From: an uncultured Verrucomicrobia subdivision 3 bacterium
GTDB taxonomy: Bacteria; Verrucomicrobiota; Verrucomicrobiia; Limisphaerales; UBA11358
DNA length: 46,979 bases
NCBI GenBank assembly: GCA_903944085.1
Contig: CAJAQO010000155.1
Span: 1 to 46,979, forward strand
Reading direction: 5' to 3'
Below, one piece after another: positions 1-46,979 of the stretch. The notes below the pieces were generated by a model. That model worked only from the letters and a program-made list of their open reading frames with translations. It was not told the DNA's origin and did not search any database. The translations under genes were made by a program, and so were the position numbers. Each line of letters begins with the position of its first letter. The stretch's first letter is position 1.

Positions 1-15
1 AACTTTCCGGTGCGA

Positions 16-414
16 TCAACGCTTCGAGAACTGGAAGCGTTTGCGGGCGCCGGGCTGGCCGTATTTTTTGCGCTCGCGGGCACGCGGGTCGCGCGTGAGA
101 AAACCTTCCGCCTTCAGCGCCGGACGCAGCGTGGCGTCAAACTTCAGCAGCGCGCGGGCGATGCCGTGGCGCGTCGCGCCGGCCTGACCGTTCGGGCCGC
201 CGCCGGTGACGTTCACGCGCACATCGAGCTTGTCGGCCGTGCTGGTGACGGTGAGCGGTGAGGAAACGGTGGCGCGCTGGGTGTCCAGCGGGAAATAGGT
301 TTCAAACGTGCGGCCGTTGACAGTGATCTTGCCGCTGCCGGTTGCGAGACGGACCCGGGCAATCGCAGTTTTGCGACGACCGGTGCCGAGGAATTCGATG
401 GTTTTCGTAGCCAT
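16..414 (-). CDS. rpsI: 30S ribosomal protein S9
   Basis: Small-subunit ribosomal protein whose C-terminal tail reaches the P-site tRNA. The 132-residue product has the family's usual length. Diagnostic motifs are the [14 protein letters not shown] start of the fold, the [19 protein letters not shown] stretch in the middle, and the basic tail with [17 protein letters not shown] ending in the invariant Lys-Arg. ATG start at 414. It lies 8 bases downstream of rplM on the same strand, the standard rplM-rpsI operon, so it is probably co-transcribed from the rplM promoter. No Shine-Dalgarno sequence is visible in the short spacer, which would suit translational coupling. Confidence 0.98.
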
Positions 415-422
415 AACAAAAT

Positions 423-857
423 TTATTTAGCGGGCGCGAGCGCGGCGGGCGTCTGGGCTTCGTGGTTGTGCTTCGGGCCTTTGAAGACTTTCAGCTTGGT
501 GAGCAGCACGCGGCCAAGGCGGTTCTTCGGAATCATGCCTTTGACGGCGCGTTCGATGAGCAGTTCGGGATGCTTGGCGCGGAGATCCGCGACGGTGGCG
601 TATTTTTCGCCGCCCTTCCAACCGGAATAAGTCATATATTCCTTGTCGGTCTCTTTTTTGCCGGTGACGCGCACCTTCTCGGCGTTGACGACGATGACAA
701 AATCGCCGGCGTCGAGGTGGGCTGTATAAACGGGCTTGTTTTTGCCGCGTAAAATATCGGCAACCTGCACGGCCAGACGGCCAAGAACCGCGCCGTCGGC
801 ATCAATAATATGCCACTTGCGCTGGTCCAGATTTACTTTCGGCAAATGCGTTTTCAT
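423..857 (-). CDS. rplM: 50S ribosomal protein L13
   Basis: Large-subunit assembly protein. The frame is open from a TTG at 869, but the ATG at 857, giving MKTHLPKVN, is the likelier start. The 144-residue product then matches the usual length. Family motifs include [15 protein letters not shown] near the start, [18 protein letters not shown] in the middle, and MIPKNRLGR followed by [17 protein letters not shown] near the C terminus. First gene of the rplM-rpsI operon, with a good promoter-like sequence 28-55 bases upstream. Confidence 0.98.
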
Positions 858-884
858 TTCAAAATCCAATCAAAAGGGACGCGG

Positions 885-912
885 AATCTATCAAAACGAA
901 CGGTGAAGTCAA
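885..912 (-). promoter_or_regulatory. probable sigma-70-type promoter of rplM-rpsI
   Basis: On the minus strand TTGACT (907-912) is followed after 16 bases by TAGATT (885-890), 28 bases before the rplM ATG. It is the best promoter-like match in the divergent gap between rplM and the gene at 977. Assignment is by consensus only. Confidence 0.5.
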
Positions 913-976
913 CACGCGATTTAATTTAATTTGGTTTGGGCTTTACAGCCACCGGCAAAAGTTAAAGATTTGGGCC

Positions 977-2170
977 ATGAAAAAGCTGGTTTCCGTCCTC
1001 ATCGTGCTCATCGCTGTCGCCGGCATTTTATACGCTTTCAAGGCCCACGCCGCCGTGCAGGCGCAGGCCACGGCCAAGACCACGCCGCCGCCCGGCGTGC
1101 AAATTGCGCAGACGCTTTCGATGATCACCGGCGTGGCCATTTCGCCGCTGCTCGGCGTCAGCGCCGTCGGCTGCTACCAATATTGCAAGGCCGATACTGA
1201 TGAACAAAAAGCCAAGCTGCCATGGTTCGCCAGCCCGGTGTTCTGGGTGCCGGCGTTTTTGGTGCTTGGCTTGTGCTTCCTCAAAGACACCGCCGGCATC
1301 GCGCTGCCCACCGTCGCCAAAAAACCGCTCGACGCGATTGAAACCATCGAACATAAAATTTCCGGTCTGGTCGCCACCGGCGCGTTTGTGCCGATCATGG
1401 TCAACATCATCCACGAAGCGAATTCCACCGGCGGCCAGCCGACGCTGTCGCTAAGTTCGCTCGGCCTGGCGGCGATGGATTTTCACTGGCTCTACGACGT
1501 GCTGGTGACGCCGGTGGCGATGATCGCTTTTTTCATCGTGTTCCTCGCGTCCAACGCCATCAACATTTTAATTTTGTTAAGCCCGTTCACCACGGTGGAC
1601 ACGGCGCTTAAAACCTTCCGCACCACCGTTCTTGCCAGCGTCGCCGGCAGCGCATACATCAATCCGTGGCTCGGCGCGGCGTGGGCGCTCATCATCCTGA
1701 TCATTTCGTATTTCATCGCCGGCTGGTCGTTCCGGCTCTCGCATTTTGGCCTCGTGTTCATCTGGGAATTTTTCACCCTCGGCAAACGGCGTTTCAAGCC
1801 CGACGCGAAAGAGAACAACCTGTTCCTCGGCCGCAAAACCCAGAAAGTTCCCACGCGCACCTTCGGCCGGCTGTCGCGCAATGAACAAGGTGAACTGGTT
1901 TTCAATTATCATCCCTGGCTCGTGCTGCCGCGCCGCACGCTCGTGCTGCCCGCCGGCAATTACGAAACCGGGCGCGGACTGTTTTACTCCGAGATCATCC
2001 ACGTCGAAGGCGACTCCACCCGCACCGTTTTTCTCCTGCCGCCGCAATATCGCGGCCACGAAGAGGAGATTGCGAATATCTACCACTTCACCGGCACGCG
2101 CGACGTCGGCCTGCGCGCCGCGTGGGCGTGGTTCAAAAGCCTGTTCAGCACCAAGCCGGCGACGGCCTAA
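977..2170 (+). CDS. multi-pass membrane protein, DUF4126-like
   Basis: 397-residue inner-membrane protein of unknown function. Residues 4-21 form an N-terminal hydrophobic helix (signal anchor or signal peptide). Further hydrophobic segments lie near 44-66, 86-103, 128-145, 171-202 and 232-265. Residues 100-131 (FLKD, KKPLDAIETIE, then KISG) and the LLSPFTTVD loop at 200-208 resemble DUF4126-type proteins, but I hold that assignment loosely. The C-terminal 130 residues are soluble, with a beta-rich stretch that includes VLPAGNYETGRGLFYSEI. It is divergent from rplM with a 119-base gap. No catalytic motif is visible and I would not assign a function. Confidence 0.75.
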   Translation: MKKLVSVLIVLIAVAGILYAFKAHAAVQAQATAKTTPPPGVQIAQTLSMITGVAISPLLGVSAVGCYQYCKADTDEQKAKLPWFASPVFWVPAFLVLGLCFLKDTAGIALPTVAKKPLDAIETIEHKISGLVATGAFVPIMVNIIHEANSTGGQPTLSLSSLGLAAMDFHWLYDVLVTPVAMIAFFIVFLASNAINILILLSPFTTVDTALKTFRTTVLASVAGSAYINPWLGAAWALIILIISYFIAGWSFRLSHFGLVFIWEFFTLGKRRFKPDAKENNLFLGRKTQKVPTRTFGRLSRNEQGELVFNYHPWLVLPRRTLVLPAGNYETGRGLFYSEIIHVEGDSTRTVFLLPPQYRGHEEEIANIYHFTGTRDVGLRAAWAWFKSLFSTKPATA

Positions 2171-2304
2171 AGTAGTCCACGCCATTGACTGAATTGATTT
2201 GGCCGGAAGTTTTTTCGGTTCACGACCGGGCGGCAGACCGGCCTCGCGTTTTTCGCCAATTTTGCCTGCCACCACGTTGTCCGCCGGCGCGGCACTGAAA
2301 AATT

Positions 2305-2565
2305 ATGCGCAGGTGCTTTTCGCTCGATGAAACAATTCACGGGGCAATCATTTTCATTGCCGGCGTCAGTCTGTGTCGGTTTCTCTCCTGCTGGGTGACG
2401 ACCAGCGGCATTTTCCTGACGATGAACTGGGCGAGTTTCGCCGTCGTCGTGTTCGCGCTGGGAATTCTTTTACGCGAACGCTTTCATCGCTGGCTCGGCC
2501 TCGGCATGCTGGTGGTCGGCTTCGTTTACAAAAAATTTCAGGACGCGATCCGAAAATGGCTGTGA
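2305..2565 (+). CDS. small hydrophobic protein, two membrane helices
   Basis: 86-residue product with hydrophobic segments at about 12-29 and 43-74 and a basic C-terminal end (FQDAIRKWL). ATG start. It follows the membrane protein at 977 after 134 bases and ends one base before the convergent threonine aldolase gene. I do not recognise a family. The case for a gene rests on the two membrane segments, the positive-inside charge pattern and the lack of a competing frame. Confidence 0.5.
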   Translation: MRRCFSLDETIHGAIIFIAGVSLCRFLSCWVTTSGIFLTMNWASFAVVVFALGILLRERFHRWLGLGMLVVGFVYKKFQDAIRKWL

Positions 2566-2566
2566 A

Positions 2567-3604
2567 TCAGCCGGCGGTTTCCCGCACCTCGGCAACAAAC
2601 GCCTCCACGTCTGCCGGCGTCGTGTCCCAGCTGCACATGAACCGCGAGTCGCCGGGCGTGACGCCGCCCGTGCTGAACTGCCAGCCGCGGGCGCGCATTT
2701 TTTCCTCCACCGGCTTTGAAATCCAGGCGAACACCACGTTGGACTGGACCGCATGGGAAATGTCCACGCCGGGAATTTTTCGCAGGCCGGCTTCCAGCCG
2801 TTTGGCCATTTCGTTCGAGTGCCGCGCGTGCCGCAGCCACGCGCCGTCTTTCAACATGCCCAGCCATGGCGCGGAAAGAAAACGCATTTTCGACGCGAGC
2901 TGGCCGCCTTGTTTGCAGCGATAATCAAAATCGCGCGCGAGATCGTGGTCGAAAAACACCACCGCCTCGCCGAGGGCGATGCCGTTTTTCGAACCGCCAA
3001 AACACAGCACGTCCACGCCCGCGCGCCAAGTGATGTCCGCCGGCGCGACGCCGAGCGACGCGACCGCGTTGGCGAACCGCGCGCCGTCCATCTGCACGCG
3101 CAGGCCGAACTTTTTGGCGGTTTCCGCCAGCGTTTGAATCTCCGCGACCGAATAAACCGTGCCGGTTTCCGTCACCTGCGTGATGCTCAACACGCGCGGT
3201 TTTGGATAATGGATGTCCGTGCGTTTTTTGACTGCGCGCTCAATTTCCGCCGGATCAATTTTTCCATGCGCGCCCTGCAGCAGCAGAATTTTGCTGCCGT
3301 TGGCGAAAAATTCCGGCGCGCCGCACTCGGCGGTCTCGACGTGCGCGTGCTCGTGGCAAAGGACGCTGTGATAGGACTGGCAGAGCGACGCGAGCGACAG
3401 CGAATTCGCCGCCGTGCCGTTGAACACAAAAAACACTTCGCAGTCTTTCTCAAAAATTTCGCGAATGCGGTCGGCGGCGCGCTGGGTCCAGGCGTCGTTG
3501 CCGTAGCTGGGTTCGTGGCTGATGTTGGCCTCGGCCATCGCGGCCCAGGCTTCGGGACAAATGCCGGAGCAATTGTCGCTCGTAAACTGACGTTGGTGTT
3601 TCAT
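2567..3604 (-). CDS. ltaE: low-specificity L-threonine aldolase (PLP enzyme)
   Basis: Fold-type I PLP enzyme that cleaves L-threonine or allo-threonine to glycine and acetaldehyde. 345 residues, the family's usual length. Seen: the N-terminal FTSDNCSGICPEA segment, the VFNGTAANSLSL cofactor-phosphate loop, the HAHVETAECGAPEFF motif, MDGARFANA with the Asp that contacts the pyridine nitrogen, and GGSKNG with the Schiff-base Lys at about 206. The FDYRCKQGGQLASKMRF motif is also family-typical. The ATG lies 7 bases after the livF stop, so it appears to be the last gene of the liv transport operon. That would link amino acid uptake to catabolism (inference). A related beta-eliminating lyase activity cannot be excluded. 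Confidence 0.9.
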   Translation of the reverse strand: MKHQRQFTSDNCSGICPEAWAAMAEANISHEPSYGNDAWTQRAADRIREIFEKDCEVFFVFNGTAANSLSLASLCQSYHSVLCHEHAHVETAECGAPEFFANGSKILLLQGAHGKIDPAEIERAVKKRTDIHYPKPRVLSITQVTETGTVYSVAEIQTLAETAKKFGLRVQMDGARFANAVASLGVAPADITWRAGVDVLCFGGSKNGIALGEAVVFFDHDLARDFDYRCKQGGQLASKMRFLSAPWLGMLKDGAWLRHARHSNEMAKRLEAGLRKIPGVDISHAVQSNVVFAWISKPVEEKMRARGWQFSTGGVTPGDSRFMCSWDTTPADVEAFVAEVRETAG

Positions 3605-3611
3605 GGGTAAA

Positions 3612-4322
3612 TTATTGTCCGCCGAGATAGGCGCTCTTCACCTGCGGATTCTGACGCAGCGACGCCGAGGTGCCGCTCAACGTGATTTTGCCAGTTTCCA
3701 AAACGTAACCAAAGCCGGAAATTTCCAACGCGCGGTTGGCGTTTTGTTCCACCAGCAAAATCGTCAGGCCGCGCTCGCGGTTGATCTCGACGATTTTTTC
3801 AAAAATCGTTTTCACCAGCAGCGGCGCGAGACCGAGCGACGGCTCGTCCAGCATCAAAAATTTCGGCTGCGACATCAGCGCACGGCCAATCGCCAGCATC
3901 TGCTGCTCGCCGCCGGAGAGCGTGCCGGCAATCTGCTGCGCGCGTTCCTGCAAGCGCGGAAACGCGGCAAAAACCGATTCCAGTTCGCGGTTCGCAATTT
4001 TTTTGTCGCGCACCAGATAGGCACCCATCTGCAAATTTTCCCGCACCGTCAGGTTCGCAAAAATCATCCGGCCTTCGGGCACGTGCGACAAACCAAGCTT
4101 CACAATTTCGTGCGGCGGCAAACCGGCGATGTTTTTGCCGTCGTAAAAAATTTCACCGGACTTCGGCTTCAGCAAACCGGAAATGGTTTTCAGCGTCGTG
4201 GTTTTGCCCGCGCCATTGCTGCCGATGAGCGTGACGATGCCGCCGGCGGGCACGGACAAGGAAATTCCGTGCAGCGCGGAAATCGCGCCGTAGCTGACCG
4301 TCAGATTTTTTATTTCCAGCAT
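3612..4322 (-). CDS. livF: branched-chain amino acid ABC transporter, ATP-binding protein LivF
   Basis: Cytoplasmic ATPase that pairs with LivG to power the LivHM permease. 236 residues. Walker A GSNGAGKT at 34-41, Q-loop and the VPEGRMIFANLTVREN stretch (80-95) typical of LivF, ABC signature LSGGEQQ at 135-141, Walker B LMLDE at 156-160, and switch-region VEQN downstream. Same-strand neighbours are livG upstream, across a 91-base gap containing an inverted repeat, and ltaE 7 bases downstream. Confidence 0.95.
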   Translation of the reverse strand: MLEIKNLTVSYGAISALHGISLSVPAGGIVTLIGSNGAGKTTTLKTISGLLKPKSGEIFYDGKNIAGLPPHEIVKLGLSHVPEGRMIFANLTVRENLQMGAYLVRDKKIANRELESVFAAFPRLQERAQQIAGTLSGGEQQMLAIGRALMSQPKFLMLDEPSLGLAPLLVKTIFEKIVEINRERGLTILLVEQNANRALEISGFGYVLETGKITLSGTSASLRQNPQVKSAYLGGQ

Positions 4323-4330
4323 GGCTTTTT

Positions 4331-4397
4331 AACAACAAAGAAACAACGGAACGAAGAAGCCGAATTCATTCTCGGCAGACTTTGTTGCTTTGTTGTT
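4331..4397. repeat. imperfect inverted repeat between livG and livF
   Basis: The left arm 4331-4346 and right arm 4382-4397 are complementary at 15 of 16 positions around a 35-base loop. Each arm has an octamer-like period (AACAAAGA-type units). It fills most of the 91-base gap between two genes that normally abut. It could form a hairpin in the transcript and alter the livF:livG ratio, or simply be a dispersed repeat unit. Confidence 0.7.
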
Positions 4398-4413
4398 CCT
4401 TTCCATTTGGCAC

Positions 4414-5175
4414 CTATTCACCGAGATAAGCCGCGATGACTTTCGGATTCGCGCGCACTTCATCCGGTTTGCCTTCGGCGATCTTGATGCCGTAATCCAA
4501 AACCGCGATGCGCTCGCAAATTTCCATGACCAATTTCATGTCATGTTCGACCAGCAAAATGGAAATCTGAAACTTGTCCTTGATGAAACGGATGAGCCGC
4601 GTGAGTTCGACTTTCTCGGTGGCATTCATGCCGGCGGCAGGCTCGTCGAGCAGCAGCAGTTTCGGTTTGGCGGCGAGCGCGCGGACGATTTCCAGCCGGC
4701 GCTGATCGCCGTAGCTCAGACTTTTCGCCGGCTCGTCGCGGAATTTGCCGAGCTGGAAAATCTCCAGGAGTTCCAGCGCGCGGTCGGCAATGGCTTTTTC
4801 CTCAGCGTGATACCCCATGCCGCGCCAGAGCGCATGGCGCACGTCGCCGCGCAGATGCAGATGAAACACCGCGCGGACATTGTCGAAAACATTCAGCGAC
4901 GGAAATAGCCGGATGTTTTGAAACGTGCGCGCAATCCCGCGCTTAGTGATTTGATACGGGTTGCGGCCGACGGTGGACTGGCCGTCGAAAATGATTTCGC
5001 CAGCGGTCGGCTGATAAACGCCGGTGATGAGATTGAACGCCGTCGTCTTACCCGCGCCGTTCGGGCCGATGAGGCCGACGAGTTCGCTGGGTCCGATTTG
5101 CAAATCCAGTTCCGACACCGCCGTGAGTCCGCCGAAGCGGATGGTGGCCTTGTCGAGTTGGAGCAGCGCGGACAT
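4414..5175 (-). CDS. livG: branched-chain amino acid ABC transporter, ATP-binding protein LivG
   Basis: Second ATPase of the Liv system. 253 residues. Walker A GPNGAGKT at 37-44, the GIARTFQNIRLFPSLNVFDN Q-loop segment (80-99) typical of LivG, signature LSYGDQRR at 153-160, Walker B LLLLDE at 173-178 followed by PAAGMN, and the VEHDM switch histidine. The ATG at 5175 is two bases beyond a 7-nt repeat array, so the upstream boundary has been rearranged: livG normally follows livM directly, but here a four-helix-bundle gene separates them. Confidence 0.95.
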   Translation of the reverse strand: MSALLQLDKATIRFGGLTAVSELDLQIGPSELVGLIGPNGAGKTTAFNLITGVYQPTAGEIIFDGQSTVGRNPYQITKRGIARTFQNIRLFPSLNVFDNVRAVFHLHLRGDVRHALWRGMGYHAEEKAIADRALELLEIFQLGKFRDEPAKSLSYGDQRRLEIVRALAAKPKLLLLDEPAAGMNATEKVELTRLIRFIKDKFQISILLVEHDMKLVMEICERIAVLDYGIKIAEGKPDEVRANPKVIAAYLGE

Positions 5176-5176
5176 G

Positions 5177-5211
5177 AATTAAAAATTTAAAATGAAAAAT
5201 TAAAAATCAGA
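5177..5211. repeat. heptanucleotide tandem array, left border of the four-helix-bundle gene
   Basis: Five 7-nt units of the type AATNAAA: AATTAAA, AATTTAA, AATGAAA, AATTAAA, AATCAGA. The stop codon of the four-helix-bundle gene (5207-5209) lies in the last unit. The same kind of array, inverted, lies at 5601-5628. Confidence 0.8.
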
Positions 5212-5605
5212 TTTCTCCGCCACGTTTGCTGGAAACAATGATTGCACCAATGACGCGGCGGATTTCATCTGCTTCACCGGCCAGCTGTAGTTGTTGGTTT
5301 GGAAAAATATTTGCGGTAGCCAATAGGCGCAGGCGCAAATGTGTTTCCCGGGCTTCTTTCAAGGCAATGCTCATTTTACTGTTGAAGCCGGCTTTGCTTT
5401 GTGCGGCTTGGGCTTCTTCGACATTGGCTGGAACACTGGTTCCCGCGCGCAAAATCTGGCTCATCATCACACGGCCAACGCCCGGACGCTCGTCCATTTT
5501 TCCGCACAGCTGGATGATGCGGACGGCAAATTCAAAAGTGCGTTCAACAATGTGCCTTGGCGGAACATTTTTTAAATCGCCCGAACTGGATTCGGATTTT
5601 TTCAT
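5207..5605 (-). CDS. four-helix-bundle protein (23S rRNA intervening-sequence family)
   Basis: 132-residue protein of the family first seen encoded in intervening sequences of 23S rRNA (TIGR02436/PF05635-like), distantly related to the Avd accessory protein of diversity-generating retroelements. Family features: ERTFEFAVRIIQLCGKM early, the SQILRAGTSVPANVEEAQAA segment at the second helix, then SKMSIALKEARETHLRLRLL. Molecular role unknown. It sits inside the liv operon between livM and livG, where no such gene belongs. Its start codon (5603-5605) and stop codon (5207-5209) both lie within 7-nt repeat arrays in opposite orientation, so it looks like an inserted cassette. No rRNA or reverse transcriptase is in the window. 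Confidence 0.88.
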   Translation of the reverse strand: MKKSESSSGDLKNVPPRHIVERTFEFAVRIIQLCGKMDERPGVGRVMMSQILRAGTSVPANVEEAQAAQSKAGFNSKMSIALKEARETHLRLRLLATANIFPNQQLQLAGEADEIRRVIGAIIVSSKRGGEI

Positions 5606-5628
5606 TTTTAATTTTGAATTTTCAATTT
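5601..5628. repeat. heptanucleotide tandem array, right border of the four-helix-bundle gene
   Basis: Four 7-nt units on the plus strand: TTCATTT, TTAATTT, TGAATTT, TCAATTT. Read on the minus strand they are AAATNAA-type units, so they match the array at 5177-5211 in inverted orientation. The array contains the ATG of the four-helix-bundle gene and the TGA of livM (5622-5624). Confidence 0.8.
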
Positions 5629-6596
5629 CTTTTCCTTCGGAAGGAAAAGAGTCCCTGCGGCCGCGTGAGCATCAATACAATTAAGAGCAGCGAATAAATG
5701 ATCATCCGCGTGTCGCCGATCCAGCCGAGCGGACGTTCGGCAGTGAAGCCGGGCAAGTGTTCGATGCCGGACAACATGCGCAAACCTTCCGGCAGCAGCG
5801 TCAGCAAAATGGCGGCGAGGATGACGCCGACGGTATTGCCCATGCCGCCGAGGATGACCATCACAACGAAGGTGATGGATTGCATGAAACCAAAACCGCC
5901 GGGCGTGAGAAATTGTTTCGAATGCGCGTAAAGTCCGCCCGCGATGCCCGCGAAAAAGGCACCGATGACGAACGCGGTGACTTTGTATTTCGTGGTGTTA
6001 ATGCCCATCGCCTCGGCGGCCACTTCGTCGTCGTGAACCGCGATAAAACCGCGGCCATAGGTGGAATTGACGAGGGACGCGACGACATAAATCGTCACTG
6101 CCGCGAGGCCGAACGTCCAAAACAGATTTGTCCAGCCGTGGTTGACGCTCAGGCCACGCGCCGCGCCGACTTTGTCCATGTTTTGTAAAATCACGCGGAT
6201 GATTTCGCCGAAGCCGAGCGTGACAATGGCCAGGTAATCGCCGCGCAATCGCAAGGTGGGAATGCCGACCAGCAAGCCGGCGAGCGCCGCTGCGAGTCCG
6301 CCCGCATAAAGCGCAACGGCGAAAATGCCGTTCGCGGCGAAAAAATTGAGTTCGCCAAATTGATTCGTGATGACCGCCGAAGTGTAAGCGCCGACGGCCA
6401 TGAAGCCCGCGTGGCCGAGGGAAAATTGTCCGGTGTAGCCGTTGATTAAATTCAAGCTGACCGCCATCACGATGCTGATGCCGATGTCGTAAAAAATGTA
6501 GAGCCAGTAGGGATTGATTCTGCTGGCGACCAGCGCCGCCAGAAAACTTGCGGCGAGCGCGCCGAGCAAAAAAGTTTTGGCGTGGCGGAAATTCAT
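5622..6596 (-). CDS. livM: branched-chain amino acid ABC transporter, permease LivM
   Basis: Inner-membrane permease subunit that forms the channel with LivH. 324 residues with about ten hydrophobic segments. Typical LivM motifs are SLNLINGYTGQFSLGHAGFM, the LRLRGDYLAIVTLGFGEIIR cytoplasmic loop that contacts the ATPase, and VILGGMGNTVGVILAA. The ATG overlaps the livH stop by 4 bases, implying translational coupling. The C terminus (FSFRRKRN) and TGA stop run into the 7-nt array, so the original last residues may have been replaced when that repeat arrived. Confidence 0.95.
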   Translation of the reverse strand: MNFRHAKTFLLGALAASFLAALVASRINPYWLYIFYDIGISIVMAVSLNLINGYTGQFSLGHAGFMAVGAYTSAVITNQFGELNFFAANGIFAVALYAGGLAAALAGLLVGIPTLRLRGDYLAIVTLGFGEIIRVILQNMDKVGAARGLSVNHGWTNLFWTFGLAAVTIYVVASLVNSTYGRGFIAVHDDEVAAEAMGINTTKYKVTAFVIGAFFAGIAGGLYAHSKQFLTPGGFGFMQSITFVVMVILGGMGNTVGVILAAILLTLLPEGLRMLSGIEHLPGFTAERPLGWIGDTRMIIYSLLLIVLMLTRPQGLFSFRRKRN

Positions 6597-7498
6597 ACTT
6601 TCTCAATTTCCTTTTTGCCGAGCAGCCCGGACGGTTTCACGAGCAGGATCAAAATCAAAACCGCGAACGCGATGGCGTCGCGGTAGGTCGAGGAAATGTA
6701 GCCGGAGACGAGCGTTTCGGTGACGCCGATGATGATGCCGCCGAGCGCCGCGCCGGGCAGGTTGCCGATGCCGCCAAGCACCGCCGCGACGAACGCCTTG
6801 AGGCCCGGCAAAATGCCCATGAGCGGGTCAATGGATGGATAATTGATGGCCCACAAAATGCCCGCCGCCGCCGCCAGCGCGGAGCCGAGCGCGAAAGTGA
6901 AGCTGATGACGACATCGGTGTTCACGCCCATCAGTGCCGCGGCTTCGGGATTGAACGACACGGCGCGCATGGCGGTGCCGATTCTGGTTTTCATCACGAT
7001 GAACCGCAGCGCGAGCAATAAAATCAAGGTGACGGCGAGCACGATGATTTGATTGCTGTTGAGGCTCAAGCCGCCGATTTTGGTGATCGGCAAAACGGGC
7101 AGAATGTCGGGAAATTTTTTGGGCGCGGCTCCGAAAAAAAATTGTCCGGCATATTCGAGAAAAAGGGAAACGCCAATCGCGGTGATGAGCACGGTGAGCT
7201 TCGGACGTTTGCGCAGCGGGCGATACGCGAAACGCTCGATCAGCACCCCGAGCGCGGCGCAGACGGCCATGGAAATTCCCAGGACCACGAACGCGCCGGC
7301 AATCGAGGGCAGCGGCAGGACAACGGCGATTTTCGGCGCGAGGTAAAATCCGGCGAAAGCGCCGAGCATAAAGACGTCGCCGTGGGCAAAGTTGATGAAC
7401 CGCAAAATTCCATAAACCATCGTGTAGCCCAGCGCGATGAGCGCGAGGATGGAGCCGAACGCCAGGCCGTTGATGAGCTGCTGGAGAAATTCTGTCAC
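6593..7498 (-). CDS. livH: branched-chain amino acid ABC transporter, permease LivH
   Basis: Inner-membrane permease subunit, 301 residues, about eight hydrophobic segments. LivH motifs: LINGLAFGSILALIALGYTM at the N terminus, GILRFINFAHGDVFMLGAF, TAIGVSLFLEY, and VAAVLGGIGNLPGAALGG near the C terminus, the region facing the ATPases. Overlaps livK (upstream) and livM (downstream) by 4 bases each, so the three genes are tightly coupled. Confidence 0.95.
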   Translation of the reverse strand: MTEFLQQLINGLAFGSILALIALGYTMVYGILRFINFAHGDVFMLGAFAGFYLAPKIAVVLPLPSIAGAFVVLGISMAVCAALGVLIERFAYRPLRKRPKLTVLITAIGVSLFLEYAGQFFFGAAPKKFPDILPVLPITKIGGLSLNSNQIIVLAVTLILLLALRFIVMKTRIGTAMRAVSFNPEAAALMGVNTDVVISFTFALGSALAAAAGILWAINYPSIDPLMGILPGLKAFVAAVLGGIGNLPGAALGGIIIGVTETLVSGYISSTYRDAIAFAVLILILLVKPSGLLGKKEIEKV

Positions 7499-8643
7499 GG
7501 CGCAACCGTCTCGACGTATTTGAACGCGCCGTTCTTGATTTCCAGGATCACGGCAGGCTTGGAGGCGTCACGATGGGCATCCATCGTGATGGTGCCGGTG
7601 ACGCCGGGGAAATTTTTTTCCGCCGCGAGCGCATCGCGCACTTTCGCGCCGTCAGTCGCGCCGGCTTTTTTCATCGCGTCCGCCAGCATCATCGCCGAAT
7701 CGTAGCCGAGCGCGGCCATTGCGTCCGGCGTCTCGTTGAATTTGGCCTGGTAGCTCTTCACAAAATTTTGCACGGCGGGCGCGGTGTCCTCCGGCGAAAA
7801 ATGCGTGGAAAAATAATCGCCTTCCAGCGCCGCGCCGCCGATGGTCACCAGCGAGGAAGATTCCCAGCCGTCGCCGCCGAAAATCGGCACGGTGATGCCA
7901 AGCTGTTTGGCTTGGAGCGCAATCAGGCCGACTTCGGTGTAATAGCCGGGAACAAAAATGCCGTCGGGATTCGCGGCCTTGATCGCGGTGAGCTGCGCAT
8001 TGAAATCCTTGTCGCCGCCGCTGTAATTCTGCTCCGCCGCAAGCCGTCCGCCACCGGCCGCAACGCCTTCCTTGAAAAATTTCGCCAAGCCCAGGCTGTA
8101 ATCGCTCTTCACATCTTTCAGCACCGCGACATTTTGCAGCTTGAGCGTCTGGCGCGCGAAGTTGGCCATGACCGTGCCTTGGAAAGGATCAATAAAGCAC
8201 ACGCGGAAAATGTAGTCGCCCGTCTCGGTCACTTTGGGGTTGGTCGAGGACGGGGAAATCATCGGGACTTTGTTCTGCTGGCAAATCGGCGCGGCTTCGA
8301 GCGAGCGCGACGACGCCACCTCGCCGAGGATCGCGGCCACGCCGTCGCTGGAAATCAGCTTGCGCACGACCGTGGCCGACTGGCCGGCCTGCGACTGGTT
8401 GTCCTCGGTCAGCAATTGAATTTTTTTGCCGAGCACGCCGCCGCCGGCGTTCAATTCATCAATCGCCAGTTGCGTGCCCCGGTGCGACGACTGGCCGAAG
8501 GTGGCTTCGCTGCCGGTCAGCGATGCAAATTCCCCGATTTTGATGGTGTCGCCGCCCGCGCCAGGGCTGGCCGATTGATTGCAGCCGGCGAGCAAAACCG
8601 CGCCGGCTGCGGCGGCCAAAAATTGTCCGGGCCAGATTTTCAT
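7495..8643 (-). CDS. livK: branched-chain amino acid ABC transporter, substrate-binding lipoprotein
   Basis: Type I periplasmic binding protein that delivers leucine/isoleucine/valine-like substrates to LivHM. The frame opens at 8688, but the ATG at 8643 is preferred because it begins a lipoprotein signal with lipobox LLAGC (Cys at 21). The mature protein has the family's GEFASLTGSEATFGQ start, NAGGGVLGKKIQLLTEDNQ, and the VFVPGYYTEV-like hinge region (GIFVPGYYTEVGLIALQAK). About 382 residues, normal for the family. It is the first gene of livKHM-livGF-ltaE. The true ligand could be another amino acid or a small amide, since Liv-type binding proteins vary. Confidence 0.92.
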   Translation of the reverse strand: MKIWPGQFLAAAAGAVLLAGCNQSASPGAGGDTIKIGEFASLTGSEATFGQSSHRGTQLAIDELNAGGGVLGKKIQLLTEDNQSQAGQSATVVRKLISSDGVAAILGEVASSRSLEAAPICQQNKVPMISPSSTNPKVTETGDYIFRVCFIDPFQGTVMANFARQTLKLQNVAVLKDVKSDYSLGLAKFFKEGVAAGGGRLAAEQNYSGGDKDFNAQLTAIKAANPDGIFVPGYYTEVGLIALQAKQLGITVPIFGGDGWESSSLVTIGGAALEGDYFSTHFSPEDTAPAVQNFVKSYQAKFNETPDAMAALGYDSAMMLADAMKKAGATDGAKVRDALAAEKNFPGVTGTITMDAHRDASKPAVILEIKNGAFKYVETVAP

Positions 8644-8699
8644 AGTTGCGTTCAAGTTTCGGGTGATGATTTTTGCGCGTCGTCCCATGCGCGCACGGC

Positions 8700-8728
8700 A
8701 GGCTAGAAAATCCGCCGCCGAGTTTCAA
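8700..8728 (-). promoter_or_regulatory. possible promoter of the liv operon
   Basis: On the minus strand TTGAAA (8723-8728) is followed after 17 bases by TAGCCT (8700-8705), leaving a leader of about 50 bases before the livK ATG. The -10 match is weak. Confidence 0.3.
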
Positions 8729-8772
8729 CCTTGTTTCGGGCCGGGGATTCCAAACTGGCGGCACAAAATCAT

Positions 8773-8809
8773 TTGACAAATCCGCCATTCTTACCTACCG
8801 TTCGGTAAG
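8773..8809 (+). promoter_or_regulatory. TetR-gene promoter overlapped by a palindromic operator
   Basis: TTGACA (8773-8778) is a perfect -35 element. The -10 at 17 bases' spacing is TACCGT (8796-8801). An inverted repeat, CTTACC-N8-GGTAAG (8790-8809), covers the -10 region and ends 5 bases before the ATG of the TetR gene. This TACCGTTCGGTA-centred shape is typical of operators of TetR-type efflux regulators, which normally repress their own operon. Whether the divergent liv operon is also affected cannot be told. Confidence 0.65.
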
Positions 8810-8814
8810 TTTTT

Positions 8815-9456
8815 ATGGCCAAGCCTGTGCATCATTCCGACACGCGCCAGCAGTTGCTGCGCGCGGCGCTGCGGCATTTTGCCAACAGCGGCTACGCGGC
8901 GACGTCGGTGCAGGATATCGTGGACGATGCCAAATTGTCCAAGCCGGCGCTGTATTATCATTTCAAAGACAAGGCCGGGCTGTTTCAGGCGCTCGTGCAT
9001 GAGGCGCATGACGAACGCTTCCGGCTGCTCCGCGCGGCGGCGGAAAGCCACGCCGGCATCCGCGCGCAATTGGAAGCCGCACTTACTGCGCTATTCGGCT
9101 ACTTTCGAGAGAACCGCGACCTGATGCGGATTTCCTTTGCCACCATGTTCGCCGCGCCCGGCGAAGTGCCGGAGGACGCGGCGTGCGCGGAGAAATGCGA
9201 GCGCAATTTTGAATTCGTCCATTCGCTCATCAAGACCGCGCTGAAAAACGGCGAACTGGACAAACATTTCAGCAGCCAGGAAATTGCGTTTGGCTTTTAC
9301 GGCCTCGTTAATTTTTATCTCGTCGGCCACCTCGTCTGCACGGACTGCCAGCCGGACCAGTTGACCGCAAAACGAATTGTGGAACTGTTTCTGGCCGGCG
9401 CCGGAACGAAGCCGGCCGCAAAAAAACTTAAATCGCAAATGCGGAAGAAAAAATGA
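8815..9456 (+). CDS. TetR/AcrR-family transcriptional repressor
   Basis: 213-residue ligand-responsive repressor. The N-terminal helix-turn-helix reads TRQQLLRAALRHFANSGYAA then TSVQDIVDDAKLSKPALYYH, with the family's YYHFKDKAGLF after the recognition helix. The remaining 150 residues are the alpha-helical ligand-binding and dimer domain. It is the first gene of an efflux operon, overlaps the RND adaptor gene by 4 bases, and is preceded by a palindrome overlapping its promoter, so autoregulation released by an efflux substrate is the natural reading. The predicted transcription start would leave a leader of only about 8 bases. Confidence 0.9.
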   Translation: MAKPVHHSDTRQQLLRAALRHFANSGYAATSVQDIVDDAKLSKPALYYHFKDKAGLFQALVHEAHDERFRLLRAAAESHAGIRAQLEAALTALFGYFRENRDLMRISFATMFAAPGEVPEDAACAEKCERNFEFVHSLIKTALKNGELDKHFSSQEIAFGFYGLVNFYLVGHLVCTDCQPDQLTAKRIVELFLAGAGTKPAAKKLKSQMRKKK

Positions 9457-10562
9457 AAAGTAAAATATTCATCGGAATCATGATCGTGGTCGTCGTCGCC
9501 GGCGCGCTGGCGGTGGTGAAGGCGTTGCAGATCAAGACGCTGATCGCCTCGGCGGCGCTGTTTGCTCCGCCGCCGGAAACCATTTCGTCCGCCGTGGTGC
9601 GCGAGGAAAAATGGCCGGACACCATTCCCGCCGTCGGTTCGGTGAACGCGGCGCAGGGCGTGACGGTCGCGCCGGAAATCGCCGGCACGGTCAGCGAAAT
9701 CGCCTTTGAATCCGGGGCCACCGTGAAACAGGGCGATTTGCTGGTGCGACTTGACACCGCTTCGGAAAAAGCGCAGTTGGCGGCGGCCGCCGCGCAGGTG
9801 CAACTGGCGCAACTCAATCTGGACCGCACCAAGAAATTGCGCGCGGACAACACCGTTTCGCAGGCGGAACTGGACCAGGCTGACGCGACGTTGCAACAAA
9901 ATCAGGCGAACGCCGACACCATCCGCGCCGCCATTGAAAAGAAAACCATCCGCGCCCCGTTTGCCGGCAAGCTCGGCATCCGGCTGGTGAATCTGGGCCA
10001 GCAACTGGACGTGGGCAAAGGTATCGTGTCGCTGCAATCGCTCTCGCCGCTGTTCGTGGATTTTTCGCTGCCGCAACAGGAACTGGCGCGGCTCCAGACG
10101 GGACTCAAGGTCACGGCGGTTTCCGACGCCTATCCGGATCAGGTTTTTGAAGGGGAGCTGACCGTGATCAGCCCGGATCTCGACGCCGTCACGCGCAGCG
10201 TCAAGTTGCGCGCAAAATTTGAGAACGCCGATGAGCGGCTGCGCGCCGGGATGTTTGTCCAAGCCTCCGTGATTTTGCCCGAAGCCCGGCCGGTGCTCGC
10301 CATTCCGTCCACGGCCATTTTGAGCGCGCCGTCCGGCGACTCGGTTTTTGTCATCACCGGCACGACGAACCTGGTGGTGCAGCAAAAATTGATCCGCGCG
10401 GGCCGCGCGCACGGCGATTTTACCAGTGTGGAAACCGGCTTGAAAGCGGGCGACCGCGTGGTGGCCGACGGCATTTTCAAACTGCGCAATGGCATGGGTG
10501 TGCTGGAAAACAACGACACCACGCCGAAGCCGTCGTTAACTCCCAATCCGCCGAACAGCTAA
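9453..10562 (+). CDS. RND efflux periplasmic adaptor (membrane fusion protein)
   Basis: 369-residue adaptor linking the RND pump to an outer-membrane channel. An N-terminal membrane anchor (about 4-22) lacks a lipobox Cys. Then come the lipoyl half VAPEIAGTVSEIAFESGATV with KQGDLLVRLD, a short alpha-helical hairpin with AELDQADATLQQNQANADT, the second lipoyl half TIRAPFAGKLGIRLVNLGQQ, and the beta-barrel and membrane-proximal domains (ERLRAGMFVQASVILPEA). Starts at the ATG overlapping the tetR stop and lies 9 bases before the pump gene. The MexE/AcrA-like family is clear, but substrates are unknown. Confidence 0.93.
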   Translation: MKSKIFIGIMIVVVVAGALAVVKALQIKTLIASAALFAPPPETISSAVVREEKWPDTIPAVGSVNAAQGVTVAPEIAGTVSEIAFESGATVKQGDLLVRLDTASEKAQLAAAAAQVQLAQLNLDRTKKLRADNTVSQAELDQADATLQQNQANADTIRAAIEKKTIRAPFAGKLGIRLVNLGQQLDVGKGIVSLQSLSPLFVDFSLPQQELARLQTGLKVTAVSDAYPDQVFEGELTVISPDLDAVTRSVKLRAKFENADERLRAGMFVQASVILPEARPVLAIPSTAILSAPSGDSVFVITGTTNLVVQQKLIRAGRAHGDFTSVETGLKAGDRVVADGIFKLRNGMGVLENNDTTPKPSLTPNPPNS

Positions 10563-10571
10563 ACCGCGCGC

Positions 10572-13500
10572 ATGAAATCTTTCACGGATCTTTTCATCCG
10601 CCGGCCAGTGCTGGCCACGGTGGTCAGCCTGATCATTTTGATCGCGGGCTTGCAGGCCATCCGCTCGCTCAACGTCCGCCAATATCCGCACAGCGAAAAC
10701 GCCACCGTCACGGTGACCACCGTTTATGTCGGCGCGAGCGCGGACCTGGTGCGCGGCTTCGTGACGGAGCCGCTGGAGCGCGCGATCGCGGCGGCGGACG
10801 GCATTGACTACATGGAATCGGCCAGCAAGCTCGGCCTGTCCACAATCACCGTGCATCTGCGGCTGAATTACGATTCCAAAAAAGCGCTCGGCGAAATCAG
10901 CTCCAAAGTGGACCAGGTGCGCAACGATCTGCCGCCCGAGGCGGAAATTCCCACGCTCACCATCGCCACCGCCGATTCGCAATTTGCGTCGGCGTATTTG
11001 AGTTTCACCTCGGATATTTTGGAGGCGAACCAGATCACGGATTATCTTGTGCGCGTCGTGCAGCCGCGCCTGACCGCGCTGGAAGGTGTGCAAAAGGCGG
11101 ATGTTTTGGGCGGCCGCACGTTCGCCATGCGCCTCTGGCTGAAGCCGGACCGGCTCGCGGCGTTCAATGTCAGTCCCAACGAAGTGCGCGTGGCGCTGGC
11201 GGCGAATAATTTTCTTTCCGCCGTGGGCCGCACGAAAGGCTCGCTCATCCAAGTGAATCTGACGGCGAACACCGATTTGCGCTCCGTGAACGAATTTCAA
11301 AATCTCGTCGTCCGCCGGAACGGCGACCAGCTCGTCCGCTTGAGCGACGTGGCCGACGTGGTGCTCGGCGCGGAGGATTACGATTCCGAAGTGCGTTTCA
11401 GCGGCGAACGCGCGGTGTTCATGGGCATCTGGGCTTTGCCCAACGCCAATTCGCTCGATGTCATCAAGGAGGTGCGCAAGGAAATCGCCGCCATCCAAAA
11501 AGACTTGCCCACCGGCCTGACCGCCCGCATCGCGTATGACGCGACGCAGTATATTGCCGACGCGCTGCACGAAGTCGTGAAGACGCTGGTGATGACGCTC
11601 ATCATCGTGTCCGTCGTGATCTTTCTGTTTCTCGGCTCGTTCCGCTCGGTGCTGATTCCGCTGGTGGCGATTCCGCTCTCGCTGATCGGCGCGGTGTTTC
11701 TGATGCAAGTGCTCGGCTTCACGCTGAACCTGCTGACGCTGCTGGCCATCGTGCTGGCGGTGGGACTGGTGGTGGACGACGCCATCGTCATTGTCGAAAA
11801 CGTGGAGCGCCATGTCCGCGAAGGCAAAAAGCCCATTGATGCCGCGCTGCTCGGCGCGCGCGAACTCATCGGGCCGGTCATCGCGATGACCATCACGCTC
11901 GCGGCGGTCTATGCGCCGATCGCGTTTCAAGGCGGTTTGACCGGTTCACTGTTCCGCGAATTTGCGATGACGCTCGCCGGCGCGGTGTTCATTTCCGGCA
12001 TCGTCGCGCTGACGTTGTCGCCGGTGATGGCGTCGCGGCTGCTGAACCATGACCGCGAAGATCATGGTCTGGCCGGACGCATCAACCGCGATTTTGACCG
12101 GCTGAAAAATTTTTACGGCCGCGTGCTGGACTGGACGCTCGCGCGGCGGCCGATGATTTACACGGTCTGGATCGGCCTGTCGCTGCTGACGATTCCCATG
12201 TTCAAGATGGCATGGCAGGCAAAGGAACCGGCGCCGACGGAAGACCAGGGCGTGATATTTGGCGTCGTGGAAACACCGCCCGATGCGACCATTGACCAGA
12301 CTTCATTTTACGCGGACGTGGCCGGACGCGCGTTCGCCAAAGTGCCGGAAAGAGAACAAGTCTTTCAACTCACCATGCCCGACAGCGGTTTTGGCGGCCT
12401 GGTGCTCAAGCCGTGGGGCGAGCGCAAGCGCACGGTTTTTCAAATCACTCCCGAAGTGCAGGCGATGGTGAACAAAATTCCCGGCATCCGGATGTTCATG
12501 GTCACGCCGCCGCCGCTGCCCACGGGCGGGGAAAATTTCCCGCTGAATCTCGTGCTGTCCGCCACCGCCGAGCCGGCGGAAATTTTGCGGTTTGCCCAGG
12601 CGCTGCAAATCAAGTGCGCGACCAACGGCATGTTCGCCTTTCCGCCGCAGATTGACACCAAAGTGGATCAGCCCGAAGTCGAGCTGGTGATTGACCGTGA
12701 CAAGGTGGCCACGCTCGGCCTCGACATGCAGACGGTCGGCTCGGACCTGGCCGCGCTGGTCGGCGGCAATTATGTCAACCGCTTCAATCTGTCCGGCCGC
12801 AGCTACAAGGTCATTCCGCAGATCGAGCGCGCCGCGCGGCTGAACGCCGGGCAGTTGGAAAACACCTACGTCAAAGGGCCGGCCAACCAGCTCATCCCCG
12901 TCAGCACGTTCGCGCAACTGGTGAAACACACCACGCCGCGCGCGTTGAACCGGTTTCAACAGTTGAATTCCGTGAAGCTCAGCGGCGTCGCCATCGTGCC
13001 GCTGGACACCGCGCTGAAATTTCTGGAAGCCGAATGTGCCAAGACTTTGCCGAGCGGCTACAAGCTCGATTACACCGGCGACTCGCGCTTTTTGCGCACG
13101 GAAGGCGACAAGTTTCTGCCGGCGTTTGCGCTCGCGGTGGTGCTGATTATTCTGGTGCTGGCGGCGCAGTTCAACAGCTTCCGCGATCCGTTCATCATCA
13201 TTCTCGGCTCGGTGCCGCTGGCGATTTTCGGCGCGCTGATTTTCTGCTTCTGGAAATTTCCCAATCCAAACATCCCGTTTTGGACGAACGGCTGGACGAC
13301 TTCCGTGAACATTTATTCCGAGGTCGGCCTGATCACGCTGGTCGGACTGATTTCCAAGAACGGCATTCTCATCGTGGAATTTGCCAACCAGCTCCAGCGC
13401 CGGGGCCGCACGAAAACGCAGGCCATTCGCGAGTCCGCGATGCTGCGGCTGCGTCCGGTGCTGATGACCACCGTGGCCACCATCGCCGGCAACTTCCCGC

Positions 13501-13685
13501 TCACGCTGGTCACCGGCGCGGGCGCGGCGGCGCGCAATTCCATCGGCATCGTGCTGGTCAGCGGCATGAGCATCGGCACGCTGTTCACGTTGCTCGTGGT
13601 GCCGTCCATTTACATTTTAATCGCGAAAGATCACGGCGGCGAAGCCTCAAACGCAATCGGGGAAATGAAACCAGCCCATGAATGA
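10572..13685 (+). CDS. RND multidrug efflux pump, HAE1 (AcrB-like) family
   Basis: 1037-residue proton-driven trimeric inner-membrane pump, normal length. N terminus FTDLFIRRPVLATVVSLIIL is the classic first membrane helix. The proton-relay Asp pair of TM4 is at 402-403 (GLVVDDAIVIVENVERH), and the TM10 Lys is in LISKNGILIVEFANQL. Two large periplasmic loops separate the membrane blocks, and the duplicated 6+6 TM plan is intact. It follows its adaptor by 9 bases and overlaps the emrA-like gene by 8. No TolC-type outer-membrane channel gene is in the window, so the channel must be supplied from elsewhere. Confidence 0.95.
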   Translation: MKSFTDLFIRRPVLATVVSLIILIAGLQAIRSLNVRQYPHSENATVTVTTVYVGASADLVRGFVTEPLERAIAAADGIDYMESASKLGLSTITVHLRLNYDSKKALGEISSKVDQVRNDLPPEAEIPTLTIATADSQFASAYLSFTSDILEANQITDYLVRVVQPRLTALEGVQKADVLGGRTFAMRLWLKPDRLAAFNVSPNEVRVALAANNFLSAVGRTKGSLIQVNLTANTDLRSVNEFQNLVVRRNGDQLVRLSDVADVVLGAEDYDSEVRFSGERAVFMGIWALPNANSLDVIKEVRKEIAAIQKDLPTGLTARIAYDATQYIADALHEVVKTLVMTLIIVSVVIFLFLGSFRSVLIPLVAIPLSLIGAVFLMQVLGFTLNLLTLLAIVLAVGLVVDDAIVIVENVERHVREGKKPIDAALLGARELIGPVIAMTITLAAVYAPIAFQGGLTGSLFREFAMTLAGAVFISGIVALTLSPVMASRLLNHDREDHGLAGRINRDFDRLKNFYGRVLDWTLARRPMIYTVWIGLSLLTIPMFKMAWQAKEPAPTEDQGVIFGVVETPPDATIDQTSFYADVAGRAFAKVPEREQVFQLTMPDSGFGGLVLKPWGERKRTVFQITPEVQAMVNKIPGIRMFMVTPPPLPTGGENFPLNLVLSATAEPAEILRFAQALQIKCATNGMFAFPPQIDTKVDQPEVELVIDRDKVATLGLDMQTVGSDLAALVGGNYVNRFNLSGRSYKVIPQIERAARLNAGQLENTYVKGPANQLIPVSTFAQLVKHTTPRALNRFQQLNSVKLSGVAIVPLDTALKFLEAECAKTLPSGYKLDYTGDSRFLRTEGDKFLPAFALAVVLIILVLAAQFNSFRDPFIIILGSVPLAIFGALIFCFWKFPNPNIPFWTNGWTTSVNIYSEVGLITLVGLISKNGILIVEFANQLQRRGRTKTQAIRESAMLRLRPVLMTTVATIAGNFPLTLVTGAGAAARNSIGIVLVSGMSIGTLFTLLVVPSIYILIAKDHGGEASNAIGEMKPAHE

Positions 13686-14910
13686 GACCTCATCGCCCGC
13701 GCCATCCTTGCCAGCAATAAAAGCCGAAGCCAGCGGTTCGGCCCGATTCAATGCGCCGAAATTTCTCTGGCCGGCGGGCCTCGCGCTCGTGGTGGTGCTG
13801 TATTTTGGCATCGCATATCTTGTGGAGGTATTCACGCGCGAATCCACCGACGACGCCTTCATCGCCGGCCATGTGGTTTCCATCGCGCCGCGAATTGCCG
13901 GCCAAGTCGCAGCCGTTCACGTTTTGGACAACCAGATGGTGCGCTCGAACGACTTGCTCGTCGAAATTGATCCGGCGGACTACGCCATGACCGTCGCGCA
14001 AAAAGAATCGGCGGCGGACGCGCAGCAGGCCAGCTACAAAACCATGTTCGCCGCCTGGCAGTTGATGCAGGCCAAAGTCACCACCGCCGAGGCCGATGTG
14101 CGCAAAACGCAGGCGGACGCTGATTCCGCCGAAGCCACCGCCAAAAAAACGCAGGCCGATTTCGAGCGCGCCCAGGATTTGCTGAAACAAAAAACGGTTT
14201 CGCAGCAGGAATTTGACGCCACTCAGGCCGCCAACACCAAGGCGCAGGCCGATTTGAAATCAGCCCAGGAAAATGTCGCGGAAGCAAATTCCAGGGTGGA
14301 TGAAGCGAACCGCACGCTGGCCGCCGCGTGGGCGCAGGTCGGCACCGTGCTGGCGCAATGGCAGGAGGCGCAGACGAACATCGCCGCCGCCAAAATCAAT
14401 TTGGCCTACGCGAAACTTTTCGCGCCCGCCAACGGCCGCGTCACGCGCAAGGCCGTGGAAGCCGGCGATTATCTGCAAACCGGCCAGCAAATCATGTCCA
14501 TCGTGCCGGAAGAAGTCTGGGTGGTGGCGAACTTCAAGGAATCGCAGTTGAAAAACATGCGACCCGGCCAGTCGGTGACGGTGGAAATTGACGCGCTCGG
14601 CGGCCAGGCCTTTGCCGCGCATGTGGACAGCGTGCAGGCCGGCAGCGGCGCGCAATTCAGTTTGCTGCCGCCGGAAAATGCCACCGGCAATTTCGTGAAA
14701 GTCATCCAGCGCGTGCCGGTGAAAATTGTTTTCAACGAAGCGCTGCCCGCCGACCACGTCATCGGCCCCGGCCTGTCCGTGACGCCGAGCGTGCAGGTGA
14801 GCAACTTTGTTTTGCCGGCATGGGCGATTGCGCTCATCGCCCTCATCATTGCCGGCCCGTCGGTGCTGGGTTTTGTTTTTGTCACGCGGCGGAATACCGG
14901 CGATAAATAA
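13678..14910 (+). CDS. emrA: EmrA-like HlyD-family adaptor for an MFS pump
   Basis: 410-residue periplasmic adaptor. One N-terminal membrane helix (about 27-46), then the EmrA signature STDDAFIAGHVVSIAPRIAG, a lipoyl half, a long alpha-helical hairpin rich in Ala, Gln and Lys (about 100-235), the second lipoyl half AKLFAPANGRVTRKAVEAGD, and a beta-barrel domain. It overlaps the RND pump gene by 8 bases and precedes the EmrB-like pump by 6, so it is co-transcribed with both. A hydrophobic segment near the C terminus (about 380-403) is unusual for EmrA, which normally has only the N-terminal helix. Confidence 0.9.
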   Translation: MNETSSPAPSLPAIKAEASGSARFNAPKFLWPAGLALVVVLYFGIAYLVEVFTRESTDDAFIAGHVVSIAPRIAGQVAAVHVLDNQMVRSNDLLVEIDPADYAMTVAQKESAADAQQASYKTMFAAWQLMQAKVTTAEADVRKTQADADSAEATAKKTQADFERAQDLLKQKTVSQQEFDATQAANTKAQADLKSAQENVAEANSRVDEANRTLAAAWAQVGTVLAQWQEAQTNIAAAKINLAYAKLFAPANGRVTRKAVEAGDYLQTGQQIMSIVPEEVWVVANFKESQLKNMRPGQSVTVEIDALGGQAFAAHVDSVQAGSGAQFSLLPPENATGNFVKVIQRVPVKIVFNEALPADHVIGPGLSVTPSVQVSNFVLPAWAIALIALIIAGPSVLGFVFVTRRNTGDK

Positions 14911-14916
14911 TTTTCC

Positions 14917-16488
14917 ATGGCCGACGCGCCGCAACAAGTCTGGCATCCGCGCCACAATCCGTGGGTCATCACGCTCACGGTGATGCTGGCGGTGTTCATG
15001 GAAGTGCTGGACACATCCATCGCCAACATCGCGCTGCCGCACATCGCGGGCGGGCTGTCGGCCACGCCCGAGGAGGCGACGTGGGTGCTGACGAGCTATC
15101 TCGTCGCGAACGCCATCGTCCTGCCGATGACCGGCTGGCTCGGAAATTATTTCGGCCGCAAACGCGTTTTGCTTTCGTGCATCGTGATGTTCACGTTTGC
15201 GTCGGCATTGTGCGGGCTGGCGTGGGATTTGCCGACGCTGGTGATCGCGCGGATTTTGCAGGGTTTTGGCGGCGGTGCGATGGTGCCGATCGCGCAGTCC
15301 ATCATGCTGGAAAGTTTCCCGCCGCAAAAACGCGGCGTGGCGATGGCGGTGTTCGCGCAGGGCGTGGTCGTGGCGCCGATTCTCGGCCCGACGCTCGGCG
15401 GCTGGATCACGGACAGCTATTCGTGGCGCTGGATTTTTTACATCAACGTGCCGGTGGGAATTTTCGCGGTGCTGATGGCGAAATGGGTGGTCGAGGATCC
15501 GCCTTACATCAAGCGCAATATCCACGCGACGATTGACTATGTCGGCTTCGCGCTGCTCGCGGTGTGGCTGGGCACGATGCAAATTGTTTTGGACAAAGGC
15601 CAGGAGGCCGACTGGCTCGGCGCGGAATGGGTGCGCTGGTTCACGTTCACGTCGGTGGTTTCGTTTCTCGGTTTCATCTGGTGGGAATTTCAGACGGATC
15701 ATCCGCTCGTGGATCTGCACGTTTTCAAGAACCGCAATTTCACCATCGGCCTGATTCTGATGACGTCGCTGGCGGCGATTCTTTACGGCACCACGGCGCA
15801 ACTGCCGCTGTTCCTGCAAACGTTGATGGGCTATCCCGCGCTGCAAAGCGGCTACGCGATGAGCCCGCGCGGCGTGGCGGCATTCATCACCACGTTTTTT
15901 GTCGGGCGGCTCGTGGGAAAAATCCGCATGCGGTGGATGCTTTGCATCGGTTTTGTGACGCTGGCGTATTCGTCATTTCTGCTCGCCAACATCAATCTGC
16001 AAGTCGGCATGGGCAACGTGATCTGGCCCAGCCTCGTCAACGGCTTCGCCATCAGTTTTATTTTCGTGCCACTGACCACCACGACGATGAGCCAACTTGG
16101 CCAGGCGCAGATCGCTAACGCCAGCGGCCTTTACAATCTCATGCGCAATCTCGGCGGCAGCATCGGCATTGCGTTCGTCACCACCATGCTCGCGCGAGGC
16201 GCGCAATCGCATCAGGCATTGATGGTCGGGCATCTGACGCCGACCGACCCGGCATTCGCGCAGCGCCTGGCCGCCGCCAAAAACATGCTGGCGCAGCACA
16301 CCGATTCCGCGACCGCGACGCGGCAGGCTTACAGCGCCATGTATTCGCTGCTGGACCAGCAGGCGCACCTGTGGGCGTTCGTGGACAATTTCTTTTTATT
16401 CGGCGTGCTCGCGCTCGGCGGCATTCCGCTGATCTTTTTATTCAAGCGCGTGCAATACACCAAAAAGGCCGCCGCCACCGCGCATTGA
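14917..16488 (+). CDS. emrB: EmrB/QacA-type MFS drug transporter (DHA2, 14 TM)
   Basis: 523-residue proton antiporter. Motifs: VFMEVLDTSIANIALPHIAG in TM1 (motif D1), WVLTSYLVANAIVLPMTGWL in TM2, the motif A-like GNYFGRKRV loop, and motif C as VVVAPILGPTLGGWITDSY in TM5. Fourteen hydrophobic segments fit DHA2. It closes the operon tetR - RND adaptor - RND pump - emrA - emrB. Together with the EmrA-like protein it would export hydrophobic compounds across both membranes, again needing an outer-membrane channel not encoded here. Confidence 0.93.
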   Translation: MADAPQQVWHPRHNPWVITLTVMLAVFMEVLDTSIANIALPHIAGGLSATPEEATWVLTSYLVANAIVLPMTGWLGNYFGRKRVLLSCIVMFTFASALCGLAWDLPTLVIARILQGFGGGAMVPIAQSIMLESFPPQKRGVAMAVFAQGVVVAPILGPTLGGWITDSYSWRWIFYINVPVGIFAVLMAKWVVEDPPYIKRNIHATIDYVGFALLAVWLGTMQIVLDKGQEADWLGAEWVRWFTFTSVVSFLGFIWWEFQTDHPLVDLHVFKNRNFTIGLILMTSLAAILYGTTAQLPLFLQTLMGYPALQSGYAMSPRGVAAFITTFFVGRLVGKIRMRWMLCIGFVTLAYSSFLLANINLQVGMGNVIWPSLVNGFAISFIFVPLTTTTMSQLGQAQIANASGLYNLMRNLGGSIGIAFVTTMLARGAQSHQALMVGHLTPTDPAFAQRLAAAKNMLAQHTDSATATRQAYSAMYSLLDQQAHLWAFVDNFFLFGVLALGGIPLIFLFKRVQYTKKAAATAH

Positions 16489-16540
16489 TTTCTCAAAAGT
16501 TTGAAACATTTTTGCCGCCAAGCCGTCTAAAACTTTGAAT

Positions 16541-16915
16541 ATGAAAAAATCAATTTTAATCAAAACCACTTTAATCGCCGCCAGCCTGCCATTGTTCGCA
16601 GGCTGCGTGGAACGCCAGGTGGTCTATCGCGACCGCCCGGTTTATGTGCAACCCGCGCCACCGCCAGGCGCACCGCCGCCGGCCGCCGAAGTCGTCGTGG
16701 CCGATCCCGCGCCGCCGCCACCGCAGGTGGAGGTCATTCCAGTCGCGCCCGACCCGATGTTCATCTGGATCGGCGGCAGTTGGGAATGGCATGGACGCTG
16801 GGTTTGGGCTGGCGGACACTGGGGTCCGCGTCCGCATCCGGGCGCGGTGTGGGTGCATGGTGGCTGGGTGCATCGCGGACACGGCCGCGTCTGGGTTGGC
16901 GCCCACTGGCAGTAA
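16541..16915 (+). CDS. YXWXGGXW-repeat lipoprotein
   Basis: 124-residue exported lipoprotein of unknown function. ATG at 16541 (a TTG lies two codons upstream). Signal peptide ends at lipobox LFAGC. A Pro/Ala-rich linker of about 55 residues is followed by Trp/Gly/His-rich repeats: MFIWIGGSWEW, WVWAGGHWGPRPHPG, VWVHGGWVHRG, VWVGAHW. This matches the YXWXGGXW-type repeat family common in exported proteins of Gram-negative bacteria. It lies 52 bases after emrB on the same strand and abuts the convergent phosphohexomutase gene with no spacer. It may or may not belong to the efflux operon. Confidence 0.85.
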   Translation: MKKSILIKTTLIAASLPLFAGCVERQVVYRDRPVYVQPAPPPGAPPPAAEVVVADPAPPPPQVEVIPVAPDPMFIWIGGSWEWHGRWVWAGGHWGPRPHPGAVWVHGGWVHRGHGRVWVGAHWQ

Positions 16916-18397
16916 TCAACCGTTAATTTTCGCGAGCGCGTCCGCGGTAATCGCCCGGGCGCGCTCGTCTGTTTTCGCCTCGGCGTAACAACGGAATTCC
17001 GGCGCATTGCCGGACGGGCGCAAATGGATGATTTCCTCGTTCGCAAACGTGATGCGCAAACCGTCGGTGCGATTCAAGCTGGCAATCTGGCCGCAAATTG
17101 CGCCGAACATTTTTTCAATTTCAATTTTATCGGCAAGCTCGGAGCCGGAATTGAACTTCGCCAGAATCGCCGCGCTTTTTTCCGTCGCAAAATTTTTCAA
17201 CCGGTCGCTCGCCGTGAACCGCGCGGGCAAACTCGTCGCCAGTTCGGAAATTTTTTGCTTCCGTGATTTCGCCAGCAGCAGAATGCCGAGCATCACAATC
17301 ACCGCATCGCGCGTCGGCAAGGCGCGAAGAATTTTTCCACCGGACTCGATGTCCGAGTTCAGCAAGAATCCGCCGTTGGCTTCGTAGCCGACCACGCGCT
17401 TGGCACCGCCAGCCGTGGCTTCCATCATCGAGACCACCACGAACGGCGAGCCGATGCGCGTGCGGCGGATTGCCGGAAACCAGCCGCATTTTTCCGCGGC
17501 GGTGTTGCAACTCACCGGCGTGCTGACCGAATCCGCCGCCAGAAATCTCGCGCACAAAATCCCGGCGATGTCGCCGCGCAGCCAGTTGCCGTTTTCATCG
17601 CTTACGAGCGGACGGTCGCTGTCGCCGTCGGCGGAGACGAGCGCGTCAAATTTGCCGGTCGCCGCCCAGTCATGCGCCAGTTGCACGTCTTCGGGGCGGA
17701 TGGCTTCGGTGTCCACCGGAATGAATTTCTCCGAACGGCCGAGCGGCGTCACTTCCGCGCCGAGATGCGAAAATATTTTCACCAGCACATCGCGGCCGAC
17801 GGCGGAATGCTGGTAAACGCCCACGCGCAAGTCTTTCAGCGCGTCGTGCGCGAAATAATTCAAGTAGCGCATCACGTAATTTTCCCCGGCTTCGGGCGAA
17901 ATTTCGTGCGGTGCTTTTGCTTTTGCAAAATTTCCATCGGCGCCGAACAGCGAGTCATCCAGTTCGACGATCTGGCTGCTCATGCCTTTTTCGTCGGACT
18001 TCAGCACTTCGCCGGCGCACTTGTTGAATTTGATGCCGTTGCGGTCGTCGGGAATGTGGCTGCCCGTGACCATGATGGACGGAATGTTGCGCTCGAAGCC
18101 AAACAGCGCGACGGCGGGCGATGGAATTTTTCCGCAGTTCACCGCGCGATAACCGATGTCGTCCGCCGCGCGGCAGACCGCTTCCATCACCCGGCTGGAG
18201 CTGGGCCGGAAATCGCCGCCGACGGCCACGCGCTCGCCCGCGCGCTTGATTTCGCCAATGGATTCAAGGTATTGAAGAAATCCTTTGGCGTAGGCGTAAC
18301 AAACCTGGTCGGTCATCGCCGTGGCCAGTCCGCGCGCGCCGCTCGTGCCAAATGCCACGCCGCTTTTGACCATGAGCTCTTGAATGGAAATTTTCAT
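16916..18397 (-). CDS. phosphohexomutase (phosphomannomutase/phosphoglucomutase type)
   Basis: 493-residue cytoplasmic enzyme of the alpha-D-phosphohexomutase superfamily, interconverting hexose 6- and 1-phosphates for nucleotide-sugar synthesis. Four signature loops are present: the phosphoserine loop TGSHIPDDRNG with the catalytic Ser at about 113, the metal-binding DGDSDRP with Asp 257, 259 and 261, the sugar-binding loop region with GYEANGGFLLNSDIE, and the phosphate-binding RPSGNAPEFRCY near the C terminus. The active-site loop reads TGSHIP rather than the commoner TASHNP, a variant I believe occurs in one phosphomannomutase subgroup. Substrate (Man, Glc or GlcN phosphate) cannot be fixed from sequence. 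The gene lies 12 bases after the GH2 gene, same strand. Confidence 0.9.
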   Translation of the reverse strand: MKISIQELMVKSGVAFGTSGARGLATAMTDQVCYAYAKGFLQYLESIGEIKRAGERVAVGGDFRPSSSRVMEAVCRAADDIGYRAVNCGKIPSPAVALFGFERNIPSIMVTGSHIPDDRNGIKFNKCAGEVLKSDEKGMSSQIVELDDSLFGADGNFAKAKAPHEISPEAGENYVMRYLNYFAHDALKDLRVGVYQHSAVGRDVLVKIFSHLGAEVTPLGRSEKFIPVDTEAIRPEDVQLAHDWAATGKFDALVSADGDSDRPLVSDENGNWLRGDIAGILCARFLAADSVSTPVSCNTAAEKCGWFPAIRRTRIGSPFVVVSMMEATAGGAKRVVGYEANGGFLLNSDIESGGKILRALPTRDAVIVMLGILLLAKSRKQKISELATSLPARFTASDRLKNFATEKSAAILAKFNSGSELADKIEIEKMFGAICGQIASLNRTDGLRITFANEEIIHLRPSGNAPEFRCYAEAKTDERARAITADALAKING

Positions 18398-18409
18398 GCT
18401 TCGCTGAAA

Positions 18410-20245
18410 TTATTTTGCCGCGTCCGCCTTGGCCTTGTCGCCGTATAAATTTTGCAGCACGGTAAAGGCTGCTTTTTTCCGGCCATTTGAGCCGATGAGT
18501 CCTTTGCGATTGTAACCGTCCTGAATGCCGGGCAACGGGCGTTTGGGCGAGCGGAAGTCGCACAGAATCCATGGCGTGCAGCCGCTGAAGCCGGGAATTT
18601 TTTCCAGCATCGGCAGCGTGCGTTTATAAACGTCCGCCTGAAACTCCTCGCTGAACCGCGTCGTGGCATCGGCATGAAAACCTTGTTTCGCGCCCGCGCC
18701 GAATTCACTGATGAAAACGGGTTTCTGGTATTTGATGCTCCAGTGAATGTGGTCAATTTTCTCCGGCAAGCCATCATACCAGCCGACATATTCATTGAAG
18801 CTGCACAAATCGGTGAACTCGCCGAACGGATCATCCACGATTTTGTGATTGGCATCGTTCGGATCGCCGCGCACCTCCATCGCGGCGGAAACGAGCCGCG
18901 TGCCGTCCAGCGCCCGCGCCTCGTCCACGAGCGACTTCAAAAATTTCGTGCGCGCCTCGCTGACCGGTGTTTCATTCGCGACCGACCAGACGATGACGCT
19001 GGCGCGGTTCTGGTCGCGCGCAATCAAGTCGTTTAACTGTTTTTTGGCATTCGCCAAAGTGTCGGCGTTCGTCCACTGAATCGTCCAGTAAACCGGTGTT
19101 TCTTCCCACACCATGATGCCCATTTCATCCGCGAGCCGCGCCATGTGCTCGTTGTGCGGATAATGCGCGAGCCGGACAAAATTGCAGCCCAGTTGCTTCG
19201 CCCAGCCGAGCAGCAGTTTCGCGTCCGCCTCGGACCACGCGCGTCCGCCGCGCAGCGGATTTTCCTCGTGAATGGCGACGCCGCGCAGAAAAACCTTTTG
19301 CCCGTTGAGCAAAATATCCTGGCCGCTGGTGGTGATCGAGCGGAAGCCGACGCGGTCTTTCAACTGATCTTCGCCGCCGGAAATTTCTATATCGTTCAGC
19401 GTCGGCGATGCCGACGACCACAGCTTGAGGCTCGCCGACGAAAATTCAAACTGTGCCAGACCGCCAGCGTCGGCTTTCACTTCCGCGGCGACTTGCAACT
19501 TCGGCAACGCAATTTTCACCGGCTGTTCTTTGTCCGCGCCATCGAGCTGAACACTGGCTTCAATTGTGTTCGTCGTGCCGGCTTTGAGCTGCACTTTGAA
19601 ATTGGAAATGAACGTCGCCGGCGTCTCCACCAGCAGCACGTCGCGCGTGAGGCCGCCGTAATTCCACCAGTCGGTGTTGACCGTCGGCACACCCTCGACG
19701 TGGCGGTTGTTGTTCACGCGCACGACGAGCGAGTTGTTTTTCGCCTTCACCAGCTTCGTGATTTCGTAGGCGAACGGCGTGAAGCCGCCGATGTGTTTGC
19801 CGAGCTTCTTGCCGTTGAGGTAAACATCCGCCTCGTAATTCGCCGCGCCAAAATAAACAAACAGCCGGTGGTCGGGCGCGGATTTTTTCACGTCAAACTT
19901 GGTGCGATACCACACCGAGCCTTCGTAATAAAAAAGTTTTTCGTCCTGCGAATTCCAGTCGCCCGGCACCTTCAGCGTCGGGCTGGTATCAAAATTGTAT
20001 TCCACCAGATCGGTCTTGTCCTTCGCCGGTTTGTCGAGCGCAAAACCGCCCGTGACCTTTCCGCTTTCGTCATACGGCACGTGGCGATAATCAAAATAGC
20101 CCGTGTCATACGGGTCAACAATGACGTGCCATTTGCCGTTCAAGCTCGTCGTCTGCCGCGCAAACACATCGGCGATGACGACTTCGCTACGGGCGCTGGC
20201 CGCCATGACGACGGCGCTAAAAAATATCAGGCATGTTTTTTTCAT
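18410..20245 (-). CDS. exported GH2 glycosidase, beta-glucuronidase-like
   Basis: 611-residue glycoside hydrolase family 2 enzyme. The frame is open from 20365, but the ATG at 20245 starts a clear signal peptide (MKKTCLIFFSAVVMAASARS). The upstream extension is only repeat sequence. Domain order: sugar-binding jelly roll (about 30-190), immunoglobulin-like (190-290), TIM barrel (290-611). Acid/base Glu 425 is in WSVANETP and nucleophile Glu 514 in ISEFGAG, 89 residues apart, as in E. coli GusA. A GYNRKG motif keeps Asn 579 and Lys 581, the N-x-K pair that recognises the glucuronate carboxylate. That favours beta-glucuronidase over beta-galactosidase (inference from known family rules). Followed after 12 bases by the phosphohexomutase gene. 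Confidence 0.88.
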   Translation of the reverse strand: MKKTCLIFFSAVVMAASARSEVVIADVFARQTTSLNGKWHVIVDPYDTGYFDYRHVPYDESGKVTGGFALDKPAKDKTDLVEYNFDTSPTLKVPGDWNSQDEKLFYYEGSVWYRTKFDVKKSAPDHRLFVYFGAANYEADVYLNGKKLGKHIGGFTPFAYEITKLVKAKNNSLVVRVNNNRHVEGVPTVNTDWWNYGGLTRDVLLVETPATFISNFKVQLKAGTTNTIEASVQLDGADKEQPVKIALPKLQVAAEVKADAGGLAQFEFSSASLKLWSSASPTLNDIEISGGEDQLKDRVGFRSITTSGQDILLNGQKVFLRGVAIHEENPLRGGRAWSEADAKLLLGWAKQLGCNFVRLAHYPHNEHMARLADEMGIMVWEETPVYWTIQWTNADTLANAKKQLNDLIARDQNRASVIVWSVANETPVSEARTKFLKSLVDEARALDGTRLVSAAMEVRGDPNDANHKIVDDPFGEFTDLCSFNEYVGWYDGLPEKIDHIHWSIKYQKPVFISEFGAGAKQGFHADATTRFSEEFQADVYKRTLPMLEKIPGFSGCTPWILCDFRSPKRPLPGIQDGYNRKGLIGSNGRKKAAFTVLQNLYGDKAKADAAK

Positions 20246-20322
20246 TTGATGACAATTTGAATCCGGCCAAGTTAGCGGAATCGCAAATCCGAAGGAATAA
20301 ATTTTCGGCGGCCAAATAAAAT

Positions 20323-20346
20323 CCTTTGCGCCTTTGCGTCTTTGCG
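20323..20346. repeat. octanucleotide tandem array (CCTTTGCG type)
   Basis: Three 8-nt units, CCTTTGCG, CCTTTGCG, TCTTTGCG, in the divergent gap between the GH2 gene and the addB-like gene. Both frames extend into it artificially, so it should not be read as coding for either. Confidence 0.8.
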
Positions 20347-20359
20347 TGAAAATTCCGGC

Positions 20360-23300
20360 GTGCAAGCGCGCTTTCTCCTCGGCCCCGCCGGCAGCGGCAA
20401 GACCTTCCGCTGTCTAGCCGAAGTGCGGACCGCTCTGGCGCAATCACCGGACGGTCCGCCGCTGATTTTGCTCGCGCCAAAACAAGCCACCTTCCAGCTC
20501 GAACGCCAGTTGCTGGCAGACGCCGAAATTTCCGGATATACGCGGCTAAATATTTTTTCCTTCGACCGGCTGGCGCAGTTTGTTTTTGAAAAGTTAAATG
20601 TCGCGCCGCCGAAACTATTGTCCGCCGAAGGCCGGCTCATGGTGCTGCGCGCATTGTTGCAACGGCACGCGGACGAGTTGAAATTATTTCGCAGCAGCGC
20701 GCGCCGCACCGGTTTCGCGCAGGAACTCGGAACGCTGCTTGCCGAGCTGCACCAGCATCAATTCACACCCGCCAAACTCCGCGAACTCGCCGCCGGAAAA
20801 AATCTGTCCCGCGAGCTCCGCGACAAACTGCACGACTTGGCGTTGCTTCTGGAAAAATACGCCGGCTGGCTGCGCGAGCATGAATTGCAGGACGCGAACC
20901 ACCTGCTCGATTTCGCCACCACCGCGTTGCGGGAAAATTTCCGCCTTCCGCTTTCCGCCTTCCGCTTTTCCGGCTTGTGGCTTGATGGTTTCGCCGAGAT
21001 GACGCCGCAGGAACTGGCCTTGCTCGCTGCCGTGGCGCCGCTGTGCGAGCGCGTCACGCTCGCCTTTTGCCTCGAAACGGAGCCGACACCGGAAGCGTCG
21101 TGGCTTTCGATCTGGTCGGCCATCGGCAAAACTTTTCAAACTTGTCGCGCACAAATTTCCAACCTGCCCGGTTGTGAAGTGCAGACGGAAATTCTCCCGC
21201 GCGCACCGGGCAAAAACCGTTTTCTCGAAAATTCCGCGCTCGCGGAGCTGGAGCAAAATTGGTCGCTGCCCAACGCGGCCGGATTTGAAATTTCAAATCT
21301 GAAATCCGAAATTTCCGTCACCGCCTGCGCCAACCCGGAAGCCGAAGCCGTTTTCGCCGCGCGCGAAATTCTGAAATTCGTCCGCGCCGGCAACCGTTTC
21401 CGCGACTGCGCGGTGCTGGTGCGGCAGCTTGACGGCTATCACCCGCCGCTTGCGCGGACTTTTCGCCGCTACGGCATTCCCTTTTTTCTCGACCGCCGCG
21501 AAAGTGTGGCGCATCACCCGCTGGCCGAACTCACGCGCAACGCCCTCCGCACCGGCGCGTTCGACTGGCAGAACGACGACTGGTTTGCCGCGCTGAAAGC
21601 CGGCTTCTCGCCCGTCGCCGAAACCGAACTTGACCGGCTGGAAAACGCCGCGCTGGAATTCGGCTGGCGCGGCAAAAAATGGCGCGAGCCGTTGCCGGAT
21701 GAAAACTGCGAGTGCCTGCGCGAAATGATTTTCCCGCCGTTTGAAAAATTTTACGCGGCGCTCGGCAAAAACAAATTTCAGCCCACCGGCGCGCAGCTCG
21801 CCGAAGTTTTGCGTGAGCTTTGGTCAGAGGTAAAAGTAGAAGCAACTTTGGAACGCTGGACGCTCGACGAGGAAAAATCCGCAATCCGCAATCCGCAATC
21901 CGCAATTCATTCGACGGTTTGGGAGCAAATGAACGCGTGGCTCGACAACCTCGCGTTGGCCTTTCCGCGCGAGCCGCTGCCGTTGCGCGACTGGCTGCCG
22001 ATTTTGGAAGCGGGCCTGGCGAACCTGACCGTCGGCGTGATTCCGCCATCGCTGGATGAAGTGCTGGTGGGCGCGATTGACCGGGCGCGGAATCCCGATT
22101 TGAAATTCGCGATTCTGCTCGGCGTGAACGAAACGGTTTTTCCTGCCGCGCCCGCCGCGCCGGTGATTTTGACCAACTCCGACCGCGACGAACTGGAAAA
22201 CGAAAACGTCACGCTCGGGGCCAGCCGGTTCGACCAGATTTCCCGCGAGCGTTACCTCGGCTACATCGCCTGCACGCGGGCAAACGAAAAGCTGGCGCTG
22301 GCCTTTTCGCGCCAGAGCGCGGACGGCAAGACGCTGAATCCTTCGCCATTCATCACGCAGTTGCAGCGGATTTTTCCGCAGCTTGGAACGGAAGATTTTT
22401 CCGCCGACTTGAACTGGCGCGAAGCGCAACACGCGAACGAACTCAGCAAACCGCTGACGACAATTCAAAATTGGAAATTGGAAATTGGAAATTGGCAAAC
22501 CCTGCTGGAACTTCCCGCGCTCAAATCGCTCGCGGAAAAACTCGCCGCGTTGCGCGAGCCGGATGAAAAGGAAAATCTTTCGGAAGCCGTCGCAAATAAA
22601 CTTTACGGCCCGGTTTTGAAATCATCCGTTAGCCGGCTGGAAGAGTTCGCGCAGTGCCCGTTCAAGTTTTTTGTCCGCGTCGGGCTGCACGCGAACGAAC
22701 GCAAAGTGTTTGAGCTGGATGCGCGCGAACGCGGCAATTTTCAGCACGACGTCTTGAAAATATTTCACGAACAGTTGCAGGCGGAAGGTCGGCGCTGGCG
22801 TGACCTTGAGCCAACGGAAGCTCGCGAGCGCATCGGCCGGATCGCCGCCGCACAGATGGAACATTTTCGCGATGGCTTGTTCCGCGATTCGGCGGAAACG
22901 GTTTTTGCCGCGCGGTCGCTCGCGGCGGCGTTGCAGGATTTTGTCGAGGTCATCGTCGGCTGGATGCGCGGGCAATATGAATTTGATCCAGCGGCGGCGG
23001 AACTCGGTTTCGGCGGCAAGGATGACGCCGCGCCGGCCTGGGAAATTGATTTGGGCGGCGGGCGCAAGCTGGCGCTGCAAGGCCGGATTGACCGCGTGGA
23101 TTTGTGGCGGTCCTTGCACGCGGCCACCAGCGAAGCGTTGGCAGTCGTGACAGATTACAAGTCCGGCGGCAAAAAACTGGATTCCCTGCTCGTGCAAAAC
23201 GGGATTCAACTGCAATTGCTTGCCTATCTCGGTGCGCTGCGGCATTGGAAAAATCCGCGCGAATTTTTTGGCGTGGAAAAAATCATCCCCGCCGGCGCAT

Positions 23301-23734
23301 TTTACGTCAACCTGCGCGGCGAGTTCAAAAGCGGCGGCTCGCGCGCGGAAGTTTTGGACGACGTGGAGGCGAAAAAAACGGCGTATCGCCACAACGGACG
23401 TTTTGACGCGGGCGCGCTGCGGAAGTTTGACCGGCGCGCGGAAGTGAGCAAAGGCGACCAGTTTAATTTCCGTTTGAACAAGGGCGGTGAATTGCCGTCT
23501 AATTCCGCAGAGGCGCTGCCGCGCGAACAGTTCGAGGCGCTGTTGGACGGCGTGGAAAACAAGCTGCGCGAACTGGGCGAACAGATTTTTTCCGGGGCGG
23601 CGGCGGTTGACCCGTATCGCAAAGGCACACAGACGCCGTGCCAGTATTGCGATTATCGCGCGGCGTGCCGGATTGACGGCTGGACCCACGAATGGCGGGT
23701 TTTGGCGGCGGCCGAAATGGAAGAGAAACCATGA
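20360..23734 (+). CDS. addB: AddB-type helicase-nuclease subunit with 4Fe-4S cysteines
   Basis: About 1124 residues. AddAB-type enzymes resect double-strand breaks for recombination. GTG at 20360 ([15 protein letters not shown]) is preferred to a TTG at 20342 inside a repeat. Walker A GPAGSGKT is at 8-15. The helicase-like region holds [20 protein letters not shown]. The PD-(D/E)XK nuclease has GRIDRVDL, then VTDYKSG with Asp 932 and Lys 934, then [12 protein letters not shown]. Iron-sulfur cysteines are at 766 (QCPFKFF), 1094, 1097 and 1103 ([10 protein letters not shown]), close to the AddB spacing. Four 7-nt repeat arrays lie in frame at about residues 194-203, 308-320, 507-516 and 704-713. 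No addA is present nearby. Overlaps msrB by 4 bases. Confidence 0.88.
20941..20968. repeat. heptanucleotide array in addB, CCGCYTT x4
   Basis: Units CCGCCTT, CCGCTTT, CCGCCTT, CCGCTTT, read in frame as part of [12 protein letters not shown]. Confidence 0.85.
21283..21317. repeat. heptanucleotide array in addB, ATYYGAA-type x5
   Basis: Units ATTTGAA, ATTTCAA, ATCTGAA, ATCCGAA, ATTTCCG, read in frame as [11 protein letters not shown]. Confidence 0.75.
21879..21906. repeat. heptanucleotide array in addB, CCGCAAT x4
   Basis: Four perfect copies of CCGCAAT, read in frame as [10 protein letters not shown]. The clearest of the four arrays in this gene. Confidence 0.92.
22471..22495. repeat. heptanucleotide array in addB, TTGGAAA x3.5
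   Basis: Three copies of TTGGAAA plus TTGG, read in frame as NWKLEIGNW. Confidence 0.9.
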
Positions 23735-24261
23735 AACAATTTTTAATTTTATTAGCCGTCTCCGCGATGGCCTTTGTCACTGGCTGCGAGGCCGGGCCGA
23801 CGAACAGCCCGGCCATCATCAATAATTCAACCAACTCCACCATGAAATATCCCCTGCAACGCACCGAGGCCGAATGGCGCAAAACTCTGACGCCCGAACA
23901 ATATCACGTCCTCCGCGAGGCCGGCACGGAACGGCCGTTCACCGGCAAATACTGGAACGCGCAGGAGCCGGGCGTTTACCGCTGCGCGGCGTGCGGCGAA
24001 ATTCTGTTCAAGTCGGACGCCAAATTTGACTCCGGCTGCGGCTGGCCGAGCTTCTCGGAAATCGCCGCGCAGGGAAAAGTCATCGCGCGCGAGGACAACA
24101 GCCTGGGCATGCACCGCACGGAGGTTTTGTGTGCCAATTGCGGCAGCCATCTCGGCCACGTTTTTGACGACGGCCCCGCGCCGACCGGTTTGCGTTACTG
24201 CATCAATTCCGCCGCGATTGATTTGCAATCCGACAGCCAGACAAACAAAATGGAAAAATAG
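23731..24261 (+). CDS. msrB: peptide-methionine (R)-S-oxide reductase, predicted lipoprotein
   Basis: Reduces methionine-R-sulfoxide in proteins. 176 residues. The ATG at 23731 overlaps the addB stop and starts a lipoprotein signal with lipobox FVTGC (Cys 19), so the enzyme is probably anchored in the cell envelope. A Ser/Asn/Thr-rich linker of about 30 residues precedes the MsrB domain, which has zinc cysteines in [11 protein letters not shown] and [16 protein letters not shown], the GCGWPSF motif, and the catalytic Cys in LRYCINSAA. Typical cytoplasmic MsrB is about 140 residues, so the extra length is the export signal and linker. Co-transcription with addB looks accidental in function. 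Confidence 0.92.
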
Positions 24262-24727
24262 TTCGGGGTGCTCATCCGACGGAACTGTTCGCGGCGAAGA
24301 GCTATTTTCCATCCGGCGAAAATGTGATCGCTCACGGCCGTTGGTCGTCGAGAATGGTGTCCAGCACTTCATAAGATTTTGCTCCACCGCGAACACCGTG
24401 CCACGGCGGTCGGTGCTGGCCGGCCGGATCAATCAAATTCAACTCGCCGACGGATTCCGAGGGGATGATTGCGCGCAAGACACGTCAATTTTTTGGCAGA
24501 GAATTGAATCTTTTGTCCAAAGAAGTTAATCTGCCCCCGGCGCATGACCCATTCCATCGCAAACAAGAAACCCGGCACGTCGGCCGGGGATGATGACACC
24601 GGCCTGACGGAAGACGTCGGCCAATTGCTAGATGAGTGAGGCGTTGCCGGCCTGAACGGCCGATGCCGCCGAACATTTTTTTATTCATGGTTCCAAGTCT
24701 TTCTACAGTAATATCCGCCGCGTCGTT
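24262..24727. other. 466-base gap without a supported gene
   Basis: Short open stretches occur in several frames, the longest on the minus strand across 24430-24660, but none has a convincing start, composition or family match. It may contain decayed coding sequence. No terminator hairpin is evident after msrB. Just upstream of the TIR gene, TAATAT (24709-24714) could be a -10 box 13 bases before the ATG, without a good -35. Confidence 0.4.
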
Positions 24728-27700
24728 ATGACCGAAAACGAATTTACCTATTGCGCATTCCTGAGCTACAGCCAGCAGGACAACTGCGAGCAACGCCCGG
24801 ACGCACCGGAGGCGCGCCACTTGTGCTGGGGCGATTGGCTGAACGATGAGCTCAAGGCTTTTTCAATTCCGGCGGTTTTTGCCGGACAAATCAATGCCCA
24901 CAGTGAAATCGTTCCGGAACGCATTGATCCGATTTTTCAGGACCAAACCGAGCAGCCCGAAAGCGCGAGCTTGAGCAAAAATGTGCGCCGGGCATTGGAG
25001 CAATCAAAATGCCTGATCGTGATCTGTTCGCCCCGTTCGGCCAAAAGTCTCCATGTGAATGAGGCGGTGCGTTATTTCAAGCAACTCGGGCGCGGCGGCC
25101 GGATTTTGCCCATCGTCATCGCCGGCGAACCCAATGCCACCGATGGTGCCAAGCCGGGCATGTCACCGGAGGCAGAATGTTTGGTTCCGGCGTTGCGTCA
25201 TCCCGTGAAGTCGGATGGAACGATTGATATTTCGCGAAGAGAGCGAGAATCCATTTTTGCGGATGCGCGGCAGGGTGAAGGCAAACAGGAAGTTCTGGCC
25301 CGCGATTACGAAAACGGGGAGATCGAGTTGGAAGCAGCGAAAATTCAATTGATCGCCGGCTTGCTCGGTTTGGGGTTCAATGGATTATGGGGGCACGAAA
25401 TCAAACGCCGTTTCGCCGCGGCACAAATTCTTGCCCGGGAAGCGCGCCAACAGGCTCCGGAAATTCAAAACGAAGTTTTGGAAGTCGAGAACCAGACGCG
25501 AGCAGCCGAGCAAATTCAGGAGCTTCGAAATCAAGCGCAGGCAGCGCAAGGCAAAATTCTCGAAGCCCAGCAGCAGGCGCGGGAAGCGCTTGGCCAAGTC
25601 GCGGAAGCGCGCAATCAAGCCCAAACCGCCGAAAGCAAAGTGGTGGAAGCGCAACAGCAGGCGCGGGAAGCCCAGAGCCAACTTGAAGCCGCCCGCAATC
25701 AAGTCCGCGAGGCGCAGACCAAATTTTTGGAAATTCAAAACCTGCCGCAAGACGTCAAAAGCCAGATTGAGGACGCTCAAAACAAAGCCCGCGAAGCGCA
25801 AGGCCAAATTGAGGAAGCGCGGGTTCAAGCTCAGCAGGCGCAAAGCGAAGCCGAGACGGCTCGCAATGAAGTCCGCGAGACCCAAGACAAATTTTTAGCC
25901 GCGCAGAACCAGGTTCGCGAAGCCCAAAGCCAGGTTCAGGAAATAGAAAGCAACGCGCGGCAAACTCAAAGCCAGCTCGCCGAGGCGCAAAATCAGGCTC
26001 AGGCGGCGGCCAGCAAAGTTCGGGAAGCGCAGCAGCAGGCGCGCGAGGCGCAGAACCAGGTTGCGGACGCCCGCAATCAAGTTCGCGACGCGCAGAATAA
26101 ACTTCAGGAAATTCAAAACGAGTCGCGCGATGCTCAGAGCCAAATTCAGGAAGCGCGGCGGAAAACCATGGCGGCGCGGCGGCTCATGAAAATTTTCGCG
26201 CTTCTGGCCGTGCTGGCGGCGCTGGCGGCGAGCATCGCCTTCTGGCAACGCAAGGTTGCCAATGAAGCGTTCGCCAAAGCTGCATCAGCCGAAGTCAGCG
26301 AACCGGATTTGACCGGCGGCACGCTCAATCAAGAACGGATCAAGCAGGCGTTGCTGAAAAAGAGCGGAGCCGGACAAACGGAAGCGCTATCTGGGTTGGA
26401 TGAACTGGCGGCGCGGATTCCGTCGGCGGAAATTCCTGAAACCATGCAGGCGGCGGCGGTCATCTTGAATGATCCGCAACGCAGTCATTTTCAGGAACAG
26501 TTGCTCGGCGATTGGGTAAAAACGAATGCGCCTGCGGCCTTCGACTGGAGTTGCCAATTGACCAACGCTGATTTCCGGCAGCGTGCGCTGGAGCTAATCA
26601 TTCCGGCCTTGGCCGCTGACAATCTTACCAACACGCTGGCCCGGTTGAACGCTTTGAAACCAGCGCCCGGTGAACCGACTTACACGCAGCTTTTTCAACA
26701 CTGGGCGGGAAAAGATCCAGTTCAGGCAATTGAACAGCGACAACAGATTCCCGGCCAGGATGCGGATGCCAGGATTTTTTCCGCCATCCTGACGGTCTGG
26801 GCGGATCAACAACCCGCGGCGGCTTTGAACTGGCTGGAATCCCGGCCGGACGCAGAAGCGTTTCCCGCCGGGACTCGGCGCAACACGATGATTGCCGACT
26901 TGTTCGACGGCTGGGCCGCCAAAGATTTGGAAGCCGCCACGCTTGCCTGCCAGCAATTGCCTGCCAGCACGGCCAAAGAAAAAGCGTGGGAATGCGTCTT
27001 GAGCCGGCGGATTGTGAAAGCTCCCGCCTCGGCGGCGGAGTTGGTCAAAAATCTTCCGCCGGGCGACTACCGTCAAAAAGCCATTGTTGAATTGTGCAAT
27101 CACTGGGTTGGCACCAACGCCCCGGCGGTTTTGGATTGGGCACAAACTTTGCCATCCGAAGCGGAGCGCGTTGCCGTCACCAACCGAGTCGTCGTCAACT
27201 GGGCGCGCAGTGATGCGCAGACCGCCGCGCAGTTTGCCAATCAGCATCCTGAATTGTCCGGCGCGGTGTTCGGTGAAATTGCCAGCGCGTGGTTCCAACG
27301 TGATTTCGCCGCCACCACGAATTGGGTCGCCAGCCTGCCAGATGGCAAGAAAAAAAATGCGGCTTTGCTGGCCTGGGTGGAAACCTGGGCGCAGAGCGAT
27401 CCGAAAGGCATGATCATGTATGCGCTCGGTTTGCCTGCGAGCGAGGTCCAGACGCGATACCTGTCCGCAGCTTGCCGTGAAATGGCCGTTCATGATTTGC
27501 CAGGCACGGTGGAGTTGCTGCAACCATTATCCGATGCAGCGTTGCGGCAAAATATTTTGGAACAGGCCGCTCGCAGTTGCGATCTGCCGCACATGAAGCA
27601 GGCGGCGAAATATATTGCGGCCATGCCAGTGAGCGACGACCAGAAAGCAGCCATTCAGGGCTTGGTTTCAACTTGGGCGCCAGCCGATCCGGAACCAGCC

Positions 27701-28057
27701 GTCAACTGGCTGGTTTCTTTTCCGGCAACCAATGCTCAACCAGAACTGGTGCAGTCCGTCATCAAGACTTGGTCGCAACCCGAACCGTCGGTGGTGGCCA
27801 AATGGCTGGCGAATTTGCCGGCGGGAACTGTCAGCGAAGGGATGATCAGTGCGTTTCTCGATGGTGCCATGGTGAAATATCCTGACTACGCGGCGCAGTG
27901 GAGCCAATCTGTTGCCGATGAAACCCAGCGGCAGAAATATCAGATTCAGATTGCCCGGCAATGGATGAAAACCGATTCGTCGGCCGCGACCAAATGGATT
28001 GACAGCCTAAGTTTGCCGGACGAAGTCAAGCAATCGCTGAAAGCCCCAGCGCCATAG
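24728..28057 (+). CDS. TIR - coiled coil - membrane helix - helical-repeat receptor-like protein
   Basis: 1109 residues. Residues about 5-135 form a TIR domain: strand A YCAFLSYSQQD, helix DWLNDELKAF, and KCLIVICSPRSAKSLHVNEA with Glu 112 at the position of the catalytic Glu of TIR NADases. Residues 261-477 are 31 heptads of coiled coil without interruption. One membrane helix spans about 488-506, preceded by RRKTMAARRLMK, which places the N terminus inside. Residues about 590-1105 contain some 16 repeats of about 32 residues with the pattern W-x3-D-P-x-A-A-x2-W-x3-L-P, probably a helical solenoid in the periplasm. Nothing at the N terminus looks like a signal peptide. Bacterial TIR proteins often cleave NAD in defence, but the neighbours (msrB, smc) show no defence partner. 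Function unknown; sensing at the envelope is an inference. Confidence 0.85.
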   Translation: MTENEFTYCAFLSYSQQDNCEQRPDAPEARHLCWGDWLNDELKAFSIPAVFAGQINAHSEIVPERIDPIFQDQTEQPESASLSKNVRRALEQSKCLIVICSPRSAKSLHVNEAVRYFKQLGRGGRILPIVIAGEPNATDGAKPGMSPEAECLVPALRHPVKSDGTIDISRRERESIFADARQGEGKQEVLARDYENGEIELEAAKIQLIAGLLGLGFNGLWGHEIKRRFAAAQILAREARQQAPEIQNEVLEVENQTRAAEQIQELRNQAQAAQGKILEAQQQAREALGQVAEARNQAQTAESKVVEAQQQAREAQSQLEAARNQVREAQTKFLEIQNLPQDVKSQIEDAQNKAREAQGQIEEARVQAQQAQSEAETARNEVRETQDKFLAAQNQVREAQSQVQEIESNARQTQSQLAEAQNQAQAAASKVREAQQQAREAQNQVADARNQVRDAQNKLQEIQNESRDAQSQIQEARRKTMAARRLMKIFALLAVLAALAASIAFWQRKVANEAFAKAASAEVSEPDLTGGTLNQERIKQALLKKSGAGQTEALSGLDELAARIPSAEIPETMQAAAVILNDPQRSHFQEQLLGDWVKTNAPAAFDWSCQLTNADFRQRALELIIPALAADNLTNTLARLNALKPAPGEPTYTQLFQHWAGKDPVQAIEQRQQIPGQDADARIFSAILTVWADQQPAAALNWLESRPDAEAFPAGTRRNTMIADLFDGWAAKDLEAATLACQQLPASTAKEKAWECVLSRRIVKAPASAAELVKNLPPGDYRQKAIVELCNHWVGTNAPAVLDWAQTLPSEAERVAVTNRVVVNWARSDAQTAAQFANQHPELSGAVFGEIASAWFQRDFAATTNWVASLPDGKKKNAALLAWVETWAQSDPKGMIMYALGLPASEVQTRYLSAACREMAVHDLPGTVELLQPLSDAALRQNILEQAARSCDLPHMKQAAKYIAAMPVSDDQKAAIQGLVSTWAPADPEPAVNWLVSFPATNAQPELVQSVIKTWSQPEPSVVAKWLANLPAGTVSEGMISAFLDGAMVKYPDYAAQWSQSVADETQRQKYQIQIARQWMKTDSSAATKWIDSLSLPDEVKQSLKAPAP
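25508..26158 (+). repeat. 21-bp coding repeats (31 heptads) in the TIR gene
   Basis: Each unit encodes a heptad of the type N-Q-V-R-E-A-Q, for example QQAREAQ, NQVREAQ, SKVREAQ, NKLQEIQ. The phase holds from residue 261 to 477 with no skips. Modelled as a coiled coil at about 1.5 angstrom per residue, this is roughly 32 nm long. Confidence 0.9.
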
Positions 28058-28117
28058 CCAAAGTGGGCACAAATTGCTTCGGGTCACACTGGGCACAGTA
28101 GCGACAATTATTGAAGG

Positions 28118-31100
28118 TTAAGCCAGCACTGGCTCGGCAATTTGCGGCAGCAGCGGTTGCTCGTCGGCCTTGTGGAATTTCACGCTGACGATTTTGCTCA
28201 CGCCGTGTTCCTGCATCGTCACGCCGTAAAGCACATCCGCCATGCCGATCGTGCGCTTGTTGTGCGTAATGATGACAAACTGCGAATGCGCGATGAATCG
28301 TTGCAAAATTTTCACGAAGCGGATGACGTTGGACTCGTCCAGCGGCGCATCCAATTCGTCCAGCACGCAGAATGGGCTGGGCTTCACTTGATAAATTGAG
28401 AAGAGCAGCGAGACGGCGACCATCGTCTGTTCACCGCCGGACAACAGCGAGATGCTCTGCAACTGTTTGCCCGGAGGCCGGGCGACGATCTCAATGCCGC
28501 TTTCCAAGACATCGGTGGTATCGGACAAAACGAGGTCCGCTTTGCCGCCACCAAAAACGTCCACGAACATCGCGCGGAAGTTGTCGCGAATTTTCTCGAA
28601 TGTCTCGATGAACATCTGGCGTGTCTGGTCATTGATGCGATTGATGATTTCGAGTAATTGGGTTTTGGCATTCACCAGATCGTCGTGCTGGGTCGAGAGA
28701 AACTGATAGCGCTGCTCGGTCTCTTCGTATTCCTCGATGGCCACGAGATTCACCGCGCCCATGTCATCAATCTTCTGCTGCAACGCTTCGACCTGCTGCT
28801 GCACCGAGTTCCAATCGGTCGCCGCACCGGCTTCGGCCAGCTGCTCGGGCGGCAGCGTCTCGACCTTCGCCGGACCTTCGTCGGCGTGCGTGATGGTGAG
28901 GCACTCGCTGTGGATGTCGTCGAGATTGAGATGATATTTCTGCTGCACTTTCTCGCGCAGGTTTTGGACGGTCATGTTTTTCTGCGCCAGTTCCACATCC
29001 AGCGCGCCGCGCGCGTTCTGGATTTCCGTCAACCGATTGCGCTGCGAACGCAACGCTTCGTCGCGCTGCGAAATTTCGCCGTCCTGCGCGTTCTTATGGC
29101 CGACCAACTCGGCGGTCTTCACGTTCACGCCCTCGCGTTCGATCTGAAGGCGCTCGATCTGGGATTGCGAATCTTGAATTTCCGCTTCGGCCTGCTCTTT
29201 GCGTGTGACGAACGAGGAACATTCATTGCGCCGGGCGTCCACCAATTGCCCCAACTCACTGATGCGATAACCCAGCGATGTCTGCTGCTGGCGAAATGAC
29301 GAAGCGAGTTGCTCGTCGGATGCGAGCGCAACTTTGCTCTCGGTCAACGCCGTGTTGGCGACATCGCGGGCGACGCGGAGTTCTTCCAACTCCCGCGTCA
29401 AGGCGACGACCTGTTCCTGCGTCGCCCGCTCACGGGCTTCCAATTCGTTCAGCCGCGCTGTCAGCGCCTCGCGCTTCTGAAAACCTTCCGCTTCCTGCGC
29501 AGCGAGACTTTCGACTTCAAACACCAGCGTGTCAATGCGCTGGTGCAAGAGACGATTGGAATTATTCAGCGCATTGAATTCACCTTCGCGCGTGGCGATG
29601 GCAACTTCCTGCCGGCGCAATTCCATCTGCGCCTGCTGCAGGCTGGCTTGCAATTCCGTCTGCTCACTCAACCGCGCGGTGCGCTTCTGGGTCGCCTCGG
29701 CGACGTGCCCGTGAAGTTCCGCCAGCTCCGTTTGCAACTCGGCGATCTGATTCTTGCGGCCAAGAATGGATGACGGGGCATGGCCATTACCACCGCCATT
29801 CAGATAACCGCCGGTGTAAATGCCGTGCCGATTCAGCAGTTCGCCGCCGAGCGTCACAAAGTCGCAGCCCGCATGACCATTCTGGAGCTGCGCCTTCGCG
29901 GTTTTCAAATCTGCCGCGATGAACGTGCGAACCAACAATGATTTCAGCAACGGTTCCACCACGGGCTCGGCTTGAATCACACTCAGCGCGTGAACGATCT
30001 GGCCCGACTGCAATTCAGTCACCGGACCGGAGGCTGGAGCCATCTCGCCCGTGAAGGCCAGTTGATTAGCGCCGCTGGATTGCTGCGACGACAACGCCGC
30101 GACGCTCGCACGACCGGATTTGTTCGCGCTCAAGTCCGCGAGAATTTCTTCCGCTGAGGACGCTTGTTCCGTGAGCACCAATTGAAGATTGTGCCCCAGC
30201 GCATTTTCCACCGCCGCGACAAATTGATCCGGCACCCGGATATGATCCGCAAGCGAACCGATAACCGAACGTGATTGACGGAGCGCGGCCAGTGCGCCGG
30301 CATCGAAGCCTTCATGCGAACCTTCCAATTGTTCGAGCAGTTGAAGGCGGGAACGTTTCTCCGCCTGCTGCTGCACAAAATGATCCTGCTCCACGGACGC
30401 CGCCTGCAACTCGGTGTGTAACTCGCGCAAGCGATTCTGGCGTTGCTCGACGGAACTGCGCGTGGTGACGACATTCGATTTTTCCACTTCGACGCTCGCG
30501 GTAAATTCCACCAGCCGCGCTTCCAGTCGGCAACGTTCTTCTTCCAACTGCATCTTCTCCACCGAAAGTTTTTCCAAGCGGACCGTGTGGTTCTGCTTTT
30601 GCAGTTCGAGCGCATTGAGTTCATTGCGGATGCGCGAGGAATCCTGCGCCGCCGCGAAGGCCGATGATTGCGCCTGGCGCAGCGATTCCTGGCGCTGGCG
30701 CAAACCTTCCTCGACTTCGCGGAGCGCATTCTGTTTGGTCTGCAAGGCCTCTTTATGCTGCGTCAACGCCGCTTCTGCCGTGGCCAGACTTTCGGTGACG
30801 ACCACCAGCTCGGCCTGCGCCGCGCGATGCCGCTCCTCCGTCTGCGCGATTTCTTCCAGCGCCTTCATGTTCTGCGATTCGATTTCGCGAATGCGCTCCT
30901 GATTGAAATGAATGCGGCTTTCGTGACGATTGATCTCCGACTTCAATTCCAGTCCGCGCTGCTGCTGCACCGCAACTTCGTGTTCGAGTTCGGACAACAA
31001 TGCCCGCAACCGCGAGATCTCATTTTCGAAACGTAGCACCTCACTTGATCCCGTCTCGATTTCGTTGCGCAAATTTTCCACCGCCGCCTGCCGCCCGGAG

Positions 31101-31840
31101 ATTTCCGCTTGCAGCACGTCGTATTGATGACGCACGAGCTGCGTTTCCAAATGTTGCAGCTCCGACGAAATTTGTTGGTAGCGCCGGGCCTTGGCCGCCT
31201 GCCGTTGCAGCGAACCAATCTGGCGTTTTACCTCTGCGATTGTGTCCGCGATGCGCAGCAGATTTTGCTCCGTGTATTCCAACTTCCGCAGCGATTCTTT
31301 TTTTTGCGATTTGAATTTCGTGATGCCAGCCGCTTCCTCGAAAATCATCCGGCGGTCTTCCGGCTTGCTGGACAGAATCTGCGTGATGTGGCCTTGCGCC
31401 AGAATGCTGTAACTCGTGCGCCCCACGCCCGTGCCCATGAACAACTGCTGGATGTCCTTTAACCGGCAAGCTGTGCGGTTGAGAAAATATTCGCTGCCCC
31501 CATCACGGTAAATCCGGCGCGTCAGCGTCACTTCGTCGTAAGCGACTTCCACGCCCGCCGCCTTCAGACTTTCCGCGCCGATGCCTCCGAGCGTGAGCGA
31601 AACTTCGCACAGGCCCATCGGCTTGCGGCCGTCGGTGCCATTAAAAATCACATCGGCCATTTCGCCACCGCGCAGTGCCTTGGCCGATTGCTCACCCAGC
31701 ACCCAGCGAATGGCGTCCGAGACATTAGATTTGCCGCAGCCATTCGGCCCGACAATGGCCGTAACGCCGGGCTGAAAGTTCAGCGCCGTCTTGTCCGCAA
31801 AGGACTTGAAACCGAAAACTGTTAGATTCTTGAGATACAT
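28118..31840 (-). CDS. smc: chromosome partition protein SMC
   Basis: 1240-residue condensin ATPase that organises and segregates the chromosome with ScpAB. ATG at 31840 ([18 protein letters not shown]) is chosen over an upstream in-frame start, as it gives the invariant SMC N terminus. Walker A GPNGCGKS at 31-38, followed by [20 protein letters not shown]. Long coiled-coil arms flank a hinge (about 500-660, with [19 protein letters not shown]). The C-terminal head has the signature [20 protein letters not shown] and Walker [20 protein letters not shown]. It converges with the TIR gene, 60 bases apart, with no obvious terminator hairpin. scpA and scpB are not in the window. Confidence 0.96.
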
Positions 31841-31873
31841 CGAATGACAAGTGCTAGGCAACCAAAGCTGTTA

Positions 31874-31912
31874 TTCCCTGTAAAGGGAAAACCACAACAT
31901 GTTGTGCACAAC
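31874..31912. promoter_or_regulatory. palindrome cluster in the smc upstream region
   Basis: TTCCCT-GTAA-AGGGAA (31874-31889) is followed by two overlapping perfect palindromes that share an arm: CACAACATGTTGTG (31893-31906) and GTTGTGCACAAC (31901-31912). The distance to the smc ATG is 34-72 bases, where an operator or promoter element would be expected. The protein that might bind is unknown. Confidence 0.55.
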
Positions 31913-31933
31913 CAAAAAGACGCCCCAACTAAT

Positions 31934-31942
31934 TGTGAATAA
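31934..31942 (-). promoter_or_regulatory. DnaA-box-like nonamer
   Basis: TTATTCACA on the minus strand matches the DnaA consensus TTATNCACA. TTGTGCACA at 31902-31910 is one mismatch away. Two sites are too few to suggest an origin. They might mark DnaA control of smc, or chance. Confidence 0.25.
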
Positions 31943-32174
31943 CTTTCATTTGACTTAAAAAGCAACCTTGGTTTTTCAAGCATATTCAAGCCCACCCTCT
32001 TATTAAATTTCAGTCTTCCGGTTAAGAACTGGCCGGCTTGCCGGGGCTATACCACAGTGCAAGCCGCAGCGCGTCGCTCGTTCAAACCGATCACGCCGTG
32101 GCAGCGCAGCGCCAGGGCAGATCCGGCGTTTCTGGCGACGATTATTATTTGCCACCAGCTCGGGATCAATTGCT

Positions 32175-32306
32175 TTATCCGAGCATTTGTGTCTCAAAAT
32201 TATTCTGGATTCCGTCCGGAATTCCCACGTTCAGGCGCAGGTGGTTGCTGTTCGTCGAAATGGTTTGTGCCGACGTCAGAGTTGCTGTCGCCAGCAGGCC
32301 CAACAA
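32175..32306 (-). CDS. possible exported micro-protein or gene remnant
   Basis: A 43-codon frame, TTG start at 32306, encodes LLGLLATATLTSAQT, which reads like a signal peptide with an Ala-x-Ala-like cleavage site, and then only about 28 residues ending GIQNNFETQMLG. It lies just after the stop of the 1764-residue exported protein on the same strand. It could be the 5' stump of a lost secreted protein. No ATG and no ribosome-binding site support it. Confidence 0.25.
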   Translation of the reverse strand: MLGLLATATLTSAQTISTNSNHLRLNVGIPDGIQNNFETQMLG

Positions 32307-32351
32307 AATCCGTCAGGTCGCTTGCTGGATTATTTTCTGGCAGGTTGCGGG

Positions 32352-35300
32352 TTAATTCCCGTTCCACATCAAACGGTAATAGGCGTTGGGCGCAGGTGCC
32401 GCGTTGTCGTTGAACTGGAACACCCCGCCCGCCGGGGCATTGGTGATCAAGACATCGGCCCAAGTGCTCAGATTCGTGGAAACCTGCACGTGATATTTAT
32501 AGCCAAGAATGCCGGCAAAACTCATGCTCGCCACCCCGTTGGTGAAAGCGATGCCGCTGATCTGGCCGCCCAACCCGCTGGAACTGCCCGCCGTCAGCGT
32601 GATCGTTCCGGTGTTCGTCCCGCCAAAGCCATCCGTCACCGTGTAACTGAACTGGTCGTCCACCAGGTTCGGATTTGAATACGTCACATACGCGGGCGAA
32701 TTCGTCGTGATGACCAGCGTGATGCCGTTGGTGCTGGTGCCCAGGCCGACCACGGTCAAGGTATCATTGTCCGCATCGGTGGCATTGGCCAGCAGGTCGC
32801 TAAGAAGAATTTTCCAAGTATTCAATCCGTTTCGCAGATAGGTGGGGTTGTTCGCCACCGGCGGATGGTTGGCGGTGATTTCCATGATGCCGAGATAGGC
32901 ATAACCGCTGGCCAAACTGGACACAGAGAGCTGCACCTGGTTGTTCGTATCCGGAATGATGCCATTGACGCTGATGATATTGTTGTTATTTCCGTAGTAA
33001 TTGGTTCCGTTGTTGGTCCAGCTATTATTACCGGTGGTTTGAAGCACATTGGTGAACGGCCCATTGCCGCCGGTCACCACATACTGCGTAATCCGGGTGG
33101 TGGCGGAATCATTGCGGGTGCCAAATAAACGGAGCCGGTAAACGGCGGTCGGATCAAGGTTGGTCAGCGCCACTATTCCCGTCGCATTGAGACTGAAGAT
33201 GTAATCCTCGGTGGCATTAGTGACGGCAAAATTGCCGAGCAGCGCGTAACTGGGCGAGAGCAAGCCGCCGTTCGCGATGCCGTTCGCCATAAAATTGCTG
33301 TTGATGACCAGTCCCACCGCCGTGGCAATATTGTTCGTCGTGATGAGATTGGCCAGGCCGCTGCCGTTGATGACAAACGTTCCGCCACCGCCGGGGGCAT
33401 ACATGTTGTTCCAGTATTGTCCCAGATAGTCCGGGTTGGACACAAAGTTTCCATTGCTGTCGTCATTGGGGCCGAAATCAATCAGGAGATCCTGATGGGT
33501 GTCGGCGGCGTATTTGGCGGCATTGGAATAGGTGCTGCGCAGGCCGCTTTCGAGAGCCGCCACGCGATACTCATAGGTGATGCCCGTCGGCAGACCCGTG
33601 TTGGTAAAAGCAATGGACCCGGCCGGCAGGATGGCTAGGTCGCTCCAGTTTTGCCCAGCGTTCGCGAGACGGCGTTCCACCACAAAACCCGTTTCAGTGG
33701 TGCTGTTCCGGATCCAGTTCAAAACCACCGTGGCTCCCGGCCGGCCTTGAACCGTCAAATTGCTCGGCGGCGACACGTCCTGCACGGCGCTAAAATTGGC
33801 GGAGTTGATCATCGCCACGGCGAGGCTTTGCGCGTGGTTGGTGGCCGGGCTGCCGGAAGTGAAGGCGGCGTCATCCAGCATCGCGCCGATATCCAAGCTG
33901 GCCTGCTGGAAACCGCCCTGCATCTGCGCCACGGCCTCGCCCTGGTTCCAAGCCGAGCGATAGACGCACCAGTTTTGAAAGTCCACCACCGCCGGCGTGG
34001 CCGGCCGGCCGGACGCTCCCGCCGGTCCGCCCAACGTGAACTGGTCCGGAACATATTGCTCCGACAAATTACCCGTCAGATTCCCGTCCACGATCAACGC
34101 GGTATTGGTCAGCGCATAACGATATATGAGCGCGACATCATGCCAGTCCCCGTTGGTGGCGTTGACGGAAATGGCGAGCTGCTGTCCGTTCGTCGAGACA
34201 TAGACCAGTTGGCCGGAGCGGATTTCCAGCGTGGCATAATTGGTGCCGGAGCGCACCGCCGCGATGGTGCCGCTGTTGGTGGAGCGCACACGGAAGGACA
34301 TAGTGAACGAGTGCAGCGGGCTGGCGGGCGTGAACGTCAGCGGCGCAGACACGTCGCCGTCCTGGGTCAGGCGGGCGAAACGGGTGACCGGCGCCGGTTG
34401 CGGACTATTGGTCTTGCCGGCGGCGAGGGCGTCAAAGAGCGTTGGCACAATGGTGTAAAACTCCTCCAAGTAGCCGAGGTTGTTGGGGTGGATAGTGTCG
34501 TAATTATAGCCGCTGATGTAATGCCCGGTCCCGTCATCCAACGCGCCAAGATAGTTGGCACTGGGCAAATTCCAACTATTGATCAGAAGGTTCACGTTTT
34601 TGACATACTGATATTCGCTCAACGAAAAGTTGTTGTTCGCGTAGCCGAGGCCGGTCACGGGATACAATCCGTTGCTGCGGCACATGGAAATGAGGGTCGC
34701 CAAGTTGGTGTCGAACGTAGTCACGATGGCAGCGGGATCCAGCGAGCCGGCCAGCCCCTCGTTGTAGAGTCCATAGCCAATCAAGACATAATTGGGCGTC
34801 AGCGGAGCGAGATCCGTGGCATAGCGAGACACACCGTTGCCCGTGGTCGTGCCGTCAATCGAAATGTTCGTCACCGCCCAACCTTCGGGCGCGAGGAAGG
34901 TGGTCAGCAAACCGGCGTAGCCGTTGGTGTAGGAACCATTGTTGAAAACGCTGGGACTGCTGCCGTAACCATGGGCGACCGAGGAGCCGAACACCACAAT
35001 GGACTTGGTTACGCTCACCGTTAGCGTGGACGTGGCGCTGTTGTAATCAGCCATATCCGTCGGGGTAAAGGTTACACTAACATTGGTTACACCCAGATTC
35101 GGCGCGATGGACGGGGTGGTGAAGGCGAAACTGCCGGCCACCGCCGCGTGACTAAAGCCGTTCGTAGCGGCACCCCCCATCAAGATCACACTGCCAAGAC
35201 TCTGGCCAACGGTAACGGGGCCAGCGGTCGGTCTGGTTAGGCTCGGCGTTGTCCTGCCCACCGCCACAGTCACCGTGGTCGTGGCGCTGTTATAGCTCGA

Positions 35301-37646
35301 ATTTGTCGGCGTGAAGGTCACGCTCACGTTCGTCGAACCGACCGCATTCGGTGCCAGTGAAAGCACAGTGAAAGCGAAACTGCCGCCCACCGCTGCGCCG
35401 CTCGCGGCATTCGTGGCCACCCCGCCGCTTAAACTGGAACTCGCCAGTGTCTGCCCGTAACTTATGGCCGCAGCGGTCGGCGGCGTCAAGATAGTGGGCG
35501 TAATGCCGTTCACCGCCACCGGCACAGTAGTCGTCGCGCTGTTGTAGTCGGCGGTATCCGTCGGCGTGAACATCACACTCACATTTGTGGTTCCTGCCGC
35601 GCTGGGTGCCAGCGAAGGCGTCGTGAACGCGAAACTGCCCGCCACCGATGCACTGCTCGCCGTATTCGTCGCCGCACCTCCGGTCAAAGTGGAATTCGCC
35701 AGTGTCTGCCCATAGTTGATGGTGCTGGCAGTCGGCGCGGCAAAGATTGTCGGTGTCACCTTGCCGATTAAAACGGTAACTGTGCCGCTGTTCGTCCCGC
35801 CGTAACTATCATTAACTGTGAAACTAAACTGGTCGGTCACGGTATTGGCCGGCACATAGATATAGTTACTGTCCTGCGTCAGCGTCGCGCCATTCGTGCT
35901 GCTGGCTAGGCTGAATGTCAATAGATCACCACTGGCATCCGCCGCGAGGCTGGCTTTGGCGATTTGCACCGGCAATCCCGTGACACGGGTCATGATGAGA
36001 TTAGTGGTCGTGGGCACCTGCTTTGTCTCCGTGATTTCCATGATGCCAAGATAGGCATAACCTCCAGCCGGACTGGTCAAAGCAACTTGAATCTGTTTGT
36101 TGGCATCCGGAATAATCCCGTTGACGATGATGATCGTATTATTATTCCCGTAGTAAGTAACCCCATTGTTAACCCAGCCATTGTTGCCCGAAGTTTGCAG
36201 GATGTTCGTGAGCGACCCGTTGCCACCGGTCACAACGTATTGCGTTGACCGGATGGTATTGCCATCCGTATTGCGCGTGCCAAACATTCGGAGCCGATAA
36301 ACCGCAGTGGGATCCAGGTTGGTGAGCGAGAGGCTGGCGCCGGCTGCAACGGTTGTGAAGATGTAATCCTCGGTGGCATTGGTGACCGCGAAATTGCCCA
36401 ACAGTGCGTAGCTAGGATTCAGCAGGCCGCCATTCACGATGCCATTAGCTTGAAAATTGCCATTGTTGATGACCAGTCCCAGCGCAGTGGCCAGGTTGTT
36501 CGTCGTGATAAGGTTAGCTAGACCGGAACCGGCAGCGAGATAGGTGGAACCGCCGCCCGGGGCGTTCATGTTGTTCCAGTATTGCCCCAAATAGTCCGGG
36601 CTAATCGTGTTGGTGCCGTTGGTCACATCATTCGGACCAAAATCAATCAGCGCATCCCGATGACCGGAGGTCACACCGGTGATGTTCACCGTCACGGTGC
36701 CGTTGTTAGTAAGTCCGTTGCCATCATCAATGGTATAAGTGAAGGTTTGAATCATGTTGGTGCCGGGCAGGGTTATGCTGGTTGCATTGGTCGTGGCACC
36801 AGCAGGCAAGGAACTGAAACTGTCAAAAATCAGCGTATCGCCATCTGGATCGGATGATTGGGCCAGCAGGCTCGCAGTGGAGATCGTAAGCGTGGCCCCC
36901 AAATTCCGGTTGGTGGTGACATTGCCGGCGATAGGCGGCCGGTTGACCGTGATTTCCATGAGGTTGATGTAGGAAAACGAACCCTGAAGGGTAGCGAATC
37001 CAAATTGAATCAGGTTGTTGGTGGTGGGCGCAAGCCGCGCAAGACTGGGAATCGTGTAGGTGAAGTTAGTGCCGGTCCCGCCAATGTTCCCGCCGGAAGT
37101 TTGGACATTGGTGGTGAACGTGCCATTGCCGCCAACTATGGTGAAACTAGTAACTCTTACTTCCCCGCCAACGCCCGTGTCACGGGTTCCAAACCAGCGC
37201 AAATTGTAATTATTGCCGGTCGTCAAGCCGGTGATGACGAGAGCATTGCTGCCGGTGCTGCTATTACCGTAAAAGAAAGTGCTGTAGGCGTTCAAGACCG
37301 AGAAATAGCCAAGGCGGTTCGTGTCAACCGACGTTGGTCCCACATTGTTCGCCGCCAAGGTGGAAACATTGACATTGGCCAACGCAATCGTGGTGGCGGT
37401 GTTGTTTGTCATAACGAGGTTGGTGAGGCCGACACTGGTGGTGAGTGAAGTCATATTATTCCAGTAGTGCCCGTAGGTGTCCGGGTTGGATACCAGATTG
37501 CCAGTCGTCGTAAAATTAATCAAAACGTCCTGATGAGCGGCAACGGCGAATTCAGGGCAACAGAGTGGGACGGCTGCAATCAGCCCGGGCCAGAGCATGA
37601 TTTTCACTTGTTGGATTTTCTCTTTGAGGGATCTCATCTTTTTCAT
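32352..37646 (-). CDS. 1764-residue exported mosaic protein with SGNH hydrolase domain
   Basis: Signal peptide 1-37, cut after AVAA. A domain of about 200 residues (starting HQDVLINF or HRDALIDF, with Y-W-N-N-M) occurs three times: 38-235, 329-540 and 1384-1592. Cadherin-like segments follow each (236-325, 541-630, 1593-1687). Three MBG-like immunoglobulin-type repeats lie at about 630-881 (PTIxxxPTAxxIxYGQTL). An SGNH hydrolase is at 883-1079 with catalytic Ser 888 or 889 (FGSSVAHGYG) and D-x-x-H at 1050-1053 (DTIHPNN). Then come a LamG-like domain (1088-1235), a fibronectin III domain (1291-1368) and a C-terminal module (YHVQVSTNLSTWADVL then YYRLMW) I associate with exported verrucomicrobial proteins. 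Likely a cell-surface or secreted esterase acting on polysaccharide (inference). Confidence 0.85.
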   Translation of the reverse strand: MKKMRSLKEKIQQVKIMLWPGLIAAVPLCCPEFAVAAHQDVLINFTTTGNLVSNPDTYGHYWNNMTSLTTSVGLTNLVMTNNTATTIALANVNVSTLAANNVGPTSVDTNRLGYFSVLNAYSTFFYGNSSTGSNALVITGLTTGNNYNLRWFGTRDTGVGGEVRVTSFTIVGGNGTFTTNVQTSGGNIGGTGTNFTYTIPSLARLAPTTNNLIQFGFATLQGSFSYINLMEITVNRPPIAGNVTTNRNLGATLTISTASLLAQSSDPDGDTLIFDSFSSLPAGATTNATSITLPGTNMIQTFTYTIDDGNGLTNNGTVTVNITGVTSGHRDALIDFGPNDVTNGTNTISPDYLGQYWNNMNAPGGGSTYLAAGSGLANLITTNNLATALGLVINNGNFQANGIVNGGLLNPSYALLGNFAVTNATEDYIFTTVAAGASLSLTNLDPTAVYRLRMFGTRNTDGNTIRSTQYVVTGGNGSLTNILQTSGNNGWVNNGVTYYGNNNTIIIVNGIIPDANKQIQVALTSPAGGYAYLGIMEITETKQVPTTTNLIMTRVTGLPVQIAKASLAADASGDLLTFSLASSTNGATLTQDSNYIYVPANTVTDQFSFTVNDSYGGTNSGTVTVLIGKVTPTIFAAPTASTINYGQTLANSTLTGGAATNTASSASVAGSFAFTTPSLAPSAAGTTNVSVMFTPTDTADYNSATTTVPVAVNGITPTILTPPTAAAISYGQTLASSSLSGGVATNAASGAAVGGSFAFTVLSLAPNAVGSTNVSVTFTPTNSSYNSATTTVTVAVGRTTPSLTRPTAGPVTVGQSLGSVILMGGAATNGFSHAAVAGSFAFTTPSIAPNLGVTNVSVTFTPTDMADYNSATSTLTVSVTKSIVVFGSSVAHGYGSSPSVFNNGSYTNGYAGLLTTFLAPEGWAVTNISIDGTTTGNGVSRYATDLAPLTPNYVLIGYGLYNEGLAGSLDPAAIVTTFDTNLATLISMCRSNGLYPVTGLGYANNNFSLSEYQYVKNVNLLINSWNLPSANYLGALDDGTGHYISGYNYDTIHPNNLGYLEEFYTIVPTLFDALAAGKTNSPQPAPVTRFARLTQDGDVSAPLTFTPASPLHSFTMSFRVRSTNSGTIAAVRSGTNYATLEIRSGQLVYVSTNGQQLAISVNATNGDWHDVALIYRYALTNTALIVDGNLTGNLSEQYVPDQFTLGGPAGASGRPATPAVVDFQNWCVYRSAWNQGEAVAQMQGGFQQASLDIGAMLDDAAFTSGSPATNHAQSLAVAMINSANFSAVQDVSPPSNLTVQGRPGATVVLNWIRNSTTETGFVVERRLANAGQNWSDLAILPAGSIAFTNTGLPTGITYEYRVAALESGLRSTYSNAAKYAADTHQDLLIDFGPNDDSNGNFVSNPDYLGQYWNNMYAPGGGGTFVINGSGLANLITTNNIATAVGLVINSNFMANGIANGGLLSPSYALLGNFAVTNATEDYIFSLNATGIVALTNLDPTAVYRLRLFGTRNDSATTRITQYVVTGGNGPFTNVLQTTGNNSWTNNGTNYYGNNNNIISVNGIIPDTNNQVQLSVSSLASGYAYLGIMEITANHPPVANNPTYLRNGLNTWKILLSDLLANATDADNDTLTVVGLGTSTNGITLVITTNSPAYVTYSNPNLVDDQFSYTVTDGFGGTNTGTITLTAGSSSGLGGQISGIAFTNGVASMSFAGILGYKYHVQVSTNLSTWADVLITNAPAGGVFQFNDNAAPAPNAYYRLMWNGN

Positions 37647-38043
37647 AAAATTTTAACGGGTTACTTTGCAATGATCGCAGGATTTCTATTTGCCGTTAAT
37701 TCCAGCTTAGTGGTTTAATGGCGGGGAATTATTAAAATCTGATCATATGTTGATTTGACCAAAAAAGCCCAGCAGGTTTAATCTTGGCGGCGTTTTGCAG
37801 TTACGATCATGTTTGAATCAAGAGTAATTGTAAGCCGAATCCCGCAGGATTGTCGTGTGGCATAAAGAGGCCACAACAGGAGTGCTTTATTCAGTGCCTT
37901 CAAAGCGACGGCCCCATATCGCCGGTCATGCAATTTGCTGGGCCAGCAGGCCGGAGAGCCGATTTTCGGCCGGCTGTTCTTCCCGCCAGGCCCAAGACCT
38001 GCCGCTCGCCTTGCCCGTCGGTCACAGTAAGTCCGGCGCTGGC
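37647..38043. other. 397-base gap upstream of the mosaic protein gene
   Basis: The part near 37647-37760 is AT-rich and probably carries the promoter of the 1764-residue protein gene, though no clear -35/-10 pair stands out. The part at 37900-38043 stays open in the frame of the next upstream gene after its TAG stop for 47 codons, without other support. No RNA gene or hairpin terminator was recognised. Confidence 0.4.
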
Positions 38044-38595
38044 CTAAACGTTCGCGTCATGCTGTTTCAAATAATCTTTGAGAGTGTCGCAAAACGCCGG
38101 CACGCCAATGTCGCGCATCTTCGTCGCCACCCAGACCACGGCCGGCGCGCAAACTGGAGGGATGTGTAGCAAACCGAGCAGCCAGGCAAGACCACTGGAC
38201 GAAATCAACAAGGTCGCCGGCTTTATCGGCTTGCGCGGAGCGGCACACAATCGCTCGGCGGAATGTCGCAGAAAGAGCGTGACCCCTGGAAATTTGCCAG
38301 CTTTATCGCCGGCTTCCTGGCGCAACTTTTCTAGCACTTCATCCCGTTCCCCATGAAAGGTCGGCGCATAGGGGCTTTTCATGGCCTCGTCCAATTCCTG
38401 CAAATCTTCCGGAGTGATCGTTTTGTCCACCCGTTTGCGTTTGGCCCGCAATCGTTCGACTTCAGGCTTGGCCTGGGTTTCGGCGATCACGGGCCGCGCA
38501 AAACTTCTTCCGGCAGCGGCCTGCTCCACACAGTCGCGAAGAAATTCATCTATGTTTGCCAACTCGGTATCGGAATATAATGGGGCAACGTTCAT
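38044..38595 (-). CDS. hypothetical protein with one C-terminal membrane segment
   Basis: 183 residues, no recognised family. The N-terminal 120 residues are charged and mostly helical (VERLRAKRKRVDKTITPEDL). A hydrophobic segment at about 128-156 (TLLISSSGLAWLLGLLHIPP onwards) could cross the membrane once or form a hairpin at the two prolines. A short basic tail follows. The ATG overlaps the stop of the HExxH protein gene by 4 bases, so the two are translationally coupled and probably act together, for example as a membrane partner of the peptidase-like protein (inference). Confidence 0.65.
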   Translation of the reverse strand: MNVAPLYSDTELANIDEFLRDCVEQAAAGRSFARPVIAETQAKPEVERLRAKRKRVDKTITPEDLQELDEAMKSPYAPTFHGERDEVLEKLRQEAGDKAGKFPGVTLFLRHSAERLCAAPRKPIKPATLLISSSGLAWLLGLLHIPPVCAPAVVWVATKMRDIGVPAFCDTLKDYLKQHDANV

Positions 38596-39785
38596 GGTCT
38601 GGTTCCCTTCGGGGGTGGTGGTTTTATATGCAGTTTTATCAAGGATTTCTTCATTCCCTGTTGAAAAGCATCCGCGCGCTGTTGCAAGTCCTCCAAGGGC
38701 AGGTTCGGATTTTGATCATAGCATTGGCGCGCGGCGGCTGAACCGGCGATGGCGTCGAAATAATTATTTCCCGGTAGCTGGCGGGGCACGCCTTGCGCAA
38801 ATTCCGTGCTCAAATTGGCAATCCGGTGATGATGTTCGGTGGCAAAGAACCACCAGCGAAAAAGGCTCAAGGGATGGCTTTGCTTGAGCCAGCGGGCCAG
38901 CAGCAAAGAATAACCACGGCACACAGCATGATACAATGGGATCAACGACTCGAACGCGAAGCTGATTTTTTGAACCGGAGCTGGCGCATTTGGATTTTCG
39001 TAGGTGATCATCGTCGCTGTATCCGCGGTTGGCAAGTGCGCCCAGACGTGCTGCTGGAGATAAGTTCGCATCGAAGCCACCATCTTTTCAGTTTCAACTG
39101 GTGACTCTCCGGCCAGGCCATCCGCACTTGCGAACACCTTTAAAAACATTTGGGGAAACAAAATGAAGCGAGCCATGAGCGGCGGGTGGGGATCGTATAG
39201 TCGCGGCTGATGAATATTCCATTGGCTGTTGAAAACTTGATCCAAAGGAGCGGCACGGGTCTCGACGTCCAGCATGGTCGTCCAGTAAGCCGGACCGGCT
39301 GCCGCAAAGCACAGGAAATCCACAAACAATTCCTCGTATTGGGCCAACACCGTGTCAAAAGCCACCGAGCCTGTGGACAGTGTAGCATAGCCAATCTGTT
39401 GATCGCCGCGACTTTTGATAAGTGTGAATCCCGGAGACGGCTGCTGGCTTTTGTCGAGCACCACCAGTGCGGTAATGGGGGCCGGGTTGGCCCATTCTGA
39501 CGAAACGCTCAACAGATAATTCTTTAGACAAAGCTGAATAGCGTCGCTAAAAAGACAACAGAAACCGTGCATGAACTCATGCAATTGCACCAACCGGAGA
39601 CGCATGTCGGTAACAATGAGCTCAGGAAAATGAAATGAACCTGGAAGATTGTTGCTTAATCCCACGAACGAGGCCACCGCAACTCTCAAATCCACCGGTG
39701 GCTGGCTGTATTTCGGAAAATTCCTGAACATCTCCAGCGCTTCCGGCGAAGCGTCAGTGGGAATGGCGGAAGGGTCGCTTTCCAT
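38592..39785 (-). CDS. putative zinc metallopeptidase, M48-like HExxH
   Basis: 397 residues, no signal peptide. HEFMH at 69-73 (RLVQLHEFMHGFCCLF) is a HExxH zinc site in a hydrophobic helix. YEELFVDFLCF at 150-160 offers the downstream Glu expected as third ligand, with an Asp four residues on. DPHPPLMARF at 198-207 resembles the His-Pro-Pro-x3-Arg element that follows the active site in M48-type peptidases. These three elements in order suggest an M48-like gluzincin, though overall similarity is low and I see no M48 membrane helices. It is coupled to the membrane protein gene at 38595 and is the nearest co-directional neighbour of the cysteine-peptidase-like gene across a 657-base gap. Confidence 0.55.
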   Translation of the reverse strand: MESDPSAIPTDASPEALEMFRNFPKYSQPPVDLRVAVASFVGLSNNLPGSFHFPELIVTDMRLRLVQLHEFMHGFCCLFSDAIQLCLKNYLLSVSSEWANPAPITALVVLDKSQQPSPGFTLIKSRGDQQIGYATLSTGSVAFDTVLAQYEELFVDFLCFAAAGPAYWTTMLDVETRAAPLDQVFNSQWNIHQPRLYDPHPPLMARFILFPQMFLKVFASADGLAGESPVETEKMVASMRTYLQQHVWAHLPTADTATMITYENPNAPAPVQKISFAFESLIPLYHAVCRGYSLLLARWLKQSHPLSLFRWWFFATEHHHRIANLSTEFAQGVPRQLPGNNYFDAIAGSAAARQCYDQNPNLPLEDLQQRADAFQQGMKKSLIKLHIKPPPPKGTRP

Positions 39786-40442
39786 ACTAGATCAAAGTGC
39801 CTTTTATGCGCGTTTCACATTAATCTGCAACGTCGTTATGAAAATCAGCCGGGCTACGCCCGTCTGTGGGCATGGCTGGCAAAAAATGTGCTCAAAAACT
39901 TTCTGTAACTGTTTTTCGTCCTCATCCACCTCGCTCACCGCGCGGAGACAATGAAACCCAAATATATGATTCCGTCAACTGGGAAAACACACGTTCCCAT
40001 AATCGAAACGCGGCATCGTGATGGTTGAAAAATTGACACGATCTCTCAGCATAAGTCGCCGTTGCAAACGGTAAGCGTTAATCTTACATCTACCCCGAGC
40101 CGGCGCGGAAGTATCTTAGGCGTTGATAAACTTCTGGAAACAACGCAGGTGCAGGCCTTCTATATTTCTAAATTCAAGGCCGGTTTTGCCTCCAACCTCA
40201 TCCCAGTTTGCCATCGGGGCAACAGGCCGATGTCACCGTCGTCCAATGGTTTTCTCCCCAAGTTGAGGAGAACGATCAAGGTGGCGAATCAGGTGCAACG
40301 TTTTATTTCTTGGTTTTGTTAATTTGGATAGGAGAGAAGTTAATTCAATACCAACTGCGCAACCAAGACCCACCGTTATAGTTATTGGCAGTCAACCATA
40401 AGCGGAGACAGCAGCAAGTGCGGGCACTTCTAATCTTCGTAT
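39786..40442. other. 657-base gap without a supported gene
   Basis: The longest intergenic stretch in the window. An open plus-strand frame ending at 39908 (QRRYENQPGYARLWAWLAK near its end) has coding-like composition but no start, so it may be a remnant. The remainder is AT-richer with scattered stops in all frames. No tRNA, hairpin terminator or long repeat was found. It probably carries the promoter of the HExxH gene (minus strand), which I could not place. Confidence 0.4.
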
Positions 40443-41183
40443 TCAATTCGCCACGTCCGCCAAATCGGCTTTCAACTGGGCGAAGTTGAAGCCGGGCGCG
40501 AACGCGGGGTTCAGCGCTTCGGGAGGAAGAATGGCGTAGGCCTCGTCCACACATTCATCCCACCATCCCCAAGTCGCCTTTTGTGTATTCCCCCAAGTGA
40601 GCACGGTGGGGCCGGTTGCATCGTATGAAACAGCGTAAACGGCGTGGCCGTCATTGGTCAGCGGGCCCGGTGTCCATGGCTGCCGGGCATCGAATTCCTG
40701 AATGCAGTTTTGCTGCACCTGAAACCCCAGATAAACGCCGCCAAAAAGCTGAATCGCCTGCTGAACGTGCGTGTGATTTTTTACTTCAATGGCGACGTAG
40801 GCGGCAATCTTATCTCCTGCCACGGCGTTCGATTGCCAGTAGTTCAGCACATCCAGTTCATTCAGGCCGGAGTCCACACCGCCAGTCAAATGCATATACA
40901 GCTTTACCACCGCTGGCTTGGCCATGATCATTTTTTTACCGATCAGCCCGCTAAAGACGGTTTCCGCATGGGCCAGCGCCGCAATGGTGCAGTCGCCCAA
41001 GGTATCGTTGCCGTCCATGGGAAATAACACTGCCGGATCCGAAGCGTTCAGTTTCTTGAAAACTGTGGCGAGCACGTCGTAGGCGGCCGGCGGCGCAGGC
41101 AGCGCTGCCGTCAGGTAGTTCTCAAATCGCAGGGTGCGATAATCACGCTTCGATGGATGTTTACCAAAACGATAGTTAGACAT
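40443..41183 (-). CDS. putative papain-like (C1/C39-type) cysteine peptidase
   Basis: 246 residues from the ATG at 41183 (MSNYRFGKHPSKRDYRTLRF). The frame extends to a GTG at 41267, but the extension is Ser/Gln-rich and less likely. A Cys-His-Asn triad is visible in the right order: Cys 65 in TLGDCTIAALAHA at a helix start, His 180 in NDGHAVYAVSYD, and Asn 199 in LTWGNTQKATWGWWDE. The LGDC...GHAV...WGN pattern is that of papain-fold hydrolases. No signal peptide or propeptide is obvious. It is the last gene of the 83-residue-domain cluster, 188 bases after the second stand-alone copy. Substrate unknown. Confidence 0.6.
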   Translation of the reverse strand: MSNYRFGKHPSKRDYRTLRFENYLTAALPAPPAAYDVLATVFKKLNASDPAVLFPMDGNDTLGDCTIAALAHAETVFSGLIGKKMIMAKPAVVKLYMHLTGGVDSGLNELDVLNYWQSNAVAGDKIAAYVAIEVKNHTHVQQAIQLFGGVYLGFQVQQNCIQEFDARQPWTPGPLTNDGHAVYAVSYDATGPTVLTWGNTQKATWGWWDECVDEAYAILPPEALNPAFAPGFNFAQLKADLADVAN

Positions 41184-41371
41184 ATAAGTTGTGTTTTGCA
41201 GTTGTGATGATTGATTACCTTGGCCACTAGGCACCTTTAAGGCACGACTTTTCGTATCCGCCGACACTTTTCCATCTATTGACCGTTTGGGAATGCGCCT
41301 TACTAGGTGTTGTTAAATTAAACAGCCAAACCGTTCCAGACAAACTCCTGAATCCGTCCAATATAATACAG

Positions 41372-41623
41372 TCAGGCATTAAGGATTGCGTAGCGCCCCT
41401 GGAAATTCACTGTGCCAGAGGTCAGATTTTTCACCATGATCCAGTAAGTAATCGCGGTTCCCGACAACTGCGTTGACACGGTCCATTGAATCTGCGCCCC
41501 GGTGCCAGCGGTCGTAGGTATAATCATCCACGCCACATCCGAAGCCGCAGACCATCCGAACGTATAATAGTTGGCAGACTGGTTTGGGGCCAGCGTTCCG
41601 GTGAATTGTGTTCCAAAGGTCAT
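41372..41623 (-). CDS. stand-alone 83-residue beta-rich domain, copy 2
   Basis: 83 residues, 61 of 83 identical to the product of 41907-42158 by hand alignment. Begins MTFGTQFTGTLAPNQSANYY and ends GRYAILNA. Alternating hydrophobic and polar residues and conserved Trp (FGW, VAW, IQWTVS, TYWIMVKNLT) suggest a small beta sandwich. No signal peptide, no Cys, no charged catalytic cluster, so probably a binding or structural module. ATG start without a clear ribosome-binding site, 19 bases after the 79-residue gene. I do not recognise the family. Confidence 0.75.
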   Translation of the reverse strand: MTFGTQFTGTLAPNQSANYYTFGWSAASDVAWMIIPTTAGTGAQIQWTVSTQLSGTAITYWIMVKNLTSGTVNFQGRYAILNA

Positions 41624-41642
41624 AAGGCTTAGGCAAGTTAGA

Positions 41643-41882
41643 CTATTTCTTCGATGATGATGTTTGCTTGGATGGCACCGGCGCTTGACCGGCGTTCACA
41701 ACCGTCCCCGGCGGTGTCTGTATCGCTGCGGAATCAGAACTTCCGCCGGTCCCGCCGACACCGGGAGCCGCTCCGGCATTTACCTGAACAACCGACGCGA
41801 GCGCACCAGAGGTTTGACCAAGCGTGGAAGCGGCTGGCGCGGTGGAATTCGAACCGCCGTCATCATCAATAACAATACGCAT
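41643..41882 (-). CDS. Gly/Ala/Ser/Thr-rich 79-residue protein
   Basis: 79 residues. A short ordered start (MRIVIDDDGG) is followed by low-complexity sequence rich in Ala, Gly, Ser, Thr, Pro and Val, ending KQTSSSKK. There is no signal peptide. A strong ribosome-binding site, AAAGGAG, lies 10 bases before the ATG, rare in this window. It sits between the two stand-alone copies of the 83-residue domain. It could be a disordered linker or matrix protein, or the substrate of the nearby peptidase-like proteins. All of that is speculation. Confidence 0.6.
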   Translation of the reverse strand: MRIVIDDDGGSNSTAPAASTLGQTSGALASVVQVNAGAAPGVGGTGGSSDSAAIQTPPGTVVNAGQAPVPSKQTSSSKK

Positions 41883-41906
41883 AGATAATATTCTCCTTTT
41901 GCCGTC

Positions 41907-42158
41907 TTAAGCATTCAAGATCGCGTAGCGACCTTCAAAGTCAATGGTGGCCGCAGTCAGATTCTTTACCAGAATCCAATAGGTGATCGCGGTTCCCGAC
42001 AACTCGGTTGACACCGTCCACTGAATCTGCGGCACGGTGCCCGTCGAAGTTGGCATGATTTGCCATAATACATCCCAACCCGGCTGCCAACCAAACGTGA
42101 AATAGTTGGCGGACGCGTTCGGGGCCAGCGTTCCGGTAAATTGCACTCCAAGCGTCAT
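41907..42158 (-). CDS. stand-alone 83-residue beta-rich domain, copy 1
   Basis: 83 residues, beginning MTLGVQFTGTLAPNASANYF and ending GRYAILNA. Paralogue of 41372-41623, and also similar to the last 85 residues of the upstream metallopeptidase-like protein. A strong ribosome-binding site, GAGGAG, lies 10 bases before the ATG, and the gene starts 18 bases after the upstream stop. DNA similarity between the two copies is also high, so the duplication looks fairly recent. Confidence 0.78.
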   Translation of the reverse strand: MTLGVQFTGTLAPNASANYFTFGWQPGWDVLWQIMPTSTGTVPQIQWTVSTELSGTAITYWILVKNLTAATIDFEGRYAILNA

Positions 42159-42176
42159 ATAGTCTAGTCTCCTCGT

Positions 42177-43268
42177 TTATGCGATACCGAGAACAGTGTA
42201 GCGTCCCTGGATGCTGACAGCCGCCCCGGTAAGATTGGTCACCGTGATCCAGTAAGTTACATAAGCCCCGGATGCCCGCTGAATCTCCACGCTCCAAGTT
42301 ATTTCCGCCGCCGTCCCGGCCGTGGTTGGAACCACCTCCCAGACCACGAACTCGTATTCGGGCCAATTGAAAGTGTAGAAAGTAGCACTCTGATTAGCGG
42401 CAAGCGTGTAAGTAAACTGCGTTCCGGAATATGGAAAAGTGGTCGCCGGCCAATTCGGAACAATGCAACCCGCGTTGGTATTGGACCAGAACGACTGCAC
42501 CGTGACGCCGTTTAGAACCGACGATGTGCCTTCACAAACATCGCCGATTTCGCACCACCCGCCACCCGAACAAGTTCCGGCAATCCCAAGAATCGCGCTG
42601 CCTTCCGGATCCGTGCAGGATTCTACCAACTCGTGTGAAAGAACGTTTGTGACATAACTCAAGGTGCCATTGTTGGTCACCCACCCAAAGTGAATCCGGT
42701 TGCCGCTGCTGTCTGTGTAGTAAGTATGCTCGCCGATCACTCCGCCGCTGCTGCTGTTGATCCCTTTCGGCATGATGACGAAATAGAGATTTGCCTTCGC
42801 GGCATCCAGTCCCGGAACCGTTCCCGCTTTAATCAGTCCGGCAACGAAGTTAGAGACATTTGTGTCGGTGAAGGAATTAGGCGGATTCGAACTGGTTACG
42901 ACTACCGAACCCAGAAGATGACCGCGTCCGATATTGCGATATTGCGCCAACCCGGTCATGTATGGCCCGGCGAGAATTTGTTGCACCGCTGATGTTACTT
43001 GAGCAGAGGTGGGTGACGGAGGCGGATTTGAAGCCCAAGCCGAACCCCAGTAAATTAACTGAAGCCGAACAATCTCAATGACAGCACCGCCGTTGTCGGC
43101 AAACTTATTGGCGCCGCCGCCGCCTGGACCGCCAAACGGTCCAGCCACCGGCTTGCCGCCAGGTTCTCCGACGCTCCTGACGACACCGGCATCTTCCGGA
43201 ACAGTCGCCAAATCTTTTGCACTATCACCTTGCCGCGCCATTCCGGCGCTTTTCGCTGTCGGTTGCAT
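42177..43268 (-). CDS. EXORDIUM-like putative metallopeptidase fused to an 83-residue-type domain
   Basis: 363 residues from the ATG at 43268. A GTG at 43298 lies inside a regulatory-looking repeat and is rejected. Residues 1-60 are disordered and Pro/Gly-rich (GGKPVAGPFGGPGGGG). Residues about 62-275 resemble the EXORDIUM/phosphate-induced family: IVRLQLIYWGSAW, YRNIGRGHLLGSVVV, SHELVESCTDPEG with HELVE at 212-216, WCEIGDVCEG with Glu 240 and Asp 243 as a possible further ligand, and VTVQSFWSNTNAGCIVP. Residues about 279-363 are a third copy of the 83-residue domain (YSGTQFTYTLAANQSATFYT...GRYTVLGIA). No signal peptide. Zinc binding is inferred. Confidence 0.68.
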   Translation of the reverse strand: MQPTAKSAGMARQGDSAKDLATVPEDAGVVRSVGEPGGKPVAGPFGGPGGGGANKFADNGGAVIEIVRLQLIYWGSAWASNPPPSPTSAQVTSAVQQILAGPYMTGLAQYRNIGRGHLLGSVVVTSSNPPNSFTDTNVSNFVAGLIKAGTVPGLDAAKANLYFVIMPKGINSSSGGVIGEHTYYTDSSGNRIHFGWVTNNGTLSYVTNVLSHELVESCTDPEGSAILGIAGTCSGGGWCEIGDVCEGTSSVLNGVTVQSFWSNTNAGCIVPNWPATTFPYSGTQFTYTLAANQSATFYTFNWPEYEFVVWEVVPTTAGTAAEITWSVEIQRASGAYVTYWITVTNLTGAAVSIQGRYTVLGIA

Positions 43269-43281
43269 TTGTGTTTGAGGC

Positions 43282-43318
43282 GTGACTTTTCGCGTCACAC
43301 TGTGACTTTTCGCGTCAC
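43282..43318. promoter_or_regulatory. two tandem 17-bp inverted repeats, GTGAC-N7-GTCAC
   Basis: Identical copies at 43282-43298 and 43302-43318, 20 bases apart start to start, about two helical turns. Each is GTGAC-TTTTCGC-GTCAC. They lie in the 71-base gap between the regulator-like gene and the EXORDIUM-like gene, ending 14 bases before the latter's ATG. Tandem operator sites are the simplest reading. Confidence 0.7.
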
Positions 43319-43339
43319 AACTGCGAAAGATATTTCAAA

Positions 43340-44584
43340 TCAGAATTTCCAATTGACGGCATGATCGGGATCGGGTTTGTAAGAACAGAAATAGCCGGTT
43401 TTAATTCCGGCGGACAAGTGATGGCCGAGCGCGGGAATGGTCTCCCCGATTTTCTGGATGGCCTTCTTGATGCGTTTGGTGACGGCGCAGCGCGCGCGTT
43501 CGGCAGCCGAGGAAGTTTTGCGGTCCCGACCTCCCAAGCCGATCGCGGCGGCCAGATGCTGGGCGATCATATTCATTTCATCCTGGGCTTCAGTTGCTCT
43601 GGTAGAATCGTTGAATTGTTCCGCCTCAGCCAAATCGTGCCGCAACTCATGCAGTCGGCGTTTGTATTCTGCCTTGGCTTGTAAATCTAACACGGGCAGA
43701 CCCTCGATGGCTCGGAAGGTGGTAGCCAACTGTCCATTTTCATGCCGGGGTCCGTTGGCCTTGAGGGCCGGAGCCGCAGCGGGCACTTCCAGCAGGTTGA
43801 TCAGCAATTCGCTGACATGAAATTCCCTTTGTGGGTAGCGCAACAGAAAGGTCAGACAATGCAAACCGCGCATGGATTTCAAAAACGTGGTGTGGCCCTG
43901 ATACCGAATTTCCCAATATTCACCTTGCCGTAAAAAACAATTGTCCTCGCGCCCATTGAGCGCGGGAATGGCAGCCAGAGAACTGCGGATGCTTTCAAAC
44001 AACATTGCCTCTATCGCTCCTTGGTCCGATGCGATTTGTTCAAAAACTTCCTGGACGCCGAGCGTGTCCCGCAGGCATTGAATGGCCTCATGCACCAGCC
44101 GGTTATCCCGGAGATTGATGGCCCGGGCCGAGGCATGGATGCGGGTGAGATGCGAACGCCACGGTTCAAGATGCACGCGGTCCTTGGCGCATTGCGCGTG
44201 CTGCCTAACGCAGTCAAGCAAACGGAGAATTTGAGCCGCATCCCGCTCCGCGCGCGGCCAGTCTTTGAGGCGAACCAAAACGATCAAGCGCTGGTAAAAA
44301 ACTCCTGCCTCGTCGAACATCTCCGCGCATTCCTCCGGGGTCAGTTCCAATTTTAGCGCCGTGTGGGTCAGCTTTGCCGCGCTGATGCGGGCGTGGTGAA
44401 AATCGAGAACGGATTCCATCCCATGCACCTGCCGGCCGTCCGGACGGCCGTCCACCTCGTATTGTTCCAGCCCCATCGGTTGGCGGACCAAAATGATTTC
44501 GCGCCCATTGCCGCCGCGATCAGTGCGAACATTCCTCGCTGCATCATAGGGCCAACCATCCAAGCAAGTCCTTAAATCCACCAT
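43340..44584 (-). CDS. regulator-like protein with C-terminal winged-helix-type domain
   Basis: 414 residues. The N-terminal 200 residues (MVDLRTCLDGWPYDAARNVR, then IILVRQPMGLEQYEVDGRPD, DFHHARISAA) match a conserved family I associate with Verrucomicrobiota, function unknown. Residues about 217-414 match a domain found at the C terminus of regulatory ATPase- and LuxR-type proteins: FLRQGEYWEIRYQGHTTFLK, YPQREFHVSELL, AKAEYKRRLHELRHDLAEAE, GLGGRDRKTSSAAERARCAV and KTGYFCSYKPDPDHAVNWKF. This portion looks like a winged helix plus helical tail. ATG at 44584. It leads the minus-strand cluster below it and has a palindrome-bearing promoter, so it may regulate itself and the cluster. DNA binding is inferred. 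Confidence 0.7.
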   Translation of the reverse strand: MVDLRTCLDGWPYDAARNVRTDRGGNGREIILVRQPMGLEQYEVDGRPDGRQVHGMESVLDFHHARISAAKLTHTALKLELTPEECAEMFDEAGVFYQRLIVLVRLKDWPRAERDAAQILRLLDCVRQHAQCAKDRVHLEPWRSHLTRIHASARAINLRDNRLVHEAIQCLRDTLGVQEVFEQIASDQGAIEAMLFESIRSSLAAIPALNGREDNCFLRQGEYWEIRYQGHTTFLKSMRGLHCLTFLLRYPQREFHVSELLINLLEVPAAAPALKANGPRHENGQLATTFRAIEGLPVLDLQAKAEYKRRLHELRHDLAEAEQFNDSTRATEAQDEMNMIAQHLAAAIGLGGRDRKTSSAAERARCAVTKRIKKAIQKIGETIPALGHHLSAGIKTGYFCSYKPDPDHAVNWKF

Positions 44585-44623
44585 ACCTTTTATAGCCGGT
44601 TCTAAGTTGTTAAAACCAGTTGT

Positions 44624-44652
44624 AGTTTAACTAACAATTATTGTTAAGTCAA
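44624..44652 (-). promoter_or_regulatory. promoter of the regulator-like gene with palindrome in the spacer
   Basis: On the minus strand TTGACT (44647-44652) and TAAACT (44624-44629) are 17 bases apart. A perfect palindrome, TAACAAT-T-ATTGTTA (44632-44646), fills the spacer. The gene starts 40 bases on at 44584. This is the classic position for a repressor that blocks RNA polymerase. Confidence 0.7.
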
Positions 44653-44726
44653 CTGTTTTTGACCAATGCCGGCCGGGGCAACGAAAAAGCTCTTCTGGCC
44701 TGGTCGCCGCGCCATCAATGCCGAGG

Positions 44727-44849
44727 CGGAAATCAAGTGTCAGTTTCAGGAACGGCCAAATACATCGGCGGGTGGTGCGCCTGGCTAAGGTCATGAACGC
44801 CATCAACCAGCATTGGCAGAAAAAGAACGCTGGCAAGAAGAACCGCTGA
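44727..44849 (+). pseudogene. possible C-terminal gene remnant
   Basis: Open frame ending in TGA at 44847-44849 whose last 30 codons read as a basic amphipathic helix (RRVVRLAKVMNAINQHWQKK). No start codon or upstream domain. Could be chance. Confidence 0.2.
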
Positions 44850-44990
44850 CACTTTCTTCGCAGAATGGCGTGTGACTGTTAGCCCATGATGCGGGCGCAA
44901 ATCACGCCACCGGTGCGGGCGTGCCTGCCACGCGTTGCTCGTAATTTTCCAGCACCGCGCATTCCACCCACACTGGACGTCGGTGCGAAC

Positions 44991-45018
44991 TTGCCAGCCG
45001 ATTAAAAACAATTATTCT
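44991..45018 (+). promoter_or_regulatory. possible promoter of the GH66 gene
   Basis: TTGCCA (44991-44996) and TATTCT (45013-45018) are 16 bases apart. The implied start is at or next to the ATG at 45025, so the message could be leaderless. Weak match. Confidence 0.3.
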
Positions 45019-45024
45019 CGCGGC

Positions 45025-46755
45025 ATGGCGAAAAAGGCCGTTGCCGAAGAAACCGTTGCCGCTCCCCGATTGCAACCCTCCACGCTGGTGGCCATCGCCT
45101 GCTTGATAGTTTTGCCGCTGACCCTCTTCGCGCAAGGGCCGCTCATTTACGGCTACCTGTCTTATTACCCGGCACAATCCACCGCAACCTCGTCCAATGA
45201 AGTGGCGTGGTTGAACCGCTATCACGTCAACTATGTTCAATTTTACGACTGGCAATGGAAACAGCATTGGCCGCTGGCGGGAACGGTGGCCAGCCCGGCG
45301 GCTTCCTGGAATGACCTCGCCAACCGGACGAATTATCGGCAAACCGTAAACGACTTCATCAGCGCGTGCCACGCTTATGGGATGAAGGCCATGGCTTACA
45401 ATCTCATGTATGGCGCCTATGCCAATTATGCGAGTGACGGCAGCGGAGTTAGTGCCCAATGGGGGCTTTACAATACTGCGGGCGGCACGCAATGGTCTGC
45501 TGCGATGCCAGGCGGCTGGGCCACCCCGGCGCTGGGAATGTTTAATCCAAGCAACCGCCTGTGGCAAAATTATATTTTCAGCCGGGAAAACGACATGTTT
45601 TCAGCCTATGCCTTTGACGGCTGGCAGGTGGATCAACTGGGTGATCCGGGCAGTCTGCAATATGACTCCAATGAAAACACCGTGGATGTCTGGCAGACCT
45701 TTGTCAGTTTCCTGAACAACGCCAGAAGCGCAACCGACAAAAGGATCATTTTCAACAACGTCGGCACTTATGGATTGTTCAGCTCCATCAATCAAACGGC
45801 GGATGACGCGGTTTACGTTGAGTGCTGGGAAGGCAGCGGGCAAACAACCTACAATGACTTGAAGGCGGTCATTGACGATGGGCTGGCCTGGGGCAATGGC
45901 AAACCGGTGGTCCTCGCGGCTTACTTGGATCGGGGCAAAACGACCGGCAGTTTCAATCCACCCGGAGTCCTGCTTTGCGATGCCGCCATCTTTGCCAGTG
46001 GCGGCACGCACATCGAACTCGGCGACGGCGGACACATGCTGGATAACGAGTATTTTCCGAACGAGACGCTTTCATTGGATGTCAGCCTGGCCAATACCTT
46101 GACGAACTATTACAACTTCATCTTGACTTACCAAGGCTGGTTGTATGGTGGAATGGCGAACAGCACGAATGCCATATCGCTGAGGGTTCCCGCCGCCAGC
46201 CTGGCGACGACCAATACGGTTTGGGCGTTTGCCAAGACCACGGCCGGCACGCACATGTTGAACCTGATTAATTTGTTGGGCGAAAGCAGCATTGATTGGC
46301 GGGATAATATGGGGACTTATCCGGCCCCGACACCGCAATCAAATTTTTCCGTCAAATATTATTATGGCAGCGGTCCAATCAGCACGGTGCAATGGGCCTC
46401 ACCCGACCTAAACGCCGGAGCCGCTTCAAATTTGAGTTTCACCACGGGATCGGATTCTGGCGGAAGCTATGTCACTTTCACCGTGCCGAGCTTGACCTAC
46501 TGGGACATGATATTGATTCGAACCAACACGGCTTGGCCGCCGCAGCTTCTCGCGCCGCAACTGTCCGGCACGAATTTTAATTTCAGCTTCGTTACGAGTT
46601 CCGGGCAGAGCTGCACGGTTTGGGCCAATACCAATCTGGCGACGACGAATTGGCTCCGGCAAACGAACTTTGCCGGCAAGGTCGGCACCAATCAGGTATG
46701 GCTGCCCCTGCCATCCAATGTCCCGCAACAATTCTACCGTTTAAGCCAGCCGTAA
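45025..46755 (+). CDS. exported GH66 enzyme, dextranase or cycloisomaltooligosaccharide glucanotransferase type
   Basis: 576 residues from the ATG at 45025. The frame extends upstream, but only this start gives a basic N-terminal region and a hydrophobic signal segment at about 19-38 (ending TLFAQG). GH66 hallmarks: NYVQFYDWQWKQHWPLAG, AYGMKAMAYNLMYGA, AFDGWQVDQLGD with the probable nucleophile Asp 203, and VYVECWEGSG with the probable acid/base Glu 266 or 269, about 65 residues later as in known dextranases. A beta-domain follows, and the C terminus (VWANTNLATTNWLRQ then QQFYRLSQP) is like the end of the 1764-residue protein. Acts on alpha-1,6-glucan outside the cytoplasm. Hydrolase or transglycosylase cannot be decided here. 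Confidence 0.85.
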   Translation: MAKKAVAEETVAAPRLQPSTLVAIACLIVLPLTLFAQGPLIYGYLSYYPAQSTATSSNEVAWLNRYHVNYVQFYDWQWKQHWPLAGTVASPAASWNDLANRTNYRQTVNDFISACHAYGMKAMAYNLMYGAYANYASDGSGVSAQWGLYNTAGGTQWSAAMPGGWATPALGMFNPSNRLWQNYIFSRENDMFSAYAFDGWQVDQLGDPGSLQYDSNENTVDVWQTFVSFLNNARSATDKRIIFNNVGTYGLFSSINQTADDAVYVECWEGSGQTTYNDLKAVIDDGLAWGNGKPVVLAAYLDRGKTTGSFNPPGVLLCDAAIFASGGTHIELGDGGHMLDNEYFPNETLSLDVSLANTLTNYYNFILTYQGWLYGGMANSTNAISLRVPAASLATTNTVWAFAKTTAGTHMLNLINLLGESSIDWRDNMGTYPAPTPQSNFSVKYYYGSGPISTVQWASPDLNAGAASNLSFTTGSDSGGSYVTFTVPSLTYWDMILIRTNTAWPPQLLAPQLSGTNFNFSFVTSSGQSCTVWANTNLATTNWLRQTNFAGKVGTNQVWLPLPSNVPQQFYRLSQP

Positions 46756-46953
46756 AACGCACCATTCCAACGTGCATCCGCCCCAGCATTGTGCGGCCAG
46801 AGGTAACAGAGCGTTGATTCTGTGCGCTTCAGCACGTCCTCAATGCGCGTCTGCATTTCTGGCGCGGTGCGCGTGTAACTTGAGGCGATGATAATTCGGG
46901 CTCTTCACCCATTCCGCACAACATTGCCGAGACTCATCAATCCCTTTGTTTAG

Positions 46954-46979
46954 TGGTGCGCGCGAGAGGACTTGAACCT
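46954..46979 (-). tRNA. tRNA gene, 3' end only, cut by the window edge
   Basis: Read on the minus strand: part of the T stem (AGG), T loop TTCAAGT, T stem CCTCT, acceptor strand CGCGCGC, discriminator A and an encoded CCA. The anticodon lies outside the window, so the amino acid cannot be named. Confidence 0.85.

Follow-up and report, generated by a model that had tools for sequence, protein, structure and literature searches.

Gene and domain organisation

The 46,979-nucleotide stretch of Verrucomicrobiota DNA analysed here (the window) carries, at 24728..28057 on the + strand, a frame starting with ATG and encoding a protein of 1109 aa, predicted to be a single-pass membrane TIR protein. 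The start methionine falls in a column occupied by Met in 20/20 aligned relatives of its clade (see below), and the window genome holds one copy of the gene (at E <= 0.001). A sigma-70 promoter scan of positions 24200-24800 gave none, for a shuffle mean of 0.6. The domains follow each other in the order TIR (1-227), heptad coil, basic stretch, single membrane helix (residues 486-504) and a helical-repeat region of about 570 residues. This is the order proposed in an earlier, sequence-only reading, except that the coil comprises 248 residues and not 217. We consider the frame and this layout to be real. No such protein is named in the literature titles or described in the text examined of open-licence papers.

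A divergent TIR domain with a degenerate WxxxE motif

The TIR domain and its C-terminal helix (residues 1-227, 24728..25408, + strand) are supported by the Pfam models ThsB_TIR and TIR_2, by alignments and by a low-confidence structure model. In the Pfam protein scan, ThsB_TIR matches residues 75-133 with 25.5 bits against a cut-off of 21.2, while TIR_2 matches residues 69-134 with 27.1 bits (6.4e-6), slightly below its cut-off of 28; in the six-frame search of the genome, TIR_2 reaches 32.2 bits on the same gene and passes it. The TIR profile match expected from the sequence was thus found. Among the clade copies of the 22 carrier genomes, TIR_2 reached its cut-off in 15 and fell short of it in 6, and in G007 it gave no match. 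L042, a close relative, scores below the cut-offs of both models (26.7 bits for TIR_2 and 15.6 for ThsB_TIR), so that the window TIR is, at the profile level, genuine but divergent.

Structure comparison used a poor model of the TIR (pLDDT 48.5). With Foldseek it gave no match at E <= 0.001, the first nine rows being TIRs; with VIA the first 19 rows are TIRs (Z 6.7-8.2), after which GTPases are mixed in, including the unrelated BipA and elongation factor 2 (Z 6.1-6.7). PDB sequence searches returned nothing for the window TIR by itself; profile A1 retrieved an RNase P subunit (E 0.33) and nothing else, and TIRs came up, weakly, only with the broader profile A3 (best E 8.5e-4). NCBIfam and PADLOC matches to SMC, Rad50 and JetC sit on the coil, those of NCBIfam far under cut-off, and membership in these families was rejected.

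The WxxxE motif is degenerate: at 25052..25066 (+ strand) it reads H109-V110-N111-E112-A113, with both catalytic Trp and Glu replaced. Profile alignments to L6 (3ozi) and TLR2, together with alignment to Glu-bearing relatives, set the catalytic Glu at position 113, which is Ala here, and the motif Trp at position 109, which is His; no indel separates the window TIR from the solved TIRs at this place. The NADase-type glutamate of SARM1, ThsB and plant TIRs is therefore absent. Glu 112, which the sequence-only reading had taken for it, lies one residue upstream of the catalytic position and was rejected as the catalytic residue on these same alignments.

The loss is shared by the whole clade. 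Position 113 is A, V or T and position 109 is H, Q, R, A or P in 23/23 rows; as one row (L003) is a fragment of another, W109 and E113 are both lost in 22/22 distinct TIRs. By comparison, Glu 113 is retained in 17/17 other relatives covering the motif (genus and order searches) and in 21/22 alignable relatives from the phylum search. Because both residues are gone, the window TIR is predicted to be incapable of standard Glu-dependent NADase chemistry, and the earlier idea of signalling by NAD cleavage via Glu 112 does not hold up. Within the clade, nevertheless, Glu 112 does not vary (23/23 rows), while in the sisters it does; it may therefore have some role, and unconventional chemistry is possible, which tells against the explanation preferred below.

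Coil, membrane helix and topology

Residues 235-482 (25430..26173, + strand) form an Ala-rich heptad coiled coil, predicted to be cytoplasmic. Over these 248 residues, the period-3.5 power reaches 274 (99.9% level of shuffled sequences: 75); matches to Alanine_zipper, tropomyosin and SMC models are all under cut-off. The regular coil varies from 147 to 610 residues in complete members. At its end, a basic stretch recognised by sequence reading and charge count (residues 477-488, 26156..26191, + strand) leads into the single membrane helix (residues 486-504, 26183..26239, + strand), whose Kyte-Doolittle value is 2.36. The runner-up (1.32) lies at about 199-221 and, as a second membrane helix, would bring both ends to one side. 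It was rejected, because the (poor) TIR model has its final helix here and the segment aligns with the linker that precedes the membrane helix in the sisters.

Flank charges of the membrane helix are +5/-1 on its N side and +3/-1 on its C side. From this single helix and these charges, the N-terminus and TIR are predicted inside and the repeats outside, in a single pass, as the earlier reading had it (TIR cytoplasmic, repeats periplasmic). Relatives mostly show the same bias; in 2/21 members the charges do not favour N-in (reversed in G007, equal in G027), which counts against the explanation preferred below.

The repeat ectodomain

The remaining part (residues 535-1109, 26330..28054, + strand) is a predicted periplasmic alpha-solenoid of about 33-residue repeats. 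The C-terminal part was modelled as an all-helical solenoid with a mean pLDDT of 85.5, and 12 of its stretches match the repeat. Structural matches are PPR/HEAT-like with large rmsd, indicating a common arrangement and not relatedness, so that kinship with PPR proteins, CAND1, SF3B or karyopherins was rejected. The same repeat occurs in stand-alone solenoid proteins of the order (L017, L018, L020-L026, L028), at <=32% identity to the window protein over about 420 residues. These have neither TIR nor coil, and their repeats follow one hydrophobic segment, N-terminal in 10/10 homologues sampled.

The portion that runs from the first residue of the membrane helix to the C-terminus measures 618-713 residues in 7 complete members and 224-335 in 12 others. 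A specific receptor would need to tolerate these two size classes, which is also a point against the preferred explanation.

Origin and maintenance of the clade

In a tree of the 22 distinct clade TIRs and their relatives, the Glu-less TIRs lie on one side of a single branch (support 100/100). Among the genomes sampled, they were found only in one genus, in 22/49 of its genomes. They adjoin L064 (93/83) and L065 (97/96), Glu-bearing proteins of the same genus organised as TIR, membrane helix and WD40. On this unrooted tree, a single origin within this genus from a Glu-bearing TIR - membrane helix - repeat ancestor of WD40 type appears most likely.

Identity to the window protein is 58-78% in the TIR (12 rows) and 38-74% in membrane helix plus ectodomain (10 rows, some partial), so that by this comparison the TIR is the most conserved part of the protein. 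In 10/10 pairs dN/dS is below 0.36 in both TIR and ectodomain, which argues against a decaying pseudogene. With TIR values of 0.14-0.27 in all ten pairs, 7 of which share the window sequence, the TIR looks like a maintained pseudo-enzyme. Coil values are 0.13-0.34 in eight pairs and 0.53 in L014-L015; dS is saturated in the pair window-L034.

Genomic neighbourhood

By Pfam, the direct neighbours of the gene encode an AddB-type nuclease-helicase, a SelR/MsrB protein, an SMC protein and a Big_9/GDSL protein. There is no ThsA-like (SIR2-SLOG) gene among them and no SIR2 in ten further ORFs of the window, three of which have no family. Neighbours were clustered over 15 loci (16 regions plus the window, several ending at contig ends; G015, whose copy is hidden under a longer overlapping frame, and G020, which holds WD40 sisters, were left out), and none recurs in more than 4/15, a finding that speaks against the preferred explanation.

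Relation to known TIR proteins

The closest parallels come from Verrucomicrobiota proteins (L064, L065, L066, L068, L070, L136, L142, L143 and others) which share with the window protein a homologous TIR, a membrane helix after it and C-terminal repeats. Since such proteins exist elsewhere in the phylum, the layout is not unique, and a membrane TIR with external repeats is less unusual than the earlier reading had it. These proteins retain Glu 113 and, in most cases, Trp 109, both lost in the window clade; their membrane helix comes directly after the TIR and any coil later, whereas in the window protein the coil precedes the helix; and their ectodomain is WD40 (assigned by Pfam in L064 and L068 and by visual inspection or motif counting in the other cases), TPR-like or other, not the solenoid described here. 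The unusual point is the coupled change, in which the catalytic pair was lost, a cytoplasmic coil inserted and the ectodomain exchanged.

Animal Toll-like receptors, to which the sequence-only reading had compared the layout, likewise cross the membrane once, with the TIR in the cytoplasm and a solenoid of repeats outside, and this part of the comparison stands on profiles and predictions. Their order and orientation are opposite, with the ectodomain N-terminal and the TIR C-terminal. They carry leucine-rich repeats, while the window protein, in which Pfam gave no LRR match, ends in an all-helical solenoid. Toll-like receptors are not known to have a long coil between membrane and TIR. TLR2 retains both W and E of the motif in the profile alignment, the window TIR neither. 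In the part available of one study, mammalian TLR2 showed no NADase activity, and other TIRs without Glu or detectable NADase activity still require TIR-TIR association (PMC9153377).

Thoeris ThsB belongs to the Pfam family ThsB_TIR that also matches the window TIR. ThsB requires its catalytic Glu, E85, according to the portion available of PMC10022894; the equivalent position is Ala in the window TIR, and its direct neighbours lack a ThsA-like gene. As for bacterial TIR group 6 (Toshchakov and Neuwald 2020), its large proteins, often with N-terminal TIR and C-terminal TPR repeats, resemble the window protein but are mainly actinobacterial, and the part of the article available does not mention membrane anchoring (PMC7075850).

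Mode of action

The best reading is that of an envelope receptor or scaffold acting via TIR assembly, not NAD cleavage. If the protein signals, it probably does so by partner assembly, as in animal Toll-like receptors, because the residue that TIRs use to cut NAD is lost. In its specific form, a ligand-driven single-pass membrane TIR receptor signalling by TIR assembly without standard NADase chemistry, we give this reading an even chance. The protein would sit in the inner membrane with its N-terminus in the cytoplasm. The outer alpha-solenoid would bind a periplasmic protein or other ligand, and binding would cluster the protein or shift its membrane helix. The Ala coiled coil, which at full extension would span about 37 nm (a rise of 0.15 nm per residue over 248 residues), would relay the change to the TIR. 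As Glu-dependent NADase chemistry is predicted to be lost, the TIR would offer a putative cytoplasmic partner a surface for assembly or docking, resembling in this the TIRs of animal Toll-like receptors and not ThsB or SARM1.

Less likely, the protein is a structural scaffold or spatial organiser of the envelope that sends no signal: envelope proteins would be held by the solenoid, the coil would provide spacing, and the TIR fold would be no more than a docking module. This reading would accommodate the lost catalytic pair, the regular coil of such variable length, the two ectodomain sizes and the lack of a constant neighbour gene. It fits less well with the TIR being the most conserved part and with the sensor-like layout of the Glu-bearing sisters.

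We think it improbable that the protein is a decoy or brake, with the Glu-less TIR binding catalytic TIRs of the same cell and holding them in check. At least one other TIR match to three Pfam models is indeed present in 8/22 carriers, the window genome included (that of G068 is an 89-codon frame only), but these models gave no further TIR in 14/22, a count from incomplete assemblies that does not prove absence. Least probable of all is the NADase receptor first proposed, working via Glu 112 or another residue: the invariance of Glu 112 and the normal Glu 113 of similarly laid-out relatives speak for it, whereas position 113 is the one aligned without indel to the catalytic Glu, the partner Trp is lost too and, in the accessible part of PMC7075850, SARM1 binds its ligand through W and W+4, with W+2 on the opposite face of the helix.

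The branch of this one genus on which the catalytic pair was lost, a long coil inserted and the ectodomain exchanged might, tentatively, represent an independent bacterial evolution of Toll-like-receptor type signalling, in which enzyme activity was given up for purely assembly-based signalling across the envelope; we regard this as possible and rather doubtful. Bacterial TIR domains have mostly been studied as NAD-cleaving enzymes, and the step from enzyme to assembly module is one that animal Toll-like receptors are presumed to have made. A conserved and selected Glu-less membrane TIR whose genus also contains Glu-bearing sisters would offer a natural before-and-after pair for this step.

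The TIR domain and its motif

The gene at 24728-28057 (+) is an open frame of 1109 residues on a 46,979-base contig, in a genome of 5.79 Mb (335 contigs) where its product matches only itself (search at E <= 0.001). The ATG at 24728 is favoured as start, since this column is Met in 20 of 20 aligned relatives of its clade, a set of TIR proteins from one genus. Assemblies of the relatives named here are labelled Verrucomicrobia subdivision 3, Limisphaerales, Verrucomicrobiia or plain 'bacterium'.

Pfam profiles and alignment to clear TIRs bear out the N-terminal TIR domain proposed by the sequence-only reading. ThsB_TIR scores above its cut-off in the protein scan and TIR_2 slightly below, the latter passing its cut-off (32.2 bits) in a six-frame genome search of the gene; in the relative L042 both stay below. 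AlphaFold2 modelled residues 1-227 with low confidence (pLDDT 48.5, pTM 0.52, 13 sequences in the alignment). With this model, Foldseek returned nothing at E <= 0.001, its top nine rows being TIRs, and VIA-align 2 gave TIR domains in rows 1-19 (Z 6.7-8.2), among them Roq1, SPARTA TIR-APAZ, B. cereus TIR, RPP1, SpbK, SARM1, MyD88 and Hydra TRR-2, with BipA and elongation factor 2 interspersed below row 19. As the tool's own guide rates Z below 8 as middling, the assignment is based on the profiles and the alignment.

The NADase Glu is the last residue of a W-x-x-x-E motif, and SARM1 W71 and E75 (paper numbering) contact the ligand while H73 points the opposite way, according to the excerpted text of PMC7075850. 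In a profile of 16 relatives, Trp and Glu of the L6 (3ozi) and TLR2 TIRs fall on residues 109 and 113 of the window protein, which are His and Ala. Glu 112, previously put forward as the NADase Glu, is off by one and stands opposite a Met of L6. The motif aligns without gaps between the window protein and 15 other rows, L079 having a one-residue insertion ahead of it. Across all 23 clade rows, of which L003 is a fragment of another, position 113 is A, V or T, position 109 is H, Q, R, A or P, and Glu 112 is present: both catalytic residues are lost in the clade. Glu 113 is kept in all 17 non-clade rows covering the motif and in 21 of 22 alignable rows of the phylum search, outside which stands the fragment L158, ending short of the motif.

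The exception, L148, is a divergent relative (match E 4e-14) apparently devoid of Glu at the catalytic position, possibly a second loss. On contig C386 of G020, a genome of the same genus, three related genes are clustered (L064, L065, L096); at least two encode TIR - membrane helix - WD40 proteins with Glu 113 and Tyr 109, possibly an intermediate motif state.

Coil, membrane helix and solenoid

A heptad pattern covers residues 235-482 (period-3.5 power 274 against 75 at the 99.9% level, 2000 shuffles), with Ala at 25 of 35 d-like positions and mostly Ala, Val, Ile or Leu at a-like ones. Between residue 235 and the membrane helix, complete clade members have 147-610 residues. In L095 (genome G018, gene 9501-13058) the cytoplasmic coil is enlarged to ~610 residues and the C-terminal part is short, 305 residues from the membrane helix.

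The sole strong membrane segment is at residues 486-504; such a segment (KD >= 1.86) is found in 21 of 22 clade members, the G035 copy ending at its contig end. The earlier topology, TIR inside and repeats outside, is supported by the single membrane helix and by the flank richer in Arg and Lys on the N side in 19 of 21 members, but the flanks are equal in G027 and run against it in G007. Stand-alone homologues, solenoid proteins lacking the TIR, have one hydrophobic segment each near the N-terminus (10 of 10 with fetched loci; KD >= 1.89, next best window <= 1.33). Their flank charges are uninformative (N side more basic in 3/10, equal in 6/10, reversed in 1/10), so the argument drawn from them rests on the position of this segment. 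We infer that the ectodomain lies outside and the N-terminus inside.

The model of residues 483-1109 is all helical (mean pLDDT 85.5); in structural comparison it comes closest to solenoids of PPR and HEAT type, at large rmsd (Z up to 11.0, rmsd 15 A). A profile built from 32 repeats of the stand-alone homologues, near-duplicates included, detected 12 ectodomain stretches at E < 0.001; coil and TIR gave nothing below 0.2 (E for one sequence). A Pfam scan of the protein matched no repeat family. Complete members fall into two length classes, counted from the first residue of the membrane helix to the C-terminus: 7 have 618-713 residues, and 12, all in a 14-row subclade (support 81/59), have 224-335. 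The copies of G061, G029 and G035 are incomplete.

An apparently exported family (L017, L018, L020-L026, L028; open frames of 738-873 codons) consists of this helical repeat of ~33 residues (W-A-x-x-D-P ... L-P). L022, the one member scanned, has a 77-residue match to Pfam ELYS that passes the cut-off (35.4 vs 28.8 bits), probably through general helical solenoid likeness.

Origin and distribution

In a maximum likelihood tree of 39 different TIRs (midpoint root for drawing only), the 22 Glu-less TIRs form a single clade on one side of one branch (length 0.79, support 100/100); the deeper tree is unsure owing to three long-branched rows. The adjoining rows L064 (93/83) and L065 (97/96), both from G020, bear the Glu and have the membrane helix straight after the TIR, then WD40, recognised by Pfam in L064 and by eye in L065. 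Given such sisters, three changes map to this one branch, in whichever order: both catalytic residues disappeared, a coil was gained on the cytoplasmic side, and the ectodomain was swapped for another. Nei-Gojobori dN/dS is 0.14-0.27 in the TIR (10/10 pairs) and 0.22-0.35 in the ectodomain over the same pairs, which are not independent; coil values are less reliable. With ratios this low in both domains, the gene is under purifying selection and maintained.

Counts of genomes are lower bounds, first-look candidates having been scored in part for many. Within the genus, the TIR profile A1 hits at least 23 of 49 genomes: the Glu-less type is found, as a single copy, in at least 22 and the WD40 type in G020. 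An even draw of the order gave at least 16 matching genomes of 146; at least three have the Glu-less type, all from the window genus, and at least 13 belong to other genera (E 2.7e-50 or weaker). In the phylum draw at least 15 of 288 match, window genome included, and Glu 113 occurs in at least one match of 13 of the 14 others, the last being G340, the genome of L148. By hydropathy, motif count and eye, most phylum matches show a membrane segment shortly after the TIR and beyond it WD40-like, TPR-like or other sequence. The membrane TIR with a repeat domain, once thought unusual, is thus a recurrent architecture across the phylum; our literature search found no published description of it there.

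Neighbours and possible partners

Upstream are genes for an AddB-like nuclease-helicase and SelR/MsrB (Pfam). Downstream, smc (28118-31861, -) is convergent, 60 bases apart; at 4 of 15 loci an SMC gene adjoins the TIR gene or lies near it (convergent in G000, G062 and G021, co-directional in G068). Apart from SMC, no neighbour recurs in more than two of these loci, and no constant partner gene was found. Beyond smc, a 1764-residue protein (32352-37646, -) has GDSL lipase and Big_9/cadherin-like domains that pass their cut-offs and, more weakly, matches laminin G and fn3. An efflux-type cluster at 9453-16488 (+) encodes consecutive HlyD-type, AcrB-type, HlyD-type and MFS proteins.

Possible roles

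The layout, the single clade, the loss of both catalytic residues and the purifying selection are computed. A purely structural role is rather unlikely. With three Pfam models, 8 of 22 carriers show further TIR matches. The window genome is among them, its single further match lying on contig C57 and having, by eye, a W-x-x-x-E segment; a partner TIR in the same cell may therefore exist, seemingly not an obligatory one, and a decoy function towards other TIRs is improbable. NADase activity is very improbable with Ala at catalytic column 113 and His at 109, even if Glu 112, invariant in the clade, speaks against a purely dead pocket.

TIRs without Glu exist whose function still requires association, as the excerpted text of PMC9153377 describes. 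We give about an even chance to an assembly-type receptor or signalling scaffold, in which the solenoid, in the periplasm, would bind a ligand, the coil would pass the signal on to the cytoplasmic TIR, and the TIR would assemble with a putative partner.
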